In this document: in pieces, positions 1-64,000 of the stretch
Layout: each line of letters starts with the position of its first letter
How positions within the stretch are numbered: the first letter of the stretch is position 1
Origin: Devosia riboflavina
GTDB taxonomy: Bacteria; Pseudomonadota; Alphaproteobacteria; Rhizobiales; Devosiaceae
DNA: 64,000 bases
Direction of reading: 5' to 3'
Assembly (NCBI RefSeq): GCF_000743575.1
Contig: NZ_JQGC01000026.1
Coordinates: forward strand, 1-64,000
Made by a program: the position numbers and the translations under genes
The notes under the pieces: generated by a model
What the model saw: the letters and a program-made list of their open reading frames with translations, nothing else
Told to the model about the DNA's origin: nothing
Database searches by the model: none

Positions 1-287
1 CTAATCCAAGACCCAAACTGCGCCAAATGATCTGACGACGGACAAATCCTCACGCCTCGCTAGGCGCGACCCTTCGTGAATTGCCGCAGGCCAAAAAGCA
101 GCTGTCAGCCCTGCCATGGAATTAGGCCGTCAACGTGTGATCGCCAGAGCGCTTACGCACTTCCGGCACATCGCGACACGCTTCGACCGGGCGAGCATCC
201 GCTTCCTCGGCTCACTACGACTCGCTACTGCGTTGCCGTGGGTGAGATGAATATCGATTCACCCAGACTGCTCCCGCTTACCTTGTT
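1..287. other. Left edge, no gene recognised
   Basis: No convincing gene was found here. A short minus-strand frame ends with a stop at the first bases of the window, but it is closed by another stop about 130 bases upstream and matches nothing I recognise. The plus-strand frame at 76-291 is rich in Arg, Pro and His, as expected of chance translation. It may be the decayed or non-coding tail of the polysaccharide locus. Confidence 0.5.
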
Positions 288-668
288 CTAGGTGCTGGCG
301 ATCAACACAACTCCGGCTACGATAGCTAGATTTCCAACGACCCCCTGCCAGGTGAGGGGTTCGTGCAGGATGAGCACCGTGCCGGCGAAGACTAGCGGAT
401 ACGTGATAGCCGCCAGGGCATAGGCCTGACTGAGCGGTATGCGTGATACGCCTGCATACCAGCAGACGCTGGATACGACGAGCGCAAGCCCCCCGACAAC
501 AAGTTGCCAATCGCACAACAATTCAAACACATAGCGGAACAGACCATTAATATCCAACGGCATAGTGCCATGAGCTGTGAGGCGTGCCTTAATAGCTATT
601 TGTGCGATCGTTAGCATAACAACAGCGGTCAGAACGGCTCCCATGCCAACAGCGCGCGTGTCCACCAT
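288..668 (-). CDS. Small four-helix EamA/SMR-type membrane protein (ArnE/ArnF-like)
   Basis: 126 residues with four hydrophobic segments (about 8-28, 50-72, 78-98, 103-124), the size and layout of SMR/EamA half-transporters. The third segment carries the SQAYALAA stretch typical of the family, and the C-terminal helix follows LTWQGVVG. The ATG at 668 has an AGGAGA ribosome site. It is the last gene of a minus-strand group after a Wzy-like polymerase and a WecE-like aminotransferase. ArnE/ArnF proteins of this size flip undecaprenyl-phosphate-linked amino sugars, so a role in moving a lipid-linked amino sugar is a reasonable inference. Drug efflux by an ordinary SMR pump is the alternative. 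Confidence 0.7.
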   Translation of the reverse strand: MVDTRAVGMGAVLTAVVMLTIAQIAIKARLTAHGTMPLDINGLFRYVFELLCDWQLVVGGLALVVSSVCWYAGVSRIPLSQAYALAAITYPLVFAGTVLILHEPLTWQGVVGNLAIVAGVVLIAST

Positions 669-693
669 CAGATTCTCCTGTAGTAGCCGTTAG

Positions 694-1833
694 TTAGGCA
701 GTGAAATAACTGGCAACGGCTTCGACAACACGATCGCTTCCGTGACCCATGTCGAAATAGAGCGGAAGGCGGACGAGTCTCTCAGAAATGCGGTCGGTGA
801 CTGTCATCTCGCCGGCCGTGCGGCCATATTTCAGGCCCGCCGGACTCGAATGTAGAGGAACATAGTGGAAGGTCGCCGCTACTTCGTTTTGGCGCATGGC
901 CGCAAGGAAATCATCGCGGTTTACTTCATCGCCAAGAATGATGGAGTAAAGATGCCCATTGTGCCGGGCGTAGTCAGGAACTTGTGGCCGCACAAAATGA
1001 CCAGCCGCTTCCAAGCCGGCCAACGCCACATGATAATGATTCCAAGTGGCAAGGCGATTAGTATTGATGCGGTCGACATCTTGCAATTGCGTCAGCAAGT
1101 AGGCCGCAAGGATGTCACTAGGCAGGTACGACGAGCCAACATCAACCCACGTATATTTGTCGACCTGTCCGCGCAGAAAGCGGCTACGATCCGTACCCTT
1201 CTCGCGGATGATTTCGGCGCGCTCGGCGAGATCGGGATTCGACAGCACAAGTGCGCCCCCCTCGCCCGAATTGAGGTTTTTGGTTTCGTGGAAAGAAAAA
1301 GCAGCCATATCGGCGAGCGTCCCGGCAGGACGCCCCTTGTATGTCGACCCAAGCGCCTGCGCCGCATCTTCCACGACCTTGAGGCCATAGGCACGCGCAA
1401 TGGCATTGATTGCGTCCATATCGCATGGCACGCCGGCATAGTGCACAACAAAGATCGCTCTAGTACGAGTAGTGATCGCTGCGGCAATCGCCACGGGATC
1501 GATATTGAAACTACGCCGATCGACGTCCACGAAGACTGGCACCGCGCCGCGCAGAACAACTGCGTTGGCAGTGGAGACAAACGTAAAAGAGGGCATTATC
1601 ACCTCATCGCCCGTCTGCAGATTGCAGAGCAACGCGGCCATTTCGAGTGCCGCCGTGCAGGAATGGGTCAACAGAGCCTTAGCGGCACCTAGACGGGTCT
1701 CCAACCATTCATTGCACAGCTTGGTGAAGCGACCATCGCCCGCCACCTTGCCGGAGTTTATCGCGACCAAAACATTGTCAAATTCGCCACCAAGCAAAGT
1801 TGGACGGTTGAACGGAACTGCATTTTTTGACAA
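694..1833 (-). CDS. DegT/DnrJ/EryC1/StrS sugar aminotransferase, WecE/RffA type
   Basis: PLP-dependent aminotransferase expected to aminate a nucleotide-linked 4-keto-6-deoxysugar, as WecE does for dTDP-4-amino-4,6-dideoxygalactose. The PLP lysine lies in SFHETKNLNSGEGG and the cofactor aspartate in KVVEDAAQALGS; both are WecE-like. A TTG at 1833 gives 379 residues starting MSKNAVPFNRP, close to the usual 376; the GTG at 1860 adds nine residues without family support. It sits 25 bases upstream of the small membrane protein gene and follows the Wzy-like gene, so it probably supplies an amino sugar for the same glycan. A 4,6-dehydratase that would make its substrate is not in the window. Confidence 0.85.
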   Translation of the reverse strand: MSKNAVPFNRPTLLGGEFDNVLVAINSGKVAGDGRFTKLCNEWLETRLGAAKALLTHSCTAALEMAALLCNLQTGDEVIMPSFTFVSTANAVVLRGAVPVFVDVDRRSFNIDPVAIAAAITTRTRAIFVVHYAGVPCDMDAINAIARAYGLKVVEDAAQALGSTYKGRPAGTLADMAAFSFHETKNLNSGEGGALVLSNPDLAERAEIIREKGTDRSRFLRGQVDKYTWVDVGSSYLPSDILAAYLLTQLQDVDRINTNRLATWNHYHVALAGLEAAGHFVRPQVPDYARHNGHLYSIILGDEVNRDDFLAAMRQNEVAATFHYVPLHSSPAGLKYGRTAGEMTVTDRISERLVRLPLYFDMGHGSDRVVEAVASYFTA

Positions 1834-1963
1834 GGCCAACAACTCCGGAAAACTCCGCACTCTCGCTTACGAAATTGAGCGCGGTTTGTTCGAGATACGC
1901 CAAATGCCGTACACTAACAACTCACACATCAGCCGCAGCCATGGCTCTATTTCGCTCCGCGCA

Positions 1964-3247
1964 CTATGCCTCTCTGGTCTCGCCATGCAAGGCGAGAGCC
2001 ACAAATGCGCCGACGAAAAACCCCCCTATTGATGTCGCATAGAGATACGCAATATCGTATTCTCGCAAGCCTAGGGCTGTTATCGCCAAAAGGCCCGCTA
2101 CGCCAACCAGCCTCTCGTCGGACCACCTGACTGCGACCCCCCGAAGACCGAACAATATCCCCACGGCAAACAACGCGGCCATCGCGGCAACAGCAACAAA
2201 GCCACCATTTGCCCAGGTGTCGAGAAACAGATTGTGGGTACCTTTCACGGGGTCTCCAAAAACGACCTCACCGTAGTTTCCCACACCGTAGCCAAATACA
2301 ATTGTGTCGCCGCCCTGCTCTCCAAGCGACGCAGCTTGATCCACACGCGACGTCACGGTTTCGAGGTTTGCCCAGTACTCTCTAAAGAAGCCGTCAGAGA
2401 CGCTAGCTAGCGGGGGTAAAAAAAGCAGCGTTGCTAGGGAGAGATAGCTCGCCGCTGCGCCCAGGTCCCGCCTAAAGCGCAACGCTGCTGCAATACAGAA
2501 GCCAAGTGCCAGAAGAAAGAGCACCGAGAAAGCGCCGCGCGAAAACGTTATGATTAAGACCACAATCAAAAGGGCCTGAGTTACCCAGTACAAATGTTTC
2601 GAAATAAATCCGCGAATATTCGCCAGGTGCAAAAGCACCATGAGCACCAAGGCATAGTTCGAGACTTTGTTTACATTGCCTGCCACATCGAAGAACAGGG
2701 CCGTCCTGGACAGAGAATCGCCCGGCGCCCTCAGAGCCAGAATGCGCTCCGGCAACCTACTGGAGTACACCTCCGTAGTGACAAAAAACAGCGCGTATGA
2801 CGTTAACAAAAGGATCAACCAAGCCAATACGCCCCAAGGAATGACCCGAAACGCAATCCTCTGCCACCTGGTACTTCTAAACAGGACGAAAGCCAGAACT
2901 ATCGAACCGAACCCAAAGTAGAGGTATCGGAATGTCAAATTCATATCCGAGTGCTTAAGCAGGGAAGATCCTGCTGTGAAGGCGGCACAGAGCAGAATCA
3001 AAGAAATCACTAGTCTGTCTTCCAGACGCCAGCAGGGGTTCTCACGCCCTGTCCACCAGGCGACCGTCAGAGACACAACAATCAAGGTCAGCGGGTGGAA
3101 TAGAATATAGGGGTCACCAATGTGCCTAGCCAGTACACCATGAGCAGCTTGGGTGATCGGCAGTTCCAGTGGCAGCAGGCACATACCCGCAGCTACGCCA
3201 AAGCACGCCCATGGGGCCAATCTTTCTCGAAACACTCTTGCCGCCAT
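1964..3247 (-). CDS. O-antigen ligase/polymerase-like polytopic membrane protein (Wzy-like)
   Basis: 427 residues with roughly eleven hydrophobic segments and a large loop near residues 300-340, the usual architecture of Wzy polymerases and WaaL-type ligases (Wzy_C). The loop precedes a GTHNLFLDTWANGG stretch, which resembles the conserved H-N region of the family. The ATG at 3247 has GAGGAG six bases upstream and is preferred to the TTG at 3337. Its base composition is more AT-rich than the downstream wecBC genes, as is common for variable glycan genes. It probably polymerises repeat units; ligase and polymerase cannot be told apart from sequence alone. Confidence 0.7.
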   Translation of the reverse strand: MAARVFRERLAPWACFGVAAGMCLLPLELPITQAAHGVLARHIGDPYILFHPLTLIVVSLTVAWWTGRENPCWRLEDRLVISLILLCAAFTAGSSLLKHSDMNLTFRYLYFGFGSIVLAFVLFRSTRWQRIAFRVIPWGVLAWLILLLTSYALFFVTTEVYSSRLPERILALRAPGDSLSRTALFFDVAGNVNKVSNYALVLMVLLHLANIRGFISKHLYWVTQALLIVVLIITFSRGAFSVLFLLALGFCIAAALRFRRDLGAAASYLSLATLLFLPPLASVSDGFFREYWANLETVTSRVDQAASLGEQGGDTIVFGYGVGNYGEVVFGDPVKGTHNLFLDTWANGGFVAVAAMAALFAVGILFGLRGVAVRWSDERLVGVAGLLAITALGLREYDIAYLYATSIGGFFVGAFVALALHGETREA

Positions 3248-3591
3248 GCGGGCTCCTCTAAATGCGCCCTGGGGCACCGTAACGTAACCTAGGACAGCTA
3301 TCGCCAAGCCTCGTTCAAATCTTGGCCAACCTGGCAAAAATGCTCAGCGCAGCCGCGCGAGCCGGCATACGCAAGGTGATTTAGTTCAACACTAGCGCTT
3401 GGAAGGCCCTAGCATAGGGTCTTCACCTCGGCCAATGGGCGCGTCTGTTGGCATACAAATTCGCGGTGCCCTACCGCATCGTATAGTGTACAAGGCCAGC
3501 CGGCGTGGCTTGCGAGATAGCGTGTCCGCCATTGCATATGGCCAGCCGCGCGGCGTTCTACCCAATTTAATGGAACGCATCGCCGGAAATA
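3248..3591. promoter_or_regulatory. Divergent intergenic region between polymerase and flippase genes
   Basis: About 340 bases separate the minus-strand polymerase start from the plus-strand flippase start, so promoters for both arms of the polysaccharide locus should lie here. I see no gene and no clear operator, palindrome or JUMPstart-like motif. A plus-strand frame across it (3399-4178) has the composition of a chance frame and runs into the flippase gene in another phase. Confidence 0.4.
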
Positions 3592-4836
3592 TTGAAGGCA
3601 CCGGCACTGCTAAAAGATGTAGCCATAACCGCCGCGACCCGCATCTTGCTTATGGCTGCCGGCCTAGTCTCCAGCGTTGTTGTCGTTCGGCTTTTGGGGA
3701 CGGAGGGCCGGGGCACATTTTTCTATTGGTCGACACTCGCCGGCTTCGCCGTTCAGTTGGGCAATCTGGGCCTTCCGTCGTCCAATACCTTCCTGCTGGC
3801 GCGCAATCATTCGTTGCTCGGCAGACTTACGGCCAACGCACTGCTCTGTTCCGTTCTGGTGGGCGTCACGACGGCGCTGGTTCTTGTCGCAAGTCCGGCG
3901 GCGCAGTCTCCCGGTGGGTTGGTATCTGCCATCTCGACGGGTGTCCTAGCATCAGGCTCCCTACTTTATCTCCTGGCGGTCAATCTGCTGGTGGCTCTGA
4001 AACGCTATGCCGAATTCAACCTTTTCGAGGTCCTCAATCGCTATCTGACTGTTCTCGCGGTGGCGGCAGCTGCGTTCGTTCTTGGCAGCCCGGAAGCGGC
4101 ACTTGCTGGCGCAGCGTTGGCATCGTTGGCCATCAGTGCACCTCTGCTCCTAAGGCTGCTTGCCCTCTCCGGCGATAAACCTCGCTTGGATTGGCAATTA
4201 TTCGTCGGCGGCATAGGCTTTGCCTTGCGGGCATACTTCGTCACACTCATCGGATTTGCCGTGTTGCGCTACAATGCGATCTATCTCGAATGGATCGCCG
4301 GCATTGCCGTGGTCGGAGAGTGGTCGATTGCCGTGCAAGTCCTCGATACAATCGGAATCCTGCCGACAGCCGTCGCAGTGGTGCTGTTTCCCGCCATTCT
4401 CACATCGAAGGCCCCTTATGAGCAGATGCGGAAGAATCTCGCATTGGTCGCAGTAGCTATGCTGGTCATCTGCGCGGGCGCGGCAGCATTTGGGCGCCCT
4501 TTCATTGAACTGCTGTACGGCGCAGCGCATGGCGATGCCTATAAGATGTTGCTCTATGGTCTACCGAGCGGCTTTGCCATAGGTCTATTGTCCGTCGTCT
4601 CGCAATTTTTGGCCGCTATTGGATTCCCTCTTCTTCTTATCGCCATCTGGATTTTTGGCCTGCTTGTTGAAGTGGCCTTGTCCGCTTATCTAGTGCCGGT
4701 CCACGCTGGAATAGGTGCAATGGTCGCTCTCTCAGTGGCACATTCGACAATATTTCTGCTCGCATGGGCGCTTGCGCACAGGCTTCGGCATGCCGGGGCT
4801 TCGTCTCCAACCAATGACAAGAAAAATGCAACCTGA
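3592..4836 (+). CDS. Polysaccharide flippase of the MOP superfamily (Wzx-like)
   Basis: 414 residues with 10-12 predicted membrane segments and the N-terminal pattern of oligosaccharide flippases (VVVRLLGTEGRGTFFYW). It should move undecaprenyl-linked repeat units across the inner membrane. The frame is closed by a stop at 3568 and no ATG lies between, so the TTG at 3592 is the likely start. The next glycosyltransferase gene overlaps its end, which indicates translational coupling within one operon. It is the first plus-strand gene of the locus. An MVF/MATE-type drug exporter is less likely given these neighbours. Confidence 0.8.
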   Translation: MKAPALLKDVAITAATRILLMAAGLVSSVVVVRLLGTEGRGTFFYWSTLAGFAVQLGNLGLPSSNTFLLARNHSLLGRLTANALLCSVLVGVTTALVLVASPAAQSPGGLVSAISTGVLASGSLLYLLAVNLLVALKRYAEFNLFEVLNRYLTVLAVAAAAFVLGSPEAALAGAALASLAISAPLLLRLLALSGDKPRLDWQLFVGGIGFALRAYFVTLIGFAVLRYNAIYLEWIAGIAVVGEWSIAVQVLDTIGILPTAVAVVLFPAILTSKAPYEQMRKNLALVAVAMLVICAGAAAFGRPFIELLYGAAHGDAYKMLLYGLPSGFAIGLLSVVSQFLAAIGFPLLLIAIWIFGLLVEVALSAYLVPVHAGIGAMVALSVAHSTIFLLAWALAHRLRHAGASSPTNDKKNAT

Positions 4837-6583
4837 AGTCCTGTCGCTCTCTGCTTATCCGCTGTCACAACGTTTCCAGGATTCCCTGGCTGTGGTCATT
4901 GGACAGCCCTATCAGCGGGCAACGCTCGGAGACCTTCGCGAACTCAAGCCTGCGACCCTGATCTTAACACTCTGGCGGATGCGACCAGATCGCCTGATCT
5001 TGCCACTTGAGGACGAGAACAGTACTGCCCTCTTGCCCATCGTCCGTCTAATTGCGGGTTTCACCAGGGCGCACCGTATCGAAATCGTGGGGCCGGACCT
5101 TCGTGTCGTTCAAGTCTCCCGACTTGGAACACTGATCGACGTGGCTCGTTTCGTTGGCGCCAGCATAAGCTCGGCAGTCCGGGCGACCCTGTCAGCGGCA
5201 GAATTGAGGTCCCTACTAAAAAAGCCGCGCATCGCGGTCGCCGCCGATGACAGCTTACGGCGCGTGCTTTATCTCAAAACCAATCTATGGATGGGCATCA
5301 AAGCCGGTGGGTCGATTGGACACATCGCGGGTGTGATCAACGGGCTGCACCAGGCCGGCTATGGCGTAACCTTCGCGTCGGCCGAGCCTCCTGTCATGGT
5401 CGATCCAGCAGTCAAGCTGCTGCATGTAGCGCCCCCCGCAACGTTCGGCATGCCCTACGGCCTCAACAATTATCGGTTCCAGGCAAGTTTTGCGCGAGCG
5501 GCCAGCCAGGTGCTTCGAACAACGCCCTTCGGTATCATATATCAGCGTCTTTCCGCGGCCAACTATCTCGGTGTTGTGTTGTCCCGCCGGTTCAAACTGC
5601 CGCTAGTGGTGGAATACAATGGTTCAGAAACCTGGATAGCGCGCAATTGGGGGCGTGCCATGAGCTTTAATGGACTAGCAACCATGGCCGAAGAGGCCAT
5701 GCTGGCACATGCCCATCTCGTCGTAACAATATCGGACGTCCTGCGAGATGAGTTGATCGCACGTGGTGTGGCGCCCGATCGTATCGTCACATACCCCAAC
5801 TGCATCGACCCAGAAGTGTTCGATCCCGAGCGTTTCTCGCCAACCGAGCGCAATGCACTTCGCGCCCGCTACGGCATTACTCCCGACTCCCAGGTCGCGG
5901 CCTTCATTGGCACGTTCGGGCAGTGGCACGGCGCCGAGGTGCTCGCTCAAGCTATCGCGAAGCTCGCCCTAGAGCAGCGCGACTGGGTGGCGAAGCACAA
6001 GTGCCACTTTATGCTGATCGGCGATGGACCTAAGATGAAGGACGTCCAACTTAGGATAGAGCAAGCGGGTGCCAGTGATATCTGCACCATAACCGGCCTT
6101 GTGCCACAAGCGGAAGCTCCCCTTCACCTTGCATCCGCCGACTATCTCATCTCACCACATGTGGCGAATGCCGACGGCAGCAAGTTCTTCGGATCACCGA
6201 CGAAGCTGTTTGAATACATGGCTATGGCAAAGGGCATCTATGGGTCGCGCCTTGACCAAATCGAGCATGTTCTTTCTCCGAGCCTTGATGTCTTGGCTGT
6301 CTCACCAGATCTTCCGGGCCCCTCGTCCGACGACGATTCAACGGCCATTCTCGGGCAACCTGGCGACGTTGATGCCCTAGTAGAAGGCATCAAATTTTTA
6401 GTCGAGCGCCCGGACTGGGCCCGGCATCTGGCGCGGAACGCACGCGCCAAGGCACTCTCGCAGTATACTTGGGCGCATCACGTCGGCGCGATTTTGGATG
6501 CATTTGGATCGTTGCCGGCCAACGAGTCGACCACACGACCAGATGCGCGAACGCCAGCAAGCCAGGGGCGTAGGCTTGGCTAG
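4826..6583 (+). CDS. Glycosyltransferase family 4 protein with N-terminal extension
   Basis: 585 residues from the ATG at 4826, which overlaps the flippase end; an ATG at 4814 is an alternative. The first 165 residues or so are not glycosyltransferase-like and I do not recognise them. A GT-B fold follows: a glycine-rich start (GIKAGGSIGHIAGVINGL), a middle acceptor region (VVEYNGSETWIARNWG) and a C-terminal donor half with FIGTFGQWHG, LIGDGP and SPTKLFEYMAMAKG. The last carries the E-x7-E-like sugar-nucleotide contact region of GT4 enzymes. It probably adds one sugar of the repeat unit at the cytoplasmic face. The heparinase-family gene overlaps its 3' end. Confidence 0.85.
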   Translation: MQPEVLSLSAYPLSQRFQDSLAVVIGQPYQRATLGDLRELKPATLILTLWRMRPDRLILPLEDENSTALLPIVRLIAGFTRAHRIEIVGPDLRVVQVSRLGTLIDVARFVGASISSAVRATLSAAELRSLLKKPRIAVAADDSLRRVLYLKTNLWMGIKAGGSIGHIAGVINGLHQAGYGVTFASAEPPVMVDPAVKLLHVAPPATFGMPYGLNNYRFQASFARAASQVLRTTPFGIIYQRLSAANYLGVVLSRRFKLPLVVEYNGSETWIARNWGRAMSFNGLATMAEEAMLAHAHLVVTISDVLRDELIARGVAPDRIVTYPNCIDPEVFDPERFSPTERNALRARYGITPDSQVAAFIGTFGQWHGAEVLAQAIAKLALEQRDWVAKHKCHFMLIGDGPKMKDVQLRIEQAGASDICTITGLVPQAEAPLHLASADYLISPHVANADGSKFFGSPTKLFEYMAMAKGIYGSRLDQIEHVLSPSLDVLAVSPDLPGPSSDDDSTAILGQPGDVDALVEGIKFLVERPDWARHLARNARAKALSQYTWAHHVGAILDAFGSLPANESTTRPDARTPASQGRRLG

Positions 6584-8201
6584 CGCGTTGACCTATTGGC
6601 ACACAATCCGATATCTCAAGCCTGTCCAGTTCTGGTCACGCGCCTTGTTTCGGGTCGGCCGACCGCAATCCCGTCTGGTTGGCGCCGACGCTGCACCTTT
6701 GCCCCGCAACTGGCAGAATCCGGTCGCAAAGCCCGTTACAATGACGGGGCCGACGCGGTTTCAGTTTCTAAACGTCTCCCAGGACCTGAACACTGTCGGC
6801 TGGGATGATCCAGAGGTCGAAAAGCTCTGGCGCTACAACTTGCACTATTTCGATGATCTAGGCGTTCAGGGCTCGCCCGAGCGGCACCAATGGCACGAGG
6901 AAATTATCCTGCGCTGGATGGCCGAGAACCCGGCCGCCGCGGGTACTGGCTGGGAGCCTTACCCGGTGTCACTGCGTATCGTGAACTGGATCAAGTGGCT
7001 GCTGGCTGGCAACCTGCCACCTCCAGGCATGATCGGCAGCCTAGCCAGCCAAGCGGACTGGCTCACAAGGCGTCTCGAATATCACCTTCTGGGAAACCAC
7101 CTGTTTGCCAACGGAAAGGCGCTAGTATTTGCCGGCCTTTTTCTGTCGGGACCTGACGCAGAACGCTGGCTCGCCATCGGAACAGGGATCCTGCGCTCAC
7201 AGTTGAAGGAGCAGATTTTAGAGGATGGTGGACATTTCGAGTTGTCACCTATGTATCACGCCATTGCCCTGGATGATGTACTCGATCTGCTCAACATCAT
7301 GACGGCCTATGGGCACGATGCGGCAGCTCTTGGCCTGCCAATCTCCAAAGAACTCGTCGTTCGCATGCTCGAATGGCTGGCTGCGATGACCCACCCCGAT
7401 GGTGAGATTTCCCTTTTTAACGACGCCGCATTCGGCATCGCGCCCAGACTTGGCGACCTCTCTGCCTATGCAGCGCGCCTCGACATCCCCATTCCTACCC
7501 GCCCCAGGGATGGACTGACGCATCTTGCGGCGTCAGGCTATATAAGGCTGCAAGCAAATGACGCTGTTTGCATCATTGACGTTGCAGCCATTGGTCCGGA
7601 CTATCTGCCGGGCCACGCACATGCCGACACTCTTTCCTTTGAATTGTCAGTCCACGGGAAAAGGCTAGTCGTCAACAGCGGCACGTCCCTCTACGGCAAC
7701 GGACCAGAACGCCTGCGCCAGCGCGGCACCGCTGCACACAACACCGTCCTCATAGACGGAGAAAACTCTTCCGAAGTGTGGAGTGGCTTCCGAGTTGCCC
7801 GACGTGCAAGACCACTGGGTCCATCCGTCAGCCGGGCTGGGGACAAATGGACCATATCCTGTGCGCATGACGGTTATCGGAGATTATCGCGGCCCGTGAC
7901 CCACACACGGCAATGGACATTTGACGACAGAACGCTGTCCGTCGTGGACAGCTTCGGCGACGCTAAAGCTACGGCAGAAGCGCGTTTTCACTTCTCCCCT
8001 GAGGTTACCATCACTGCGATTACTGACCGGCAATTTGTTGCCGACCTGCCCGAAAGCACCGTGAAGATCGATATCAGGCAGGGTGAACAAGCACATCTTG
8101 AAACGGCCTCCTGGCATCCCCGGTTCGGTGACTCGGTGGCAAACCAGCGTCTCTCCGTTCATTCGTTCGGCGCGCCCATCGGGATTAAGATAGAGTGGTA
8201 G
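6543..8201 (+). CDS. Heparinase II/III family protein, first copy
   Basis: 552 residues with an N-terminal alpha/alpha-toroid region followed by the heparinase II/III-like C-terminal domain. The signature GHAHADTLSFEL lies near residue 357, followed by VNSGTSLYG and AHNTVLIDGE. Family members are polysaccharide lyases acting on uronic-acid polymers. In capsule and exopolysaccharide loci they usually sit among biosynthesis genes and are thought to trim or edit the polymer. No clear signal peptide is visible, so its location is uncertain. The start at 6543 overlaps the preceding glycosyltransferase by about 40 bases. A second, only distantly similar copy lies at 16141. Confidence 0.85.
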   Translation: MRERQQARGVGLASALTYWHTIRYLKPVQFWSRALFRVGRPQSRLVGADAAPLPRNWQNPVAKPVTMTGPTRFQFLNVSQDLNTVGWDDPEVEKLWRYNLHYFDDLGVQGSPERHQWHEEIILRWMAENPAAAGTGWEPYPVSLRIVNWIKWLLAGNLPPPGMIGSLASQADWLTRRLEYHLLGNHLFANGKALVFAGLFLSGPDAERWLAIGTGILRSQLKEQILEDGGHFELSPMYHAIALDDVLDLLNIMTAYGHDAAALGLPISKELVVRMLEWLAAMTHPDGEISLFNDAAFGIAPRLGDLSAYAARLDIPIPTRPRDGLTHLAASGYIRLQANDAVCIIDVAAIGPDYLPGHAHADTLSFELSVHGKRLVVNSGTSLYGNGPERLRQRGTAAHNTVLIDGENSSEVWSGFRVARRARPLGPSVSRAGDKWTISCAHDGYRRLSRPVTHTRQWTFDDRTLSVVDSFGDAKATAEARFHFSPEVTITAITDRQFVADLPESTVKIDIRQGEQAHLETASWHPRFGDSVANQRLSVHSFGAPIGIKIEW

Positions 8202-8208
8202 TAAGCGC

Positions 8209-9405
8209 TTGAAGATCCTCCTCCTCAGCTTCTATCATCCGCCTGACCTGTCAGCTGGCTCATTTCGTGTTGCAGCGCTCATCAAAGCGCTGAACGAGCG
8301 ACTGCCGGCAGAGGCTGAGCTCGATGTCATCACAACGCAGCCTAACAGGTATGCAAGCTTTTCACTCAACGCCCCAACCGTTGAACGGATAGGGCGCGTC
8401 ACTTTTCATCGCGTAACGCTCCCGCCGCATCGCAGTGGCATCATCGACCAGTCTCGCGCCTTTGCGGCCTATCTGCGCGGGGTGTGGACGATTACTCGCC
8501 GCAAGCAATATGACCTCGTGGCAGCGACCTCATCGCGGTTGATGACCGCGGCGCTGGCGGCAGGACTGTCGGCCACCAAACGCGCGCCCCTTTATCTCGA
8601 CCTTCGCGATATCTTTGTCGATACAATAAATGACCTGTTCCCCGGCTGGATTGCTGGGCTCAGCGTTGGTCCATTCTCGATCGTGGAGCGGCTAACGATT
8701 GGCCGTGCCACCGTAGTCAATCTGGTGTCTGGCGGATTTGAGCCCTACTTTGCCAGGCGTTACCCAAGAAAGCGCTTTACCTTCCACACCAATGGCATCG
8801 ATGAAGAGTTCTTGGGCCTGCCCGCGGGCCGTCCATCGGATCGTGAAGGGCGGCCGTTGACCGTCCTTTACGCTGGCAATATTGGAGAGGGTCAAGGACT
8901 GCACCTAATCCTGCCGGGCCTCGCGCTACGGCTTGCTGCAAAAGTACAATTCCGGATTCTGGGCGACGGCGGGCGACACGACATACTTCAATACGAACTT
9001 GCCAAGCAGAATGTCACAAATGTCGAAGTGCTCCCACCGGTACCGAGACGTACGTTGCTCGATGAATATGCGCGCGCCGACGTGCTGTTCCTTCATCTGA
9101 ACGATGTAGAGGCCTTCAAAAAGGTGTTGCCATCCAAGCTCTTCGAATACGCTGCAACTGGAAAGCCAATCTGGGCCGGGATGCAGGGCTACTCGGCCGA
9201 TTTTGCTTCCGAGTACATCAGTAATGTTGCACTGTTTGCTCCCTGCGATGCAGAGGGCGCTCTCCGTTCGTTCAAAACGCTCGACTTGACACCGATCGCC
9301 CGTACCGAATTCATAAAGAAGTTCGATCGCCGGGCAATCATGGCATCGATGGCAGATGACATTGTTGGCATCATTGAGAATGAGGACGCTGAGCTGGCAT
9401 TTTAG
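8209..9405 (+). CDS. Glycosyltransferase family 4 protein, WbuB-like
   Basis: 398 residues starting from a TTG seven bases after the heparinase-family gene. The start [20 protein letters not shown] is the common N-terminus of WbuB-type GT4 enzymes, including the PP-x5-GS pattern. The C-terminal donor domain shows [19 protein letters not shown] and [14 protein letters not shown]. WbuB-type enzymes transfer fucosamine-like or other amino sugars to lipid-linked acceptors, but the substrate here cannot be read from sequence. It is followed after a gap of about 160 bases by wecB, in keeping with a glycan containing ManNAc or ManNAcA. Confidence 0.88.
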
Positions 9406-9563
9406 CGAGATCAAGCTCTGGAGTTCTTCCACTGCCCAACCGATGGGCCGATCATAATTTTCCATGGCTGCGACAACGGATCGCGCATTCGATTTTTCTT
9501 GCAGCTCAGGTGAACACCGGCTACCTGCCAACCCTCACGGACGTTAACGATTGTAGGCTGGCC

Positions 9564-10679
9564 TTGAGAAAAATCCTCGTGATCTTTGGCACGCGACCTG
9601 AAGCGATCAAGATGGCGCCAGTTGTCGCCGAGCTGCGCAAGAGCGGAAGCCTTGAGGTCAAGGTATGCGTGACCGCTCAACACCGGCAAATGCTCGACCA
9701 GGTGCTGAACCTCTTTGCTATCGTGCCTGACTTCGATCTCGATGTCATGCGCCCGAACCAGACGCTGGATCAACTGACGGCGCGCGTGCTCATCGGGGTG
9801 GGCGGGGTTCTCGATACATACAAGCCCGATATCGTCCTCGTCCATGGCGATACGACCACAACCCTGGCCGCGTCTCTCGCTGCATTTTACCGAAGAATTA
9901 CGCTTGGGCATGTCGAAGCTGGATTGCGCTCTGGCTCGTTATACTCGCCCTGGCCGGAAGAGATGAACCGGCGCGTTACCACGCTTGCAACGAGCTACCA
10001 TTTCGCCCCGACGGCTAAATCTCGTGAAAATTTACTCGCCGAAGGTATCGCGGCGGAATTGGTCCACGTTACGGGGAACACCGTGATCGACGCGTTGCTG
10101 GCCACGCGGGAAAACCTTGCCGGCCAGACCGAAAAGCTGGAAGAGATGTTCGCCAGATTCCCGTTCCTTAACAGCGGTCGGCGAACGGTACTGGTTACTG
10201 GGCACAGACGTGAGAACTTTGGCGCCGGTTTTGAGAGTATCTGCGCAGCACTTGCACGTATCGTTCACGAACATGATGTGCAAATCGTTTACCCAGTCCA
10301 TCCCAACCCCAATGTGCGGCAGCCGGTGGAGCGCCTCCTTGGCGGCGAAAAGCGGATCTTTCTTATCGATCCGCAAGATTACGAACCCTTCGTCTTCCTG
10401 ATGGAGCATGCCAATTTGATCATCACCGATTCTGGCGGCGTCCAGGAGGAAGCGCCGTCGCTAGGCAAGCCGGTGCTGGTGATGCGCGATACGACCGAAA
10501 GACCCGAAGCCGTCTCTGCAGGAACCGTCATTCTGGTCGGCACCGATGCCGAAAAAATCTATGGTGAGACGACCCGCCTGCTAACCGACAAAAGCCACTA
10601 CGAGACTATGGCACAGGCCATCAATCCTTACGGAGATGGACTTGCCGCAACGCGCATACGCGCGGTCCTGGAGAACTAA
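9564..10679 (+). CDS. wecB: UDP-N-acetylglucosamine 2-epimerase (non-hydrolysing)
   Basis: Interconverts UDP-GlcNAc and UDP-ManNAc in the cytoplasm. Family hallmarks are all present: [16 protein letters not shown] at the N-terminus, [30 protein letters not shown] and [17 protein letters not shown]. The TTG at 9564 gives 371 residues aligned with the family start; a GTG at 9510 would add 18 residues without family support. It abuts wecC with no spacer, so the two enzymes together turn UDP-GlcNAc into UDP-ManNAcA. One active-site stretch reads [13 protein letters not shown], slightly different from the usual motif, but the acidic and basic residues are kept. Confidence 0.93.
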
Positions 10680-11936
10680 ATGCCCAACACCTTCGAAACG
10701 GTCTGTGTATTGGGGTTGGGCTATATTGGCCTGCCCACCGCCTCTGTCATTGCTGCCAACGGCGTGAAAGTTCTCGGCGTGGATGTGCAACAGCGGGTCG
10801 TGGATACGATCAATCGCGGCGAAATCCATATCGTCGAGCCAGACCTCGATGCAGTGACCGCAAGGGCTGTGCAGAAGGGCCTGCTTACCGCGGCGCTCGA
10901 ACCAGGTGAAGCCGACGCTTTCGTCATTGCCGTACCCACGCCGTTCCATGACGACAAGGCTGATCTGGCCTATGTGTTTGCGGCGGGCGCTTCAATCGCG
11001 CCACGACTGCGCAAAGGCAATCTAATCGTCCTTGAATCAACATCTCCGCCCGGCACGACTGAGAAGCTTATCGAACAGATTGCTGCACTTCGGCCAGACC
11101 TGCGCTTCCCCATAGCAACGTCCAGCGATGCAGACGTCTTTGTTGCCTACTGTCCGGAACGCGTTCTGCCAGGCAAGGTGCTGACGGAGTTGGTTGAAAA
11201 TGACCGCGTCATCGGCGGCATCACTAGGGTATGTTCCGAGAAGGCGGTCGCCCTGTATCGTATCTTCTGCAAGGGCGAACTGCTGATCACCAATTCGCGC
11301 ACGGCCGAACTTTGCAAGCTGACAGAGAATGCCTTTCGCGACGTCAATATTGCCTTTGCCAACGAGCTGTCGGCCGTCTGCGAAGAACTGGACATCAATG
11401 TTTGGGAACTGATCAAGCTCGCCAACCACCATCCGCGCGTGAACATCCTGCAGCCTGGCCCCGGCGTCGGGGGCCACTGCATCGCCGTTGATCCCTGGTT
11501 CATCGTCGAGGCCGCTCCGAATGTCGCGCGCCTCATTCGAACCGCGCGCGAAGTCAATGACAGCAAACCAATGCGTGTGATCGACAAGATCAAGCTGGCC
11601 ATCGGTGGGCACAAGGGCGGGCGTCCTCGCATCGCTCTGCTCGGCCTGGCCTTCAAGCCGAACGTGGATGACTTGCGCGAAAGCCCTGCGCTGCAGATTG
11701 CGGAGATTCTGGCCGATCTCGGAAATTCCGACATTGACGTGTCGGAGCCACATATCGATGCGCTGCCAAAAGCGCTTGCCGGTCACGCGCATGTCCAGCT
11801 CGTGGACGATGCGGGCGTTGCGATCGGCAATGCCGATATCGTGGTGATGTTGGTCAATCATCGCGGCTACTACGACATTGCGCCCTCTGACCTAGAGGGC
11901 AAGACGATCATTGATACACGGGGTGTGTGGGCGTGA
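10680..11936 (+). CDS. wecC: UDP-N-acetyl-D-mannosamine dehydrogenase
   Basis: 418 residues of the UDP-glucose/GDP-mannose dehydrogenase family. It performs the two-step NAD-dependent oxidation of UDP-ManNAc to UDP-ManNAcA. An N-terminal Rossmann motif (VLGLGYIGLP) is followed by STSPPGTT. The lysine-containing middle domain has LTENAFRDVNIAFANE, the catalytic cysteine is in GPGVGGHCIAVDPWF near residue 266, and the C-terminal UDP-binding domain has LGLAFKPNVDDLRESP. The ATG directly follows the wecB stop. Its own end overlaps the next start (GTGA), so translation is coupled through three genes. Confidence 0.95.
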   Translation: MPNTFETVCVLGLGYIGLPTASVIAANGVKVLGVDVQQRVVDTINRGEIHIVEPDLDAVTARAVQKGLLTAALEPGEADAFVIAVPTPFHDDKADLAYVFAAGASIAPRLRKGNLIVLESTSPPGTTEKLIEQIAALRPDLRFPIATSSDADVFVAYCPERVLPGKVLTELVENDRVIGGITRVCSEKAVALYRIFCKGELLITNSRTAELCKLTENAFRDVNIAFANELSAVCEELDINVWELIKLANHHPRVNILQPGPGVGGHCIAVDPWFIVEAAPNVARLIRTAREVNDSKPMRVIDKIKLAIGGHKGGRPRIALLGLAFKPNVDDLRESPALQIAEILADLGNSDIDVSEPHIDALPKALAGHAHVQLVDDAGVAIGNADIVVMLVNHRGYYDIAPSDLEGKTIIDTRGVWA

Positions 11937-14059
11937 AGCAGCTACTGGTGCGGTCTGGCAAGGTTTTTGTTCAAGATGTCCCGGCCCCGACGGTTGGCCC
12001 GCGCAACGTCCTTGTTCGGGTTGAGCGCTCCTGCGTTTCCGTCGGCACTGAGATGGCGGGAATCAAGATGTCCGCCCTGCCACTGTACCGGCGCGCTATT
12101 AAACAGCCGCACCATGTTAAGAAGGCGATCCAGATGATGCGCGATCAAGGCGTCGCGCGGGTCTACCGGCAGATCAAGGGCCGCCTCGATGCCGGGCTGC
12201 CGACCGGCTACTCGGCCTCGGGCGTCGTGGTTGAGATAGGCTCCGAGGTCGATGGCATTTCGGTCGGCGACCGGGTTGCTTGTGCGGGCGCAGGCATTGC
12301 AAACCACGCAGAACTCATCGACGTTCCTGTGAACCTGACCGTGCCGGTTCCTGACGATCTCAGCATGGATGCCGCTGCCACGGTCACGTTGGGCGCCATC
12401 GCCATGCAGGGCGTCCGACGTACCAATCCCACCCTTGGCGAAACCGTCGTCGTCGTCGGACTAGGAATTCTTGGCCAGATTACCGCCCAATTACTCGCAG
12501 CCCATGGTTGTCGTGTCATCGGCACCGATGTGGACGGAGAGCGCCTTGAAGTAGCACGCCAGAACGGGCTCGATATCGGGCTCAATGCCGGCGATGGCGA
12601 TTTTGTACAACGCGTAACTAAGCTGACCGATGGCTATGGCGCCGATGCTGTAGTGATTACCGCGGCCTCGCCTTCAAGTGAGATACTGGCCCAGGCCTTT
12701 CAGGCGTGCCGCCGCAAGGCGCGCGTCGTAGTGGTCGGCGATGTCGGGCTCAACATTGCCCGGAACGATATCTATGCCAAGGAACTCGATTTTCTGATTT
12801 CCACCTCCTATGGGCCAGGTCGCTACGACCCCGTTTACGAGGAAGAGGGGCAGGATTACCCGCGCGCCTATGTGCGCTGGACCGAAAACAGGAACATGTC
12901 TGAGTACCTGCGGCTGCTGGCAACCGGCCGCGTTTCGCTCGCCAACATGATCCAGGAGCCGTTCGATATCGACGAGGCGGAAGCCGCCTACTCCAAGCTC
13001 GCCGCGCCAGGCGTCAAGCCGTTGCTGGTCCTGCTCAAATATGCAGATCGCGCCGAAGCCAAGACGACGACACTCAAGCTACAGAGGCCCGCCGCGATCG
13101 ACGGCCGCATCCGCTTGGCTCTCGTGGGCGCAGGCGGTTTTGCCCAAGGCATGCATCTACCCAATATCGAGAGGCTAAAGAGCTCCTATGAACTGCGCAC
13201 CGTTGTGAGCCGCACAGGCCTGTCGGCGCGCACGGCCGCAGAGCGTTTCGGTGCAGCCAATGCTTCGACCAATTACGCAGAGGTCCTAGCAGATCCGGAG
13301 ATCGATCTGGTCCTGATCGCCACGCGACACGACCTGCACGCTGGCATGGTTTTAGAAGCTCTCAAGGCGGGTAAGAACGTCTTCGTTGAGAAGCCGCTGT
13401 CATTGACCGAGGACGAACTGGCCGAGATTGAGGCGTTCTACGCGGAAGTCAAGGACGGGCCCCTGCTGATGACCGGCTTCAACCGGCGGTTCTCGCCGGC
13501 GATCGCCGAGGCCCGCAGGCTTCTGGCCAACCGTACTTCTCCCGTTATCGTCAACTATCGCATGAATGCAGGCTATATCCCTGCGGATCACTGGGTGCAT
13601 GGCCCGCAAGGTGGCGGCCGCAATATCGGCGAAGCGTGCCACATCTACGACCTGTTCAACTCCTTGACTGGGAGTCTGCCGACCGAAGTCCATGCGGTAT
13701 CGATTTCTCCGTCATCCGCCTATTGGCGGCGCGACGACAATTTCGTAGCGACGATCCGCTACGATGACGGCTCAGTCTGCACGCTCACTTACACGGCCAT
13801 GGGAGCCAAGGACTACCCCAAGGAGCGCGCCGAAATCTTCGTCGACGGCAAGGTCATCGCACTGGATGACTACAAGTCGCTCAGCGTCACGGGCGGTGCG
13901 GGTGGATGGAAGGGCACTGTCATCGAGAAGGGCCAGTTCGAAGAACTGCAAGCGCTTGCACAGGCTTTCAAGACGGACGGGCAGTGGCCGATCTCCATGG
14001 ATGAGCAGTTGGCGGCCACTCGCGTCAGCTTCGAAGTTCAGCGTCAACTGGCGCTGTAG
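11933..14059 (+). CDS. Bi-domain oxidoreductase: zinc-type alcohol dehydrogenase fused to Gfo/Idh/MocA
   Basis: 708 residues in two enzymatic halves. Residues 1-370 resemble a medium-chain dehydrogenase (GYSASGVVVEIGSEV, GDRVACAGAG, VVVVGLGILGQI as nucleotide-binding site). From about residue 390 a second Rossmann domain starts (LALVGAGGFAQGMHLP) and continues as a Gfo/Idh/MocA oxidoreductase with the conserved VFVEKPLSL. Fusions of this kind recur in bacterial polysaccharide loci next to heparinase-family and asparagine-synthase genes; the substrate is not established to my knowledge. The GTG at 11933 overlaps the wecC stop; a GTG two codons upstream is possible. It probably oxidises or epimerises a nucleotide sugar or lipid-linked sugar. 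Confidence 0.85.
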   Translation: MKQLLVRSGKVFVQDVPAPTVGPRNVLVRVERSCVSVGTEMAGIKMSALPLYRRAIKQPHHVKKAIQMMRDQGVARVYRQIKGRLDAGLPTGYSASGVVVEIGSEVDGISVGDRVACAGAGIANHAELIDVPVNLTVPVPDDLSMDAAATVTLGAIAMQGVRRTNPTLGETVVVVGLGILGQITAQLLAAHGCRVIGTDVDGERLEVARQNGLDIGLNAGDGDFVQRVTKLTDGYGADAVVITAASPSSEILAQAFQACRRKARVVVVGDVGLNIARNDIYAKELDFLISTSYGPGRYDPVYEEEGQDYPRAYVRWTENRNMSEYLRLLATGRVSLANMIQEPFDIDEAEAAYSKLAAPGVKPLLVLLKYADRAEAKTTTLKLQRPAAIDGRIRLALVGAGGFAQGMHLPNIERLKSSYELRTVVSRTGLSARTAAERFGAANASTNYAEVLADPEIDLVLIATRHDLHAGMVLEALKAGKNVFVEKPLSLTEDELAEIEAFYAEVKDGPLLMTGFNRRFSPAIAEARRLLANRTSPVIVNYRMNAGYIPADHWVHGPQGGGRNIGEACHIYDLFNSLTGSLPTEVHAVSISPSSAYWRRDDNFVATIRYDDGSVCTLTYTAMGAKDYPKERAEIFVDGKVIALDDYKSLSVTGGAGGWKGTVIEKGQFEELQALAQAFKTDGQWPISMDEQLAATRVSFEVQRQLAL

Positions 14060-14111
14060 CCCACGTTCCGGCACGTCCGGGGTTTAATCGCTTTCAAGAG
14101 GCCAAGGTCAT

Positions 14112-16133
14112 ATGTGCGGAATAGTTGGGATTTTTGCCTATGGGCAAGACGGTCTCGTAACACCAGGCCTGATTGAGTCGATGCGCGACTGCATGACCCA
14201 TCGGGGGCCGGATGGCGGCGAGCTGTGGATATCCGAGCGCGCGCACATTGGCTTTGGGCATCGGCGGCTGTCGGTTATCGATCTTTCCACTGCCGCTAAC
14301 CAGCCGATGCCGAACGAAGATGGAAGTGTTTGGATCACCTTCAATGGCGAGATTTACAATCATGCCCCGCTACGCGTCCTGCTCGATCAGGCTGGACACA
14401 GATTCCGTACCGACCATTCCGACACAGAAGTCCTTGTCCACGGCTTCGAGGAATGGGGCATAGACGGGCTGCTCGACCGGATTTCAGGCGACTATGCCTT
14501 TGGGCTTTACGACAACCGTGACGATTCGCTTTTGGTCGTTCGTGACAGCATTGGCGTCAAGCCGATCTATTTCGGCGTCTTCAACGGCCAGTTTTGCTTC
14601 GCATCCGAGATCAAGGCGCTGCTTGCTCATCCTCATGCCGAGCGGGATATCGATCCGTTCGCCATGGTCCACTATTTGAGTTTTCTGACGACGCCAGCAC
14701 CGATGACCATGTTCAAGGGCATCTATAAAGTGCCTGCCGGCTGCTATCTCAAAGTATCCTCAACTGGCCAGATCAGCATGCACCGGCACTATGATGCCGC
14801 GCCGGGCAAGGGCATCCGTCCCGAGGAGACCGCCGGCCTCAGCGAGAAGGCACTGGAGGACTTCTATGTCAACGGCATCCGCACGCGGCTGCGTGGTGCT
14901 GTAGAGCGCCGGATGATGTCGGACGTGCCTTTCGGTGTATTCCTGTCGGGTGGCATTGATTCCTCGACGAATGTTGCGTTGATGAGCGAATATACCGACC
15001 TACCACTCAATACCTTCACCATCGGCTTCAAGGATCACCAGCACCTCAACGAGCTAGAATATGCCAATATCGCGGCCAAGCGCTTCAACACCAAGCACCA
15101 TCAGGTGCTGATCGATGAAGCTGACATGATTGGCTATCTCGAGAACCTCATCCACCACCAGGATGAACCGCTCGCCGATTGGGTCTGCATTCCGCTCTAT
15201 TTCGTTTCCAAGCTTGCTCGAGATAACGGCATGACCGTGGTGCAGGTCGGCGAAGGCTCGGACGAGCAGTTTTCCGGCTATGCCAGCTATATGGGCTATC
15301 AGCGACTCTATCGAAAATACTGGCAGCCCTTCCGCCAGCTGCCCAAAGGCCTCCAGCGCATGGCCGCCGGGATGGCAGTTGGCGCATCGGCAATCCGCCC
15401 GCAATGGGAGACCTACGCGGACATCATCGATCGCGCGGCGCGCGATCGGGAGCATTTCTGGACCGGAGCCATGGTGTTCTGGAATACGGCCAAGGACCGG
15501 CTGGTTCGCTATGAAGCTCTGGGGTCGCCCGATCATCACAAGACCATGGTAGAAGCTGGAGTGCTGGATCCTAAGTATCTCGTTCCCGACAGCTTCAATG
15601 TGATCAACTCGTTCTTTGCACCTTTTGATGCCAAGTTTCCCGATAGCGAACCGCTTACGCGCATGATCCATTCCGAGTTTCGACTGCGTCTGCCCGAACT
15701 GCTCCTGATGCGAGTGGACAAAATCTCGATGTCAGTCTCTCTGGAAGCACGCGTGCCGTTCCTTGACCGTGACCTTGTCGATTTCAGCTTCGACATTCCG
15801 GAAGATTGGAAGACCAAGAACGGGGAGGCCAAGTACGTCCTCAAGAAGGCCGTCGAAGGCATGATCCCTGACGAACTCATCTATCGAAAAAAGATGGGCT
15901 TCGGCGCGCCAATGGCAGACTGGCTGCGCGGCGGCTTCGGGGAACGCGTGGAGCGCTCGATTCTAGGCTCGGGCCTTCTCAAGCGCGGACTTTTCAAGAT
16001 CGACTACATTAACAGGCTGTTCGCAGACCACCGCTCGCTGCGGGCCGACGCTAGCTTGCCGATCTGGACGCTTTATAACCTCACTGCCTGGTACGACTAC
16101 TGGATCGAGGGCAAACAGGCACGCGGGTATTAG
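14112..16133 (+). CDS. asnB: Asparagine synthase-like glutamine amidotransferase
   Basis: 673 residues, class II amidotransferase. Cys2 (MCGIVGIF) is the glutaminase nucleophile and fixes the start at 14112. FNGEIYNH and the later synthetase PP-loop SGGIDSST (near residue 280) are intact, as are VGEGSDEQFSGY and a C-terminal KMGFGAPMADWLR. The residues needed for both half-reactions are therefore visible. AsnB-like enzymes in capsule and exopolysaccharide loci often amidate uronic acids instead of making asparagine. With wecBC next door, amidation of ManNAcA is a fair inference, though simple asparagine synthesis cannot be excluded. Confidence 0.88.
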   Translation: MCGIVGIFAYGQDGLVTPGLIESMRDCMTHRGPDGGELWISERAHIGFGHRRLSVIDLSTAANQPMPNEDGSVWITFNGEIYNHAPLRVLLDQAGHRFRTDHSDTEVLVHGFEEWGIDGLLDRISGDYAFGLYDNRDDSLLVVRDSIGVKPIYFGVFNGQFCFASEIKALLAHPHAERDIDPFAMVHYLSFLTTPAPMTMFKGIYKVPAGCYLKVSSTGQISMHRHYDAAPGKGIRPEETAGLSEKALEDFYVNGIRTRLRGAVERRMMSDVPFGVFLSGGIDSSTNVALMSEYTDLPLNTFTIGFKDHQHLNELEYANIAAKRFNTKHHQVLIDEADMIGYLENLIHHQDEPLADWVCIPLYFVSKLARDNGMTVVQVGEGSDEQFSGYASYMGYQRLYRKYWQPFRQLPKGLQRMAAGMAVGASAIRPQWETYADIIDRAARDREHFWTGAMVFWNTAKDRLVRYEALGSPDHHKTMVEAGVLDPKYLVPDSFNVINSFFAPFDAKFPDSEPLTRMIHSEFRLRLPELLLMRVDKISMSVSLEARVPFLDRDLVDFSFDIPEDWKTKNGEAKYVLKKAVEGMIPDELIYRKKMGFGAPMADWLRGGFGERVERSILGSGLLKRGLFKIDYINRLFADHRSLRADASLPIWTLYNLTAWYDYWIEGKQARGY

Positions 16134-16140
16134 GCAAGAC

Positions 16141-18141
16141 ATGGGACAGGGTCAGATCATGGGCCGCCTTAGGCGGCTCGCCACGAAATCTCCAGCCTAT
16201 ATTGTTCGCCGCCTAGCCCAGGAAGCGCGCATGGAGTCCGAGAGGGTGCTCGGTCCCGCCTTCGCCCGCTCAATAAGCGGCAAGAGGCTTGCGCGTTGGG
16301 GCGGTCATGACAATGTCGACGCTCTATGGCTCGATCTGGCAGCACGTCCCTACCCCGCCCATGTTCAGGGATTTGACCGCGCCGACTATGACAAGACCTT
16401 TCCCGGGAGCTCCGCCCAAATTTTGGCGGCTGCGGACCGGGCCATGGCCCATCAGATCGACTTGCTGGGCACGGGGCCGGTGCATCTGGGCGAGGATATA
16501 GACTGGCTCAAGGATTTCAAAACCGGTGACCGTTGGCCGGTCGCATTTTGCCGGTCTATTGACTATGTAAACAAGGGCCGTCCCAGTGATGTTAAGGTGC
16601 CCTGGGAGATATCGCGACTTCAATGGCTTTTGCCGGTAGGACAGGCCTATGTGCTGACTGGCGGCGACGAGCGCTATGCCCAGTCAGTCAGGGCGGTGAT
16701 CGAGAGTTGGATCGCGGCCAATCCATATGGATATTCCGTCAACTGGTCCTGTACGATGGAGCCGGCACTTCGACTGCAAACCTGGACTTGGCTCTTCCAT
16801 ATATTCGCGAAATCCAAGGCTTGGGCTGATGTTGGTTTTCGAGACAGGTTCCTGTCGTCGCTCTACCTACATGGGGCCTTTACTGAAATTCACATCGAGC
16901 GCGCCAGCATAAATGGCAATCACCTGACGGCGGATGCTGCGGGCCTTGTCTTCGCCGGCTTGTTTTTCAGGGGCATTGGCAGTGCCGACAGATGGGCAGC
17001 GGAAGGCTGGCGCACCCTCAACGAGGAGATCGTCAAACAGGTCCATCCAGATGGCGTTGATTTCGAGGCTTCCGTTCCCTACCACCGCCTTGTCGCGGAA
17101 TTGTTCGTCATGCCGGCTCGCTACAGAAAAGCCGGCGGCCTTGTCGTCGAAGCAACGTACCGCGACAGGCTTGAGGCAATGGGCCGCTTCGTAGCCGCCT
17201 ACTCCCGCCCTGATGGCACCAGCCCCCATTGGGGCGATGCAGATGACGGTCGTGGCCTTCCGCTTGGCACCCAGTCGCTCGGCGACCACCGCTATCTCTG
17301 TGCGCTTATAGGCGACACGCTGGATGACACACTCCTGATCGACCTTGCCCCGCCGAAATCGGATGAAATTGCCTGGCACGGCGCGCGTCAAAGTTCTTCT
17401 GGCCAAATCCCGCTCACGTCACAATCGTTCCGCGACGGAGGCGTCTACATCCTCGCGGGCGGCAATAACCATGTGTTTGTTGACTGCGGCCCAGTCGGTT
17501 TGGCAGGACTCGGTGGGCATGGGCATAACGATGCCCTGTCTTTTGAAGCCTGGCTCGATGGCCAATTGCTCGTGGCCGATCCCGGCTCGTACGTTTACAC
17601 GGCAGATTTCGACGCCCGTAACCGCTTTCGGTCGACCGCCAGCCACAATACACCGCAGGTGGACGGCGCGGAAATCAATCGGCTACATGCTTCGGACAAT
17701 CTGTGGAACCTGCACGAGGACGCCAAGGCCGAGGCCGTGGATTTTTCGTTTGACGGCAACAGCGCAAAATTCGTCGGCCAACACTTCGGTTACACGCGCC
17801 TGGCTGATCCGGTGACCGTTCAGCGGACCCTTGCAATAGACTTTGCCAATGCACGCCTCTCTATTCTTGACGAAATCAAATGCGGCCAAGAGCATGAACT
17901 TTTGATCCCGTTATATCTGGCAGCCGGGGTTGAAGCTAAACAGTTTGATGATGGCTACGAGTTGACCACAGCTGGGAGACGCTTCGTGGTCAATGCAACG
18001 GGTGTCGGTTGGCAATCTTCTATACAGGATGCATTCTTGTCGCCGTCCTACGGCGTGACAGTTCCGTCCAAAAGGATAGTGTGGGCAAAACGAGCAATTG
18101 GCGTTGAGCAACTATCCTTAATTCTCTCACCGGTGCATTAA
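16141..18141 (+). CDS. Heparinase II/III family protein, second copy
   Basis: 666 residues from 16141; an ATG at 16159 behind a purine-rich stretch is also possible. It has an N-terminal alpha-helical toroid and then the heparinase II/III domain with GLGGHGHNDALSFEAW near residue 458, VADPGSYVY and ASHNTPQVDG. It is longer than the copy at 6543 and its signature differs, so this is not a recent duplication. The gene follows asnB by seven bases and precedes the priming transferase. A function in processing or degrading the uronic-acid-containing polymer is likely; no secretion signal is evident. Confidence 0.85.
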   Translation: MGQGQIMGRLRRLATKSPAYIVRRLAQEARMESERVLGPAFARSISGKRLARWGGHDNVDALWLDLAARPYPAHVQGFDRADYDKTFPGSSAQILAAADRAMAHQIDLLGTGPVHLGEDIDWLKDFKTGDRWPVAFCRSIDYVNKGRPSDVKVPWEISRLQWLLPVGQAYVLTGGDERYAQSVRAVIESWIAANPYGYSVNWSCTMEPALRLQTWTWLFHIFAKSKAWADVGFRDRFLSSLYLHGAFTEIHIERASINGNHLTADAAGLVFAGLFFRGIGSADRWAAEGWRTLNEEIVKQVHPDGVDFEASVPYHRLVAELFVMPARYRKAGGLVVEATYRDRLEAMGRFVAAYSRPDGTSPHWGDADDGRGLPLGTQSLGDHRYLCALIGDTLDDTLLIDLAPPKSDEIAWHGARQSSSGQIPLTSQSFRDGGVYILAGGNNHVFVDCGPVGLAGLGGHGHNDALSFEAWLDGQLLVADPGSYVYTADFDARNRFRSTASHNTPQVDGAEINRLHASDNLWNLHEDAKAEAVDFSFDGNSAKFVGQHFGYTRLADPVTVQRTLAIDFANARLSILDEIKCGQEHELLIPLYLAAGVEAKQFDDGYELTTAGRRFVVNATGVGWQSSIQDAFLSPSYGVTVPSKRIVWAKRAIGVEQLSLILSPVH

Positions 18142-18267
18142 GACGTTGGCGGGGCGCGTAACCGCCGTCGTTACAGCAGCATTTCGCGAGTCGAACTACC
18201 AAGCGACGGATCTGAGACATCGCTCTTAACTCCAGCCTCAAAAAACATGGTGGTTTGAACACTCCAA

Positions 18268-19584
18268 ATGAAGCACGGTGCTAAGAAATCAAAGCCCACA
18301 ACCTCGCAAGAATTTGCTGAAAGCTTGTCTCAGGTAGCGGAGCAAGGTGGAAATTCGCGCCGCTACAAATATTTCCGCGATATGCGAACATTTTTGGTCC
18401 CGGTCTTACTATCGGCGGCTATCCAAATCTCCACCTATAGTTTTTTTTTCTTCCGATCCAGTCGCAGTGATACGGGAAATTTTCTGACCGTTGCATTTGT
18501 AATGACATTTGCCATTGGCATTACGGCCACTATCCTTACAGCGTTTCGACACCGAGAGTCGCCCATAATTTCCGCTATCGTAATCAATACGATAGTTTTT
18601 AGTTTTGCAGTCTCCTTTTTGTCTGCTGCCCGTATTCAGGTCAGCTATCTGGGATTGGTGTTATCCTATCCTGTCGCAATGGCCATAATGGCTGCCGCCA
18701 ATGCAAGATTTCACCGCCAGTTGGGGGGTAAGGTCGCAATACTCAACTTCGATCAAGCTGACATTGTGCAGGCCCTTTTCCCTGGCGCGGTACTAATAAG
18801 AGACCCGGATGCAACACTCGATGAAATCGACTATGTCCTGATCGATCCTGACGAACATCATTCTATGTATTGGTCGCCGCTACTAACGAAATGCTATCTG
18901 GGAAATGTAGAGATACTACCTTGGACAAGATTCAGTGAAATCCAGCATCGTAGAGTTGATGTAGGCTCCTTTGAGATCTCCAATGTTGCCTATACACCCG
19001 GGCAGTTCGCCTATGCTCGGCTAAAGCGTTTTGTGGACGTCGCAGCAGTGGTTGTGACTCTGCCCATAACTCTTCCACTCGGCGCCCTTGTTGCGTTGTA
19101 CATATTTGCAGTTGACCGGGGACCGGTCCTGTTCGTGCAGCACCGCCGCGGCTTTGCCGGGCGGCCGTTCCGAATGTACAAGTTCAGGACGATGTACCGT
19201 GGCCAAGAGGGAGGAGCTACTAGCGACAAGGACAAGCGCATAATGCCTGGGTGCGCGTTTATTCGCCGCGTGCGGCTCGATGAGCTACCACAGCTGTATA
19301 ATATCTTGGTCGGAGACATGAGCCTCATCGGACCACGACCGGAATCCATTGAGCTAGCCCAGTGGTACGAGAGAGAGATACCGGAATATGTCCATCGGCT
19401 ACTGGTGCTGCCCGGGGTAACTGGATGGGCCCAAGTCAACAGCGGGTATACGAGCAATCCAGACGAAGCACGTATCAAGCTTGCTTACGATCTCTACTAC
19501 ATAAAAAACATATCTATTGATTTGGACATGATTACAATTTTCAAGACGGTTAGAACCGTTCTTCTTGGAACGGGAGCTCGTTGA
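18268..19584 (+). CDS. Undecaprenyl-phosphate sugar phosphotransferase (WcaJ/WbaP-type)
   Basis: 438 residues. Four membrane segments lie in the first 150 residues, then a cytoplasmic stretch, a re-entrant helix (VAAVVVTLPITLPLGAL) and the conserved catalytic domain of bacterial sugar transferases: VLFVQHRRGF, FRMYKFRTM, RLDELPQLYNILVGDMSLIG, RPES and VTGWAQVN. It transfers a sugar-1-phosphate to undecaprenyl phosphate and so starts repeat-unit synthesis. It ends the plus-strand arm. The 5' half is AT-rich with homopolymeric T runs, unlike the preceding genes, suggesting separate acquisition. The start at 18268 has no clear ribosome site, so a later start is possible. Confidence 0.88.
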   Translation: MKHGAKKSKPTTSQEFAESLSQVAEQGGNSRRYKYFRDMRTFLVPVLLSAAIQISTYSFFFFRSSRSDTGNFLTVAFVMTFAIGITATILTAFRHRESPIISAIVINTIVFSFAVSFLSAARIQVSYLGLVLSYPVAMAIMAAANARFHRQLGGKVAILNFDQADIVQALFPGAVLIRDPDATLDEIDYVLIDPDEHHSMYWSPLLTKCYLGNVEILPWTRFSEIQHRRVDVGSFEISNVAYTPGQFAYARLKRFVDVAAVVVTLPITLPLGALVALYIFAVDRGPVLFVQHRRGFAGRPFRMYKFRTMYRGQEGGATSDKDKRIMPGCAFIRRVRLDELPQLYNILVGDMSLIGPRPESIELAQWYEREIPEYVHRLLVLPGVTGWAQVNSGYTSNPDEARIKLAYDLYYIKNISIDLDMITIFKTVRTVLLGTGAR

Positions 19585-19620
19585 ACACCAACGCCACAAT
19601 GAACTACATCACCCCACACA

Positions 19621-20598
19621 TTGATTTCCACGTGCTCCACAAGCCGCATGCTGGATCCGTTGTTGAACGCCAGTAACACAGGCAACGAACCTTCGTTCGA
19701 ACCTCTCGGTTACATGCCGGTTGCGCCGCAGACATCCGCGGAGCTCGCCATCGTTGAGCCACCTCCTGGGCCCCAGGTCTGGGCAACTGCTGTGGGTGGG
19801 GGAAGCCGTGAGACGAGCCCGGTCGATATTTCCGGTCTTTACGGCGCTCTCGTGACTGGCTCGCATGTCCAACTTGCCCCAGATACAACGTTGGGACTTC
19901 TGGCAGGGCTCGGACGGGGTCGTGTCGACATCAATGCCGGCAACCACACCGTCGATAGTACGAGCGGGATTGCCGGCCTCTATGGCCGGCACGACGCAGG
20001 CATAGTCAAATTCGACTTCTTCGTGCTTGCTGGGGTCAGTTCGCATCAAAGCGCACGTCAGCTCGTCGCATTGGGCGCGCTTGAAACCGCCCACGCCGAT
20101 TACGCGAGCTGGTTTGTCGCGCCCGCCATCGGCGTAGCAGTGCCCATCCCTCAGCTCGATGCGGGGAACGTCGACCTTAAAGGTCAGATAAGCTATGTCG
20201 GAGGCCATGTTTCGGGATATTCCGAGACGGGCTCAAGCCTGAACCTTACTGTGGGGACCTAGGGTTTCGGGCTCGTCGATGCACGGCTGAGTCTTGATGG
20301 CACCTTCGGGATCGAAGGCAACGATATCATCCTCAATGCCAGCGGCGGTCTCTTCATTCAGACCAATCCCGGCAGCACCAGTGTTCCGGTGACCTTCCCC
20401 GGCCAGACCCAAAATGCGGCAATTTCGGGCAGCACCGAGATCGGCCTTTATGGTGGTCTTGGTCTCAAGGCCGAGATCAGCTCTTCGGTTGCCTTGACCG
20501 CCCAGTTCAATTTTTCCGGCGATGTCGCGGGCGCTGCGGGCTGGCCTCGTCGCGGACTTCTAAGCTCTACCCTCTCCCATGCACGACTGGTCCCGTGA
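19621..20598 (+). pseudogene. Autotransporter beta-barrel domain remnant
   Basis: A continuous beta-barrel-like reading frame is broken by an in-frame TAG at 20260-20262 and resumes at once in the same frame (GFGLVDARLSLDG). Alternating hydrophobic and polar strands rich in Gly, Ala and Ser (LYGALVTGSHVQL, TLGLLAGLGRGRVD, IGLYGGLGLKAEIS) are typical of the outer-membrane domain of type V secretion proteins. There is no passenger domain or signal peptide, and the C-terminal end lacks the usual aromatic last strand, reading instead into unrelated residues. It is therefore truncated at both ends as well as interrupted. It marks the left edge of an accessory segment. Confidence 0.7.
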
Positions 20599-20617
20599 GC
20601 AATCACGGGGCTTTTTG
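20592..20617 (+). terminator. Rho-independent terminator
   Basis: A perfect 7-bp stem (CCCGTGA / TCACGGG) with a GCAA loop is followed by GCTTTTTG. It lies within the last codons and just after the autotransporter remnant on the plus strand. It probably once ended that gene and now insulates the polysaccharide locus from the recombinase gene that converges on it. Confidence 0.85.
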
Positions 20618-20930
20618 TTCGTCTTTGCAAGGAAAAGGCCGCCTTCGCCCGCGAGAGGTCAGGCGCGGCCACAGTCCTTTCCCGGCAGTGCGGAGTGGGA
20701 CTTTGTGCAGAACCCGAAGGGTCTGCGCGCGGTATGATGGCGGTTGCTAACGTTCGATCGTCCCGGCGCGGGTTACCGATTGGGCCCGACGAAAGCCTGA
20801 AAATCGCAGGACGAGGCTCAACTCGCCGGTATGAGTTCATTGGCGCAGGTCCGAGATCTCGGGCACTTGGGCGACAGAGCCGAATGACGCACAAAGGTAG
20901 ACGCGCCCTGGGCGTGAGCTACCATGCCCG
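20618..20930. other. Non-coding gap before the recombinase gene
   Basis: About 310 bases downstream of the terminator and of the converging recombinase gene. I see no gene; the frames across it are Arg/Ser/Gly-rich chance translations. A recombination site for the neighbouring tyrosine recombinase might be expected here, but I found no convincing pair of inverted arm sequences or tRNA fragment. Confidence 0.4.
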
Positions 20931-21824
20931 TTACTTCCATACGTCGAGATCAACGTGCTCGATGTAGCGCGCTACGACGTTCACGGACTTCCACCCGCCG
21001 GCCCGCATGATCTGTGGCAAGCCAAACCCATTGATCGTCAGCTGCTGCGCCGCTCCGACCCTCAGGGAATGGCCAGACACCCTCTCGCTCATGAGGGCAT
21101 CGATACCGGCGCGATCGCAGAGCTTCTTTAGGACACGGCCCACGATCAGTGGTTCGAGATAGAGTGCCCGCACCCGCTCGCCATAGACGGGGCGGAGTAG
21201 AGGTCCTCGCGAAATTCCCGCTTCCTTTAGCCAGCGGCGGAAGAGGTCGCTGGACGCTTTGGACAGTTTTGCAGTGCGTCCGGCGCCCTCAGGATCATTC
21301 TTGGCTCGACGGACCAGCACCGTGTAACGGCCGTCGGATGTTGGACTGAAGTCGTCGATGGAGAGGGCGACGAGCTCACCGCGCCGGCAAAGCGTGTCAA
21401 AACCCACGCTGACTAGGACCTTGTCCCTGAGGCCAATGAGATCATCGCCGCAGACGGCAAGCAATTGATCGCGCAGACTTGCAGTTACGCCATGGGCCTG
21501 TTTGGGGCGGGATGGTTGCGCCCGGCGCACGCGCCGCATGGCAAGTTGGACTTCCTCGCTTTGCGTCGGATCGCCGAGGTCGCAGAGATGGTGAATGCGA
21601 CGCAAGGCGCAGAGCCGGCGTTTCACCGTGTTTGGCTTAAGGCGCATGCCTTCGGCATCGATATAGGAAACGATGGTGGTCGACGCCGCTGGCAGCGCTT
21701 TGAGGCGCTTCTTGCGGCACCATCTGAGGAATGCTCCGAAATCGCTGCGGTAGGACCGCAGCGTATGTTCGGAATAGGCGCCATCGAGGCGGCGCAGGGT
21801 CTTACGCCAGGGAACCATCGACAT
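20931..21824 (-). CDS. Tyrosine recombinase/integrase
   Basis: 297 residues. An N-terminal core-binding SAM-like domain (SEHTLRSYRSDFGAFLRWC) is followed by the catalytic domain. The catalytic set is visible: Arg in CRRGELVAL, Lys in RRAKNDPEG, the box GHSLRVGAAQ (H-x-x-R), Trp in MRAGGWKS in place of the second histidine, and the nucleophile Tyr in VARYIEHVD. It should cut and rejoin DNA through a 3'-phosphotyrosine link. Its start overlaps the upstream AAA+ protease gene by 23 bases, so it belongs to that operon and is not a stand-alone integrase at an island edge. The partner site is unknown. Confidence 0.9.
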   Translation of the reverse strand: MSMVPWRKTLRRLDGAYSEHTLRSYRSDFGAFLRWCRKKRLKALPAASTTIVSYIDAEGMRLKPNTVKRRLCALRRIHHLCDLGDPTQSEEVQLAMRRVRRAQPSRPKQAHGVTASLRDQLLAVCGDDLIGLRDKVLVSVGFDTLCRRGELVALSIDDFSPTSDGRYTVLVRRAKNDPEGAGRTAKLSKASSDLFRRWLKEAGISRGPLLRPVYGERVRALYLEPLIVGRVLKKLCDRAGIDALMSERVSGHSLRVGAAQQLTINGFGLPQIMRAGGWKSVNVVARYIEHVDLDVWK

Positions 21825-23868
21825 CCTCCTCCTCGAGGTCTTGATTTAGTGGCCTTTGCAGCAGGACATGGCTTGCCGCTTCGAGGTGGAACCTGTCGGC
21901 CTCGCCGCCTGCCCTCTCCGCCCTCGGTAGCTCTGGAGGCTCATCTTGAACCCGTCCCATGGGTGCGGAAACGCTGCGGGCGCTGTCGAGGGCGGCATCC
22001 GCCAAAGCTTCCAGCCACTGCTGGGCCGAGAACACCTTCTCACTGATCAGTCGTTCAGCAAGGGTGAGGACCAGATCGCGATCCTGCCGCACGATAGCGC
22101 GAGCGCGATCGAGCGCCTGCCATAGCTTCTTGCCGATATCGCGGCGCAGATCCGCATGCCCGGCAATGGTGCCAAGCACATGCCGCGAGGCGAGCCCCTC
22201 GTAAAGCCCCTGGGTCTCATAGGCCGAGAGGAGGAGCTGGGTGGCTTCGGCAAGATCGCTTTCGGCCCCCGAATTGGCCCCCTGCCCCACGACCATGTCG
22301 GCGGCGCGGCCGCCGAGTGCCAGGGTGACATAGTCCATCACCTGGTCCCAGGTCGGCATCAGGGTCGTCTTACGGGCGACGGTACGGCCTGAGGACGCAC
22401 CCGAGGGAATGATCGATACCAATTCCACGACAAGGCCCAATCTATGGGCGACGAGGGCATGGCCGATCTCGTGAATGGCGACGGTCCGAATGTCGGCCGC
22501 GGTGCGGTCTTCCCGCGGCACCACCTGGGCAAGAATGTCGCCGAGGAGAAGCGAACGCTTTTCAGCGCGTGCCAGTCCCCGAGCCTCCTTGACCCAGCCC
22601 TCGATCCTGGCGGGCGTTGCCCCCTGCCCCAGCCTTCCGAGCCGGCTGAGATCGGTTTGGGCGAGATCATCGCCGAGGTAATGGCGCAGCACGGCAATGA
22701 CCTCTTCTTCGCTCTCCGGCGGCAGCACGGAAATACGCTCCTGCAGACGCCCGGGCCGCACGAGCGCATCGTCGAGGCGATTGTAGTAATTGGTGGCGCC
22801 AAGAAGGAGGATGGGCCGGCCCGACTTTCGCATCGTGTCGATCTCGGTCAGGATCAGGGTCACGACCGGTGTCCACCAGTCGCGACCGCGATTGTCGATA
22901 CTGGCCCGGTTCGGGATGGCATCCAGTTCATCGAGCAACCCAACCGCGGGAGCGCGCGACACGAGCGTTTCGAAGAATTTCCGCGCATTGCGCGATACCC
23001 CGCCCAATGCCCCATCGCCCGTGGCAAACCACGAGCCTACACTGGTCGGCACGAAGGCCCAGCCGCTCGATTGCGCAAGGCTCTCGGCGATCAGGGTCTT
23101 GCCGGTGCCGGGCGGACCTTCGAGCACGGCCGGGATCAGACGATCGGCGCCAAGATCGCCGGTGCTGACAGCCCTAAGATCGGCCAGAACCTGGTCGGCC
23201 CAGGCCCGAACATTGGCCGTCAGCGGCAGATCGCTGAGGACTGGGGCGGTATAGGTTTGCGATGGTGGGGCATTCCGATCGATCCGGATCGCGCGGCGGA
23301 GATTGCGCACGCATTGCTTTGCGCTCATGCCGGGGCGCAGCAGCGTTGCAATGAGGTCGATCTCGAGATCGGCCATTGAAGAGGTCACGCCGCGGGCAAT
23401 GGACCCTGTCATCCTTCGGATCGCCCGGCGCAGCAAGGCCGTCGTGAGGGCCGGAATGACGATGGTGACATCGACGCCGGCCAGCACATCTTCATGGAGG
23501 AGATCGCCCGGATTCTGGGTGATATAGAGCACGCTCCGTCCCGTCTGTAGCCATTGCAGCTCCTCCTTGCCGACCCGCTGTGACCCCTTGCCGGATTTGT
23601 ACCGCTCGGCGACACCGCGCACGGCCGGGGCATCGGCCATGGTCTTGATGGCCCGGCTCATCAGCGGGATCCATTCGGCATTGGGCACGACGAGCACGAT
23701 GACCGAAGGATGCCGCTTGACGAGAGCCTGCATCTTCTTGGTGAAAGCCGCCTCGAGGACGGTCTTGGCAAGGACGACGCCGGCATCCTTGTCCGAACGG
23801 GGTTTGAAATTCTCCGGGACGTCGTCTTCCCGCTCACTGGTGTCGTTGGTGTCATCAAGACCAAACAT
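21802..23868 (-). CDS. Soluble FtsH-like AAA+ zinc metalloprotease
   Basis: 688 residues from the ATG at 23868 (MFGLDDTNDT). The AAA+ module has Walker A EGPPGTGKT (about 250-258), Walker B VGLLDELDA (309-317), sensor-1 Asn in LLLGATNYY (360) and the arginine-finger region ALVRPGRLQER. The peptidase module has HEIGH (466-470) and a third zinc ligand in GAESDLAEAT (Asp about 538). All FtsH active-site residues are kept, but the two N-terminal membrane helices of FtsH are absent. They are replaced by about 240 residues of soluble sequence of unknown fold. It should unfold and degrade proteins in the cytoplasm. It overlaps the recombinase gene and follows a GIY-YIG gene, an unusual setting. Confidence 0.85.
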   Translation of the reverse strand: MFGLDDTNDTSEREDDVPENFKPRSDKDAGVVLAKTVLEAAFTKKMQALVKRHPSVIVLVVPNAEWIPLMSRAIKTMADAPAVRGVAERYKSGKGSQRVGKEELQWLQTGRSVLYITQNPGDLLHEDVLAGVDVTIVIPALTTALLRRAIRRMTGSIARGVTSSMADLEIDLIATLLRPGMSAKQCVRNLRRAIRIDRNAPPSQTYTAPVLSDLPLTANVRAWADQVLADLRAVSTGDLGADRLIPAVLEGPPGTGKTLIAESLAQSSGWAFVPTSVGSWFATGDGALGGVSRNARKFFETLVSRAPAVGLLDELDAIPNRASIDNRGRDWWTPVVTLILTEIDTMRKSGRPILLLGATNYYNRLDDALVRPGRLQERISVLPPESEEEVIAVLRHYLGDDLAQTDLSRLGRLGQGATPARIEGWVKEARGLARAEKRSLLLGDILAQVVPREDRTAADIRTVAIHEIGHALVAHRLGLVVELVSIIPSGASSGRTVARKTTLMPTWDQVMDYVTLALGGRAADMVVGQGANSGAESDLAEATQLLLSAYETQGLYEGLASRHVLGTIAGHADLRRDIGKKLWQALDRARAIVRQDRDLVLTLAERLISEKVFSAQQWLEALADAALDSARSVSAPMGRVQDEPPELPRAERAGGEADRFHLEAASHVLLQRPLNQDLEEEDVDGSLA

Positions 23869-23944
23869 GGCATGGCTCCGCTGGCGGATCGGCACGAAGC
23901 CCGATCCGCATGAATGAGAAAAAGCTGGAAAGAGTTGGTGGGCC

Positions 23945-25300
23945 TCAGGCCGCGAGGGAGCCCTGGTCCCCGGCATCGGGATCGAACGCGCCGTCGATCG
24001 GCTGCCAGCCGCCGCGCCCCTGGCCTTTGGAACCGAGCACGAAATGCATGGCCCCACTGCCCGAACGGAAGGCGATGTCGCGTGTCAGCACATAGTGCTC
24101 GCCGGTGTCGGAGAATTCGAGAACGCCCGAGGACAGCCAGGCCGCCCGCAGATAGCTCGCCGAGGCATTGGCGCTGGCGACCGTGTCGAGCCGGATGTCG
24201 GAGCCGGCCAGGAGCAGCCAGTCGTCCTCGTCCCGTTTGGCCGCAAGAGCGATGAGATTGTGTCCGAAGGAGAGTTCGAAGACCTCGCCCTCAGGCGGGT
24301 GGTCGAAGGGACGGATGGGGCCAAGCTGACCGCGCTCGGCCCGGGGCCCGGCCAGTGCCAGGCGCCGGCTCATATTGACAAAGAGATGCCCGTCCCGCGC
24401 CAGAGCCTCGCAGGCAAGACCCGCCATGACATTGAGCTGGTCATAGCGTTCGGGTGTGACCACTGCGCCACCCGGCGTGCCATTAACGAGCCGGACTTCC
24501 TTGGCGGCCGAGACGCGCATGTGGAGGAGCCGTTCGAGTGCGGCGGCATCGGCATCGTCGAGCCCGTCATTTTCGTCGGTAATGGTGATGATGGTGTCGA
24601 CGTCTTCGATGGGTTGGGCCCCGCTTGCAACCCGTCGCCCCACGATCGACCCCACGCCCACATAGGCGCTGGTGTCGGAAAGGAGGATATAGACCCCTGC
24701 CCTTTGCAGGTCGTCAAGACTTGCAAAGGATCGGCGAGCCTCCCCGCTTCCCACATGGATGCGGGGGCGCAGGGGACTGACTGGCAAAAGCGCAAGACCT
24801 TCCGGCACCGGGTCGTCACCATGGTCTGATGAGAGCGCCACCACGGCGTGATGTTCGATTGTGCCCGGGGACTGGCCGTCATGCTGTTCCGGCCATGCGA
24901 TGGCACCTTGCCCGGCATCGAGCGGGCCCTGGGGCTTGCGCGGCACGAGCGCGCCGCTCGGCGCTGCAGGATCGGGATCGTCGGGAGAGGGATGTCCGGC
25001 GCGCGTCAACAGCGCATTTTCGTCGAGAATGCCGGCCTGGAGTTCGGCCGAGATAATGCCGGCTTTGATGAGGCTCAGAATGGCCCCGACGGGATCGGCA
25101 TGCCCATCGAGCGCGTCCATGACCTCGCCGATCGTTGCTGTGCCGCTGAGGTCGATTTCGCGCAGGATCAGAACCTGGTCGGTCGCTGAAATGAGCGGAT
25201 GCCGGACGAGCCCGGCTTCGAGCGCGAGGGCGCTGATCTGGGATTGGATGAAAAGGGACTTGTTCGACGCGCTGGCGCCGTTAGAAGACGTATAGGTCAT
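23945..25300 (-). CDS. GIY-YIG nuclease-like protein with DUF4357 domain
   Basis: 451 residues from the ATG at 25300. Residues 15-95 are helical and resemble a winged helix (TIGEVMDALDGHADPVGAIL). A Pro/Ala-rich linker runs to about 170. Residues 200-275 match a GIY-YIG fold: GVY, eight residues, then YVG, Arg in IVGRRVASG, a helix with Glu in ALERLLHMR and Asn in RLVNGTPGG, so the catalytic set looks complete. Residues 345-435 match DUF4357 (WLLLAGSDIR, SYLRAAWLSSGVLEF, FVLGSKGQGRGGW), which often follows GIY-YIG domains. Seventy-six bases downstream lies the AAA+ protease gene. It may nick or cut DNA; the substrate is unknown. Confidence 0.7.
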   Translation of the reverse strand: MTYTSSNGASASNKSLFIQSQISALALEAGLVRHPLISATDQVLILREIDLSGTATIGEVMDALDGHADPVGAILSLIKAGIISAELQAGILDENALLTRAGHPSPDDPDPAAPSGALVPRKPQGPLDAGQGAIAWPEQHDGQSPGTIEHHAVVALSSDHGDDPVPEGLALLPVSPLRPRIHVGSGEARRSFASLDDLQRAGVYILLSDTSAYVGVGSIVGRRVASGAQPIEDVDTIITITDENDGLDDADAAALERLLHMRVSAAKEVRLVNGTPGGAVVTPERYDQLNVMAGLACEALARDGHLFVNMSRRLALAGPRAERGQLGPIRPFDHPPEGEVFELSFGHNLIALAAKRDEDDWLLLAGSDIRLDTVASANASASYLRAAWLSSGVLEFSDTGEHYVLTRDIAFRSGSGAMHFVLGSKGQGRGGWQPIDGAFDPDAGDQGSLAA

Positions 25301-25924
25301 GTTGCCTCTGTGGATGCAGAAGTGATGTGGCTCAGGCTGACGGGGTGGTTTGCGAGACCCCTCGTCGGCCGCCCGTTGCGAGCAAGCAGCCTTTCCTGAC
25401 ATCGGGCGAGTTCCGCGCCGACGCTTTCAAAATCAGGATCCGTTTTCAAAAGGCAAGGGGCGCTGGGCCGACTTGCTTGTTCTTCATTAACGGTTTCCTG
25501 GTTCCTCGATAATTTGCATTGAATTGAACGGAATTTCGAGCGCTTGCGCCCGTCCCCCAGGGGCGGAGGTCGGTCCTTTTTTCGAGCCGTTTTGGGGGTC
25601 TGTCAGGCCCGGCGTTATTGGGGATGCGCGATAATGCCGGGAAGCCGGAATTAAGTATGAGCCAACCTTCATGGATGGCCTCATCATCGCTTCGGTGTTC
25701 AACCTCAGCCGCAATGGCGTGGCTGCGCCCGATCCCGTCACCTGGTGGAAGTCCGCGCCGGTCGAAAGGTCAATGTGCAGGGCGCCGAAATCGAAGGTGT
25801 CATTAACAGCAATACCTTTGCTGTCCGTGGCGCCAACCTATCTCGTCGCTGAAGTCGTCGCCAGTTCCGATGCGGCGCTGATCGGCAAGACGCCGGTGCA
25901 GATCTCCACCCTGTCCGCCTCGCT
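25301..25924. other. Upstream region of the GIY-YIG operon, with decayed sequence
   Basis: More than 600 bases without an intact gene. The operon promoter should be in the first 200 bases, but I cannot point to a sure -35/-10 pair. Around 25738-25853 a plus-strand frame reads HLVEVRAGRKVNVQGAEIEG and stops, weakly like the repeating DUF5666 fold. Preceding codons lie in another phase, as in a frameshifted relic. I treat this stretch as gene debris at the right edge of the accessory segment. Confidence 0.45.
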
Positions 25925-26110
25925 CGGCCTCGACTACGATGATGGCGAGGCTTGTTGGGCCGACCTCGTTCCATATGGCGGCGACCACATCGGAGATGAA
26001 CGCCGAGTAGACGATGATCAGGATGGATCCGCGGTCCAGGATCTGTGTCACGAGCGAATGGCGGCCGATGAAATTGCCGACCAGCGCAGGAGCATTTGCC
26101 CACGATAAGC
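25925..26110 (-). pseudogene. Fragment of a bile-acid:sodium symporter (BASS/YfeH type)
   Basis: A minus-strand stretch translates to LVGNFIGRHSLVTQILDRGS followed directly by ILIIVYSAFISDVVAAIW. The DRGSI-LLVVYTAFS pattern is a landmark of the YfeH/SLC10-7 branch of bile-acid:sodium symporters. The reading phase changes just upstream (ILVSLIVG lies in another frame) and the sequence after WNEVGPTSLAIIVVEAERG becomes non-membrane-like. Neither the N-terminal two thirds nor the end of a symporter is present. It is a short frameshifted relic, probably left by the rearrangement that brought in the neighbouring operon. Confidence 0.6.
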
Positions 26111-26227
26111 GACACCAAGATCCGTGGCTCTATATCAGCGATCGATGATTGGGCAGTATAGAGAAGTAGATGATGCCGGTTGCGCGTTTACCTTCGACTA
26201 GAACGGTCATTATTACACCGGGTGTAT

Positions 26228-26917
26228 TCACACCCGGACTTCGTCGCCCCCGCGCTCGCGCGTTGAATAGGTCGCATAGAGCAAGCACGCATAAACTGCG
26301 GCAACGATTCCGACCATCAACCAACCCGGCACTGGACCGGTGGACGCCTGTTCGACGAGAACAGCGAGTGGCCGATCTGGGTCGAGGTGGACGCCCGCCT
26401 GCAAGTCAGGCGAAGCGATCTTCAATAGCCATGCCATAAGGAGGATCAGGAACATCCAGATATAGTTCCGCCGCAGCCGCCGACCCATCGCCCTCCAGAA
26501 CGAGATGCGGAATTTGGGATGTCGCAAATCCTGGGCCAACATCAGGAGCCACGGCTCGGGCCCGCTTTGCGTTACCGGCCCGAACAACTGCCCGAAATAG
26601 TGCCGCTCGAACTGGCGCACCCGCATGCGATAGACATCGAAGAAACGATAGCGCCGGGCCTCGACACCGAGGAGCAGCATCACGATGACCATGGCGAAAA
26701 GCACGAGGCCATGGTGTGCCGTGGGCGTCGACAGGGTCACCGAGAGCATGGCGGCAACAACGGTGATGGCCCAGTTGGTCGTCAGATCGAGCCGGGATCG
26801 CCAGGCGTTCATCCGGCCCATCTCGGCGCGATAGTAGTGGATCATCGCATTTGTCGCCTCTGCCGATGTCGTTGGCAGGGAGGCTCCCGCAGAAGGCTTG
26901 TGTTCCGGTTCGCTCAT
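26228..26917 (-). CDS. DUF2270 integral membrane protein
   Basis: 229 residues. After a polar N-terminus comes the DUF2270 signature region (MIHYYRAEMGRMNAWRSRLD and the following TTNWAITV), then membrane segments near 46-65, 68-84, 150-166 and 200-218, with FFDVYRMRVRQFERHYF in between. Family function is unknown. It lies 31 bases downstream of an SLC13-type permease on the same strand, so the two are likely co-transcribed and may act together at the inner membrane. The start has GGAGAT upstream. Confidence 0.85.
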   Translation of the reverse strand: MSEPEHKPSAGASLPTTSAEATNAMIHYYRAEMGRMNAWRSRLDLTTNWAITVVAAMLSVTLSTPTAHHGLVLFAMVIVMLLLGVEARRYRFFDVYRMRVRQFERHYFGQLFGPVTQSGPEPWLLMLAQDLRHPKFRISFWRAMGRRLRRNYIWMFLILLMAWLLKIASPDLQAGVHLDPDRPLAVLVEQASTGPVPGWLMVGIVAAVYACLLYATYSTRERGGDEVRV

Positions 26918-26948
26918 GTCGATCTCCTTCCCACTTTCATTCCCGGGC

Positions 26949-28715
26949 CTAGAGCGCCCAGACGAGCAGCAGCATGGGTACGGAAACGAGGATCACCAGT
27001 AGGGATAGAGGCAGTCCGAGACGCCAGTAGTCGCCAAAGCGGTATCCACCAGGCCCCATCACCAGCGTGTTGCACTGATGGCCGATGGGGGTGAGGAAGT
27101 CGGACCCCGCGCCAATGGCGACCGCCATCAGAAAAGCCTCGGGCTGGTAGCCGAGATCGGCGGCGAAGGTTGCCGCAATGGGCGCCATGACCAGCACGGT
27201 GGCGGCATTGTTGAGAAAAGGCGTCACCGCCATTGCGACGACGAGAATGAGCGCCAGGGCGCCATAGGCTGGCAAGACCGATGCTGTCGAGGAGAGCCAA
27301 TTGGCAATCAGGTCGGTTGCGCCCGTCGTTCTCAGCGAGTCGCTGACGGGAATGAGGGCAGCCAACATGATCAGGATGGGGGCGTCGATATGCGAATAGA
27401 CATCGCGGATCGGCACAGTGCGCGTCACAACCATCAGTACCGCAGCGGTGAAAAAGGCGATCGGCACCGAAACGAGCCCCAGTGCCGTGCTGCCCATCGC
27501 CAGGACGAGAATGACAACGGGGATGATGCCGTTTCTAAAACTGCCGATCGTCAGGTTGCGCTCTACCAGCGGCAAGCAGTTCCAATCACGCAACCTTTCA
27601 GGAAGCGTGTCGAGATCACCCTGCAGCACAAGCACATCGCCAACCTGGAAGCGGATTTCGCCGAGACGATCCGTGAGACGCTTTTCCCGCCGGCTGACCG
27701 CCAATAGATTGAGGCCGGCAGCATCGAACAGGGCCAGTTCTTTCGCATTGCGGCCGACGAGTGAAGAACTGTCGCCGACCACCGCTTCGACGACGCCAAC
27801 CTCCCGGGAGGACACTGCCTGGTCCCGCCTTTCAGAAAAGGCGAGCTTTCCCTGGGAGACGATCCTGTCGAGTGCATCGGGCTCGCCTTCGACGATAAGC
27901 AGTTCCCCGGCCTGAACCAGCGAGTCCGGCAGAGGCAGACGGCGCTTGCCAGTCGGCGCGATAATGCCCGTGATCATCGCTTGTCCCCCGCCGAGGCGCT
28001 GCACGGCTCCCACCGTCTCTCCGACACTTGGAGAGTCAGCCGGCACACGAACTTCGGTCGTGTAGTTCTTGATCGCAATCGCCTGGTCGAGCGAGCTTTT
28101 TGCCTGCGTGCGCTCCGGAAGCAGGCGGTAGCAAAGGCCTAAGAAGATCACGCCGACCAAAGCCAGCGTCGCGCCGACCGGCGTGAAATCGAACATGGTG
28201 AAGGGGGCACCGGTCAGCTCCTCGCGAACCCGCGAGACGATGACGTTTGGCGAAGTGCCGATCTGGGTCATCAAGCCGCCCAGCAGCGCCCCAAAAGACA
28301 TGGGCATCAGGAACAGTGAGGGGGAAACGCCCGATTTTCGCGCCATCTGGAACGCGATGGGGATCATGATGGCCAGGGCGCCGATATTCTTGATGAAGGC
28401 TGAGAGCAGCGTCACGGTCAAAACCAGAACAACGAGCTGCGCCCGCGGCGTCCGAAGATTGGGCGCAAACCGCCGCACGGCAACTTCCATCACGCCGGAC
28501 CGCGCCACTGCAGCGCTGACGACGAGAGCACTGCCAACGATGACGACAATATCGTCAGAAAGACCTGAGAATGCGTCCTCGGGTGCCACAATGCCCACCG
28601 CGACCGCCGCCAGGAGCGCGCCAACAGCGACCAGATCGTAACGCCACCTCCCCCAGACAAATGCGACCATCATGAAAAAGATTGTGCCGAAGGCGAAAAT
28701 CTGAGGGATAGTCAT
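26949..28715 (-). CDS. SLC13-family anion permease with two TrkA-C domains
   Basis: 588 residues from the ATG at 28715. Two bundles of membrane segments (about 1-190 and 390-588) flank a cytosolic insert of about 190 residues holding two RCK/TrkA-C-like domains (YTTEVRVPADSPSVGETV; VVGDSSSLVGRNAKELALF). Signature loops are IGTSPNVIVSRV and the C-terminal GAGSDFLTPIGHQCNTLVMG, both matching the SLC13/CitMHS fold. Family members carry sulfate, dicarboxylates or other anions with sodium; the substrate here is open. It is first in a two-gene unit with the DUF2270 gene. Confidence 0.88.
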   Translation of the reverse strand: MTIPQIFAFGTIFFMMVAFVWGRWRYDLVAVGALLAAVAVGIVAPEDAFSGLSDDIVVIVGSALVVSAAVARSGVMEVAVRRFAPNLRTPRAQLVVLVLTVTLLSAFIKNIGALAIMIPIAFQMARKSGVSPSLFLMPMSFGALLGGLMTQIGTSPNVIVSRVREELTGAPFTMFDFTPVGATLALVGVIFLGLCYRLLPERTQAKSSLDQAIAIKNYTTEVRVPADSPSVGETVGAVQRLGGGQAMITGIIAPTGKRRLPLPDSLVQAGELLIVEGEPDALDRIVSQGKLAFSERRDQAVSSREVGVVEAVVGDSSSLVGRNAKELALFDAAGLNLLAVSRREKRLTDRLGEIRFQVGDVLVLQGDLDTLPERLRDWNCLPLVERNLTIGSFRNGIIPVVILVLAMGSTALGLVSVPIAFFTAAVLMVVTRTVPIRDVYSHIDAPILIMLAALIPVSDSLRTTGATDLIANWLSSTASVLPAYGALALILVVAMAVTPFLNNAATVLVMAPIAATFAADLGYQPEAFLMAVAIGAGSDFLTPIGHQCNTLVMGPGGYRFGDYWRLGLPLSLLVILVSVPMLLLVWAL

Positions 28716-28816
28716 CGAATGGGCTCCATCGGATTGGAGCAACGGCTGACAAGACGATTAGTCTATGAGGCGGAGCAATTTTTCCGCGTCACCCGCGGCA
28801 AGGGTTTCGCCCGACT

Positions 28817-31216
28817 TCAGGCGATGAATACGCCAACGGGACCGTCACCCTCTCCGGCAACGCATTTACCAAAACCCGACGTGTCGCCGAGGCCCGCAGA
28901 ATGCCACCGCGACAGATCGGCAAATAGTGTGAGCGTCACCCCAGCATGCTGGCGCCGAAATCCGAGGCGATCCTGACCACGGTCGATCGGCTCGTAGCTA
29001 CCCTTGGAAAACAGCACTGGGTGGCTCTGGCGCAGCTTTAAGAGTTTCTGGGTCATCACCAGCTTGTCGTCCCGACCCGCTTCGGGTTTGGCTAGTCGTC
29101 TACCGAGAGCTGCAAAGTCGAGAGGCCGGCGATTGTCCGGATCGACGAAGCTCTGCTCCCAGTCCTCGGCCCCGCGATAAATGTCGGGCACACCGGGGAG
29201 CGTGAATTTCAATGCGACATGGATCAGCGTCTTGCGCCGACCGATTGCTTCATAGCGCGCGCGCACCGAATGAAAGCTCTTAAGGAAGCCCTCGTCGGCA
29301 AGCATGCCGTCGATCATTTTCTCGACCTTCTTCTCATAGCCAAGATCATTGACACCCCAATCGCTGCGTTGCCGCGCCTCGCGCAGGGATTTGGTCATCG
29401 CGCCCTTGAGCCGATCGGCAAAATCCTGGGTGATCCCAGCAATCGGCCAACCGCCGAGGAGGAGTTGAAACAGCAGATAGAGATCGTTGGGATGAATATC
29501 TTCCGCCTTGCTGCCCAGAAGAGAACGCCAGGTGATCACCGCTTGCGCCCAGTGACCGGGATCATCGGCGAGGGCCGAAATCAGCAGCCGAATGTCCTCG
29601 CCTCTTTTGGTGTCGTGCGTTGACGTTCCAATCAGGCAAAGCGGATGCCGCTCCAATCGCCGGATATTTCTGTCGTGAAAGCTTGTGATCGATTGATTGA
29701 ACCTGTCGGGATGGGCGCCGACCTCATTGAGCGAGACCAGGCGATTGTAGCGGTAAAGAGATGTGTCCTCGACGCCCTTGGCCATCACTGGACCCGTATA
29801 TTGCTGAAAGCGACCGACGACCTCCGCGGCGTGATGCGCGTCGTAGCTGCTGTTCAGAGTGCCGTAGAGAAGTGCCGCGATAAAGTCGAAGGTCGCTGGC
29901 TGAATTTGCGGCTGCACGCGGGCGGCTCGCGCCAGAGCAAGGGAGAGCTCACGGCGATCCATCGACCCGGGAACGCCATTGTGGGCATAGACGCGATAAA
30001 CATCGAGCTGCGCAATCAGCTCGCGCCAGACACGCTTCAGGGCGTGCTCGGTGAGATCAGCCGACGCGGCAAAGGACCAGGCCAGGCGAGCCGTGCGGCT
30101 TGCCAGAGTGCCCAACTCCGCGGCAAGCTCATTGTCCATCACCCGCAACTTGCAGCGATAGGCCTCGTCATGCGGGGCCGGCACCGCCCCGACGAACCCC
30201 TTGTACGCTTCGGTCAGGGCCTGCTCCCCTTCGGCTCGGGTCAGCACTCGGGTCAGATCGGCGCCCACTTCATAGCCAGTCGTACCCTCGACCGGCCAGT
30301 CGCGGCGAAGATATTCGTGCGGCGCGAGGATCTTTTCGACGGCGAGATAGATAGGCCGCGGCGATTTGCGCCGGAGCATTTTCAAGTAGCCCAGCGGATC
30401 GAGAAGACCATCGATATGGTCGATCCGCAGACCGTCCACCAAACCCTCTGCAATGAGGGAAAAGATCAGCGCGTGTGCATGATCGAACACCTCAGGGCGA
30501 TCGATCTGGATGCCAGCCAATTCGCTGTTGATGAAGAAGCGCCGATAGTTGATCTCGTGAGCGGCCGTTGCGAAATGGGCGAGACGCCAATGCTGGCGCG
30601 ATATGAGTTCTCGCAGCGCTTCGGGATCAGCGTGCGCGGCCACGACGTCATCGACATCGCCATAACGGCTGATGAGAGCAACGCTATCGTCAGTCCGGAT
30701 GGGCAGTTTCTCCTTATCATAGGCCCAGACTGCAAACCCCTCGGCATCCGCCTTGAGGCAAATGTCGCCGTCGGCCAAAACCTCGGCAAAGGACTTGCCG
30801 AGAAAAGGCACGAGCACTTTGCCGTCCATGTCCGGACGCGACGGATGCCAATCGATGTCGAACCACTCAGCATAGGGGCTGTCCGGACCATGCCTGAGGA
30901 CATCGAGCCAGAGAGCATTGCTGGCCCCGCCGATACCCATGTGGTTGGGCACGAAGTCGAGAATGATCCCCATGCCCCGCGCCTCTAGCGCAGCGGCGAG
31001 TGCCCGGAAATCATCGAGAGTACCGATCTCGGGGTTGATCCGTGTATGGTCAACCGTGTCATACCCGTGCGTACTGCCGGGCTGCGCCATGAGAATGGGC
31101 GAAAGATAGACGTGGCTGACACCCAGTTCGTCGAGATAGGGCACCAGCACCCTGGCATCGGCGAGGCTGAAATCCTTATTGAGCTGCAGACGATAGGTAG
31201 CGCGAGGCTGCTTCAC
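28817..31216 (-). CDS. treY: Malto-oligosyltrehalose synthase
   Basis: 799 residues of the GH13 family. It rearranges the reducing-end glucose of a malto-oligosaccharide into a terminal trehalosyl unit. Seen are TYRLQLNKDFSLADA at the N-terminus, STHGYDTVDHTRINPEIG, DFVPNHMGI, the catalytic-site stretch GLRIDHIDGLLDP, EKILAPHE, GTSTHDTKRGED and PGVPDIYRGAE, all characteristic of TreY. The length is normal. Its ATG overlaps the treZ stop by four bases, giving tight coupling. A debranching enzyme (TreX/GlgX), often the third member, is not in the window. An EcfG-type promoter upstream of treZ should serve both genes. Confidence 0.95.
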   Translation of the reverse strand: MKQPRATYRLQLNKDFSLADARVLVPYLDELGVSHVYLSPILMAQPGSTHGYDTVDHTRINPEIGTLDDFRALAAALEARGMGIILDFVPNHMGIGGASNALWLDVLRHGPDSPYAEWFDIDWHPSRPDMDGKVLVPFLGKSFAEVLADGDICLKADAEGFAVWAYDKEKLPIRTDDSVALISRYGDVDDVVAAHADPEALRELISRQHWRLAHFATAAHEINYRRFFINSELAGIQIDRPEVFDHAHALIFSLIAEGLVDGLRIDHIDGLLDPLGYLKMLRRKSPRPIYLAVEKILAPHEYLRRDWPVEGTTGYEVGADLTRVLTRAEGEQALTEAYKGFVGAVPAPHDEAYRCKLRVMDNELAAELGTLASRTARLAWSFAASADLTEHALKRVWRELIAQLDVYRVYAHNGVPGSMDRRELSLALARAARVQPQIQPATFDFIAALLYGTLNSSYDAHHAAEVVGRFQQYTGPVMAKGVEDTSLYRYNRLVSLNEVGAHPDRFNQSITSFHDRNIRRLERHPLCLIGTSTHDTKRGEDIRLLISALADDPGHWAQAVITWRSLLGSKAEDIHPNDLYLLFQLLLGGWPIAGITQDFADRLKGAMTKSLREARQRSDWGVNDLGYEKKVEKMIDGMLADEGFLKSFHSVRARYEAIGRRKTLIHVALKFTLPGVPDIYRGAEDWEQSFVDPDNRRPLDFAALGRRLAKPEAGRDDKLVMTQKLLKLRQSHPVLFSKGSYEPIDRGQDRLGFRRQHAGVTLTLFADLSRWHSAGLGDTSGFGKCVAGEGDGPVGVFIA

Positions 31217-33063
31217 TTGCGCGCCTCGCTGCGCAGCATCAGGGTGCAGTCGCTGGGCAAAATCCAGAAATGTTCGGGGTCAACCGGTCGGCGCCCTGCG
31301 CCATCATAATCGGGATGCTCGCTGCTCCAGGCCAGCGACCAGACGTTCCCATCTGGCGGCGCCAACAGCGGTTCCGCGGTGACCGCCATGGGCAGGTCGC
31401 GACCGAGGTTGAAGAGGATGAGCCGGTGTCCCGCTGGCTCCGGCGTCATATAGCGCAGCAGCAGGGCGCCATCTCCGAGCACTGCCCCGTCAATCCATCG
31501 CTCAGTCTCCTGCGAAAAAACAGGGTCTGTCCGGCGCAGCGTCAGCAGGTCACGATGGAGCGCAAGTAACCCCTGATGCCGTTCCGCCTCGGCCCAATCG
31601 AGCTTGCTCTGCGCAAAGGTTGCCGGATCCGCCGGATCGGCCAGGCGCTCCAGCATGGCGGGATCGGCAACACCTGGGAAATTCTTCAACGACGTCCTGC
31701 GTCCTGCCGCGACCGCCTTGCCATGCTCGCCCTCAATGCCAAAGAAATAATAGAACGGCCGGGTCGAGCCGAATTCCTGACCCTGGAAAAGGCAAGGCGT
31801 CTGAGGTGCCAACAGCAGTATGCCTGTGATGGCCCGCAGACACGCGGGACTGAGCAGCGAACTCAACCGAAGACCACGCGGCGAATTGGCGACCTGATCG
31901 TGGTTTTCAAGGAAATGGACGAAATGCCGGGGCGGCGTCTCGAGATTATAGGTCCCGTAGGTCTTGTCACGGGCATCCGAGCGCTGGCCCTGGTAAAGAA
32001 AACCATATTTCAGCGCCGAGACCAGTTCCTGCGGTGTGCCGCGATAATCGCGATAGTAGAAATCGTCGTGCCCGATGGTGGCGACCCGCAGCGTGTGCTG
32101 AAAATCATCGCTATACATCGCATCGACGCCGAAGCCGCCGATATCAGGGCTTTCGATCATCCGCCGTTCCTGCGGCTGGTTCTCGACCACGACATAAGCC
32201 GAGCGCGGCTTGGCGGCCTCTCTCACCGCTTCCGTCAATTCGGCGAGGATATGTCGCTCACTGCTGTCGAACATGGCCTGCACCGCATCGATCCGCAGCC
32301 CATCGAGGTGAAAATCCCGGATCCAGTAGACGGCATTGTCGATGATGAAATCCCGAACAGCTCGCGCACCTTCCCCATCGAAGTTAAAACTGGCGCCCCA
32401 TTCGTTCTCGTAGCGGCTGGTCAAGTAGTGGTCGGAATATGCCCGGTAATGGTCCCCAAGCCCCACGTGATTGTAGACGACGTCGAGAATGACCCCCACG
32501 CCGACACTGTGCGCCGCATCGATGAAAGCGCGCATCTCGTTGATCGTTCCGTAAGGAGCAAAGGGCGCAAAAGGCAGCGTTGTGTCGTAGCCCCAGCCGA
32601 AAGCGCCGCTGAAGGTACCCACCGGCATGAGCTGAATAACTGTGATGCCAAGGCTCTTTAGATGCTCGAGTTTAGTCGCTGCCGCGAGCCAAGTACCCTC
32701 ATTCGTGAACGTACCGACATGAAGCTCATAGATCACCTGGTCTCCATTCGACACGCCGCCCCAAAGGCTGTCAGTCCAGGCAAAATTGCTCGAAACGACC
32801 ACCGATGGCCCGTCATTGCCGCCAGGCTGAAAGCGAGACGCCAAGTCCGGTACGGGATTTCCCCCATCCAATCGGAACGTATAGCGGGCCCCGTTGCCAA
32901 CACCATCTACAAGGCCACCAAAATAGCCATCCCCTAAGTCGTCCAGTTTGAGCAGGCCCTTCCCCTCGATCTCGACTTCCGCGCGAGCCCGGCCCAGGGC
33001 CCAAACGAGAAAATGGGTCCCCTGCTCATTGGGAATTGCCCCGAAATTTCTACGAAGTGACAT
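31213..33063 (-). CDS. treZ: Malto-oligosyltrehalose trehalohydrolase
   Basis: 616 residues. It releases trehalose from maltooligosyl trehalose produced by TreY. The N-terminal beta domain (RRNFGAIPNEQGTHFLVWAL) precedes a GH13 barrel with VIYELHVGTFTNEGTW, DVVYNHVG, the nucleophile region GLRIDAVQAM, the acid in YVVVENQ and the transition-state stabiliser in HFLENHDQVAN. The start ATG at 33061-33063 lies 31 bases downstream of the -10 element of an EcfG-type promoter. A damaged partial copy of the same N-terminus occurs at 39270-39402. Confidence 0.95.
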   Translation of the reverse strand: MSLRRNFGAIPNEQGTHFLVWALGRARAEVEIEGKGLLKLDDLGDGYFGGLVDGVGNGARYTFRLDGGNPVPDLASRFQPGGNDGPSVVVSSNFAWTDSLWGGVSNGDQVIYELHVGTFTNEGTWLAAATKLEHLKSLGITVIQLMPVGTFSGAFGWGYDTTLPFAPFAPYGTINEMRAFIDAAHSVGVGVILDVVYNHVGLGDHYRAYSDHYLTSRYENEWGASFNFDGEGARAVRDFIIDNAVYWIRDFHLDGLRIDAVQAMFDSSERHILAELTEAVREAAKPRSAYVVVENQPQERRMIESPDIGGFGVDAMYSDDFQHTLRVATIGHDDFYYRDYRGTPQELVSALKYGFLYQGQRSDARDKTYGTYNLETPPRHFVHFLENHDQVANSPRGLRLSSLLSPACLRAITGILLLAPQTPCLFQGQEFGSTRPFYYFFGIEGEHGKAVAAGRRTSLKNFPGVADPAMLERLADPADPATFAQSKLDWAEAERHQGLLALHRDLLTLRRTDPVFSQETERWIDGAVLGDGALLLRYMTPEPAGHRLILFNLGRDLPMAVTAEPLLAPPDGNVWSLAWSSEHPDYDGAGRRPVDPEHFWILPSDCTLMLRSEARK

Positions 33064-33094
33064 GGAAAGGCTCGGGCGGGCGGACAGAAGAGAA

Positions 33095-33119
33095 AACGGC
33101 TATGACCGCCTGGGGTTCC
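33095..33119 (-). promoter_or_regulatory. EcfG-type general stress promoter of treZ-treY
   Basis: Read on the minus strand: GGAAC (33119-33115), a 16-base spacer, then CGTT (33098-33095). This matches the alphaproteobacterial EcfG/RpoE2 consensus GGAAC-N16/17-CGTT exactly. It lies directly upstream of treZ in the correct orientation, with no other gene between. Trehalose genes are known members of this regulon in rhizobia. Confidence 0.8.
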
Positions 33120-33323
33120 TGTGCTGCTAGCCAATCACGTTTCCTCGCCTACTGATATCGGCAGGATGAAGCTCTAGCGTCCGCAAACACCACGTGATTT
33201 TCTGTGTCGGGGCAGAACCGATCCATCAGATGATCGAAACACCGCCCTTGGGAGGTAGAACTGCGCCGATTTCTAGGTGAACGCTGGGCGTCGGTTTCCG
33301 CGATCCACGTCGCCGTTGGGCTG

Positions 33324-34772
33324 ATGCTGGCCTTCATCGCCCTGTTCATTGCGATCTTCGCGTATTTTGTCGCTGCCGGTGTCCGCCAGACGCAGCAGAA
33401 TTTAGACGATCGCTCCAAGGCGGCTGCCCAGGTCGTCGCGACCAACGCCTATTGGGTAAACGAGGTCGCCAACCAAACGCTGCGGCGAGTAGATGCTGCC
33501 CTGGGCCCCCAGATGTCTGGTGACAGCGCGTCCATTCAAGCTGTCCTTGATGGCCTGCCTTCCGTGGTGGAAGTCTATGTTATCGACGCGGAAGCACACA
33601 CAATTTACGCGACGGTACCAGGAGCCAGCGAGGTCTCTGTGGCAGATCGCGAGTATTTTGTGGCAGTCCGAGATGGAGTTGAGTTCTATACCTCTCCTAT
33701 GATCGTCAGCCGCTTGACCGGCGACCGCATATTCGTCTTCAGCAAACGGGTAGAGCGCGACGGAGCTTTTGCAGGCGCGATCATGGTCTCGTACTCTGAT
33801 CGACTTCTCGAAGGCCTGTGGCATACGCTCGATCTCGATGCAGGCTCGACGGTCAGCTTTGTACGTGATGATGGGCAACTGATGGCGCGCTATCCTGCAC
33901 CAGACGCTCCCGTGGATCTTTCGACCACCCCTCTCTTCAGCCAGTTTTTGCCGGTCAATTCGGAAGGTACATATACCTCGTCGAGTTCGCCGGTGGACGG
34001 TATCGCCCGGGTGGTGAGCTACGAGAGAGTTGAAGGCACCCGAATAATCGCCCTTGCCTCGATAGCATCGACGGCGACATGGGCATCTTTCAGGGGTGCC
34101 GTTTTCACCGTCCTCCTCATCGTTTCGCCGATCGTATTGGGCCTCGCCTTGGGTTGCTGGTGGATCGTAATTCTCCTCAAACGGGATTCTCGCCAGGCGG
34201 CAGAAATGACAATGCTGTTCCGGGAGATTCACCACCGGATCAAGAACAACATGCAGTCCATTCAGGCGCTGGTGGGATTGCAGAACATTCCGGAGACTGC
34301 CAAGCACGATCTGCGCTCCCGTTTTGCGGCAATGGCGGCAATGCATGAGCACATCTACAGGCATGATCGATACGCGAGCATCGACGCCAAAGATCTAGTT
34401 CCGGCCATAGTCGATGAGGTGATCGCGGCCTACGGATCAAGCGCCGAGGTCAGTTACTCGCTTTCATCGGTTCAAGTCGGTCGTGATCAAGCTACCCCGC
34501 TCGCGCTATTGTTGAGCGAGCTCGTCACAAACTCCCTAAAGTATGCGTTTCGCGAGGGCGTTCAGGGACAAATTTCTATTTCTCTATGGCCAGCAGCGGA
34601 TGGAATGGCGACGCTCGTGGTGCGAGACAATGGAGTGGGCCTGCCGGAGGGGCCACGGGGTGGAAGCATGGGCATGCGTTTGGTGAAGGGTGTCGTATCA
34701 CAGCTCGGTGGGGAACACAGTTTCCGCAACGAGGGCGGAGCCCTATTTGAGGCAAAGCTGCGGTTGATCTAG
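33324..34772 (+). CDS. Membrane sensor histidine kinase, HisKA_2/HWE-like, with Cache domain
   Basis: 482 residues. A membrane helix at 1-20 and another at about 255-280 bracket a periplasmic Cache-type sensor (VEVYVIDAEAHTIYATVPG, DREYFVAVRDG, DRIFVFSKRVERDG). The cytoplasmic half has the phospho-acceptor His in FREIHHRIKNNMQSIQALVG (about 302), as in HisKA_2 kinases, then the ATPase domain with LLSELVTNSLKYAF, DNGVGLP and GMRLVKGVVSQLGG. Kinases of this class often feed PhyR/EcfG stress signalling in alphaproteobacteria; EcfG-type promoters nearby fit, but no phyR or ecfG gene is in the window. The frame is open upstream, though no other start codon was found there. Confidence 0.88.
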   Translation: MLAFIALFIAIFAYFVAAGVRQTQQNLDDRSKAAAQVVATNAYWVNEVANQTLRRVDAALGPQMSGDSASIQAVLDGLPSVVEVYVIDAEAHTIYATVPGASEVSVADREYFVAVRDGVEFYTSPMIVSRLTGDRIFVFSKRVERDGAFAGAIMVSYSDRLLEGLWHTLDLDAGSTVSFVRDDGQLMARYPAPDAPVDLSTTPLFSQFLPVNSEGTYTSSSSPVDGIARVVSYERVEGTRIIALASIASTATWASFRGAVFTVLLIVSPIVLGLALGCWWIVILLKRDSRQAAEMTMLFREIHHRIKNNMQSIQALVGLQNIPETAKHDLRSRFAAMAAMHEHIYRHDRYASIDAKDLVPAIVDEVIAAYGSSAEVSYSLSSVQVGRDQATPLALLLSELVTNSLKYAFREGVQGQISISLWPAADGMATLVVRDNGVGLPEGPRGGSMGMRLVKGVVSQLGGEHSFRNEGGALFEAKLRLI

Positions 34773-35035
34773 CCCACGATCATAGCGCGCCGGATTTTGC
34801 GACAGAGGCAAGGCTGCGATTAAGATCGTCGCGGTGGTCGCAAGACGGTTCCAGACCGACGGCGATCAGTTCGAATACGCCTGGACCACATGGTTTTCTA
34901 AGTGTGCTGGATCATTCCATCAACTGGCCGCGGATCCCACGTAATTCGGGCGCCGTTGCTCCACCAGCTGGTTCCAGATCAAGGGGATCGAACAAACGAC
35001 ATCGCCGTTGTGGGAGACTACCAAGGAGAACGGTC

Positions 35036-35251
35036 ATGTACGAGGATACGGAAAAGTTCGTCGATCTCGACTTCGAGCAACGGGTTCGACAGACGGCATA
35101 TCATTTATGGGAGGATGACGGCCGACCTTTTGGCGATGAGAAGAAATATTGGTTCATCGCCTTGGAACGGCTGCTCGCCGAACGTCCCGAAGCGACGCAA
35201 ACAAAACCGTTGCAGGCACCAGGACTCAGCTCAGAAGCCCGCGACGTCTGA
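35036..35251 (+). CDS. DUF2934 small protein
   Basis: 71 residues from an ATG at 35036 preceded by AAGGAGA at good distance. The N-terminal half holds the DUF2934 pattern (EQRVRQTAYHLWEDDGRPFG and a following aromatic YWFIALERLL). Family members are small soluble proteins of unknown role, common in rhizobia and relatives and often near stress genes. The C-terminal 20 residues are low-complexity. It lies about 260 bases after the sensor kinase and stands alone. Confidence 0.8.
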   Translation: MYEDTEKFVDLDFEQRVRQTAYHLWEDDGRPFGDEKKYWFIALERLLAERPEATQTKPLQAPGLSSEARDV

Positions 35252-35454
35252 CGATTGTAAGTGACGCTGACCTTGGAGAAGCCTTTTCGCCTCCCCGGGC
35301 GATTTGACAAATTATCTTCCCTGCCAACCTAACGGTCAACGGTCGGTTCCAATGATGCGGCGTGTCGAGCATAAAGCTCCAGATCGTAATCTTGTATAAT
35401 GGCTTCGCATCGAGTTCGTTGGGCGACCCGGGCATATAGATTTTCAGCCCTAAA

Positions 35455-35661
35455 CTACCTCAGCAGACGCCCTCTATCTTCTTTGCGAGTCAAGTGTTCA
35501 CGACCGGCGGTTGTCAACGCTGGTCCACCTTCCTTCTGTTCGATGAGCGCAAGCGACAGAGGCTTGGCAAAGTGCTGGGGATCAACATCGGTAGGTTGAT
35601 CCAGGGACCCGAAGCGTGCAAGCGTTTCCAATTCTTCGTAGGTGAGATCGTCGTCTGTCAT
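35455..35661 (-). CDS. Small hypothetical protein
   Basis: 68 residues from the ATG at 35661, with GGGAGG upstream, which supports a real gene. It is acidic at the N-terminus (MTDDDLTYEELETLARFG) and basic at the end, with LTTAGREHLTR resembling the tail of small helix-turn-helix-like proteins. I do not recognise a family. It is followed on the same strand by no other gene; its upstream neighbour at 35737 points the same way. Confidence 0.55.
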   Translation of the reverse strand: MTDDDLTYEELETLARFGSLDQPTDVDPQHFAKPLSLALIEQKEGGPALTTAGREHLTRKEDRGRLLR

Positions 35662-35736
35662 CGTGTCCTCCCAATACGTTCCGCTCCAACAGCGGTTGCG
35701 CCTATCTGGTTGCACGTCGTCAAAGCTGGAGCCGTT

Positions 35737-36357
35737 CTAGCGCAATAGACCCTCGCGCTCGAAAGCATCCCAGCCCACGAGATTTGGTTTTTCCTCGCTC
35801 TCGGTGCCGGTTTCCTTTGCTTTTTTGTCCGCCCTTGCGAGCTTTGCTTTCCAGGCCGCTTTTCGCCGGTTCTCGGCTGCCGTGAGGGCATCATCTTCGC
35901 GCCACGTCGTAACAAGATCGTCGTCGAGAATGTCTTCTACCTTGCGGGGACTAAAGACGTGGAAGGTAATCTTTCTTGCTCGACCTCGCAATTTCACGGT
36001 GCGAGTGCCTGCGCTCGGGAGGCGGCCATCCTTGAGCCAACGGTGACGTTCGGTGGTCGAAATGGAGAGAATATCCTCAATCTCGCGAGGAATGACCGGG
36101 AGATCTTCGATACCGTCAAGCTTTCGCGTTACAATTGACGAGGCCTTGCTGAACTCTGCCCGCTTCTCCACCGGCATGCGCAACACCATGGTCCCCGCAA
36201 CGACGTCGAGCGACTTCTTGACCGTGCTGGGCAGGCTGGCGCGAACTTCGAGCAGAAGGCCCTTGGCCCGCACAGACGAGCCCAGGGTTGCGGAAGGAGG
36301 CAGAGGCCATTCTGCGATCAGGTCGGCTGGGAGAACGGGTTTGTGCTTGGATGGCAT
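35737..36357 (-). CDS. Hypothetical protein, possibly DNA-binding
   Basis: 206 residues from the ATG at 36357 (MPSKHKPVLPADL). An ATG at 36537 would add 60 residues and has AGGAG only three bases away. The middle part reads IEDILSISTTERHRWLKDGR, compatible with a helix-turn-helix resembling excisionase/MerR-like domains. It is followed by KLRGRARKITFHVFSPRKVE and a Lys/Ala/Glu-rich helix, then GWDAFEREGLLR. The protein is charged and soluble. I do not recognise the family. Bases 36358-36741 hold no other gene that I can support. Confidence 0.5.
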   Translation of the reverse strand: MPSKHKPVLPADLIAEWPLPPSATLGSSVRAKGLLLEVRASLPSTVKKSLDVVAGTMVLRMPVEKRAEFSKASSIVTRKLDGIEDLPVIPREIEDILSISTTERHRWLKDGRLPSAGTRTVKLRGRARKITFHVFSPRKVEDILDDDLVTTWREDDALTAAENRRKAAWKAKLARADKKAKETGTESEEKPNLVGWDAFEREGLLR

Positions 36358-36741
36358 TAGGTCGAGATAGCCACAGTCTTCATCGACTGCAATGCGTTCC
36401 CTCTCGCCAAGTTGGTCATATGCGGTCTTTTCCGAGCCCCATTGCGGTCTGGGCAGGATTACAAAGACTCGGCATTCTAAAGCTGCGCTGCTCAGGGGGC
36501 GCTGCGTGCGCCCGATGTGCCTTTCCCGATCTGGCATGGACTCCTGCCCGAAGCTGCGGTCATGATAGATATCCGGGGCCTAGCGGCTTCGTTCCTGCGT
36601 TCTGCACACCGGTATGTGATCCTCTTCAGTGCAACGCGCCGACTGACCATGACTTCTACTGGCAGGCAATCTTGCCCGACACCCGACGAGCGCACTCGTT
36701 AGCGTCATGCGTTCGCGCATCAGCCGTCAGAGGAGACCCCG

Positions 36742-37971
36742 ATGCGCCTTATACAAGTCTTGCTCGCAAGTACCGTCACCTATGCAGCACTGCTACCCGT
36801 CATTGTAACAGGCGAGGACAGCCGCTCTGCTGAAACGCAGACCGCAAACGCGCCGGATCAGCAACCAGCCTTCAATGGCCAGACGCGCGCTCCGCAGCCG
36901 GCCCAGACGCCGGAGGTTGAAACAACTACGATTGCGGAGGACCTGCCCCAACTCTGGTCGCTCGAATTTCTGCCCGATAGCAGGATGCTCGTGACGACCA
37001 AGGCAGGCGAGATGCATATCGTCACTCCCGAAGGCGAAGTTGGCGAGCCCTTAGGGGGCCTTCCGGATGTTGACGATCGCGGCCAGGGAGGCCTGCTCGA
37101 TGTGGCTTTGGCGCCCGACTTCGATAGTTCAGGGCGAATCTTTTTCTCCTTTTCAGAACCCCGTGACGGGGGCAACGGCACGAGCGTTGCCTCCGCCACG
37201 CTCTCGCTCGACGACGCCAATGGCGGAACTCTTGATGATCTGGAGGTCATCTTCCAGCAAACCCCCGCTTATGACGGCGACAAGCACTTTGGCTCCCGCC
37301 TGGTCTTTGCCCCTGATGCAAGCCTGTTCGTTACCGTGGGTGAGCGATCGGATGTCGAAACACGCAACCAGGCGCAGGATATCTCAAGCGGACTGGGCAA
37401 GGTCTTCCGCATCGGGGCCGATGGCGCTCCCCTTTCGGACAACCCGTTCATCTCGACCGAAGGCGCCTTGCCCCAAATCTGGAGTTTTGGTCATCGTAAC
37501 ATGCAGGCAGCAGCGCTTGATGGCGAAGGTCGGCTCTGGACCGTCGAGCATGGGCCAATGGGTGGGGACGAACTCAATCGGCCAGAAGCGGGCGTCAACT
37601 ACGGCTGGCCGGAAGTGACTTATGGCCTCGACTATAGCGGCGAACCAATTGGCGACGGCGTCACCGCTATGGAGGGGACGACCCAGCCCATTTACTACTG
37701 GGACCCCGTTATAGCGCCATCGGGCATGGCGTTCTATGCGGGCAGCGAATTCCCCGAATGGCAGGACGCATTCTTGATCGGCGGTTTGGTTTCTGAAGGT
37801 CTTGTCGTCGTCCACCTCCAGGACGACAAGGTGGCTCACGAGGAGCGCGTACCGCTCAATGCGCGCGTGCGCGATGTCAAGGTGGGACCTGACGAAGCAG
37901 TTTACGCGGTCACTGAGAACCCCGACGCTGGAACTTCGACCATAGTTCGCCTGACCAAAGGCAGATCTTGA
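36742..37971 (+). CDS. PQQ-dependent sugar dehydrogenase, soluble beta-propeller type
   Basis: 409 residues. A signal peptide (about 1-24) and a Gln/Pro/Thr-rich linker precede a GDH/YliI-type six-bladed propeller from about residue 60. Matching motifs are LPQLWSLEFLPDSRMLVTTK, DRGQGGLLDVALAPDF, GKVFRIGADG, PQIWSFGHRN, WTVEHGPMGGDELN (with the catalytic-region histidine), NYGWPEVTYG and APSGMAFYAG. It should act in the periplasm, oxidising aldose sugars with PQQ. The ATG has AGAGGAGA upstream. A membrane-type PQQ glucose dehydrogenase is encoded at 51.6 kb; no pqq biosynthesis genes are in the window. Confidence 0.88.
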   Translation: MRLIQVLLASTVTYAALLPVIVTGEDSRSAETQTANAPDQQPAFNGQTRAPQPAQTPEVETTTIAEDLPQLWSLEFLPDSRMLVTTKAGEMHIVTPEGEVGEPLGGLPDVDDRGQGGLLDVALAPDFDSSGRIFFSFSEPRDGGNGTSVASATLSLDDANGGTLDDLEVIFQQTPAYDGDKHFGSRLVFAPDASLFVTVGERSDVETRNQAQDISSGLGKVFRIGADGAPLSDNPFISTEGALPQIWSFGHRNMQAAALDGEGRLWTVEHGPMGGDELNRPEAGVNYGWPEVTYGLDYSGEPIGDGVTAMEGTTQPIYYWDPVIAPSGMAFYAGSEFPEWQDAFLIGGLVSEGLVVVHLQDDKVAHEERVPLNARVRDVKVGPDEAVYAVTENPDAGTSTIVRLTKGRS

Positions 37972-38216
37972 GCAACGGCCGTGTAGCGAGGCATTCTGTG
38001 TCTCACTCTATTTCTGCTGCAAATCATTACCCAATAGCTGTGAGCGACTTCGCGATCCACCAAGGCCCTCGGCGAGTGTTAGGAGCTGCCATGGATGCCA
38101 TTCGAGTTGGCTCGGTTCGGGATGGGATCGGCAGCGGCCGATCGACGGCTTGTTTGACAAACTCAGTGGCTGCCTTGATCCGGCTGATCACGTTTTCTCG
38201 CCTCGATCACTTCGAC

Positions 38217-38241
38217 GGAACAGCCGAGTACCGCACCCGTT
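38217..38241 (+). promoter_or_regulatory. EcfG-type stress promoter before the Gln-rich gene
   Basis: GGAAC (38217-38221), 16-base spacer, CGTT (38238-38241): an exact match to the EcfG consensus in the right orientation. About ten bases downstream a GC-rich hairpin (38251-38267, CCGGGTCC/GGCCCGG around TTA) occupies the expected 5' leader, then GGAGGAGG and the ATG at 38290. Confidence 0.75.
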
Positions 38242-38289
38242 TTCTCAGAGCCGGGTCCTTAGGCCCGGACAACCGGAGGAGGAACTCCT

Positions 38290-38547
38290 ATGCAAAACCG
38301 CGACGATGACAAAGACTTCGACCGCAATCGCCAAGGCTCCCAGGGTGGGCAGCAATCTGGCCAGAACCAGCAGGGCCAGCAGGGTGGCCAGCAAAATCGC
38401 CAGGATAAGCGCGACGATGATATGGACCGTGATCGCAACCGCCAAGGCGGGGCCGGCGGCCAGCAGTCAGGTGGGGACCAGCAGGGCCGCCAGGGAAATG
38501 ATCAATCCCGTCAGGAAAATGACCTGAACAAACCCGATCGTCAGTAG
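38290..38547 (+). CDS. Small Gln/Gly/Asp-rich hydrophilic protein
   Basis: 85 residues, almost free of hydrophobic amino acids, built from imprecise repeats such as RNRQGSQGGQQSGQNQQG and RNRQGGAGGQQSGGDQQG separated by acidic/basic DDD-K/R stretches. There is no signal peptide. Such composition is like stress-induced intrinsically disordered proteins (hydrophilin-like). A strong GGAGGAGG ribosome site and an EcfG-type promoter upstream support expression under stress. I do not recognise a named family. The internal repeat is about 45 residues long and present twice. Confidence 0.75.
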   Translation: MQNRDDDKDFDRNRQGSQGGQQSGQNQQGQQGGQQNRQDKRDDDMDRDRNRQGGAGGQQSGGDQQGRQGNDQSRQENDLNKPDRQ

Positions 38548-38618
38548 TGCAATAATTCGCGGCGGCGGTTCGTCCGCCTCCGCCCACAGCTCGCGAGGGC
38601 GAATTGGACGAAAAGCAT

Positions 38619-39167
38619 CTAGATCTGAATGATCTGCTGCCCTTTTGGCAGCGAAAATTCGCGGACCGCATCAACAAATCCATAGTTCACTGCCGCCACG
38701 GGCGCGATATAGATCTCGCTATGACGCCGGGCCGCGAGAACCTCTTCAGGGACCCTACTACGCTCACGCAGGATGTTGTCGGTGCGATCATCGTCCGCCA
38801 ACGCCGCATCCAGCGTTGATTGCAGGCGCCGGGCTGTCAGGCCCTCAGACTGTCCCATGGTTGTCGGATGGATCATGAACATGCCATGCGCAGAGCAGTA
38901 TCGTTCTTGAGCCGCCAGAAACACGGAGACGGCGATCGAGCTCACTGAGCCGGTATTGTAAAGCACCAGATGCAGCGGCAGTGCCCGAATATGATTGTAG
39001 AGATACACCCCGTCGGCGACGTAGCCACCATTCGAGCTGAAGGCCAGGTGAACTAGACCGACCCCGCTGTTAACCGCGGAGTTGAGAGCCCCTGCAAGCC
39101 GTCCCACGCCCGCTGGTTCGATAGGGCCAGTAAAGCCAAAATAGGCTGCGTCTTGCACGTCATCCAT
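38619..39167 (-). CDS. Orphan ClpP-class serine protease-like protein
   Basis: 182 residues with a ClpP/crotonase fold. FSSNGGYVADGVYLYNHIRA corresponds to the ClpP N-terminal sheet and helix. The nucleophile region is YNTGSVSSIAVSVFLAAQER and the histidine region FMIHPTTMGQSEGL. A C-terminal helix pair follows, with AVNYGFVDAVREF. The ClpP serine and histidine can be placed; the aspartate is less sure. No clpX or clpA lies nearby and the protein is shorter than canonical ClpP by the C-terminal handle. It stands alone among stress genes. It might act without an ATPase or with one encoded elsewhere. Confidence 0.75.
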   Translation of the reverse strand: MDDVQDAAYFGFTGPIEPAGVGRLAGALNSAVNSGVGLVHLAFSSNGGYVADGVYLYNHIRALPLHLVLYNTGSVSSIAVSVFLAAQERYCSAHGMFMIHPTTMGQSEGLTARRLQSTLDAALADDDRTDNILRERSRVPEEVLAARRHSEIYIAPVAAVNYGFVDAVREFSLPKGQQIIQI

Positions 39168-39269
39168 GGTCTGTCCCTCGGTTCGCCGATTCAGCCTTCG
39201 GCGGTAGGTAGGCCAACGGCAGTTGCTAAAACCACAGCCTCCATCGGATACCGCTCAACGGCGACTATC

Positions 39270-39402
39270 CAGATGCCGGGATCGGCACAAGATTGCGACC
39301 GTCCAATCGGAAGGCCATGGCGCTTTGGCGGCGAACGCGTCCCGCGGCCAAAACGAGAAATTGGCTCCCAGGTCATTGTGAACTGCCCCGAAGTTTCTGC
39401 TC
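39270..39402 (-). pseudogene. Remnant of a second treZ
   Basis: Minus-strand translation gives SRNFGAVHNDLGANFSFW, matching the treZ N-terminus (RRNFGAIPNEQGTHFLVW) at 33.0 kb. After a frame change comes MAFRLDGRNLVPIPASG, matching TFRLDGGNPVPDLASR of the same protein. About 35 codons between the two blocks are missing. It overlaps the 3' end of the DUF6894 gene. The match is clear at the nucleotide level too: the plus-strand bases around 39375-39400 resemble those around 33030-33055. It is a deleted, frameshifted relic and cannot make an enzyme. Confidence 0.7.
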
Positions 39403-39639
39403 TCTCTCAGTATCGTCGAAGTCGAACGTAACGTGTGCGCGGAACACCTGACATTCCCGGTCGTCAAGAACGCGAATGGCAATATCAAGCGGGCCATCCT
39501 GTGGAATGGCTTCCGCTGCAATGCTCGCAATGGTCATGACGGCCTCCCGCCGGGCAGCGCCATCGTCAGGCAGGTCGACTCCGTCGGCGTCCTCTTTTAT
39601 GTCGTCGTTGAGTGCTATTTCGAAGTAGAACCGTCGCAC
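39373..39639 (-). CDS. DUF6894 small protein
   Basis: 88 residues from a GTG at 39639 with GGGAGG upstream. The start RRFYFEIALNDDIKEDADG and the following LPDDGAARREAVMTIA match the DUF6894 pattern (aromatic F/Y-x-F start, D-x-x-G, conserved AARREA helix). Function is unknown; such proteins are numerous in Hyphomicrobiales and often stress-linked. Its C-terminal codons run into the treZ remnant, so the natural C-terminus may have been altered by that event. A loose EcfG-like pair with an 18-base spacer lies upstream. Confidence 0.75.
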   Translation of the reverse strand: MRRFYFEIALNDDIKEDADGVDLPDDGAARREAVMTIASIAAEAIPQDGPLDIAIRVLDDRECQVFRAHVTFDFDDTEREQKLRGSSQ

Positions 39640-39678
39640 TGAAGCCTCCCTTTTTCATGCAACGTTAGGTCTATGGCT

Positions 39679-40434
39679 TCAAGTTCCTTCACGAGTTGGC
39701 CAATCCGTAGCCGGACCGACCACGGTATGTAGATAGCTTTCATCGAACATCCCAAGTTCGGCGAGCTCTCGCCAATGAAGTATGGTCACGCGACCACGTG
39801 CGAAATCGACCAGCCCCTGCGATCGCAGGTCCTGAAGAGTCCTGTTGGCGTGTACGGTCGAAGTTCCGAGCATATCGGCGATGTCGACCTGACTGATCGG
39901 GAGCGCGAAGGTATTTCCCTTGTTGAGCCCTACGAGCTGGGAGCGGACATAAAGTTCACAAAAGAGATGCGCCATGCGTACCGGCGCCTCTGCCTGACCA
40001 AGCATAAGCATCCACGATCGAAAGGCGGCCGCATCGATCAAGGTGTCCCGCCAGAAGAGGGCAGTCAGCCTCGATGACTGATCGAGAATGGTTTGGATGG
40101 AAAAATGCGAGATCAACGCTACCTCTGCAGGTGATGTCGCTACCAGGCTGTGATCCATCCTCGGCAAATAAAGGCTCTGGAGGTCAGGAATGTCTCCGGC
40201 CATATGCAGCGAAAAAATCTGTCGGTCGCCGGTGATCAGGGTTTTGGATCGATGTACGTAACCTTTGAAGACAAGGCAGCAGGAACTGGAACTGGTTCCC
40301 TCAGCGACGATCTCCTCCCCCTTTGCGAAACGCTTGCGCCTGATGGGCAACGAAACGAGACGATCACGATCCTCCGAGCTGAGTTGGCCCACTCCGCTCA
40401 AGCGACGCACCATAAACTCGATCGCCTTGTCCAT
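39679..40434 (-). CDS. Crp/Fnr-family transcription regulator, first copy
   Basis: 251 residues from the ATG at 40434; an ATG six codons upstream is possible. It has an N-terminal cyclic-nucleotide-binding-like beta roll (RFAKGEEIVAEGTSSSSCCL, LHMAGDIPDL), a dimerisation helix, then a Crp-type winged helix (ALPISQVDIADMLGTSTVHA, NRTLQDLRSQGLVDF). There are no clustered N-terminal cysteines for an iron-sulfur cluster, so it is not a true Fnr. It is divergent from a second Crp-like gene at 40776, with about 340 bases between. Targets are unknown. Confidence 0.85.
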   Translation of the reverse strand: MDKAIEFMVRRLSGVGQLSSEDRDRLVSLPIRRKRFAKGEEIVAEGTSSSSCCLVFKGYVHRSKTLITGDRQIFSLHMAGDIPDLQSLYLPRMDHSLVATSPAEVALISHFSIQTILDQSSRLTALFWRDTLIDAAAFRSWMLMLGQAEAPVRMAHLFCELYVRSQLVGLNKGNTFALPISQVDIADMLGTSTVHANRTLQDLRSQGLVDFARGRVTILHWRELAELGMFDESYLHTVVGPATDWPTREGT

Positions 40435-40775
40435 GCGGACCTCCATCCTCAACTACGATCTGCACCGCCCCGGCCCGAGAGAAGTTACAGCGCAGTTCTG
40501 TTCACCCTCTTCTCGAAAGCCGTTCGGCTTGGGATTGTTCCCCTTGCAGCCGTGTATGCTGCAGAAGGACATCGCCGCCAGTGAAACGGCCGCTCAATCG
40601 CGGGCACCCGAATCTAGGGCGAGTCTAAAGTTTAGCGAGCCAAGGGCAGCGCGAAGCGCGCTTAGGACGTATGCAGGACCCCGGTCACGCTTCCTCCAAA
40701 GATCGCAATTGACCGCATAAACGCGCATCCTGAGCGGGACTTAACTTATGTAAATGACACCGGGCGAGGCGGCTG
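40435..40775. promoter_or_regulatory. Divergent intergenic region between two Crp-like genes
   Basis: About 340 bases between the two regulator starts. Both promoters must lie here. I looked for Fnr/Crp-type TTGAT-N4-ATCAA or TGTGA-N6-TCACA palindromes and for EcfG elements and found none that is convincing. Plus-strand frames across it are chance translations reaching in from the antisense of the first Crp gene. Confidence 0.4.
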
Positions 40776-41528
40776 TTGCATGACGACATCCAGGAGCGTC
40801 GTCAGTTTACCGTGTCCATTGCAAGTTCAGTATTGTTTGCCGGCCTCCAGTTTCACGACGGTGACCGACTCTCGAATTTTGAGTTGATGAGCGGCCCGCA
40901 GCGGCTGTGCAGCAAGGGGCATTTCCTTAGCCACGAGGGCGAACCCAGGCCAGACCTTTACCTTCTACGCTCCGGCTGGCTGTGCTGCAGCATAACGACG
41001 CCGGCGGGCGATAGGCAGATCACGACGATTCATCTGCCCGGGGATCTCGTCGGAATGCCTAGCATTGCGCGAGAAGTGGCGGCGGAGACGATATCGGCTC
41101 TGACCGACTGCGTCGTTGACATTATCCCGCTGGAAGCCTTTGCCGTGGCTTTCCGTCAGCACCCCCGGCTGGCGGCCCTGCTTTATATGTCAGCACAGGA
41201 GGAACGAGTGCGCCTCATCCATCAACTTACCCTCGTAGGCCGGGTCCATAGCGTCAAACGCATGGCGGCGTTTCTTCTTTCGATCTACCACCGTGTCCGA
41301 GTCAACGTTGCCGGCGTCGACGACAGTTTCGCTCTACCTCTCACACAACAGGATTTGGGCGACGCAACGGGTATGAGCGTCGTCCACGCCAATCGGGCGC
41401 TGCGAATTTTGCGTGAGCGTGGATATGCGTCCTTGCAAAAAGGTACTCTCACCGTTCACGACTATCCCGGCCTCGTTACATTCGCTGGGTCCCCGGCCGA
41501 CAGCAAACGGTCGACTGCCTGGATTTGA
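40776..41528 (+). CDS. Crp/Fnr-family transcription regulator, second copy
   Basis: 250 residues from a TTG at 40776 with GAGG eight bases upstream; no ATG in frame gives a full-length domain. It has a cNMP-like beta roll (SKGHFLSHEGEPRPDLYLL, TTIHLPGDLVGMP), a dimerisation helix and a Crp winged helix (ALPLTQQDLGDATGMSVVHA, NRALRILRERGYASL). The two copies share architecture but are clearly diverged, so they are paralogues and not a tandem duplication of recent date. It resembles the Crp-like regulators that are multiplied in rhizobia and Devosia. Confidence 0.85.
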   Translation: MHDDIQERRQFTVSIASSVLFAGLQFHDGDRLSNFELMSGPQRLCSKGHFLSHEGEPRPDLYLLRSGWLCCSITTPAGDRQITTIHLPGDLVGMPSIAREVAAETISALTDCVVDIIPLEAFAVAFRQHPRLAALLYMSAQEERVRLIHQLTLVGRVHSVKRMAAFLLSIYHRVRVNVAGVDDSFALPLTQQDLGDATGMSVVHANRALRILRERGYASLQKGTLTVHDYPGLVTFAGSPADSKRSTAWI

Positions 41529-41654
41529 CGCACTCGATCGTGATCATCGGCTCATCACAGGGACGCTGTTCCTCCGAACCAAGCCCCGTCTGATGCGTTG
41601 CCCCCTCCCGGAACACGTTCCGCGTCAACCGTTGGTCTGGATCGGAGAGAACCA

Positions 41655-42047
41655 ATGTGTGGATTAAAGCCCTTGGTGTTTACGTGCGCAGTCTTCGTCG
41701 GCCTGTCGCTTCCGGTACTCGCTCAGGATGCGACTTTCGACCCAAACGGCACATTTGCGGACGAGTTCGGAACAACTTTCACCTTCGCGCTGTGCGGCGC
41801 CGGAACCGATCTCTGCGGGACTTTGGACATCCTAAAGGGAGAATCGGCAACGGAAGAAAATCTTGCCTATGTCGGGTCCGTGGTCATGCAAGCCCAGCAG
41901 ACCGAGGCCAATACATGGAAGGGTACCCTTCAGGCTGGCGATCTCAGCGCAGAGGCAACTGTCAGGCAAACCAGTCCGGACACGATCGACATAGAAGGGT
42001 GTCGAGGAGGACTGCTTTGCCAAACCTTGACCTACACTCGCCAATAG
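41655..42047 (+). CDS. DUF2147-like secreted protein
   Basis: 130 residues from the ATG at 41655, with GGAGAG upstream. A signal peptide (about 1-22, cleavage after VLA) precedes a small beta-rich domain with paired cysteines: CGAGTDLCGTLDILKG, NTWKGTLQAGD and IEGCRGGLLCQTLTYTR. That order matches DUF2147 (a CG-x-LCG motif, a W-G strand and a C-terminal G-C-GG-LC-W/T-R strand). Function is unknown; family members are periplasmic. It may belong to the envelope-stress genes here. Confidence 0.7.
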   Translation: MCGLKPLVFTCAVFVGLSLPVLAQDATFDPNGTFADEFGTTFTFALCGAGTDLCGTLDILKGESATEENLAYVGSVVMQAQQTEANTWKGTLQAGDLSAEATVRQTSPDTIDIEGCRGGLLCQTLTYTRQ

Positions 42048-42131
42048 TGACGCGCCGGATTGGGCGAATAACATTTGTTAAGGAGAGCGGAGTTCCCGCT
42101 TGCTAAGCCTCCGGTCCAACCAGAGGAACAA

Positions 42132-42356
42132 ATGCCCCAATTTCGTGTCATTGATCTTCGTTCGCAAATGGTAGAGCCGGAATACCTCGTAGACGCCCGG
42201 TCTCCCGAAGACGCCGCCCAGCAGAGCCTGGGCGAAAAGGGGATAAGAGGTGGCCAGAACCGTGCGCGGCTGCTTTGCCGTGTTTACTGGATCGACAGCG
42301 AGGGCGCCACCAACATGGTCAGGCTCTATCGTCCCCTTTGGGGCGCCTCAAGTTAA
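42132..42356 (+). CDS. Small hypothetical protein
   Basis: 74 residues from the ATG at 42132, with GAGGA upstream. The sequence starts MPQFRVIDLRSQMVEPEYLV, is soluble and mixed alpha/beta, and ends with RVYWIDSEGATNMVRLY. I do not recognise a family. Length, ribosome site and ordinary composition support translation. It lies about 85 bases after the DUF2147-like gene on the same strand and may share its transcript. Confidence 0.5.
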   Translation: MPQFRVIDLRSQMVEPEYLVDARSPEDAAQQSLGEKGIRGGQNRARLLCRVYWIDSEGATNMVRLYRPLWGASS

Positions 42357-42658
42357 AGCGAAGGCCAGAGATCAGCAGTATCCACTATACGCTCTTCGGA
42401 ATGTCGATGAATAAACTGCGAGCGCGTGACGAACGCTGGATGAGGCGAAATTACAGATCGAGATTTTTATAGCACCTCAGATACCGACGAGGACGAGGAT
42501 GTGGCGCCGATGCCGAGGCTCTGATTGACGTTCGGCACTATCGCGGCTGCTACGGTGTCCCGAGATGCCGAATTGATAAATACCGCGTACGACTAACGCG
42601 AGGGGTGGCCTTAAGACTCGGCTCTAGCCTACCGGCTCTGTCATATGGCTGAAGATGA
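42357..42658. other. Gene-free stretch
   Basis: Nothing I can support. A weak plus-strand frame near 42400 is short and Arg-rich. There is no terminator with a T run, no repeat and no tRNA. Confidence 0.4.
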
Positions 42659-42931
42659 TCAAGCATCGGAGCACGGGGAGGGCATCGCTCGGCCAAGGGC
42701 CCATGAAAGCTGCCCTTGCACAATCATCAGCGTGAACTGACCATTCGAAAAACTGGTTCCCTCAGGGCCCATCGAGGGCAGCGACACCTCTGCCGCGTCG
42801 TTGACTGACACGGAAGCGCTCTCACCGAGAAGCCGTACCGCAAGACGGGTGCCGTCGTCGCATATGTAGTTACTGACGGGATATGGATTGGTACGATATC
42901 CCTCTTCAAAGCCATTTTTGCTCTCCGCCAT
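42659..42931 (-). CDS. MliC-like domain protein lacking a signal peptide
   Basis: 90 residues from the ATG at 42931. The body matches the MliC/PliC lysozyme-inhibitor fold: VSNYICDDGTRLAVRLLG, SASVSVNDAAEVSLPSMG and FSNGQFTLMIVQGQLSWALG, with cysteines near both ends. MliC proteins are lipoproteins or periplasmic. Here there is no signal peptide or lipobox, and an in-frame TAG about nine codons upstream prevents a longer start. It may thus be a truncated gene whose leader was lost, or a non-functional remnant. Confidence 0.6.
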   Translation of the reverse strand: MAESKNGFEEGYRTNPYPVSNYICDDGTRLAVRLLGESASVSVNDAAEVSLPSMGPEGTSFSNGQFTLMIVQGQLSWALGRAMPSPCSDA

Positions 42932-43079
42932 GCACAAAGCCAACCTTCGGTGTGGCTAGCATAGTGGGCGAAGCCGCGATGTGTATTTGGCCCAGCGTCC
43001 CGACGCTGGGCAGGGTGTCCCATTTATCCGCCGGGTGGGTCACAGATCCCATATGTCGATGTTGATTTGCTACCAACAG

Positions 43080-43780
43080 GATAGTTTATGCGGCCAGAAA
43101 CCGACTGAGCGGGTCGCGTTGGCGGACTTGGCCGACACCCTGCTCGCCGATATTCGCCTGATAGGCAAACCGGGCATTGGCGGTCTGAGACATCGGCGTA
43201 TCGAAACTAAGATCGATGAGGAGTTCTGGGCCTGATTTAACCGGCGCACTGATCTGAAATGCGTTACTGGCCGCCAGCTGCTTCCGATAGGCGGGTCAGC
43301 CGTTTCCGATCGCAGAACGCACCGCCAGACCAAGTCCCAGCTTGGCCGCCATATCTTCGACATCGATACGAATTTCAGACCGTAGACCGACTGTGGCGGT
43401 GGCCACAACTCCGCTCGATTGCACTACCGTCTAGCAACAGAGACGACCTGATCTCAGCGAAGTCTGTGGACGCCAGATATGCATGGGACAACTCCAAATA
43501 GGCTTCTTCTGAGCTGGGACATCGAGGAATTTGAAGGCGAGCTCTCCTTGCGTGGCCGTGTAAGCCGGAGAACTGGTATTGAACTGCCCCGGAATGTCGA
43601 AAGTTCGCTTGCTAGAAATGTCGTAAAGGCCCATCAGCGTTGCGCTGCGCAGTGCGAGAGAATTGCCATCGAGAACGCGGTAGATACCTGCATGAGCCCC
43701 ATTCGCTGTCAGCCTCGACATCAGTCGCGCACTGCCTTGCTGCGCCGCAAAGCACTGTCATTCCTCCCCTACAGACCCGC
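43080..43780 (-). pseudogene. Second autotransporter beta-domain remnant
   Basis: Minus-strand beta-barrel-like sequence is spread over at least two frames with stops between. Upstream block: HAGIYRVLDGNSLALRSATL, then DIPGQFNTSSPAYTATQG. Downstream block: SNAFQISAPVKSGPELLIDL followed by ANARFAYQANIGEQGVGQVR. The latter resembles the last strands of autotransporter barrels (an F-I-A/P segment, then L-Y-x-G-Q-I-G). There is no passenger, signal peptide or C-terminal aromatic. It is a separate relic from the one at 19.6 kb. Confidence 0.65.
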
Positions 43781-43836
43781 TTTGCGATGGCCTAAATCAG
43801 ACGTCGACCTAAGCGTCATCGGGTAATACTTTGACC

Positions 43837-44520
43837 TCATATGTGGTCGCGCCAAGCCTGCAGTGACTGGCCCATGCTTCTGGGTGTCTCACCGGTAACG
43901 ATAGCCCCCAGGAGTGGGGCCGCAAGTCCTACGGCCTTAAGCCGAAGGCCATCTTGTGGTGTGAGCTTGAGCTGGCTGGGAACGATCACCGGAACATCGA
44001 CCGCTGCAGCGATCTCGGCATAGCGGGCGAGGTCGGCATCGGTCATCGACGTGCGATAGCGCCCGAATTCCATGATCGAGGCCTCGATGATGCAGCCGGG
44101 AACGGCCGCAATCTCGGCTATGTCCTCGGGCGTGCTGGTTGAGGAGAGGGCAGGCATGGGGCGGAGGCGCGACTGCAGCAGGTGGGGCCGCATGTGGTCG
44201 ATATAGACATTGAAGCCTTCGAAGCCGAGATCGGCCAGGGCGTCCATTTCAGACGCGGTGGGCACGGTTTCCTGGCCGGCCATGACGAGGAGCGGGCAGC
44301 CGAGTTTGGCCAGTTGTTCGAAGAAGGGGCGTTCTTGCTCGAAGGTGCCGAAGGTGGTGCCGGTGGCGCGGTGGTAGGCGTTGAGGTGAGTCTTCAGGGC
44401 GAAGGCGCCGCCGTCGAGGGCGGCTTTGGCGAGGTCGAGATCGTGCCGGGCCAGGGAGACGATGATTGGGTATGCGCCTGAGGTAAGAGCTTGATAGAAC
44501 TTGGTTTCTGGGTAGGTCAT
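43837..44520 (-). CDS. Putative TIM-barrel sugar-metabolism enzyme
   Basis: 227 residues with alternating strands and helices of a (beta/alpha)8 barrel: [81 protein letters not shown] and [13 protein letters not shown]. The lysine in [10 protein letters not shown] and the acidic residues of later strands could be catalytic, but I cannot assign a known aldolase or epimerase. Its ATG overlaps the ABC ATPase stop, so it is the last gene of the LacI-type sugar operon and probably acts on the imported sugar. Confidence 0.55.
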
Positions 44521-45563
44521 TCGATGCGGAGGCCCGTTGAGGCGTCGAAGAGGTGGATGGCGTTGAGGTCCGGGCGAATGTGGATTGTCTCGCCTGGGCG
44601 GGCGGCGATGCGCTCGCGGAAGACGCCGGTGATGGTGTGATCGCCGAGGGTCATGGTGACCTGGGTTTCGGAGCCCATGGGTTCGATGAGGGTGATTTTT
44701 GCGGGCAGTCCATCGGCGGCGAGGGTCAGGTTCTCGGGACGGATTCCGTAGGTTGCCTTGGTGCCGAGAGGAGCCGAATTGGTTAGCGGCAAGGTAACAC
44801 CGAGAGCAACCAATCCCTCGTTTGTGACAATGCCCTCGATAAAGTTCATTGCAGGCGAGCCGATGAAGCCGGCGACGAAAAGGTTGGCGGGGCGATCATA
44901 GAGGTCGAGCGGGGCGCCGACCTGTTCGACCTTGCCGCCATTCATCACGACGATGCGGTCGGCCATGGTCATGGCTTCGACCTGATCATGGGTGACGTAG
45001 ACGGTGGTGACGCCGAGGCGCTGGTGGAGGCCCTTGATCTCGCCGCGCATGACGACGCGGAGTTTGGCGTCGAGGTTGGATAGCGGCTCGTCGAATAGGA
45101 AGACCTGCGGGTTGCGGACGATGGCGCGGCCCATGGCGACGCGCTGGCGCTGGCCGCCGGAGAGCTGGCGAGGATAGCGATCGAGGAGATGGGTGAGGCC
45201 TAGAATGCCGGCCGCCCATTGGACGCGTTCGGCGATTTCGGCTTTAGAGCCGCCGCGGTGTTCGAGCGAGAAGCCCATATTGGTGGCGACGGTCATGTGC
45301 GGATAGAGCGCATAGTTCTGGAAGACCATGGCGATGTCGCGGTCTTTGGGCTCGAGGTCATTGACCACGCGTCCACCGATTTCGATGGCGCCACCGGTAA
45401 TGGTTTCGAGACCAGCAATCATGCGCAGCAGGGTGGACTTGCCGCAGCCGGAGGGGCCGACGAGGACGACGAATTCGCCATCGGCAATGTCTATGTCGAT
45501 GCCATGCAGCACGGATGTGGCGCCATAGCTCTTGGTGACGGATTTGAGGGTAACGGGAGCCAT
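44517..45563 (-). CDS. Carbohydrate ABC transporter ATP-binding protein (UgpC/MalK type)
   Basis: 348 residues. Nucleotide-binding domain with Walker [15 protein letters not shown]-loop [11 protein letters not shown], signature [14 protein letters not shown], Walker [13 protein letters not shown] and H-loop TVYVTHDQ. It is followed by the C-terminal TOBE/MalK regulatory domain from about residue 240. It energises sugar uptake with the two permeases encoded just upstream, from which it is separated by four bases. Confidence 0.95.
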
Positions 45564-45567
45564 GAGG

Positions 45568-46410
45568 TCAGCCTTTCAGCCCGGTATGGGCGAGCCCTTC
45601 GACGAACTGCTTCTGCGCCACAATGAAGACCAGCAGGACGGGAATGGCGGTCATGGTGGCAGCGGCGAGCTGGATGTTCCACATGGCCCCGCCATAGGCG
45701 TCGGTGAACTGGGTAAGGGCCTGGGGCAGGGTGAACATCTGGGTCGAGGAGAGGAATACGATGGGTTCGAGATAGAGATTCCACGAGTGGAGGAAGGTGA
45801 AGATGGCCACGGCGCCGAGGGCTGGCTTGGCCAGCGGCAGGGCGATGGTCCAGAAGATCTTGAACCGGCCGAGGCCATCGACGCGGGCAGCTTCCTCGAG
45901 CTCATTGGGGAGCGCGATGAAAAACTGGCGCATGACGAAGGTGGCAAAGACCGAGGGCGCGCCGAAGATGGGCACGAGGATCAGCGGCCAATGGGTGTTG
46001 ATCATGCCCCAGCCGAGAAAGATCTGGAACAGGGGGACGATGGTGACTTCGGAGGGGATCAGGAGGCCCAAGAGCACGACCATGAAGATGGCATTGCTGA
46101 AAGGGAATTTGATCCGCGCGAAGGCGTAGCCGGCCATGGAGGAGATGACCATTGTGCCCGCGGTGACGAGGGCGGCGATATAGGCCGAGTTCCAGTATTG
46201 CCGGGCGAAAGGCTGTAGTTCGAAGACCCGCGCATAGGTCGTAAGGTCGAAGCGGCGTGGCCAGAGGTCCGGCGGGAAGGCGAAGATGTCGCTGATCGGT
46301 TTGACCGAGGAGGTGATCATCCACCAGGTGGGGAAGACGAAGGGGATGAGCAGCACGCACATCAGCCCATAGAGGGCAGTCTTCATGCGGGGGCTGAGAT
46401 CAGTTTTCAT
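45568..46410 (-). CDS. Carbohydrate ABC transporter permease (MalG/UgpE type)
   Basis: 280 residues from the ATG at 46410, with six membrane helices. The conserved cytoplasmic EAA loop is [20 protein letters not shown] followed by PLAKPALG. Its start overlaps the first permease gene by 11 bases. It forms the heterodimeric channel with that protein. An N-terminal extension to 46497 is possible but is low-complexity Ser/Arg and unlikely. Confidence 0.93.
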
Positions 46411-47317
46411 AGAAGACGATCCGCTTGCGCAGCTGCCACTGGGCGAAAGTAAGCAGCGCGACGATGACGAAGAGCAGGATCGACAGGGTCGAGCCATAGC
46501 CGAAGAAGTGGAACTGGAAGGCCTGCTGGTAGAGGTAATAGACCAGCACGGTGGTGGTCATGCCGGGGCCGCCCTGGGTGAGGACGGCGATCTGGGCGAA
46601 GACCTGCAAAGAGCCGACGATGGTGATGATCGAGGTGAGCAGGATCGTGGGCGAGATCAGCGGCAGGGTGATGCGGCGGAACTGCTTGAACGCACCGGTG
46701 CCATCGACCCGCGCGGCCTCGTAGAGCTCCTTGGGCACGCCCTGAAGGGCAGCGAGGAACAGGATCATGTTGAGCCCAACATTCTTGAAGACCTGCACGA
46801 CGACGACGGAGATCATGGCCGTGGTGGGGGTGCGGAGCCAATTGGGGCCTTCGATGCCGAGCATGGCCAGCATGCCGTTGATGCCGCCATTGTTCTGGAG
46901 AAGGAAGCTCCAGACGATGGTCCAGGCGACGAGGGAAACGACGACCGGCGAGAAGAACAGGGTGCGGAAGACGACCATGCCTTTGAGCTTCTGGTCGAGG
47001 AGGACGGCAAGAAGGAGGGCCAGCGACATGTTGAGGATGACGAGGCCAGCCGAGAAGATGGCGGAGGCGACGAGCACCTGTGGCAGGTTCGGGTCGGCCA
47101 GCAGCATCTGGTAATTGGCGGCGCCGACGAAATTGAAGCTGGCAGCCAGCACGTTCCACTCGTGGAGGGAATACCAGAAGACGAGACCGAGCGGCACGAG
47201 CACGAAGATGATGATGCCGATGAGCTGGGGCGCGATGAAGATATAGCCTGCCGCCGCGTCGCGCCGGGCGATGGTCCAGAAGGGGCGTTTTTGGTTAGGC
47301 GAGGCCGAGGCACTCAT
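46400..47317 (-). CDS. Carbohydrate ABC transporter permease (MalF/UgpA type)
   Basis: 305 residues from the ATG at 47317 (MSASASPNQKRPFW). Six membrane helices and the EAA loop ELYEAARVDGTGAFKQFRRI with TLPLISPTILL identify a MalF/UgpA-type permease of the CUT1 class. It is separated from the binding-protein gene by about 195 bases holding a palindromic repeat, which may lower transcription or stabilise the upstream mRNA so that more binding protein is made than permease. Confidence 0.93.
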   Translation of the reverse strand: MSASASPNQKRPFWTIARRDAAAGYIFIAPQLIGIIIFVLVPLGLVFWYSLHEWNVLAASFNFVGAANYQMLLADPNLPQVLVASAIFSAGLVILNMSLALLLAVLLDQKLKGMVVFRTLFFSPVVVSLVAWTIVWSFLLQNNGGINGMLAMLGIEGPNWLRTPTTAMISVVVVQVFKNVGLNMILFLAALQGVPKELYEAARVDGTGAFKQFRRITLPLISPTILLTSIITIVGSLQVFAQIAVLTQGGPGMTTTVLVYYLYQQAFQFHFFGYGSTLSILLFVIVALLTFAQWQLRKRIVFYEN

Positions 47318-47378
47318 AGGTTCGGTTCCTTCGTCGCTCCCACCGTCGGTAGGCGGACGCTTTGCATTCAATTTCCCG

Positions 47379-47471
47379 GTGCTGTCCTCGGGCTTGACCC
47401 GAGGACCTGCTTGGGCGCCGCACCACTGCGGGTTTGGCGAGTGGCCCTCGGGTCAAGCCCGAGGGCAGCAC
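47379..47471. repeat. REP-like double palindrome between binding protein and permease genes
   Basis: The outer arms GTGCTG...CAGCAC enclose two inverted copies of a palindrome: CCTCGGGCTTGACCCGAGG at 47386-47404 and CCTCGGGTCAAGCCCGAGG near 47446-47464. Each can fold alone and the whole can form one large hairpin. CCTCGGGCTTGACCCGAGG-like units are frequent intergenic repeats in alphaproteobacterial genomes. Within an operon such structures often protect the 3' end of the upstream message. Confidence 0.85.
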
Positions 47472-47512
47472 GGTGTTTTGGATTGCTCCGGAGTCCCCCC
47501 AGGGGGATCGGA

Positions 47513-48781
47513 TCAGCGAGCCAGCAGTGGGCTGACGCTGGAACACACATTTGCGAGGACGGCGGCGACGTCGGCTTCGGGGACCCAGAGGGAATCGAGG
47601 CCGGCGCGGATGGTTTGCTGGATCTGGGCGAAGTTGGTGTGGCCCGGCAGAACGGTGCCGTTGGCGATGCCTGATATCACGACGTTTTCGATCTGCTCGG
47701 GAGAGAGCAGCGGATTGGTCGAAGCGAGGGTTTCCGCATTGAGCAGGCTTGCGCGGGCCGGCGGGAAGAACTGGGCCAGCTTCTTGGAATTTTCGGCATT
47801 GGTCATGTAGCCGAGGAATTCGACGGCGACGTCCTTGTTGGCACCCTTGGCGAAAGCGCCGACGCCGGCCTGGCCGACGACGGAGTATTCACCGGCAGGG
47901 CCGGCAGGGAGCGGCACGAGGTCCCAATCGAAGGGATTTTCCTTGGGCAGGAGCGAGGCGCGGCTGATCTGGGTGATGGTCATGCCGGTTTCGCCGGCGA
48001 AGAAGTCGATGTCTTCGCCCGGGCCAGGCATGGCCTTGTCGGTGAAGATGGCCTTGTGGATGGCGGTCAGCGCGTTGACCATGGCCGGATCGGTGAAGGT
48101 GCAGGTCTTGCCATCGGCGCTCCAGGGGGCGGCGCCCCAGCCATTCCAGATGGAGGCGAGGTTCTGCCATGTCTGGAACTTGAAATCGCGGACGACGAGG
48201 CCGGTCTTGCCGGACTGGCCGACGGTGGCGGCGGAAGCGAAGGCGTTGTCCCAGGTCCATTCGCCGGCGGCGATCAGTTCGGCAGGGGTTTTCGCGCCTG
48301 CGGCCTTCAGCACGTCGTTGTTGGCAAAAATGGCGAAGGGCGAGGTGGAGAAGGGATAGGCGTAGAGCTGGCCGTCCTTGGTCCAAAGGGCCGTCGCTTT
48401 TTCCGAAACGTCGGCGAGGTCATAGCCCTCGGTGGCGGCGAAGGCGTCGGTCAGCGGCGCGAGGGCGCCGGAATTTACGAAGTCGGCGGCGGTGGTTTCG
48501 AGAATCCAGGCCAGATCAGGCGGGTTGCCGCCGGCGATCTGGGTGGTCAGGGTCGTGGTGTAGCTGTCGAAGGGCAGCGGTTCGAAGGTCACCGAGACAT
48601 TGGGGTGGGTGGCCTTAAAACCTTCGGCGATCTCGTTGAACATGGCCAGATGCGCCTCGTTGGCGCTCCAGATGGTCATGCGCAGATTGACCGCGTCCTG
48701 GGCCCAGGCCGTGCCGGCGGCGGCAAGGCCCAGGATGATGCCGGCCGTTGCGGCCGTGGTCTTGAGCAGATGTTTCGTCAT
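47513..48781 (-). CDS. Carbohydrate ABC transporter substrate-binding protein
   Basis: 422 residues from the ATG at 48781, with GGAGG upstream. A signal peptide (MTKHLLKTTAATAGIILGLA..., cleavage after AWA) precedes a type I/CUT1 binding protein: NLRMTIWSANEAHLAMFNEI, GFKATHPNVSVTFE, GGNPPDLAWI, YAYPFSTSPFAIFANNDVLK and AVEFLGYMTNAENSKKLAQF. It catches a sugar in the periplasm and delivers it to the permeases. The ligand is unknown; a rhamnose- or uronide-type sugar is plausible from the FAD oxidoreductase neighbour. Confidence 0.93.
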   Translation of the reverse strand: MTKHLLKTTAATAGIILGLAAAGTAWAQDAVNLRMTIWSANEAHLAMFNEIAEGFKATHPNVSVTFEPLPFDSYTTTLTTQIAGGNPPDLAWILETTAADFVNSGALAPLTDAFAATEGYDLADVSEKATALWTKDGQLYAYPFSTSPFAIFANNDVLKAAGAKTPAELIAAGEWTWDNAFASAATVGQSGKTGLVVRDFKFQTWQNLASIWNGWGAAPWSADGKTCTFTDPAMVNALTAIHKAIFTDKAMPGPGEDIDFFAGETGMTITQISRASLLPKENPFDWDLVPLPAGPAGEYSVVGQAGVGAFAKGANKDVAVEFLGYMTNAENSKKLAQFFPPARASLLNAETLASTNPLLSPEQIENVVISGIANGTVLPGHTNFAQIQQTIRAGLDSLWVPEADVAAVLANVCSSVSPLLAR

Positions 48782-48810
48782 TGTATCCTCCCTGGATGAC
48801 ATGAGTTTGG

Positions 48811-50424
48811 TCAGTAGCCACGCACGTCGGGCCAGCGGATTTCGATGCCTTCCGCATAGAGACGTGACTGGAAATCGGTGAGCAGGGCGTCGTCAGCCTG
48901 CACCTGGTGCGGCGTGAGCCCGTGGTTGAGGCAGTGGGCGGCAAGGAGCCCGGCGACTTCGCCGACGTTCCACTCGACCGGATGCAGCCGGTAGCAGCCA
49001 TTGGTGATGTGGGTGGTGCCCATGTTCTTGCCGCCCGCGAGCAGATTTTTGACGCGGCGCGGCAGGAGCGAGCCGAGCGGGATTTCGAAGGGCGCGGATT
49101 CGACGTCGACATAGTTGTCGCCACCCGTCGAGGGGTGGAGGTCGATGCGGTACATGCCGATGCCGACGCTGTCGCGATAGTGCTTGGAGAGCGTATTGCC
49201 GTGGATGGTCATCGAGACGTCCTGCTCGACGATGCGGCTAACGGGCAGGATGCGGCGGCTTTCGCGGATGTAGGGGGCCATGGCGAGGCCATGGTCGGTG
49301 CCGGTGATGTCGCCGCGGAGGCGCAGGCCGGGGAAACCCTGGCCGCCATCGAGGCGGGGGGCTTCGGTCTGGAGCCAATAGAAGACCGAGTAGGAGAGGT
49401 CGGCGGCGGATTTCAGGTGCGCGGCCTTTTGTTCCTCGGAGACGTCGATGATGGAGCCGAGCATGTAGTCGATCATCGGCCAGTTCACGAGGCAGATGTC
49501 GGAGCCATAGGCGCCGGGCGCGAAATTGCGGCGGGCGGCGATGCGGCGGAAGGTCCAGAGATTGCCGTCGCCGGGATTGCGGCGCTGATCGGCGTCGACC
49601 AGCAGCGGATCATCATCCGGATTGGGCGTAAAACTGCGCTCGGTGATTTCGAGGGTGCGCGGGTGGGGCGCCTTGAAGCCGAGTAGTGGTCCACCCCAGA
49701 AGTCTGGCTGGTACTGGCGCCAGAAATCGTAGTTGGCCGGCTTGTCGATCACCTGATTGCCGTCGACGTGGTCGATGGCAAAGCACACGGAGACGGCCTG
49801 AACGTTGTCGGGCTGTGCGGTTTCGGGGGCGCTGGGTTCACCGGTGTCAGACTGGGATTCAAAGCCCTTGGCGTATTCGGTGCCGGTCAGCGGCAAGAGA
49901 TCGCCGAGTTCGGTGGCGTCGACGACGTAGGAGGCGGAGACGGTGATTTGAGCGCCAGTGTCGCGGTGGCGCAGGGTGATGGCGCGGACGGTGTCGCCCT
50001 GCACATCGGCGGCGACGGGCAGATAAGGCTGAAGGACGCGGAGCTGGCCGCCGCCGCGCCAGGGGGCGAGCATGGATTCGATGACGGCGAGACCGGTGCG
50101 CGGCTCGGCGCAGAGGCGGCTGACCCAGCCGGCGCCGGGGTTGAGATCGCCCCAGGCGCGGCTCTCGGCGGTCAGCGGGTAGTGGTCGCGATAATATTGG
50201 CGGATACCGTTGCGGAGCTGGCGGTAAGAGCGGGTGATGCCGAACTGCTCGACCCAGGAATGCTCATCGGGCGGCACGGCTTGGCTCGTGAGCTGGCCGC
50301 CGAGCCAGTCGAATTCCTCGGTGAGAATGACGGTGCGGCCGGAGCGCAGGGCGCCGAGAGCGGCGGCGACGCCACCGAGGCCGCCACCGACGACGAGAAG
50401 ATCAGCGGAAAGTTCTTTGGTCAT
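48811..50424 (-). CDS. FAD-dependent oxidoreductase (PF12831-type)
   Basis: 537 residues. The N-terminal dinucleotide motif LLVVGGGLGGVAAALGALRSGR is followed by ILTEEFDWLGGQLTSQ, then VVDATELGDLLPLTGTEY and a C-terminal NLLAGGKNMGTTHITNGCYR with HPVEWNVGEVAGLLAA. Those motifs define the PF12831 group of FAD oxidoreductases found in sugar-utilisation operons. The substrate is probably the imported sugar or its derivative. Its start overlaps the lacI stop by four bases and the binding-protein gene follows after about 30 bases. Confidence 0.88.
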   Translation of the reverse strand: MTKELSADLLVVGGGLGGVAAALGALRSGRTVILTEEFDWLGGQLTSQAVPPDEHSWVEQFGITRSYRQLRNGIRQYYRDHYPLTAESRAWGDLNPGAGWVSRLCAEPRTGLAVIESMLAPWRGGGQLRVLQPYLPVAADVQGDTVRAITLRHRDTGAQITVSASYVVDATELGDLLPLTGTEYAKGFESQSDTGEPSAPETAQPDNVQAVSVCFAIDHVDGNQVIDKPANYDFWRQYQPDFWGGPLLGFKAPHPRTLEITERSFTPNPDDDPLLVDADQRRNPGDGNLWTFRRIAARRNFAPGAYGSDICLVNWPMIDYMLGSIIDVSEEQKAAHLKSAADLSYSVFYWLQTEAPRLDGGQGFPGLRLRGDITGTDHGLAMAPYIRESRRILPVSRIVEQDVSMTIHGNTLSKHYRDSVGIGMYRIDLHPSTGGDNYVDVESAPFEIPLGSLLPRRVKNLLAGGKNMGTTHITNGCYRLHPVEWNVGEVAGLLAAHCLNHGLTPHQVQADDALLTDFQSRLYAEGIEIRWPDVRGY

Positions 50425-51455
50425 TTGGTCTTCTTGGTTTTGGAGGAGGGAGCGCCGAGGGTGTCACCCTCGAGCGGCTCGCAATGGAGGAGGAGCTGTT
50501 CCACGGGGGCATCGTGCTCGACGCGGCGGACCAGCATTTCGGTGGCGGCGCGGGCCATGGCCTCGCGCGGGATGGCGAATGAGGTGAAGCGGCGGCCGGG
50601 TTCTTCGGCGCGGATATGATTGCCGAGGACGACGATGGAGAGATCGTCGGGAATGGAGAGGCCGCGCTCACGGGCGGCGTGCTCGATGGCGATGGCGTCG
50701 GCCAGTTCGGTGACGAAGACGCAGGTGGCGCCGGCCGAGAGCAGGATATCGAGGACCTCGTTGGGCGGGCGGCCGACTTCGAAGATCGAGGTGACGAGTT
50801 CGGCTTCGCCCACGGAGCGGGAAAAGCCGTACCAGCGGTCGACGGTGGATTCAGCGCCCTCGTTGAGGCCGACATAGGCGATGCGGCGGTGACCGAAAGA
50901 CTTGGCGCGCTCGACGAGGGCGGACGTGGCGGGGGCGTAATCGCCACCGACATAGGGGACGGGGCCACCGGCATCGTCACGGCGGCCGACGGCGACGAAG
51001 GGGAAGTCGCCGGCAACGAGGCGAGCCAGCTCGGTATTGTCGAACTTGCGGCCGAGGATGACGCAGCCATCGGCGAGGCGGAGCCTCGCATTCTCGCCGA
51101 AAATCTTGCGCTCGCGCCCTGCCCCGGTCATCAGCAGCAGATCGTAACCCTTGTCCTGCGCCGCCTCTTCGATGCCGAAGAGGAAGGGGGTGAAGAAATC
51201 TGCCTGACCGGAGGGAAAGGCCGGCTCATAAGTAAAGACCCCCAGGATACGATTGAGTCCCTTGACCATTCGGCGAGCAACAGGGTCGGCGACATAGCCC
51301 GTATCTCGGATAACCTTTTCAACGCGTTCTCGCGTCTCTTGCGGGATGCGGGCCTGGGAAGACGGTGCGCCGTTGAGCACAAACGACACCGTCGCCTGGC
51401 TGACTCCGGCCAACTGAGCAATATCCTTCTGCGTCAGTCGCTTATTCGGCGCCAA
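50421..51455 (-). CDS. LacI-family transcriptional repressor
   Basis: 344 residues from a TTG at 51455 with GAGGAGG upstream. The N-terminal helix-turn-helix and hinge (LTQKDIAQLAGVSQATVSFV, LNGAPSSQARI) are of the LacI family, followed by a periplasmic-binding-protein-like effector domain (LGVFTYEPAFPSGQADFFTP, VGRRDDAGG, FGHRRIAYVGLN). It is the first gene of the sugar operon and probably binds the palindromes just upstream, controlling itself and the transporter. The inducer is likely the sugar imported by the downstream ABC system. Confidence 0.93.
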   Translation of the reverse strand: MAPNKRLTQKDIAQLAGVSQATVSFVLNGAPSSQARIPQETRERVEKVIRDTGYVADPVARRMVKGLNRILGVFTYEPAFPSGQADFFTPFLFGIEEAAQDKGYDLLLMTGAGRERKIFGENARLRLADGCVILGRKFDNTELARLVAGDFPFVAVGRRDDAGGPVPYVGGDYAPATSALVERAKSFGHRRIAYVGLNEGAESTVDRWYGFSRSVGEAELVTSIFEVGRPPNEVLDILLSAGATCVFVTELADAIAIEHAARERGLSIPDDLSIVVLGNHIRAEEPGRRFTSFAIPREAMARAATEMLVRRVEHDAPVEQLLLHCEPLEGDTLGAPSSKTKKTK

Positions 51456-51473
51456 GCGTTCCTCCTCGGATGC

Positions 51474-51504
51474 TAATACGTATTATCTGCTAATGCGTAT
51501 TAGC
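51474..51504 (-). promoter_or_regulatory. Tandem LacI-type operators
   Basis: Two palindromes lie 17 bases apart centre to centre. The first is TAATACGTATTA (51474-51485, perfect). The second is GCTAATGCGTATTAGC (51489-51504, perfect arms around an imperfect centre). They share the core TAAT-N4-ATTA with a CG centre, as expected of LacI-family sites. They lie directly upstream of lacI in the position of its promoter, so negative autoregulation is likely. Confidence 0.8.
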
Positions 51505-51613
51505 AACGCAACTGGCGCAGGTCAATGGTGTCTTGAGGCGAAGCAGCGTCGGTTGTGGATTGGTCCACTCGCCTCTTAGGCGAATGATCAGGGCGAAATC
51601 GCCTCGATCGTCA

Positions 51614-54085
51614 TCAATCAGGCAACGCATAGGCGATGAAATAGTCGCCGATAGGCGTCTCCATGAAGTCGTGGCCGCCGGCGTTGATGACAATGATCTG
51701 CTTGCCGCCGGCCTCATAAGTCATCGGGGTAGCTTGCCCCCCGGCGGGCAATTCGACCTGCCAGAGTTCTTCACCCGTTTCGGTATCGACAGCCCGGAAG
51801 AGATCGTCGGTAGCCGCGGCTATGAAGAAGAGGCCCGAGGCGGTCACCACACCGCCCCCATTATTGGGCGTACCGATATCGACCGGCAACATCGAGGGGA
51901 TGCCAAAGGGCCCGTTCTTGCGGGCAGACCCGAATGGCCGATCCCACAAAAATTCCCGCGTATTGAGGTCGATCGCGGCAATACCCCCATAAGGCGGCTG
52001 CTTGCAGAGAAGCCCCGTGAAAGGCACCCGCCAGCCGGCATTGACGCGAATGCCATATGGTGACTCAGCCTGCGGGCTGATCGAGCCATGAGAGCCTGAG
52101 CCGGCCGCGGGATCGTAACTCGGGTCGTTGATAGAGCGGACGCCCATAGCATCGACCTCTTCGCGGGGCACCAGTTGATTGTAGTTCGGCATATTGTTGT
52201 AATTGGCGATCAAGACCCCATTGACGGGATCGACAGCAATCCCACCCCAGTCCGTACCGCCATTATAGCCGGGAAACTGAATCCACGGCTGGTCGAGGGT
52301 TGGAGGCGTATAGACCCCCTCATAGGCCGCCTGACGGAACTGGATCCGGCACCAGAGCTGGTCAAGCGGCGTCGCGCCCCACATCTGCGCCTCGGTCAGC
52401 ATCGGCTTCAGGAGATTCGGAAAGTCCGTCACATAGGGCTGCGTTGGCGAGATCCGGTCCGGCTCGACCCCGCCCTGCGGCGCGGGACGCTCCTCGATAT
52501 TGACCAGTGGCTCGCCTGTTGCTCGATCGAGAATATAGAACTGGGCTTGTTTGGACGGCATGATGATCGCCGGGACCGGACCATCGGGCGTCGGGAAATC
52601 GACGAGACTCCCCTGCCCGCCAAGGTCGTAGTCCCAGACGTCATAGTGTACCGTCTGGTAGTGCCAGGCGACATCACCTGTCTCGACATCCAGCGCGACG
52701 ACGGCGGTCGAATAGGTGTTTTCCGCCTCAGAGCGATCGCCGCCCCAATAGTCGACCGCCGAATTGCCCATGGGGATGTAGACAAGACCAAGTTCGTCGT
52801 CGCCGGAGGATATGGTCCAGCTATTCGGCGTACCCTCGGTATAGACCTCGCCTTCAGCCGGCAGTCCGGTTTGCCCGGGCCGCCCCATATCCCAGGCCCA
52901 TTCCAACTCGCCCGTCACCGCATTGAACCCGCGGATCACGCCTGACGGTGCGCTACGCTCCTGATTGTCGCTGACTTGGCTGCCCACCACGAGGACATCG
53001 CGCACGAGCGTCGGCGGAGAGGTCGGCGCATAAAAACCCGGTGCAACATCGCCGATCCCTTGCATAAGATTGACTATGCCGCCATTGCCAAAGTCAGGGC
53101 AAAGCTGGCCGGTCTCGGTATCGAGGGCAATCATGCGCGCGTCATGGGTGAGGTTCACAACACGGGTGGCGCAAAGCTCACCCTGCGCGGCAGTCAGGTC
53201 CTCGAAATATACCAGGCCTCGGCAGGAGGCGTTGTAGCCCAGGGCATCCGTCGAGACCTCGGGATCGAAGGTCCAGAACTGCGTGCCCATCGCCGCGTCG
53301 AGCGCAAAAATCTTGTTCATTGCAGAGCAAAGATAGAGCCGATCTCCAACCTTGACCGGCGTGTTCTGATTGCCAAAGGGCTCGTCATCCTGCGGCAGGT
53401 CGCCGGTACGGAACTCCCAGATCTTCTCGAGGCCCGCCACGTTGTCTTTGGTAATCTCGTCGAGCGGAGAATAGCGCAGGGCTCGATGCGTACCGCCATA
53501 AGCTGGCCAGTCAGCGCCCGTTTCGAGTGCCACATAGCTCGGCTCTGCTGGAAGGGCCGTTGGCTCTAGGACGGGGGCTAGCGGCGCATTCGGTGTTGCT
53601 GGCGCGACTTCGGCCGGTTCTTCTGCCTCCTGCGCAAGGGATGCCTCAATCCCCTGATTGGCAATGCCGATCACGCCGAGCGCCGCCGCCAACACCGTCG
53701 CGGCCGCTAATGCCCGGCCGAAAGGTCGGACGGAGCCTCGCAAGGTAGGTACTGTTGTCAACACGAGGATAAGCACCACGGTCGGCGCCACCAGTCGCGG
53801 TACCTGCGCCCAACCATCGAGTCCGCCCTCCCAAAGGGCCCAGGCCAAAGTAGCCGCATAAGTGACCGTATAGACCCAAAGCGCATTGATACTTCGCTGC
53901 AGCAGGAACCAAGCCGCTAGAAGCAGGCCAATTCCGGCGGGCAGGTAATACCATGAACCTCCAAGGGTAATGAGCCAGAGGCCGCCTGCTGCGATCGGCA
54001 TGCCAAACACCAGCAACACGACAGCCACAAACATGGTCCACCAGAACCCAGCCCCTCTGCGTTCTGCTTCGCTATGCCCGCTCAT
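51614..54085 (-). CDS. gcd: Membrane-bound PQQ-dependent glucose/quinate dehydrogenase
   Basis: 823 residues from the ATG at 54085, with GGAGGAG upstream. Five N-terminal membrane helices (to about 145) anchor a large periplasmic PQQ propeller: WPAYGGTHRALRYSPLDEIT, VAGLEKIWEFRTGDLP, GDRLYLCSAMNKIFALDA, ARMIALDTETG, YSTAVVALDVETGDVAWHYQ and a C-terminal GGGVVTASGLFFIAAATDD with ELPAGGQATPMTY. This is the mGDH architecture; it oxidises glucose or a polyol and reduces ubiquinone. An EcfG-type promoter lies upstream. Quinate dehydrogenase has the same fold, so the substrate is not certain. Confidence 0.9.
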   Translation of the reverse strand: MSGHSEAERRGAGFWWTMFVAVVLLVFGMPIAAGGLWLITLGGSWYYLPAGIGLLLAAWFLLQRSINALWVYTVTYAATLAWALWEGGLDGWAQVPRLVAPTVVLILVLTTVPTLRGSVRPFGRALAAATVLAAALGVIGIANQGIEASLAQEAEEPAEVAPATPNAPLAPVLEPTALPAEPSYVALETGADWPAYGGTHRALRYSPLDEITKDNVAGLEKIWEFRTGDLPQDDEPFGNQNTPVKVGDRLYLCSAMNKIFALDAAMGTQFWTFDPEVSTDALGYNASCRGLVYFEDLTAAQGELCATRVVNLTHDARMIALDTETGQLCPDFGNGGIVNLMQGIGDVAPGFYAPTSPPTLVRDVLVVGSQVSDNQERSAPSGVIRGFNAVTGELEWAWDMGRPGQTGLPAEGEVYTEGTPNSWTISSGDDELGLVYIPMGNSAVDYWGGDRSEAENTYSTAVVALDVETGDVAWHYQTVHYDVWDYDLGGQGSLVDFPTPDGPVPAIIMPSKQAQFYILDRATGEPLVNIEERPAPQGGVEPDRISPTQPYVTDFPNLLKPMLTEAQMWGATPLDQLWCRIQFRQAAYEGVYTPPTLDQPWIQFPGYNGGTDWGGIAVDPVNGVLIANYNNMPNYNQLVPREEVDAMGVRSINDPSYDPAAGSGSHGSISPQAESPYGIRVNAGWRVPFTGLLCKQPPYGGIAAIDLNTREFLWDRPFGSARKNGPFGIPSMLPVDIGTPNNGGGVVTASGLFFIAAATDDLFRAVDTETGEELWQVELPAGGQATPMTYEAGGKQIIVINAGGHDFMETPIGDYFIAYALPD

Positions 54086-54119
54086 CCGCTGCTCCTCCCG
54101 CTTCGCTGCCTGGGTTCGC

Positions 54120-54144
54120 AACGCCGCGGGCGAGCGCTAGTTCC
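54120..54144 (-). promoter_or_regulatory. EcfG-type stress promoter of the PQQ dehydrogenase
   Basis: On the minus strand: GGAAC (54144-54140), a 16-base spacer, CGTT (54123-54120), exact match to consensus, with the ATG of the PQQ dehydrogenase 35 bases downstream. A second element faces the opposite way 34 bases further (54178). Confidence 0.78.
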
Positions 54145-54177
54145 GAAGCCAGAAGAGCTGGCCCGCCTTGAGTTGAA

Positions 54178-54203
54178 GGAACGTCCTGCCACTTTGCCTC
54201 GTT
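54178..54203 (+). promoter_or_regulatory. EcfG-type stress promoter of the SDR gene
   Basis: GGAAC (54178-54182), a 17-base spacer, CGTT (54200-54203), exact match to consensus and pointing at the SDR gene at 54228. The two divergent elements share a region of less than 90 bases. Confidence 0.78.
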
Positions 54204-54227
54204 GGCCAACCGAACAAGGAGATCCCG

Positions 54228-55121
54228 ATGGCCGACCGTTTCACCATGCAAGACCCGCGACACCAGTTCCCTGCACCGCCCTTTCCGCAGCAACCACAAT
54301 CGCCTCCAGGCTTGGTCAGCGAAATGCGGCCCGCACCGGATCATGGCGAGAAAAGCTACGCCGGCTTCGGCCGTCTCCTCGGCCGCAAGGCGCTCATTAC
54401 AGGCGGCGATTCCGGCATTGGCCGCGCTGCCGCCATCGCCTACGCCCGCGAGGGGGCCGATGTCGCGATCAACTACCTCCCCTCTGAGCAGAGCGATGCC
54501 GAAGAGGTGCTCGGCTATATCGAAAAGGCCGGCACGAAAGGCGTAGCTCTGCCAGGCGATGTATCAGATGAGAAGATCTGCCAAGCCCTGATCGAAGACG
54601 CCGTAAAGCAGTTGAGTGGTCTCGATATCCTCGTCATCAATGCCGCGAGGCAACAGGCGCGAAAATCGGTCGCCGAGGTTTCGAGCGAAGACTTCGACCG
54701 CACGCTCAAGACCAATCTCTATGCCCTGCACTGGCTCGCGCAGGCCGCCGTTCCTCATCTTCCACCCGGCGCATCGATTATTACGACGGCATCGATACAG
54801 GCCTATGAGCCATCGGCACACCTTCTCGACTATGCAACCACCAAGGCCGGCATCGTCGCTTATACCAAGGCCCTCTCCACCCAGCTGATTGAGAAAGGCA
54901 TCCGGGTGAATGCCGTTGCCCCGGGTCCGTTCTGGACGGTGCTTCAGCCCAGCGGCGGACAATTCCCGGAAAAGGTCGAAACATTCGGGCAGGACAGCGC
55001 TTTCGGGCGCCCAGGACAGCCGGTCGAACTTGCCCCAGTCTATGTCCTGCTCGCCTCGCAGGAAGGGAGCTATATCACCGGGGAGGTCTTTGGCGTGACA
55101 GGGGGAAAGGGCATAGCCTGA
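54228..55121 (+). CDS. SDR-family oxidoreductase, stress-protein type (YhdF/Gsp39-like)
   Basis: 297 residues from an ATG with AAGGAGA upstream. The N-terminal 45 residues are the Pro/Gln-rich leader usual in this SDR branch (PAPPFPQQPQSPPGL). The Rossmann motif is ALITGGDSGIGRA, and the catalytic Ser (TTASIQAYEPS) and Tyr/Lys (DYATTKAG) are present, followed by NAVAPGPFWT. Family members are NAD(P)-dependent oxidoreductases of stress regulons. It diverges from the PQQ dehydrogenase gene and has its own EcfG-type promoter. Confidence 0.92.
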   Translation: MADRFTMQDPRHQFPAPPFPQQPQSPPGLVSEMRPAPDHGEKSYAGFGRLLGRKALITGGDSGIGRAAAIAYAREGADVAINYLPSEQSDAEEVLGYIEKAGTKGVALPGDVSDEKICQALIEDAVKQLSGLDILVINAARQQARKSVAEVSSEDFDRTLKTNLYALHWLAQAAVPHLPPGASIITTASIQAYEPSAHLLDYATTKAGIVAYTKALSTQLIEKGIRVNAVAPGPFWTVLQPSGGQFPEKVETFGQDSAFGRPGQPVELAPVYVLLASQEGSYITGEVFGVTGGKGIA

Positions 55122-55220
55122 GCCTGCGAAGAACGGCTTGGCGCGGTGTGTTCCTGACAAACGATCGGTGCAACCAAAACCTATGCGACGCGTTAATGCG
55201 CGACTGCATAAGGGGCGATT

Positions 55221-58034
55221 GTGCGTAGCGAAATCGATGGCTTAGCCGACATTTTTCCTGGCGAAAGCATCATGGCAAAGGCCATGCGAGAGCGGGACTG
55301 GACCGAGACCCCGCTTGGCGATCCCCGCGACTGGCCGGACGCTCTCAAAATACCGTTGCGCATGTTGCTGACCTCCCGCTTCGAGATGTGGCTCGGCTGG
55401 GGTCCAGATCTCATTTTCTTCTACAACGACGCATATATTCCAACGCTTGGCCTCAAGCATCCCAATATGCTTGGCCGCCCGTTTCGAGAGGTGTGGTCGG
55501 AGGTTTACGAGGACGTTGCCAATCAGGTCGAACTGGTAAAGGCGGGGAAGGCCACCTGGAACAAAGCCCTGCTTTTGCTGCTGGAGCGCAGCGGATTTCC
55601 GGAAGAAACCTATCACAGTTTTTCCTATAGCCCGCTGTTCCAAGCCGATGGAAGCGTCGGAGGGTTGTTCTGCGTCGTCACCGAGGAAACAGCTCGCATC
55701 ATCAGCGAACGTCGCCTTGAAACATTGCGGCAGCTTGGAAGCAGGCTTTCGGCCGTCAGGGACATGCCAGGCCTTCATGCCGCCGTTCAGTCGGCATTCT
55801 CTACAAACCGCCGAGACTTTCCCTTCGTAGAAATGCGGCTCGCTGACCAAGTGGTCGCGGATGGTGTACCTGTCTTCGAAGGCGTGGTCGGGACGTCTCT
55901 TCGGGATGCCGAAGTCGCCGGCAAATACCTCGCTCTTCCGCCGGATCGCTCCTGGCCGACAGGCGACTGGGATCGACCACCGGCCGAGGCGATTGCGATC
56001 GCCATTCCGGAGTTAGGCACGGACAAGACTGCGGGCCTACTGGTCATGGGCCTGAATCCCTATCGGGGTCTTAACGATGACGTGCTGAATGTTGTTCGGC
56101 TGGCTGCTGCCCAGATCGCTGGCGCGCTTGCCAATGTTGTCACACTTGGCAATGAAAAGCGCCGGGCAGATCGCATCTGGAGCGTGTCGCGGGATTTGAT
56201 CGTCGTCGTGGACTCCGAGGGTGTCTTTCGTTCCGTCAGCCCCTCCTGGACCCGCATCCTTGGTCATGCGCCACAACATATCGTCGGGCGCCACTTTAGC
56301 GACTTCACGCACCCTGAGGATATCGAGAACAGCCGGGCAGCGCTGGCCAGGGCCCTCGGTGACGAGGAACTCGACAATTACGAAAACCGGTTTCGTGCCG
56401 TCGATGGCACCTATCACAGGATAGAGTGGCACACGACGCAGGAGGAAGGTCTGGTCTATGCCTATGGGCGAGACGTGACTGAGCGGCGGCAGGTCGAACA
56501 AGCGCTGAACGACAGCGAAAAGCAGTTCCGCCACCTTGTGCAGGGGGTCACCGACTACGCGATCTATATGATCGATCTGGAGGGCCGCGTTTCCAGTTGG
56601 AACGAAGGTGCTCGCAGGATCAAGGGCTACGAGCCCGAAGAAGTCATCGGCAAGCACTTCTCGCGCTTCTATCGGGAAGAAGACCGGAACAATGGTGAAC
56701 CGACGAGGGCTCTCGAAACGGCACGCAGGGAGGGCCGGTTTAGCGCGGAAGGCTGGCGGGTACGAAAGAACGGCGATCTCTTCCGCGCCAGCGTGGTGAT
56801 CGACGCCATCCGCGACGACGAGGGCCGCCCCATCGGCTTTGCCAAGATTACGCGCGACATTACGGAACGCGAGGCGACCCAGCGCGAACTGGAAGCTGCG
56901 CGCGAAGCTCTGTTCCAATCTCAAAAGATGGAGGCCATTGGCCAGCTCACCGGGGGCGTTGCCCATGACTTCAACAACCTGCTGATGGCGGTCATGAGCA
57001 GCCTCGAATTGTTGCAAAAGCATCTACCGCCGGATCAGATGTCGCGAAGGCTGCTCGACAATGCGATTGAAGGCGCCAAGCGCGGCGCCACGTTGACCCA
57101 GCGCATGTTGGCTTTTGCGCGACGCCAGGACCTGCATCTCGATCGGGTCGACGTTGCCGGCCTTTTGGCCGGAATGAGCGATCTGGTGCAAAGATCGATC
57201 GGACCGGAATGGCCGATCACCACCAACTTCCCGCTGAAATTGCCGGCAGTTCGGGTCGATGCCAATCAGCTCGAAATGTCACTCCTCAATCTGATCGTCA
57301 ACGCCCGCGACGCAACACCGAATGGCGGACCCATCGTGATTTCCGCGGACCGCCGCCGGATCGAGAACGGGATGGGGGCGACCTTGGCCAGTGGCGACTA
57401 CATTCGCATGGTGGTCGAGGACAAGGGCAGTGGCATGGACGCCGAGACCTTGCGGCGCGCAACCGAGCCTTTCTTCACGACCAAGGGGGTCGGAAAGGGA
57501 ACGGGTCTGGGCCTACCGATGGTACATGGCATGGCGAAGCAATTGGGCGGAGACTTCGAGATCGAGAGCAAGCCGGGCGAAGGCACGAAGGCCATTCTTT
57601 GGCTGCCGATCGCCGAAGCCGAGGTTTCTCGTCCGGCGCCAATCGAGAACGATGCCGTCCAACCGCCCGTGCCACGGCTTACCGTGCTGGTGGCCGACGA
57701 CGACGCTCTGGTGTTGATGAATACAACTGCCTTGCTGGAAGACCTCGGCCATGAGGTCGTCGAAGCCTATTCGGGCGGCGACGCGCTGAAGAAGTTTCGC
57801 GCCCGCAACGACATCGACCTCATTATTACCGACCAGGCAATGCCCAATATGACGGGCACACAATTGATCAAAGCCATCGACGAGGACCGTCCCGGCATTC
57901 CGGCCATTATCGCCAGTGGATATGGCGAAGGCGTAGATTTGCCCGGTAGGCGCGTAGAGCGGTTGGGCAAGCCGTTCGATCAGGCGCGCCTTGCCAGATC
58001 CATTGCACGGGTCATGGATCGCAGCTCGGCTTAA
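55221..58034 (+). CDS. Hybrid histidine kinase with PAS/GAF sensors and receiver
   Basis: 937 residues from a GTG at 55221. No membrane helix. Order: an N-terminal PAS-like domain (about 45-145, FFYNDAYIPTLGLKHPNMLG), a GAF-like region (150-310), PAS domains (about 320-430 and 440-550, VTDYAIYMIDLEGRVSSWNE), HisKA with phospho-His in GGVAHDFNNLLMAVMSS (about 580), HATPase (DKGSGMDAETL, GTGLGLPMVHG) and a receiver with Asp in DLIITDQAMPNMTG (about 869). It is a soluble sensor, possibly light- or redox-responsive. It follows the SDR gene and converges on the J-domain gene. Confidence 0.92.
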   Translation: MRSEIDGLADIFPGESIMAKAMRERDWTETPLGDPRDWPDALKIPLRMLLTSRFEMWLGWGPDLIFFYNDAYIPTLGLKHPNMLGRPFREVWSEVYEDVANQVELVKAGKATWNKALLLLLERSGFPEETYHSFSYSPLFQADGSVGGLFCVVTEETARIISERRLETLRQLGSRLSAVRDMPGLHAAVQSAFSTNRRDFPFVEMRLADQVVADGVPVFEGVVGTSLRDAEVAGKYLALPPDRSWPTGDWDRPPAEAIAIAIPELGTDKTAGLLVMGLNPYRGLNDDVLNVVRLAAAQIAGALANVVTLGNEKRRADRIWSVSRDLIVVVDSEGVFRSVSPSWTRILGHAPQHIVGRHFSDFTHPEDIENSRAALARALGDEELDNYENRFRAVDGTYHRIEWHTTQEEGLVYAYGRDVTERRQVEQALNDSEKQFRHLVQGVTDYAIYMIDLEGRVSSWNEGARRIKGYEPEEVIGKHFSRFYREEDRNNGEPTRALETARREGRFSAEGWRVRKNGDLFRASVVIDAIRDDEGRPIGFAKITRDITEREATQRELEAAREALFQSQKMEAIGQLTGGVAHDFNNLLMAVMSSLELLQKHLPPDQMSRRLLDNAIEGAKRGATLTQRMLAFARRQDLHLDRVDVAGLLAGMSDLVQRSIGPEWPITTNFPLKLPAVRVDANQLEMSLLNLIVNARDATPNGGPIVISADRRRIENGMGATLASGDYIRMVVEDKGSGMDAETLRRATEPFFTTKGVGKGTGLGLPMVHGMAKQLGGDFEIESKPGEGTKAILWLPIAEAEVSRPAPIENDAVQPPVPRLTVLVADDDALVLMNTTALLEDLGHEVVEAYSGGDALKKFRARNDIDLIITDQAMPNMTGTQLIKAIDEDRPGIPAIIASGYGEGVDLPGRRVERLGKPFDQARLARSIARVMDRSSA

Positions 58035-58047
58035 CGACAACGGGGTG

Positions 58048-58752
58048 TCAGAGCGCCTGCTTAAGCAGCAGGTCGCGCGCCTGGTTGATTTTGGCGGCCA
58101 AGTAGCTGGAGCCGCCGTGATCGGGATGGACTGCCTTCATCAGATCGCGATGAGCGGCCCGGATTTCCTCATGGCTGGCGCCAGGCTTCAGGCCAAGGAC
58201 GTTATAGGCCTCGGCGACGGGATCGCCTGCCGTGTCGGCGCTCGATTTTTCGCCCGCGTCCTGGCTGGCGAAATACTCTCGCCAGCCGCTCCGATTGGCG
58301 TCAAGCCAGCTCTCGAGAAGCGTCAGGCTATCTGTGTCTTCTTCCACTTCGGCCAAGAGGATTCGGGTATCCATCTCGCCGAGGTCCATCAGGTCCATAC
58401 CGGCAAATTGACCATTGAGCACCCGGCCGGAGACTGCACCGGTGTCATGATCCAGTTCCATGGCGAAGCTGTAACTTTGCACTTTCGAGGTATTGCCTGC
58501 GCCCGTCGCCGGCCCGTCGAAGGAAAATGCCCCCAATCGGCCCGTGCGCAACACTGCAAAGGCGCCCGCACCGACAAAGAGAGCAAGATCAAATCGTCTG
58601 GCGAAGAGTAAGCCCGCGGCGGCCAGAATGCCGAGCCCGCCAATCCCCCAGCGCAGGCCACGCCTTAGTATCCGTCGATCCATCCGAAGCAGATAATTGC
58701 CGAGGGCGAGAGCGCCCAAAAGAGCCAGTGCCCCTAGAAAAATATAGGTCAT
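58048..58752 (-). CDS. Membrane-anchored J-domain protein
   Basis: 234 residues. Two membrane segments at the N-terminus (about 5-22 and 38-66), a soluble linker, then a C-terminal J domain: [20 protein letters not shown] and [14 protein letters not shown] with the essential HPD. The J domain at the C-terminus with N-terminal anchor is DjlA-like but smaller. It recruits DnaK to the membrane. Its start overlaps the VWA gene stop by four bases, so the two are co-translated. It converges with the hybrid kinase gene, 13 bases apart. Confidence 0.85.
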
Positions 58753-59468
58753 GGCGGCAATTGAGCCAGCAATGTCTTGGCCTGGTTGCTGTCCTGCAGT
58801 TTCAGCATTTTCCTGCCGCCGCTGGCATAAACTGCGACCGCCTTGAGCAAAGCCGCTAATTCCTGTGGCGCTGAAGCATCAAAGCGGGCGTAGGCGCCCT
58901 TGCTTAACTTGGCAAAGCCCCGAAAGGCGGCCTCGACCGCGGCATCACGGCCTTCCTGGAAGACAAAAATGGGTAGACCGAGTAGCCCCAATTGCCCCGC
59001 TTGCTCAGACAGCAGATCGACATTTTCCTCCATCGCATCGCCAACATAGATCACCGCATTTATCCGCTGTTTCGTATGCTCGGCCCGCGCGTGAGAGAAG
59101 ACTTTGGAAATCTGCGTATTCCCGCCACGGCAATCGATGCCGCCCATAAGCCTGGCCAAGGCATCGCCATCGATGACCCATCTGCTGGCCCTGCATTCGC
59201 CAAACCCGCGAAAATAGAGCAATTGCACCTGCAAAGCGCTCTGTTTGGGGATGGCACGAAACATTTCCGCCTGCAGCGAACAGGCAAGGTCCCATGTGGG
59301 CTGGCGGCTCATCGTCGCGTCGAGGGCAAACAGCAGCCGCCCATCCTGCGCGGCATTGGGGCGAGCCAGGGCGCCAACCTTTTTGACGAAAGCAGCGATA
59401 TCGCCACTCACCCTGCCCTTCTCGGGCAAGCCAGATGTTTCCCGCGCGTCGAGGTCCTTTTTCGCCAT
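58749..59468 (-). CDS. von Willebrand factor A domain protein
   Basis: 239 residues. VWA fold with a MIDAS motif in [20 protein letters not shown] (D-x-T-x-S), [17 protein letters not shown] and [16 protein letters not shown] as later metal ligands. A stretch near residues 1-40 is polar and unstructured. There is no signal peptide, so it is cytoplasmic. It is transcribed first of a two-gene pair with a membrane J-domain protein. VWA domains of this kind bind protein partners, so an assembly role with the J-domain chaperone is a reasonable guess. Confidence 0.85.
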
Positions 59469-59846
59469 TGCTTCAATATGTGAGGCAAGGACAACGGCTG
59501 CAAGACCCGAGCCGTCCAGGCAACGAACCTGTTTGCGTCCGAGCAGTTCTATTCTGAATGGGTCGGGACAAAAAAACTGGGTCGCCTAAACCTCTTAAAT
59601 TGCACAATCGTCCAAATTTTCCTGGGTCGAACTGCCAAGGATTTCTGGGGCGATAACGACAGGTCGCCAAATGGTCCTGTTCAGATCAGTTGGGGCAGGA
59701 CGGCCTCTGACTGATCTGATGTCAGGACCAAGAAATCCTGAATCGGTCAGACGCCCGCATTTCCTCGAGTCGCCAAAAATCGGTGACTCGGTTTTCCAAG
59801 GAAACGTGAATCGGCCTTTAGGAGACCGACATCTCCACGAGAACAG
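59469..59846. repeat. Structured gene-free region with long inverted repeats
   Basis: No gene over about 380 bases. The arms of an interrupted stem match: GGATTTCT (59639-59646) with AGAAATCC (59731-59738), TGGTCCTG (59672-59679) with CAGGACCA (59723-59730), and CAGATCAGT (59682-59690) with ACTGATCTG (59710-59718). A 19-base loop lies between the inner arms and a 25-base insertion sits in one arm. Further on, CGAGTC...GACTCG around 59768-59792 forms a second hairpin followed by GTTTTCC. It could be a small RNA, a folded leader or remains of a mobile repeat. Confidence 0.6.
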
Positions 59847-60464
59847 CTATTTTTTCTTTTGAGTGCTTCCGCTGTCTAGCGTTCGCAGCGAGTAGTGGGC
59901 TCTGATCATCGCTGCGGATAATTCTCTGCCATCGCGCACCCATTCCAAGAAATCAAACGGATGCGCCACCACGACGGTGGCGCCGTCCGGCCTCTGATGG
60001 ATGATCGCCGACAGTTGTCGTGCTTTTCCATCAGGTAGCTTCGCCTGCTGAATGTCAAAAACCTGAGCTTCTTTGTTCTCGAAATCACGCAGATTGTCGG
60101 TGATCAAAAAATCGGCGCCGCCAGCAAGTGCGCCGGCCAAAACTCCAGCATCCTCCAGATCTTTCATCTGAAGGGTTTCAGCACCGAAATGTACGAACGG
60201 GTCAACCTGCTCGGGCCCTGCCTGCGCCAGCGAGATGAGGCCATCTACCACTCTCGCAATAAGAGGCATCGGCGCTCCGAGCTCCGAAGCCTTCTCCTGG
60301 AAGGTGGAAATGACTCCCTTCGGCAATATGAGTTGCACCGGAACTTCGCCGATCTTCATATCCCGAACGAAGCCAACCAGAGTTTGGCTTGAAGTGTCGG
60401 CCTTACCCGCTATTACTGCCCTGAGGTATTGCACCCAGATATTGACATCGAGGCAAATGCGCAT
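59847..60464 (-). CDS. PIN-domain protein, probable VapC-type toxin
   Basis: 205 residues. PIN fold with the first acid in ICLDVNIWVQYL (D6), middle acids in DAETLQMKDLEDAGVLAGAL-like helix (MKDLEDAGVL) and the late acid in ADFLITDNLRDF. Those acids chelate the metal of VapC-like RNases. It is about 60 residues longer than a minimal VapC, with a basic Lys-rich tail. It follows, by nine bases, a ribbon-helix-helix-type gene, so a toxin-antitoxin pair is likely. Confidence 0.8.
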   Translation of the reverse strand: MRICLDVNIWVQYLRAVIAGKADTSSQTLVGFVRDMKIGEVPVQLILPKGVISTFQEKASELGAPMPLIARVVDGLISLAQAGPEQVDPFVHFGAETLQMKDLEDAGVLAGALAGGADFLITDNLRDFENKEAQVFDIQQAKLPDGKARQLSAIIHQRPDGATVVVAHPFDFLEWVRDGRELSAAMIRAHYSLRTLDSGSTQKKK

Positions 60465-60473
60465 CGCGAGAAC

Positions 60474-60812
60474 TCAGCGGCTTCTGGTCATCGCCGTCGA
60501 CTGTTCCAGCAACTCCATGTCGGTCAGTTCCGCATCGCCCTCTTGAGCAAAATAGGGGGCAATCTCAGCCATGGCCGCATCAAATTTCGTCCGTGCAATG
60601 TAGGCCATCATCTCCCTAGTCATATCCTGGAAAACCTTTGCATTGCTGCGACGAGCTGCCAGCAGGCTATCACGCAAGGGTTTGGGGAAGTCGGAAAACA
60701 CCAACAAGGCGTTCTCCACTACGTTGGAAACCGTCCGATTTTCTTCTTCCGCCATGCGCTTGGTAACAGCAGCCAGATCGTTGTTGACGTTTGCAGACAA
60801 CGTCACAGACAT
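60474..60812 (-). CDS. Ribbon-helix-helix antitoxin-like protein
   Basis: 112 residues from the ATG at 60812 with GGAGG upstream; an earlier ATG at 60824 is less likely. The N-terminus SVTLSANVNNDLAAVTKRMA and NRTVSNVVENALLVF fits a CopG/RHH DNA-binding fold. The C-terminal acidic half would embrace the toxin. Gene order antitoxin-then-toxin is standard for vapBC-like modules. Confidence 0.75.
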   Translation of the reverse strand: MSVTLSANVNNDLAAVTKRMAEEENRTVSNVVENALLVFSDFPKPLRDSLLAARRSNAKVFQDMTREMMAYIARTKFDAAMAEIAPYFAQEGDAELTDMELLEQSTAMTRSR

Positions 60813-60930
60813 CGCGACCTCCATAGAAGTGAGGTAGTTCTATATCATGTGTGGCGTTTCCTTTTCAACGCCATAGGAACCTAGCGTCGTCCCCACCAAG
60901 TCAACTCCATCGGGCATCTGACGGTAGATA

Positions 60931-61007
60931 TGGCGGTCGCGGAGGAACTCGAATCCCCGGCCTTCGGATTCGGAATCCGACGCTCTATCCAGCTGAGCTA
61001 CGCGACC
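60931..61007 (-). tRNA. tRNA-Arg (anticodon CCG)
   Basis: Read on the minus strand the cloverleaf begins GGTCGCG and pairs with CGCGACC, followed by discriminator G and an encoded CCA. The anticodon stem TCGGA/TCCGA is perfect; the loop TTCCGAA gives anticodon CCG. It is the last of three tandem arginine tRNA genes on the minus strand. Confidence 0.93.
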
Positions 61008-61014
61008 ATACCTG

Positions 61015-61089
61015 GGCCTTCGGAGGGACTCGAACCCCCGACCATATCCCTAGGACGGATCCGCTCTGATCCAGCTGAGCTACGAAGGC
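61015..61089 (-). tRNA. tRNA-Arg (anticodon CCU), unusual anticodon arm
   Basis: Acceptor arms GCCTTCG/CGAAGGC, D arm GCTC/GAGC and T arm (GGGGG/CCCTC with TTCGAGT loop) are sound. The anticodon arm is GATCC/GGATA with a mismatch at the first pair, and the loop GTCCTAG (positions 32 and 38 both G) has anticodon CCU. CCA is not encoded. It may still be functional or may be a degenerate copy. Confidence 0.75.
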
Positions 61090-61127
61090 GAACTGGGTGC
61101 CGTCGCGAAAATCGCGCCTGGCTAATC

Positions 61128-61204
61128 TGGTGACCCCTGGTGGGTTCGAACCACCGACAACCGGCTTAGAAGGCCGATGCTCTATCCAGCTGAGCTAAGG
61201 GGCC
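61128..61204 (-). tRNA. tRNA-Arg (anticodon UCU)
   Basis: Acceptor GGCCCCT pairs with AGGGGTC (one G-U), discriminator A and CCA encoded. The anticodon stem TCGGC/GCCGG has one U-G pair; the loop CTTCTAA gives UCU. It is the first of the minus-strand trio. Together the three read the rarer arginine codons CGG, AGG and AGA. Confidence 0.93.
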
Positions 61205-61663
61205 AATCCGCCTAGGCAGGCTCAAATTGTAAGATCGACCCAAAATTCTTTGGGATCGACCCAGCTTCAATTTGGCCTGACAGAATGGTGGATATTTGGC
61301 GCACCCGCTGCGAGATAGATGGGCACTGTAATTGCTGGGAAATTTTGCTTCTCATGGACCGATGAGCGGCAGCTTTGGGCCGCCACCCTAACATTCCTAC
61401 TCGCTTGGCCAATGACAAAAATGGGGCCGTTTGAAGACTGGCCGCTTCCCGAGTCCAAAGCGTCGATAGCTGCCGTTTAGGCCAGGCTGTCCCAGCGCGC
61501 TTGTAGACCCATTCTCGCTGTTGAGGCGGTATGACGAGGTCCCAAAAACGTGGCAACCGAGTTTGCGTTAGGTCATCAACCTAGGTCGACGCCACCATTG
61601 GCTCCCGGACTGTTCCGCAACGCAGCCGGCGCGACTCCATGCGAGCGCTGGTTCTACCGGATG
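61205..61663. other. Gene-free region between tRNA cluster and gpmI
   Basis: About 460 bases with no supported gene. The longest frame (61212-61556, minus) is Arg/Ser/Gln-rich with no domain and no ribosome site. The tRNA promoter should lie in the part next to 61204, upstream of the transcribed strand. No clear terminator for gpmI was seen. Confidence 0.4.
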
Positions 61664-63181
61664 TCACGCTAGCAGCGATGTCCCCGACATCTCCTGCGGC
61701 TTCTTCAGATCCATCAGCTGGATCAATGTCGGAGCCACGTCTGCCAAGCGGCCGCTGCGAAGCGACCGATGAGTGGTGTTATAGAGTATGGCCGGGACCG
61801 GATTAGTGGTGTGCGCAGTGTGGGGCCCGCCGGTGAGGGGATCACGCATCTGCTCGCAATTGCCATGATCGGCCGTCACCATCAGCACCCCATTGGCCGA
61901 ATGGATCGCCTCCGCAATTCGCCCGAGTTGAAGATCGACCGCTTCGACCGCGGCGATTGCTGCCTCAAGATTGCCAGTGTGGCCGACCATGTCGGGGTTG
62001 GCGAAATTGACGATGATCAGATCGTAGCGTTTCGAGCCGATTGCCTCGACGGCACGATCGCCGACCATCGGGGCGGACATTTCAGGCTGCAGGTCATAGG
62101 TGGCGACTTTGGGCGAGTCGACAATGGTCCTCTCCTCGCCGACAAATGGCTCTTCCCTACCGCCGTTGAAGAAATAGGTGACGTGCGGATATTTCTCTGA
62201 CTCGGCAAGTCGCAATTGCCTGCTTCCGCCGAGCGCCACGGTCTCGCCCAGTCCGTTGGCAATGGTTTGCGGCGCTAACAGCGGCTTCAGCCATGGGTCA
62301 AATTCATCCCCATAGTGCGTCATGCTGACGGCTGCCGATAGTTGCGGCGCCTGGCGCGTGAACCCGTCGAAATCAGGAAGGAGCAGCGCGGCCATCAACT
62401 GCTTGACACGATCTGCGCGGAAGTTGAAGCAAAGGACGGCGTCCCCGTCCTTGATGCCACCGAATTTACCGATAACCGACGCAGGCACAAACTCGTCGGT
62501 GACAGAGTTCGCATAGGCCGCGTCAACGGCTTCCTGCGCCGTAGCGCTATTCTGCCCACGGCCCGTGACGATCGCGTCATAAGCTTGCTGTAGCCGCTCC
62601 CAACGCTGGTCACGGTCCATTACCCAATAGCGGCCGGTCACTGTGGCGATATCTACGCCGGGTGGCAGGGCGGCGTCGATCTCGGCCAAATAGCCTGCTG
62701 CAGCCTCGGGCGGGGTATCGCGCCCGTCCGTAAAGGCGTGAATCACCGTTGGAACGCCGGATTGCTGCAATACTCGGGCAAGGGCCACTGCATGGTCCTG
62801 ATGCGAATGCACGCCGCCGGGCGAAACCAGCCCCATCAGATGACAGGTCCCGCCGCTTGCCTTGAGCGCCGCTGGCAGCCCCGAGGCCATGACGGCGCCC
62901 GCCAGCGTTCCGTCCTCAATTGCCTTTGTGATGCGGACCAGATCCTGCAGGACGACTCGGCCTGCTCCGATGTTGAGGTGGCCGACTTCGGAATTGCCCA
63001 TCTGGCCATCCAGAAGCCCGACATCCAGGCCAGATGTTGCAAGGAAACTGCGCGGACAGCTTTCCCACAGGCGATCAAAATGTGGTGTGTGGGCAAGCCG
63101 CACCGCGTTGTCGGCGCTCTCTTCACGCCAGCCCCAGCCATCGAGGATAGCTAGCATTACTGGCTTAGGAGCTACGTTCAA
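61664..63181 (-). CDS. gpmI: 2,3-bisphosphoglycerate-independent phosphoglycerate mutase
   Basis: 505 residues from a TTG at 63181 (MNVAPKPVML), with GGGAG just upstream; this length and N-terminus match the family better than the ATG at 63235. The alkaline-phosphatase-like core begins LAILDGWGWREE and the nucleophile Ser is in GNSEVGHLNIGAGR. ITKAIEDGTL, FTDGRDTPPEAA, FNFRADRVKQL, NFANPDMVGHTGN and VTADHGNCEQMRDP are all in place, so both metal sites and the transferase domain are complete. It interconverts 3- and 2-phosphoglycerate in glycolysis. Confidence 0.94.
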   Translation of the reverse strand: MNVAPKPVMLAILDGWGWREESADNAVRLAHTPHFDRLWESCPRSFLATSGLDVGLLDGQMGNSEVGHLNIGAGRVVLQDLVRITKAIEDGTLAGAVMASGLPAALKASGGTCHLMGLVSPGGVHSHQDHAVALARVLQQSGVPTVIHAFTDGRDTPPEAAAGYLAEIDAALPPGVDIATVTGRYWVMDRDQRWERLQQAYDAIVTGRGQNSATAQEAVDAAYANSVTDEFVPASVIGKFGGIKDGDAVLCFNFRADRVKQLMAALLLPDFDGFTRQAPQLSAAVSMTHYGDEFDPWLKPLLAPQTIANGLGETVALGGSRQLRLAESEKYPHVTYFFNGGREEPFVGEERTIVDSPKVATYDLQPEMSAPMVGDRAVEAIGSKRYDLIIVNFANPDMVGHTGNLEAAIAAVEAVDLQLGRIAEAIHSANGVLMVTADHGNCEQMRDPLTGGPHTAHTTNPVPAILYNTTHRSLRSGRLADVAPTLIQLMDLKKPQEMSGTSLLA

Positions 63182-63309
63182 TTCTCCCGGCACCCAAAGA
63201 CCTCGCTCTGTTGATTGGCTATTGTCGCCCACCATATTGCAGCGACCGAACAAGGAAATTTGCTGCAGACGCGCCTGCCGCCAGTGTCACCGTACCTCCA
63301 CCATTTCGT

Positions 63310-63519
63310 CTATCGCCAGGCGCTTTCGTTCTTGCTTTCGTAGTCGCTAAACGCCTTCTTGATGCCGCCCAATACCTCGGCCGACGTCTCGAACATGGCT
63401 TTGAGCTGCGGCTCATCAACCTTCTCAATGTCCTGGCGCAGGTGGTCCATCAGCTCCTGAAGGCGCTGCTGCATCTGTTGGGTTTGGTGGCGTGGATCGC
63501 GGTCTGTTTCGCTGGCCAT
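63310..63519 (-). CDS. Small helical hypothetical protein
   Basis: 69 residues from an ATG with AGGAGG upstream. Almost wholly helical, with heptad-like stretches (QMQQRLQELMDHLRQDIEKV, then LKAMFETSAEVLGGIKKAF). There is no membrane segment. I do not recognise a named family. It diverges from the PadR gene and precedes gpmI on the same strand by about 130 bases. Confidence 0.65.
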   Translation of the reverse strand: MASETDRDPRHQTQQMQQRLQELMDHLRQDIEKVDEPQLKAMFETSAEVLGGIKKAFSDYESKNESAWR

Positions 63520-63639
63520 GAAAGCCTCCTATGATTGCCGTGGACTCATCGCGCGATGAGTTGTCAGGATAACAACCTCTTCGTACAATCGGTTCCCGAT
63601 ATCGAGATTCGATTGTGTGGAACTCAATGCGATTGCAGC

Positions 63640-63948
63640 ATGGAACACCAGGAACTGCTGGCAGGCTTCATCCGGATGCATATCCTGCATCATGCGGCGG
63701 AAGGGGATCTCTATGGTCACTGGATGATCGAGGAACTCGCCCATCACGGCTACAAAATCAGCCCGGGCACGCTTTATCCAATGCTGCACGCAATGGAGCG
63801 CAAGGGGTATCTCACGTCCAGGAGCGAGCGGGTCGGGCGGTCCGTGCGGCGGGTCTATCGCGCAACACCTTACGGCATCGAGGGCCTGCAAGCAGCTCGC
63901 GACAAGATCGGGGAGCTGTTTCATGAGGTCGGCAGTAGCAAATCCTGA
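63640..63948 (+). CDS. PadR-family transcriptional regulator
   Basis: 102 residues from the ATG at 63640 (MEHQELLAGFIRMHIL); the upstream frame to 63535 is unlikely coding. The PadR winged helix is clear: EGDLYGHWMIEELAHHGYKI, SPGTLYPMLHAMERKGYLTS and the wing VRRVYRATPYGIEGL. PadR proteins are repressors. It overlaps a chromate-transporter start by 26 bases. PadR-like genes often precede chrA and regulate it, so chromate- or stress-responsive control is likely. Confidence 0.9.
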   Translation: MEHQELLAGFIRMHILHHAAEGDLYGHWMIEELAHHGYKISPGTLYPMLHAMERKGYLTSRSERVGRSVRRVYRATPYGIEGLQAARDKIGELFHEVGSSKS

Positions 63949-64000
63949 CACCACGGAAGGTACGTCCCGTGGCTCAGCAGGAGAGGTCTTTCGCGTTTTC
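63923..64000 (+). CDS. chrA: Chromate transporter, N-terminal fragment (cut by window end)
   Basis: The frame opens with an ATG at 63923 inside the PadR gene and runs to the window end with no stop. The 26 visible residues end GSAGEVFRVF, which matches the conserved N-terminal start of ChrA (GSPxEVFxxFLxLGLxSFGGP). Only the first residues are visible, so the identification rests on this short match and on the PadR-chrA pairing. Confidence 0.6.
   Translation, partial: MRSAVANPDTTEGTSRGSAGEVFRVF

Follow-up and report, generated by a model that had tools for sequence, protein, structure and literature searches.

What does an operon do that joins a GIY-YIG-like protein, an FtsH-type protease and a tyrosine recombinase? 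The question is raised by a locus of the soil bacterium Devosia riboflavina that lies within a stretch of 64,000 nucleotides, here called the window. A reading of this DNA from its letters alone (hereafter, the sequence-only reading) had recognised the three genes and knew of no named system of this kind. Likewise, we found no paper describing the arrangement, which we call GIY-M41-INT, nor any described cassette of its kind, among open-licence PMC full texts. In our opinion the arrangement is real, recurrent and undescribed in that literature; its architecture is well supported, and its biochemical role is one that we infer.

The three genes are best explained as an operon at the left end of an integrative island of polysaccharide genes that carries a recombinase and an element-encoded regulatory protease, a reading to which we give a probability of about one half. 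That the operon belongs to an island is, taken by itself, highly probable; within that island the protease would have a regulatory role. The sequence-only reading had proposed, as one of its options, a mobile element with a regulatory protease. The first half of this proposal fits well with a discrete block of homology, a bounded and inverted end motif, the intact catalytic residues of the recombinase, co-inheritance and the relaxase of some copies; the second half is kept here as a conditional. Loci, genomes and contigs are cited below by our own handles (L, G and C numbers).

Architecture of the operon and its proteins

The operon occupies the minus strand and encodes GIY (a winged helix-turn-helix, or wHTH, a GIY-YIG-like middle part and DUF4357), M41 (the FtsH-type protease) and INT (the tyrosine recombinase), in that order (Table 1). 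The open reading frames reproduce the unit as first described, including the 76 bases between GIY and M41 and the overlap of 23 bases between M41 and INT. This overlap of the M41 stop with the INT start is 4 bases long in 7 of the 12 loci that hold the whole operon. The GIY frame is open from 25402 to 23945 (485 aa), with a likely start at the ATG at 25300, where a 93%-identical relative in G038 begins (alignment with L048). M41 and INT have 688 and 297 aa, respectively. The genes and their order stand as the sequence-only reading gave them, but what it described is only the end of a larger island.

Table 1. Features of the window around the operon
Feature	Position	Strand	Basis or remark
Window polysaccharide genes, putative cargo	694..19584	+	cargo role by analogy with five two-ended islands
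INT, Cre-like tyrosine recombinase	20931..21824	-	Pfam, alignment, profile match
M41, soluble FtsH-type AAA+ zinc protease (AAA + M41)	21802..23868	-	Pfam, alignment, model
GIY (wHTH + GIY-YIG-like middle + DUF4357)	23945..25300	-	frame open to 25402
Leader, left end to GIY start	25301..25635	-	conserved in L048
Left end motif GCATTATCGCGCATCCCC	25620..25637	-	edge of homology to G038 element
Gene fragment, TonB-dependent siderophore receptor-like (by eye)	25639..25937	+	whole gene in G046

A complete AAA+ zinc protease and a tyrosine recombinase had been claimed, and both are confirmed, each as complete, by Pfam matches and by catalytic residues that are intact in the alignments. For M41, the matches to AAA (1.8e-21) and Peptidase_M41 (2.8e-14) are both over the cut-off. 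All 32 aligned sequences, the window's among them, have K257, E314, R371, R374, H466, E467, H470 and D538; Walker A and B, the arginine fingers, HExxH and the third zinc ligand are all present. The AlphaFold model (mean pLDDT 78.5) places an alpha/beta domain of roughly 230 residues, predicted fairly confidently, at the N-terminus, where the membrane part would be. The model thus makes it likely that M41 has lost its membrane helices, as first suggested, but a hydrophobic stretch at 128-146 keeps this short of proof: it is the most hydrophobic 19-residue stretch of the protein (mean 2.04) and falls on a strand and a helix of the modelled alpha/beta domain.

INT matches Phage_integrase (3.5e-16) and a SAM-like N-domain. 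An alignment of 13 sequences, the window's included, shows no variation at R147, R148, K175, H252, R255 and W278, and has Y287 in at least 90% of them. Among solved structures, profile comparison places INT closest to Cre and derivatives of Cre. It should be noted that close relatives of INT are broken or truncated in 3 of the 12 operon loci (L050, L071 and L072).

GIY is the least readily classified of the three proteins. Its single Pfam match is the C-terminal DUF4357 predicted earlier, at 33.3 bits and hence under the cut-off of 38.4. The GIY-YIG domain is not matched in Pfam, and no fold match emerged. Y238, Y247, G249, R257 and E290, which we take to be the GIY-YIG motif, are shared by at least 90% of the sequences in an alignment of 23, the window's included; the GIY of L101 has lost them. 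In addition, PADLOC assigns GIY to the candidate defence family PDC-S14 (E 4e-22), and the NCBI name of a plasmid relative supports the assignment. Because of these residues, this match and this name, we regard GIY as a GIY-YIG-like protein that probably cuts DNA, so the original call is retained in this weaker form. Its N-terminal winged-helix part is supported by profile comparison, which shows it to be homologous to the wHTH of the ~210-residue partner protein of a sister M41 class (see below). Against the PDB, GIY gave no match by sequence, nor with its low-confidence structure model; that model was too weak for structural conclusions, and a structure of GIY based on it was dropped.

Distribution and inheritance

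Chance neighbourhood of the three genes is ruled out by their co-occurrence. Close INT relatives (identity of at least 43% along most of the protein, counting truncated or broken copies but not fragments shorter than about 130 residues) occur in 17 of 75 Devosia genomes, and in 12 of these 17 M41 and GIY lie directly upstream in the same order, far above chance. In the fetched regions around INT of the remaining five, neither GIY nor M41 was found. M41 relatives (E <= 1e-30) are more widespread, with 96 matches in 45 of the 75 genomes. We fetched 55 regions around M41 matches and 5 around INT matches, together with 3 regions of the window's own genome and the window itself. These hold 64 M41 copies with a frame of at least 1400 bp (63 rows in the tree). 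GIY lies upstream of 32 copies and INT downstream of 12, and those 12 have both.

A sample of 397 genomes from across the order contains 16 with the INT family (E <= 1e-75). Twelve of these are from outside the genus, and all 12 were fetched: one (L233, in a different genus of the family) carries the operon in the order GIY-M41-INT, and 11 have INT with neither M41 nor GIY; several of these loci contain a small divergent HTH gene. The three plasmid loci viewed likewise have INT without GIY and M41. In Roseicyclus marinus (L147), of another order, M41 is followed by INT after 48 bases and GIY is absent. For P0001 and P0003, no confirmed match was found among viral contigs; the phage matches of M41 span only the AAA/M41 core.

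The trees of M41, GIY and INT give the same groups: L073, L071 and L072; L061, L066, L070, L055b and L062b (moderately supported in the INT tree, 88/85); and the window, L048, L049 and L050. Thus, the unit has largely been inherited together. Partners have also been exchanged, since in the INT-less loci L059 and L064 GIY groups with that of the window and M41 does not. The presence of INT requires 3 changes on the M41 tree, at least 2 of them forced by strongly supported branches.

The same data bear on another reading, akin to the defence option of the sequence-only reading, namely that GIY and M41 form a self-standing anti-phage or toxin-antitoxin-like module, in which the protease restrains or releases the nuclease, and that this module is cargo for which INT is only the carrier. 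GIY-M41 pairs are without INT in 20 of 32 cases, so the pair can act without it. To this may be added the PDC-S14 match, which is to a family whose own status is only that of a candidate. One pair lies near a TIR-domain-like gene group (L005:117-6388, by eye) and another beside ABC-three-component genes on a Bosea plasmid. Defence proteins often diverge fast, and M41 does diverge much faster than INT: between groups, identity to the window is 32-37% for M41 and 61-67% for INT. However, the INT-containing operon is old and its genes have for the most part passed down together, M41 adjoins INT without GIY in Roseicyclus, and proteases of the sister class stand in loci with Tns genes and without GIY. 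Because the pair is common without INT, this module reading keeps about one third of our belief.

The window's own genome has two more GIY-M41 pairs (C1 and C15), and further M41 copies at C12 and at the end of C15 and start of C23, all without this recombinase; its only other INT match is 31% identical. The M41 gene pieces at the two contig ends (G000:C15:259050-259430 and G000:C23:42-740; 65% and 53% identical to M41 of the window) are possibly one copy split by assembly.

Probable ends of the island

The second line of evidence concerns the boundaries of the element. The window and L048 match at 91.6% over exactly 20932..25635; beyond these limits their DNA is unrelated. Homology between L055b and L062b, and between L055b and L070, ends at about the same points, i.e., at a motif ~300 bp upstream of GIY and at the INT stop codon. 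In 10 of 12 loci the bounded motif, GGCRTTATCGATCATTTGCC, precedes GIY at the point where the elements cease to be homologous. Its position relative to GIY is -337 in the window, -338 in L048, -315 in L055b, -320 in L062b, -313 in L066, -313 and -414 in L070, -273 in L073, -299 in L071, -464 in L072 and -1022 in L061; 8 of the 10 loci thus have a copy within -273 to -338. The motif, written as (G)GC[GA]TTATCG..CATT.GC(C), has nothing conserved past its outer edge in 27 collected ends; as the ends were chosen by the motif itself, only this non-conservation outside the motif counts as evidence.

To find the right ends, we scanned 21-60 kb on the downstream side of INT in 8 of the 12 operon loci, using for each a matrix that excluded the left end of that locus; the other four (L061, L066, L071 and L072; three of these genomes seen in parts) were left out of this 60-kb search. 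In these 8 stretches (412 kb), 6 inverted sites and no direct ones score at least 20. They lie in 5 of the 8 stretches, 24-48 kb downstream of INT: at ~48.4 kb in L048, 33.7 kb in L062b, 34.7 kb in L070, 24.0 and 44.0 kb in L049 and 25.5 kb in L055b. At the same score, no site was found in 2.47 Mb of Markov sequence or in 2.54 Mb strand-bases of other loci; at a score of at least 18 these controls gave 1 and 2 sites, respectively. An inverted partner was not found in L073 (60 kb), L050 (40 kb) or the window (21 kb, to the contig edge). In L066 the inverted copy lies 3.7 kb downstream of INT, giving a compact element of 8.2 kb. With a matrix built from right ends only, 6 of 12 INT loci score at least 15 compared with 4 of 52 other M41 loci (p 0.002); among GIY-M41 pairs lacking INT, 3 of 20 do so. 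Genome-wide, an exact form of the motif has 99 sites in the 75 genomes, compared with 14 for a reversed control; 44 of the 99 fall in the 12 genomes that have the complete operon. L234 belongs to another genus, and there a copy was found 411 bp ahead of an INT with neither GIY nor M41.

The homology block had at first suggested an element of exactly three genes (4.7 kb). This was dropped in view of inverted end copies beyond the polysaccharide genes, so that the variable cargo begins where homology breaks off at the INT stop. Since the window begins with the first base of its contig, the right end of its island lies outside the window. We sought it at the motif sites of the own genome on C7, C15, C18 and C25, and by eye no polysaccharide continuation was recognised there. 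No direct att repeats were found near INT.

Might the motif instead be a regulatory site, or the end of some other element, with the three genes as mere neighbours in a variable region? The motif is also found away from INT. Three loci are without a clear copy beside the operon: upstream of GIY it is absent in L049 and only weakly resembled at -303 in L050, and L233 has no clear motif. Nor did an empty site for L062b appear among the matches listed for 75 genomes, where its two flanks were not adjacent and lay at separate places. Against these points stand the outer boundary of the motif, its coincidence with the edges of homology and the inward-pointing pairs or nested sets that stand out in some operon genomes, and we consider such a reading distinctly improbable. 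Nested or tandem motifs, as in G024 and G029, mean that the pairing of ends is not unique. Tandem end motifs that look like stacked insertions occur at L271:7443 and 7489 (~46 bp apart) and at L070:9489 and 9590 (~101 bp).

Cargo, relaxases and flanks

The sugar genes of the window include a DegT aminotransferase, a glycosyltransferase, a UDP-GlcNAc 2-epimerase and a UDP-sugar dehydrogenase, and the region also contains an asparagine synthase, a heparinase II/III, a sugar transferase and others. By analogy with the five islands that have two ends, these genes may be the cargo of the window's island. Ten island and ten window ORFs were chosen by hand for Pfam, the other island genes being named by eye. 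All ten ORFs chosen from the five islands are of polysaccharide type (glycosyltransferases, Polysacc_synt_2/3, UDP-sugar dehydrogenase, Wzt, DegT and NeuB), as are 6 of the 10 from the window, or 7 with the asparagine synthase; the remaining three are one without a match, an oxidoreductase fusion and an autotransporter fragment. The last, a beta-domain fragment at 19621-20262, lies between the sugar transferase and INT. INT without GIY or M41 is also seen near polysaccharide genes in other Alphaproteobacteria, at L210 and L212 (Roseobacter plasmids), L234, L235, L240, L241 and L244.

In L055b and L062b, a MobA_MobL relaxase (Pfam) and a small gene lie ahead of the right motif, and relatives of both are recognised by similarity at the right motif of L066. 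G018 has another relaxase ~20 kb from INT. On the opposite side, the TonB-dependent receptor-like fragment of ~300 bp lies directly outside the left end of the window's island, and the chromosome is collinear with G047 from 25935.

Cre inverts DNA between inverted sites. With sites inverted and INT resembling Cre, INT could be mainly an invertase serving phase variation of surface sugars and not an integrase, the more so as INT is often near polysaccharide genes in other genera (by annotation or eye). We consider this unlikely. The outer flanks are wholly different between elements, which inversion alone would not give, and some elements have a relaxase; moreover, we recognised no polysaccharide gene within the compact L066 element, nor, by eye, at the INT loci L211, L236-L238 and L243.

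Related proteases near Tn7-like genes

The M41 tree (63 rows) has two clades, one of 35 rows, among them all 33 GIY rows, and one of 28. Loci of the latter, the sister class, contain a TnsB-like gene in 14 cases, and Pfam confirmed TnsA-like, TniB/TnsC and TniQ proteins on representatives. Thus, related proteases adjoin two unrelated DNA-mobility machineries. TnsB, TnsC and TniQ were not found at the locus of the window or at any other GIY-M41 locus that was fetched. Several sister loci have the ~210-residue partner upstream of M41; its wHTH matches that of GIY (hhalign 95.8%, E 7e-9) and has a weak match (59.5%) to the C-terminal part of TnsA-like proteins.

An FtsH-type protease lies upstream of Tn7-like genes in the own genome (L016:8853-18999, on C12) and in L077-L083, L093, L099, L100 and L106, some with the wHTH partner. 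Each of these loci has TnsB, and many have TnsA-like, TnsC and TniQ genes. Two M41 genes stand in tandem in L084, L094, L095 and L096; in L094-L096 the second is preceded by the ~210-residue wHTH partner.

Proposed mechanism and significance

Within the island reading, the Cre-like INT would recombine the end motifs, leading to integration, excision or inversion of the island. The GIY-wHTH protein would bind island DNA as a regulator and perhaps nick it. M41 would unfold and degrade a DNA-bound partner, either INT after recombination or the GIY-wHTH protein acting as a repressor, and so switch recombination off or on. There are two precedents: ClpX dismantles MuA, and ImmA destroys ImmR on ICEs. 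That M41 acts on the element's own recombination proteins is a serious possibility, to which we give somewhat less than an even chance.

More generally, these loci suggest that some mobile elements encode a protein-degrading machine of their own. The soluble FtsH-type family may be a built-in remodelling machine of mobile DNA, serving Cre-like recombinases in one branch and Tn7-like transposases in the other, by way of a wHTH adaptor or repressor with a swappable second domain. We offer this wider view tentatively, as slightly more doubtful than the role proposed for M41 itself. If it is true, the family would be an element-encoded equivalent of the host's ClpX-MuA step. An AAA+ protease beside a Cre-like recombinase and Tn7-like transposases would make disassembly of recombination complexes testable with element-encoded parts.

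The cargo is of interest in its own right. Surface polysaccharides help to decide phage sensitivity, biofilm formation and host contact, and the movement of whole sugar clusters between bacteria is, to our knowledge, poorly known. For such transfer, the islands provide concrete ends together with a recombinase and a control module that can be tested.

Comparison with known systems

With FtsH and other M41 membrane proteases, M41 shares the AAA and M41 core and all catalytic residues, and FtsH is the nearest solved fold of its model (Foldseek 8e-23). The N-terminal anchor of true FtsH is probably absent: in place of the membrane and periplasmic part, the model has the soluble alpha/beta domain, and M41 scores 127 on FtsH_fam, far under the cut-off of 600.

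Compared with the Cre recombinase of phage P1, INT shares the R-K-H-R-W-Y residues and matches Cre at 4e-38 and its derivative Tre at 4e-39 (XerD, 2e-9). Unlike Cre, INT is chromosomal and stands in an operon with a protease and a GIY gene; its putative sites are inverted and 24-48 kb apart, and their motif is presumably not loxP.

PDC-S14 of PADLOC shares with GIY the GIY-YIG/DUF4357 part. Judging by its name, we take it to be a single-gene candidate, whereas GIY also has a wHTH and is paired with M41.

Like the MobA/MobL integrative and mobilizable elements, three of the islands have a recombinase at one end and a relaxase at the other. The former have direct att repeats, in contrast to the inverted ends of the islands, which in addition carry polysaccharide cargo and a protease-nuclease pair in the recombinase operon, and in which a relaxase was often not found.

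Finally, where ClpX acts with Tn7-like transposons (CAST) or with Mu, the AAA+ machine is that of the host. Insertion by CAST is improved by ClpX, for which the hypothesis is that it takes the post-transposition complex apart (PMC12326709). The sister class of M41 has TnsA, TnsB, TnsC and TniQ nearby. The window operon differs in having no Tns genes and an AAA+ machine that is element-encoded and itself a protease.
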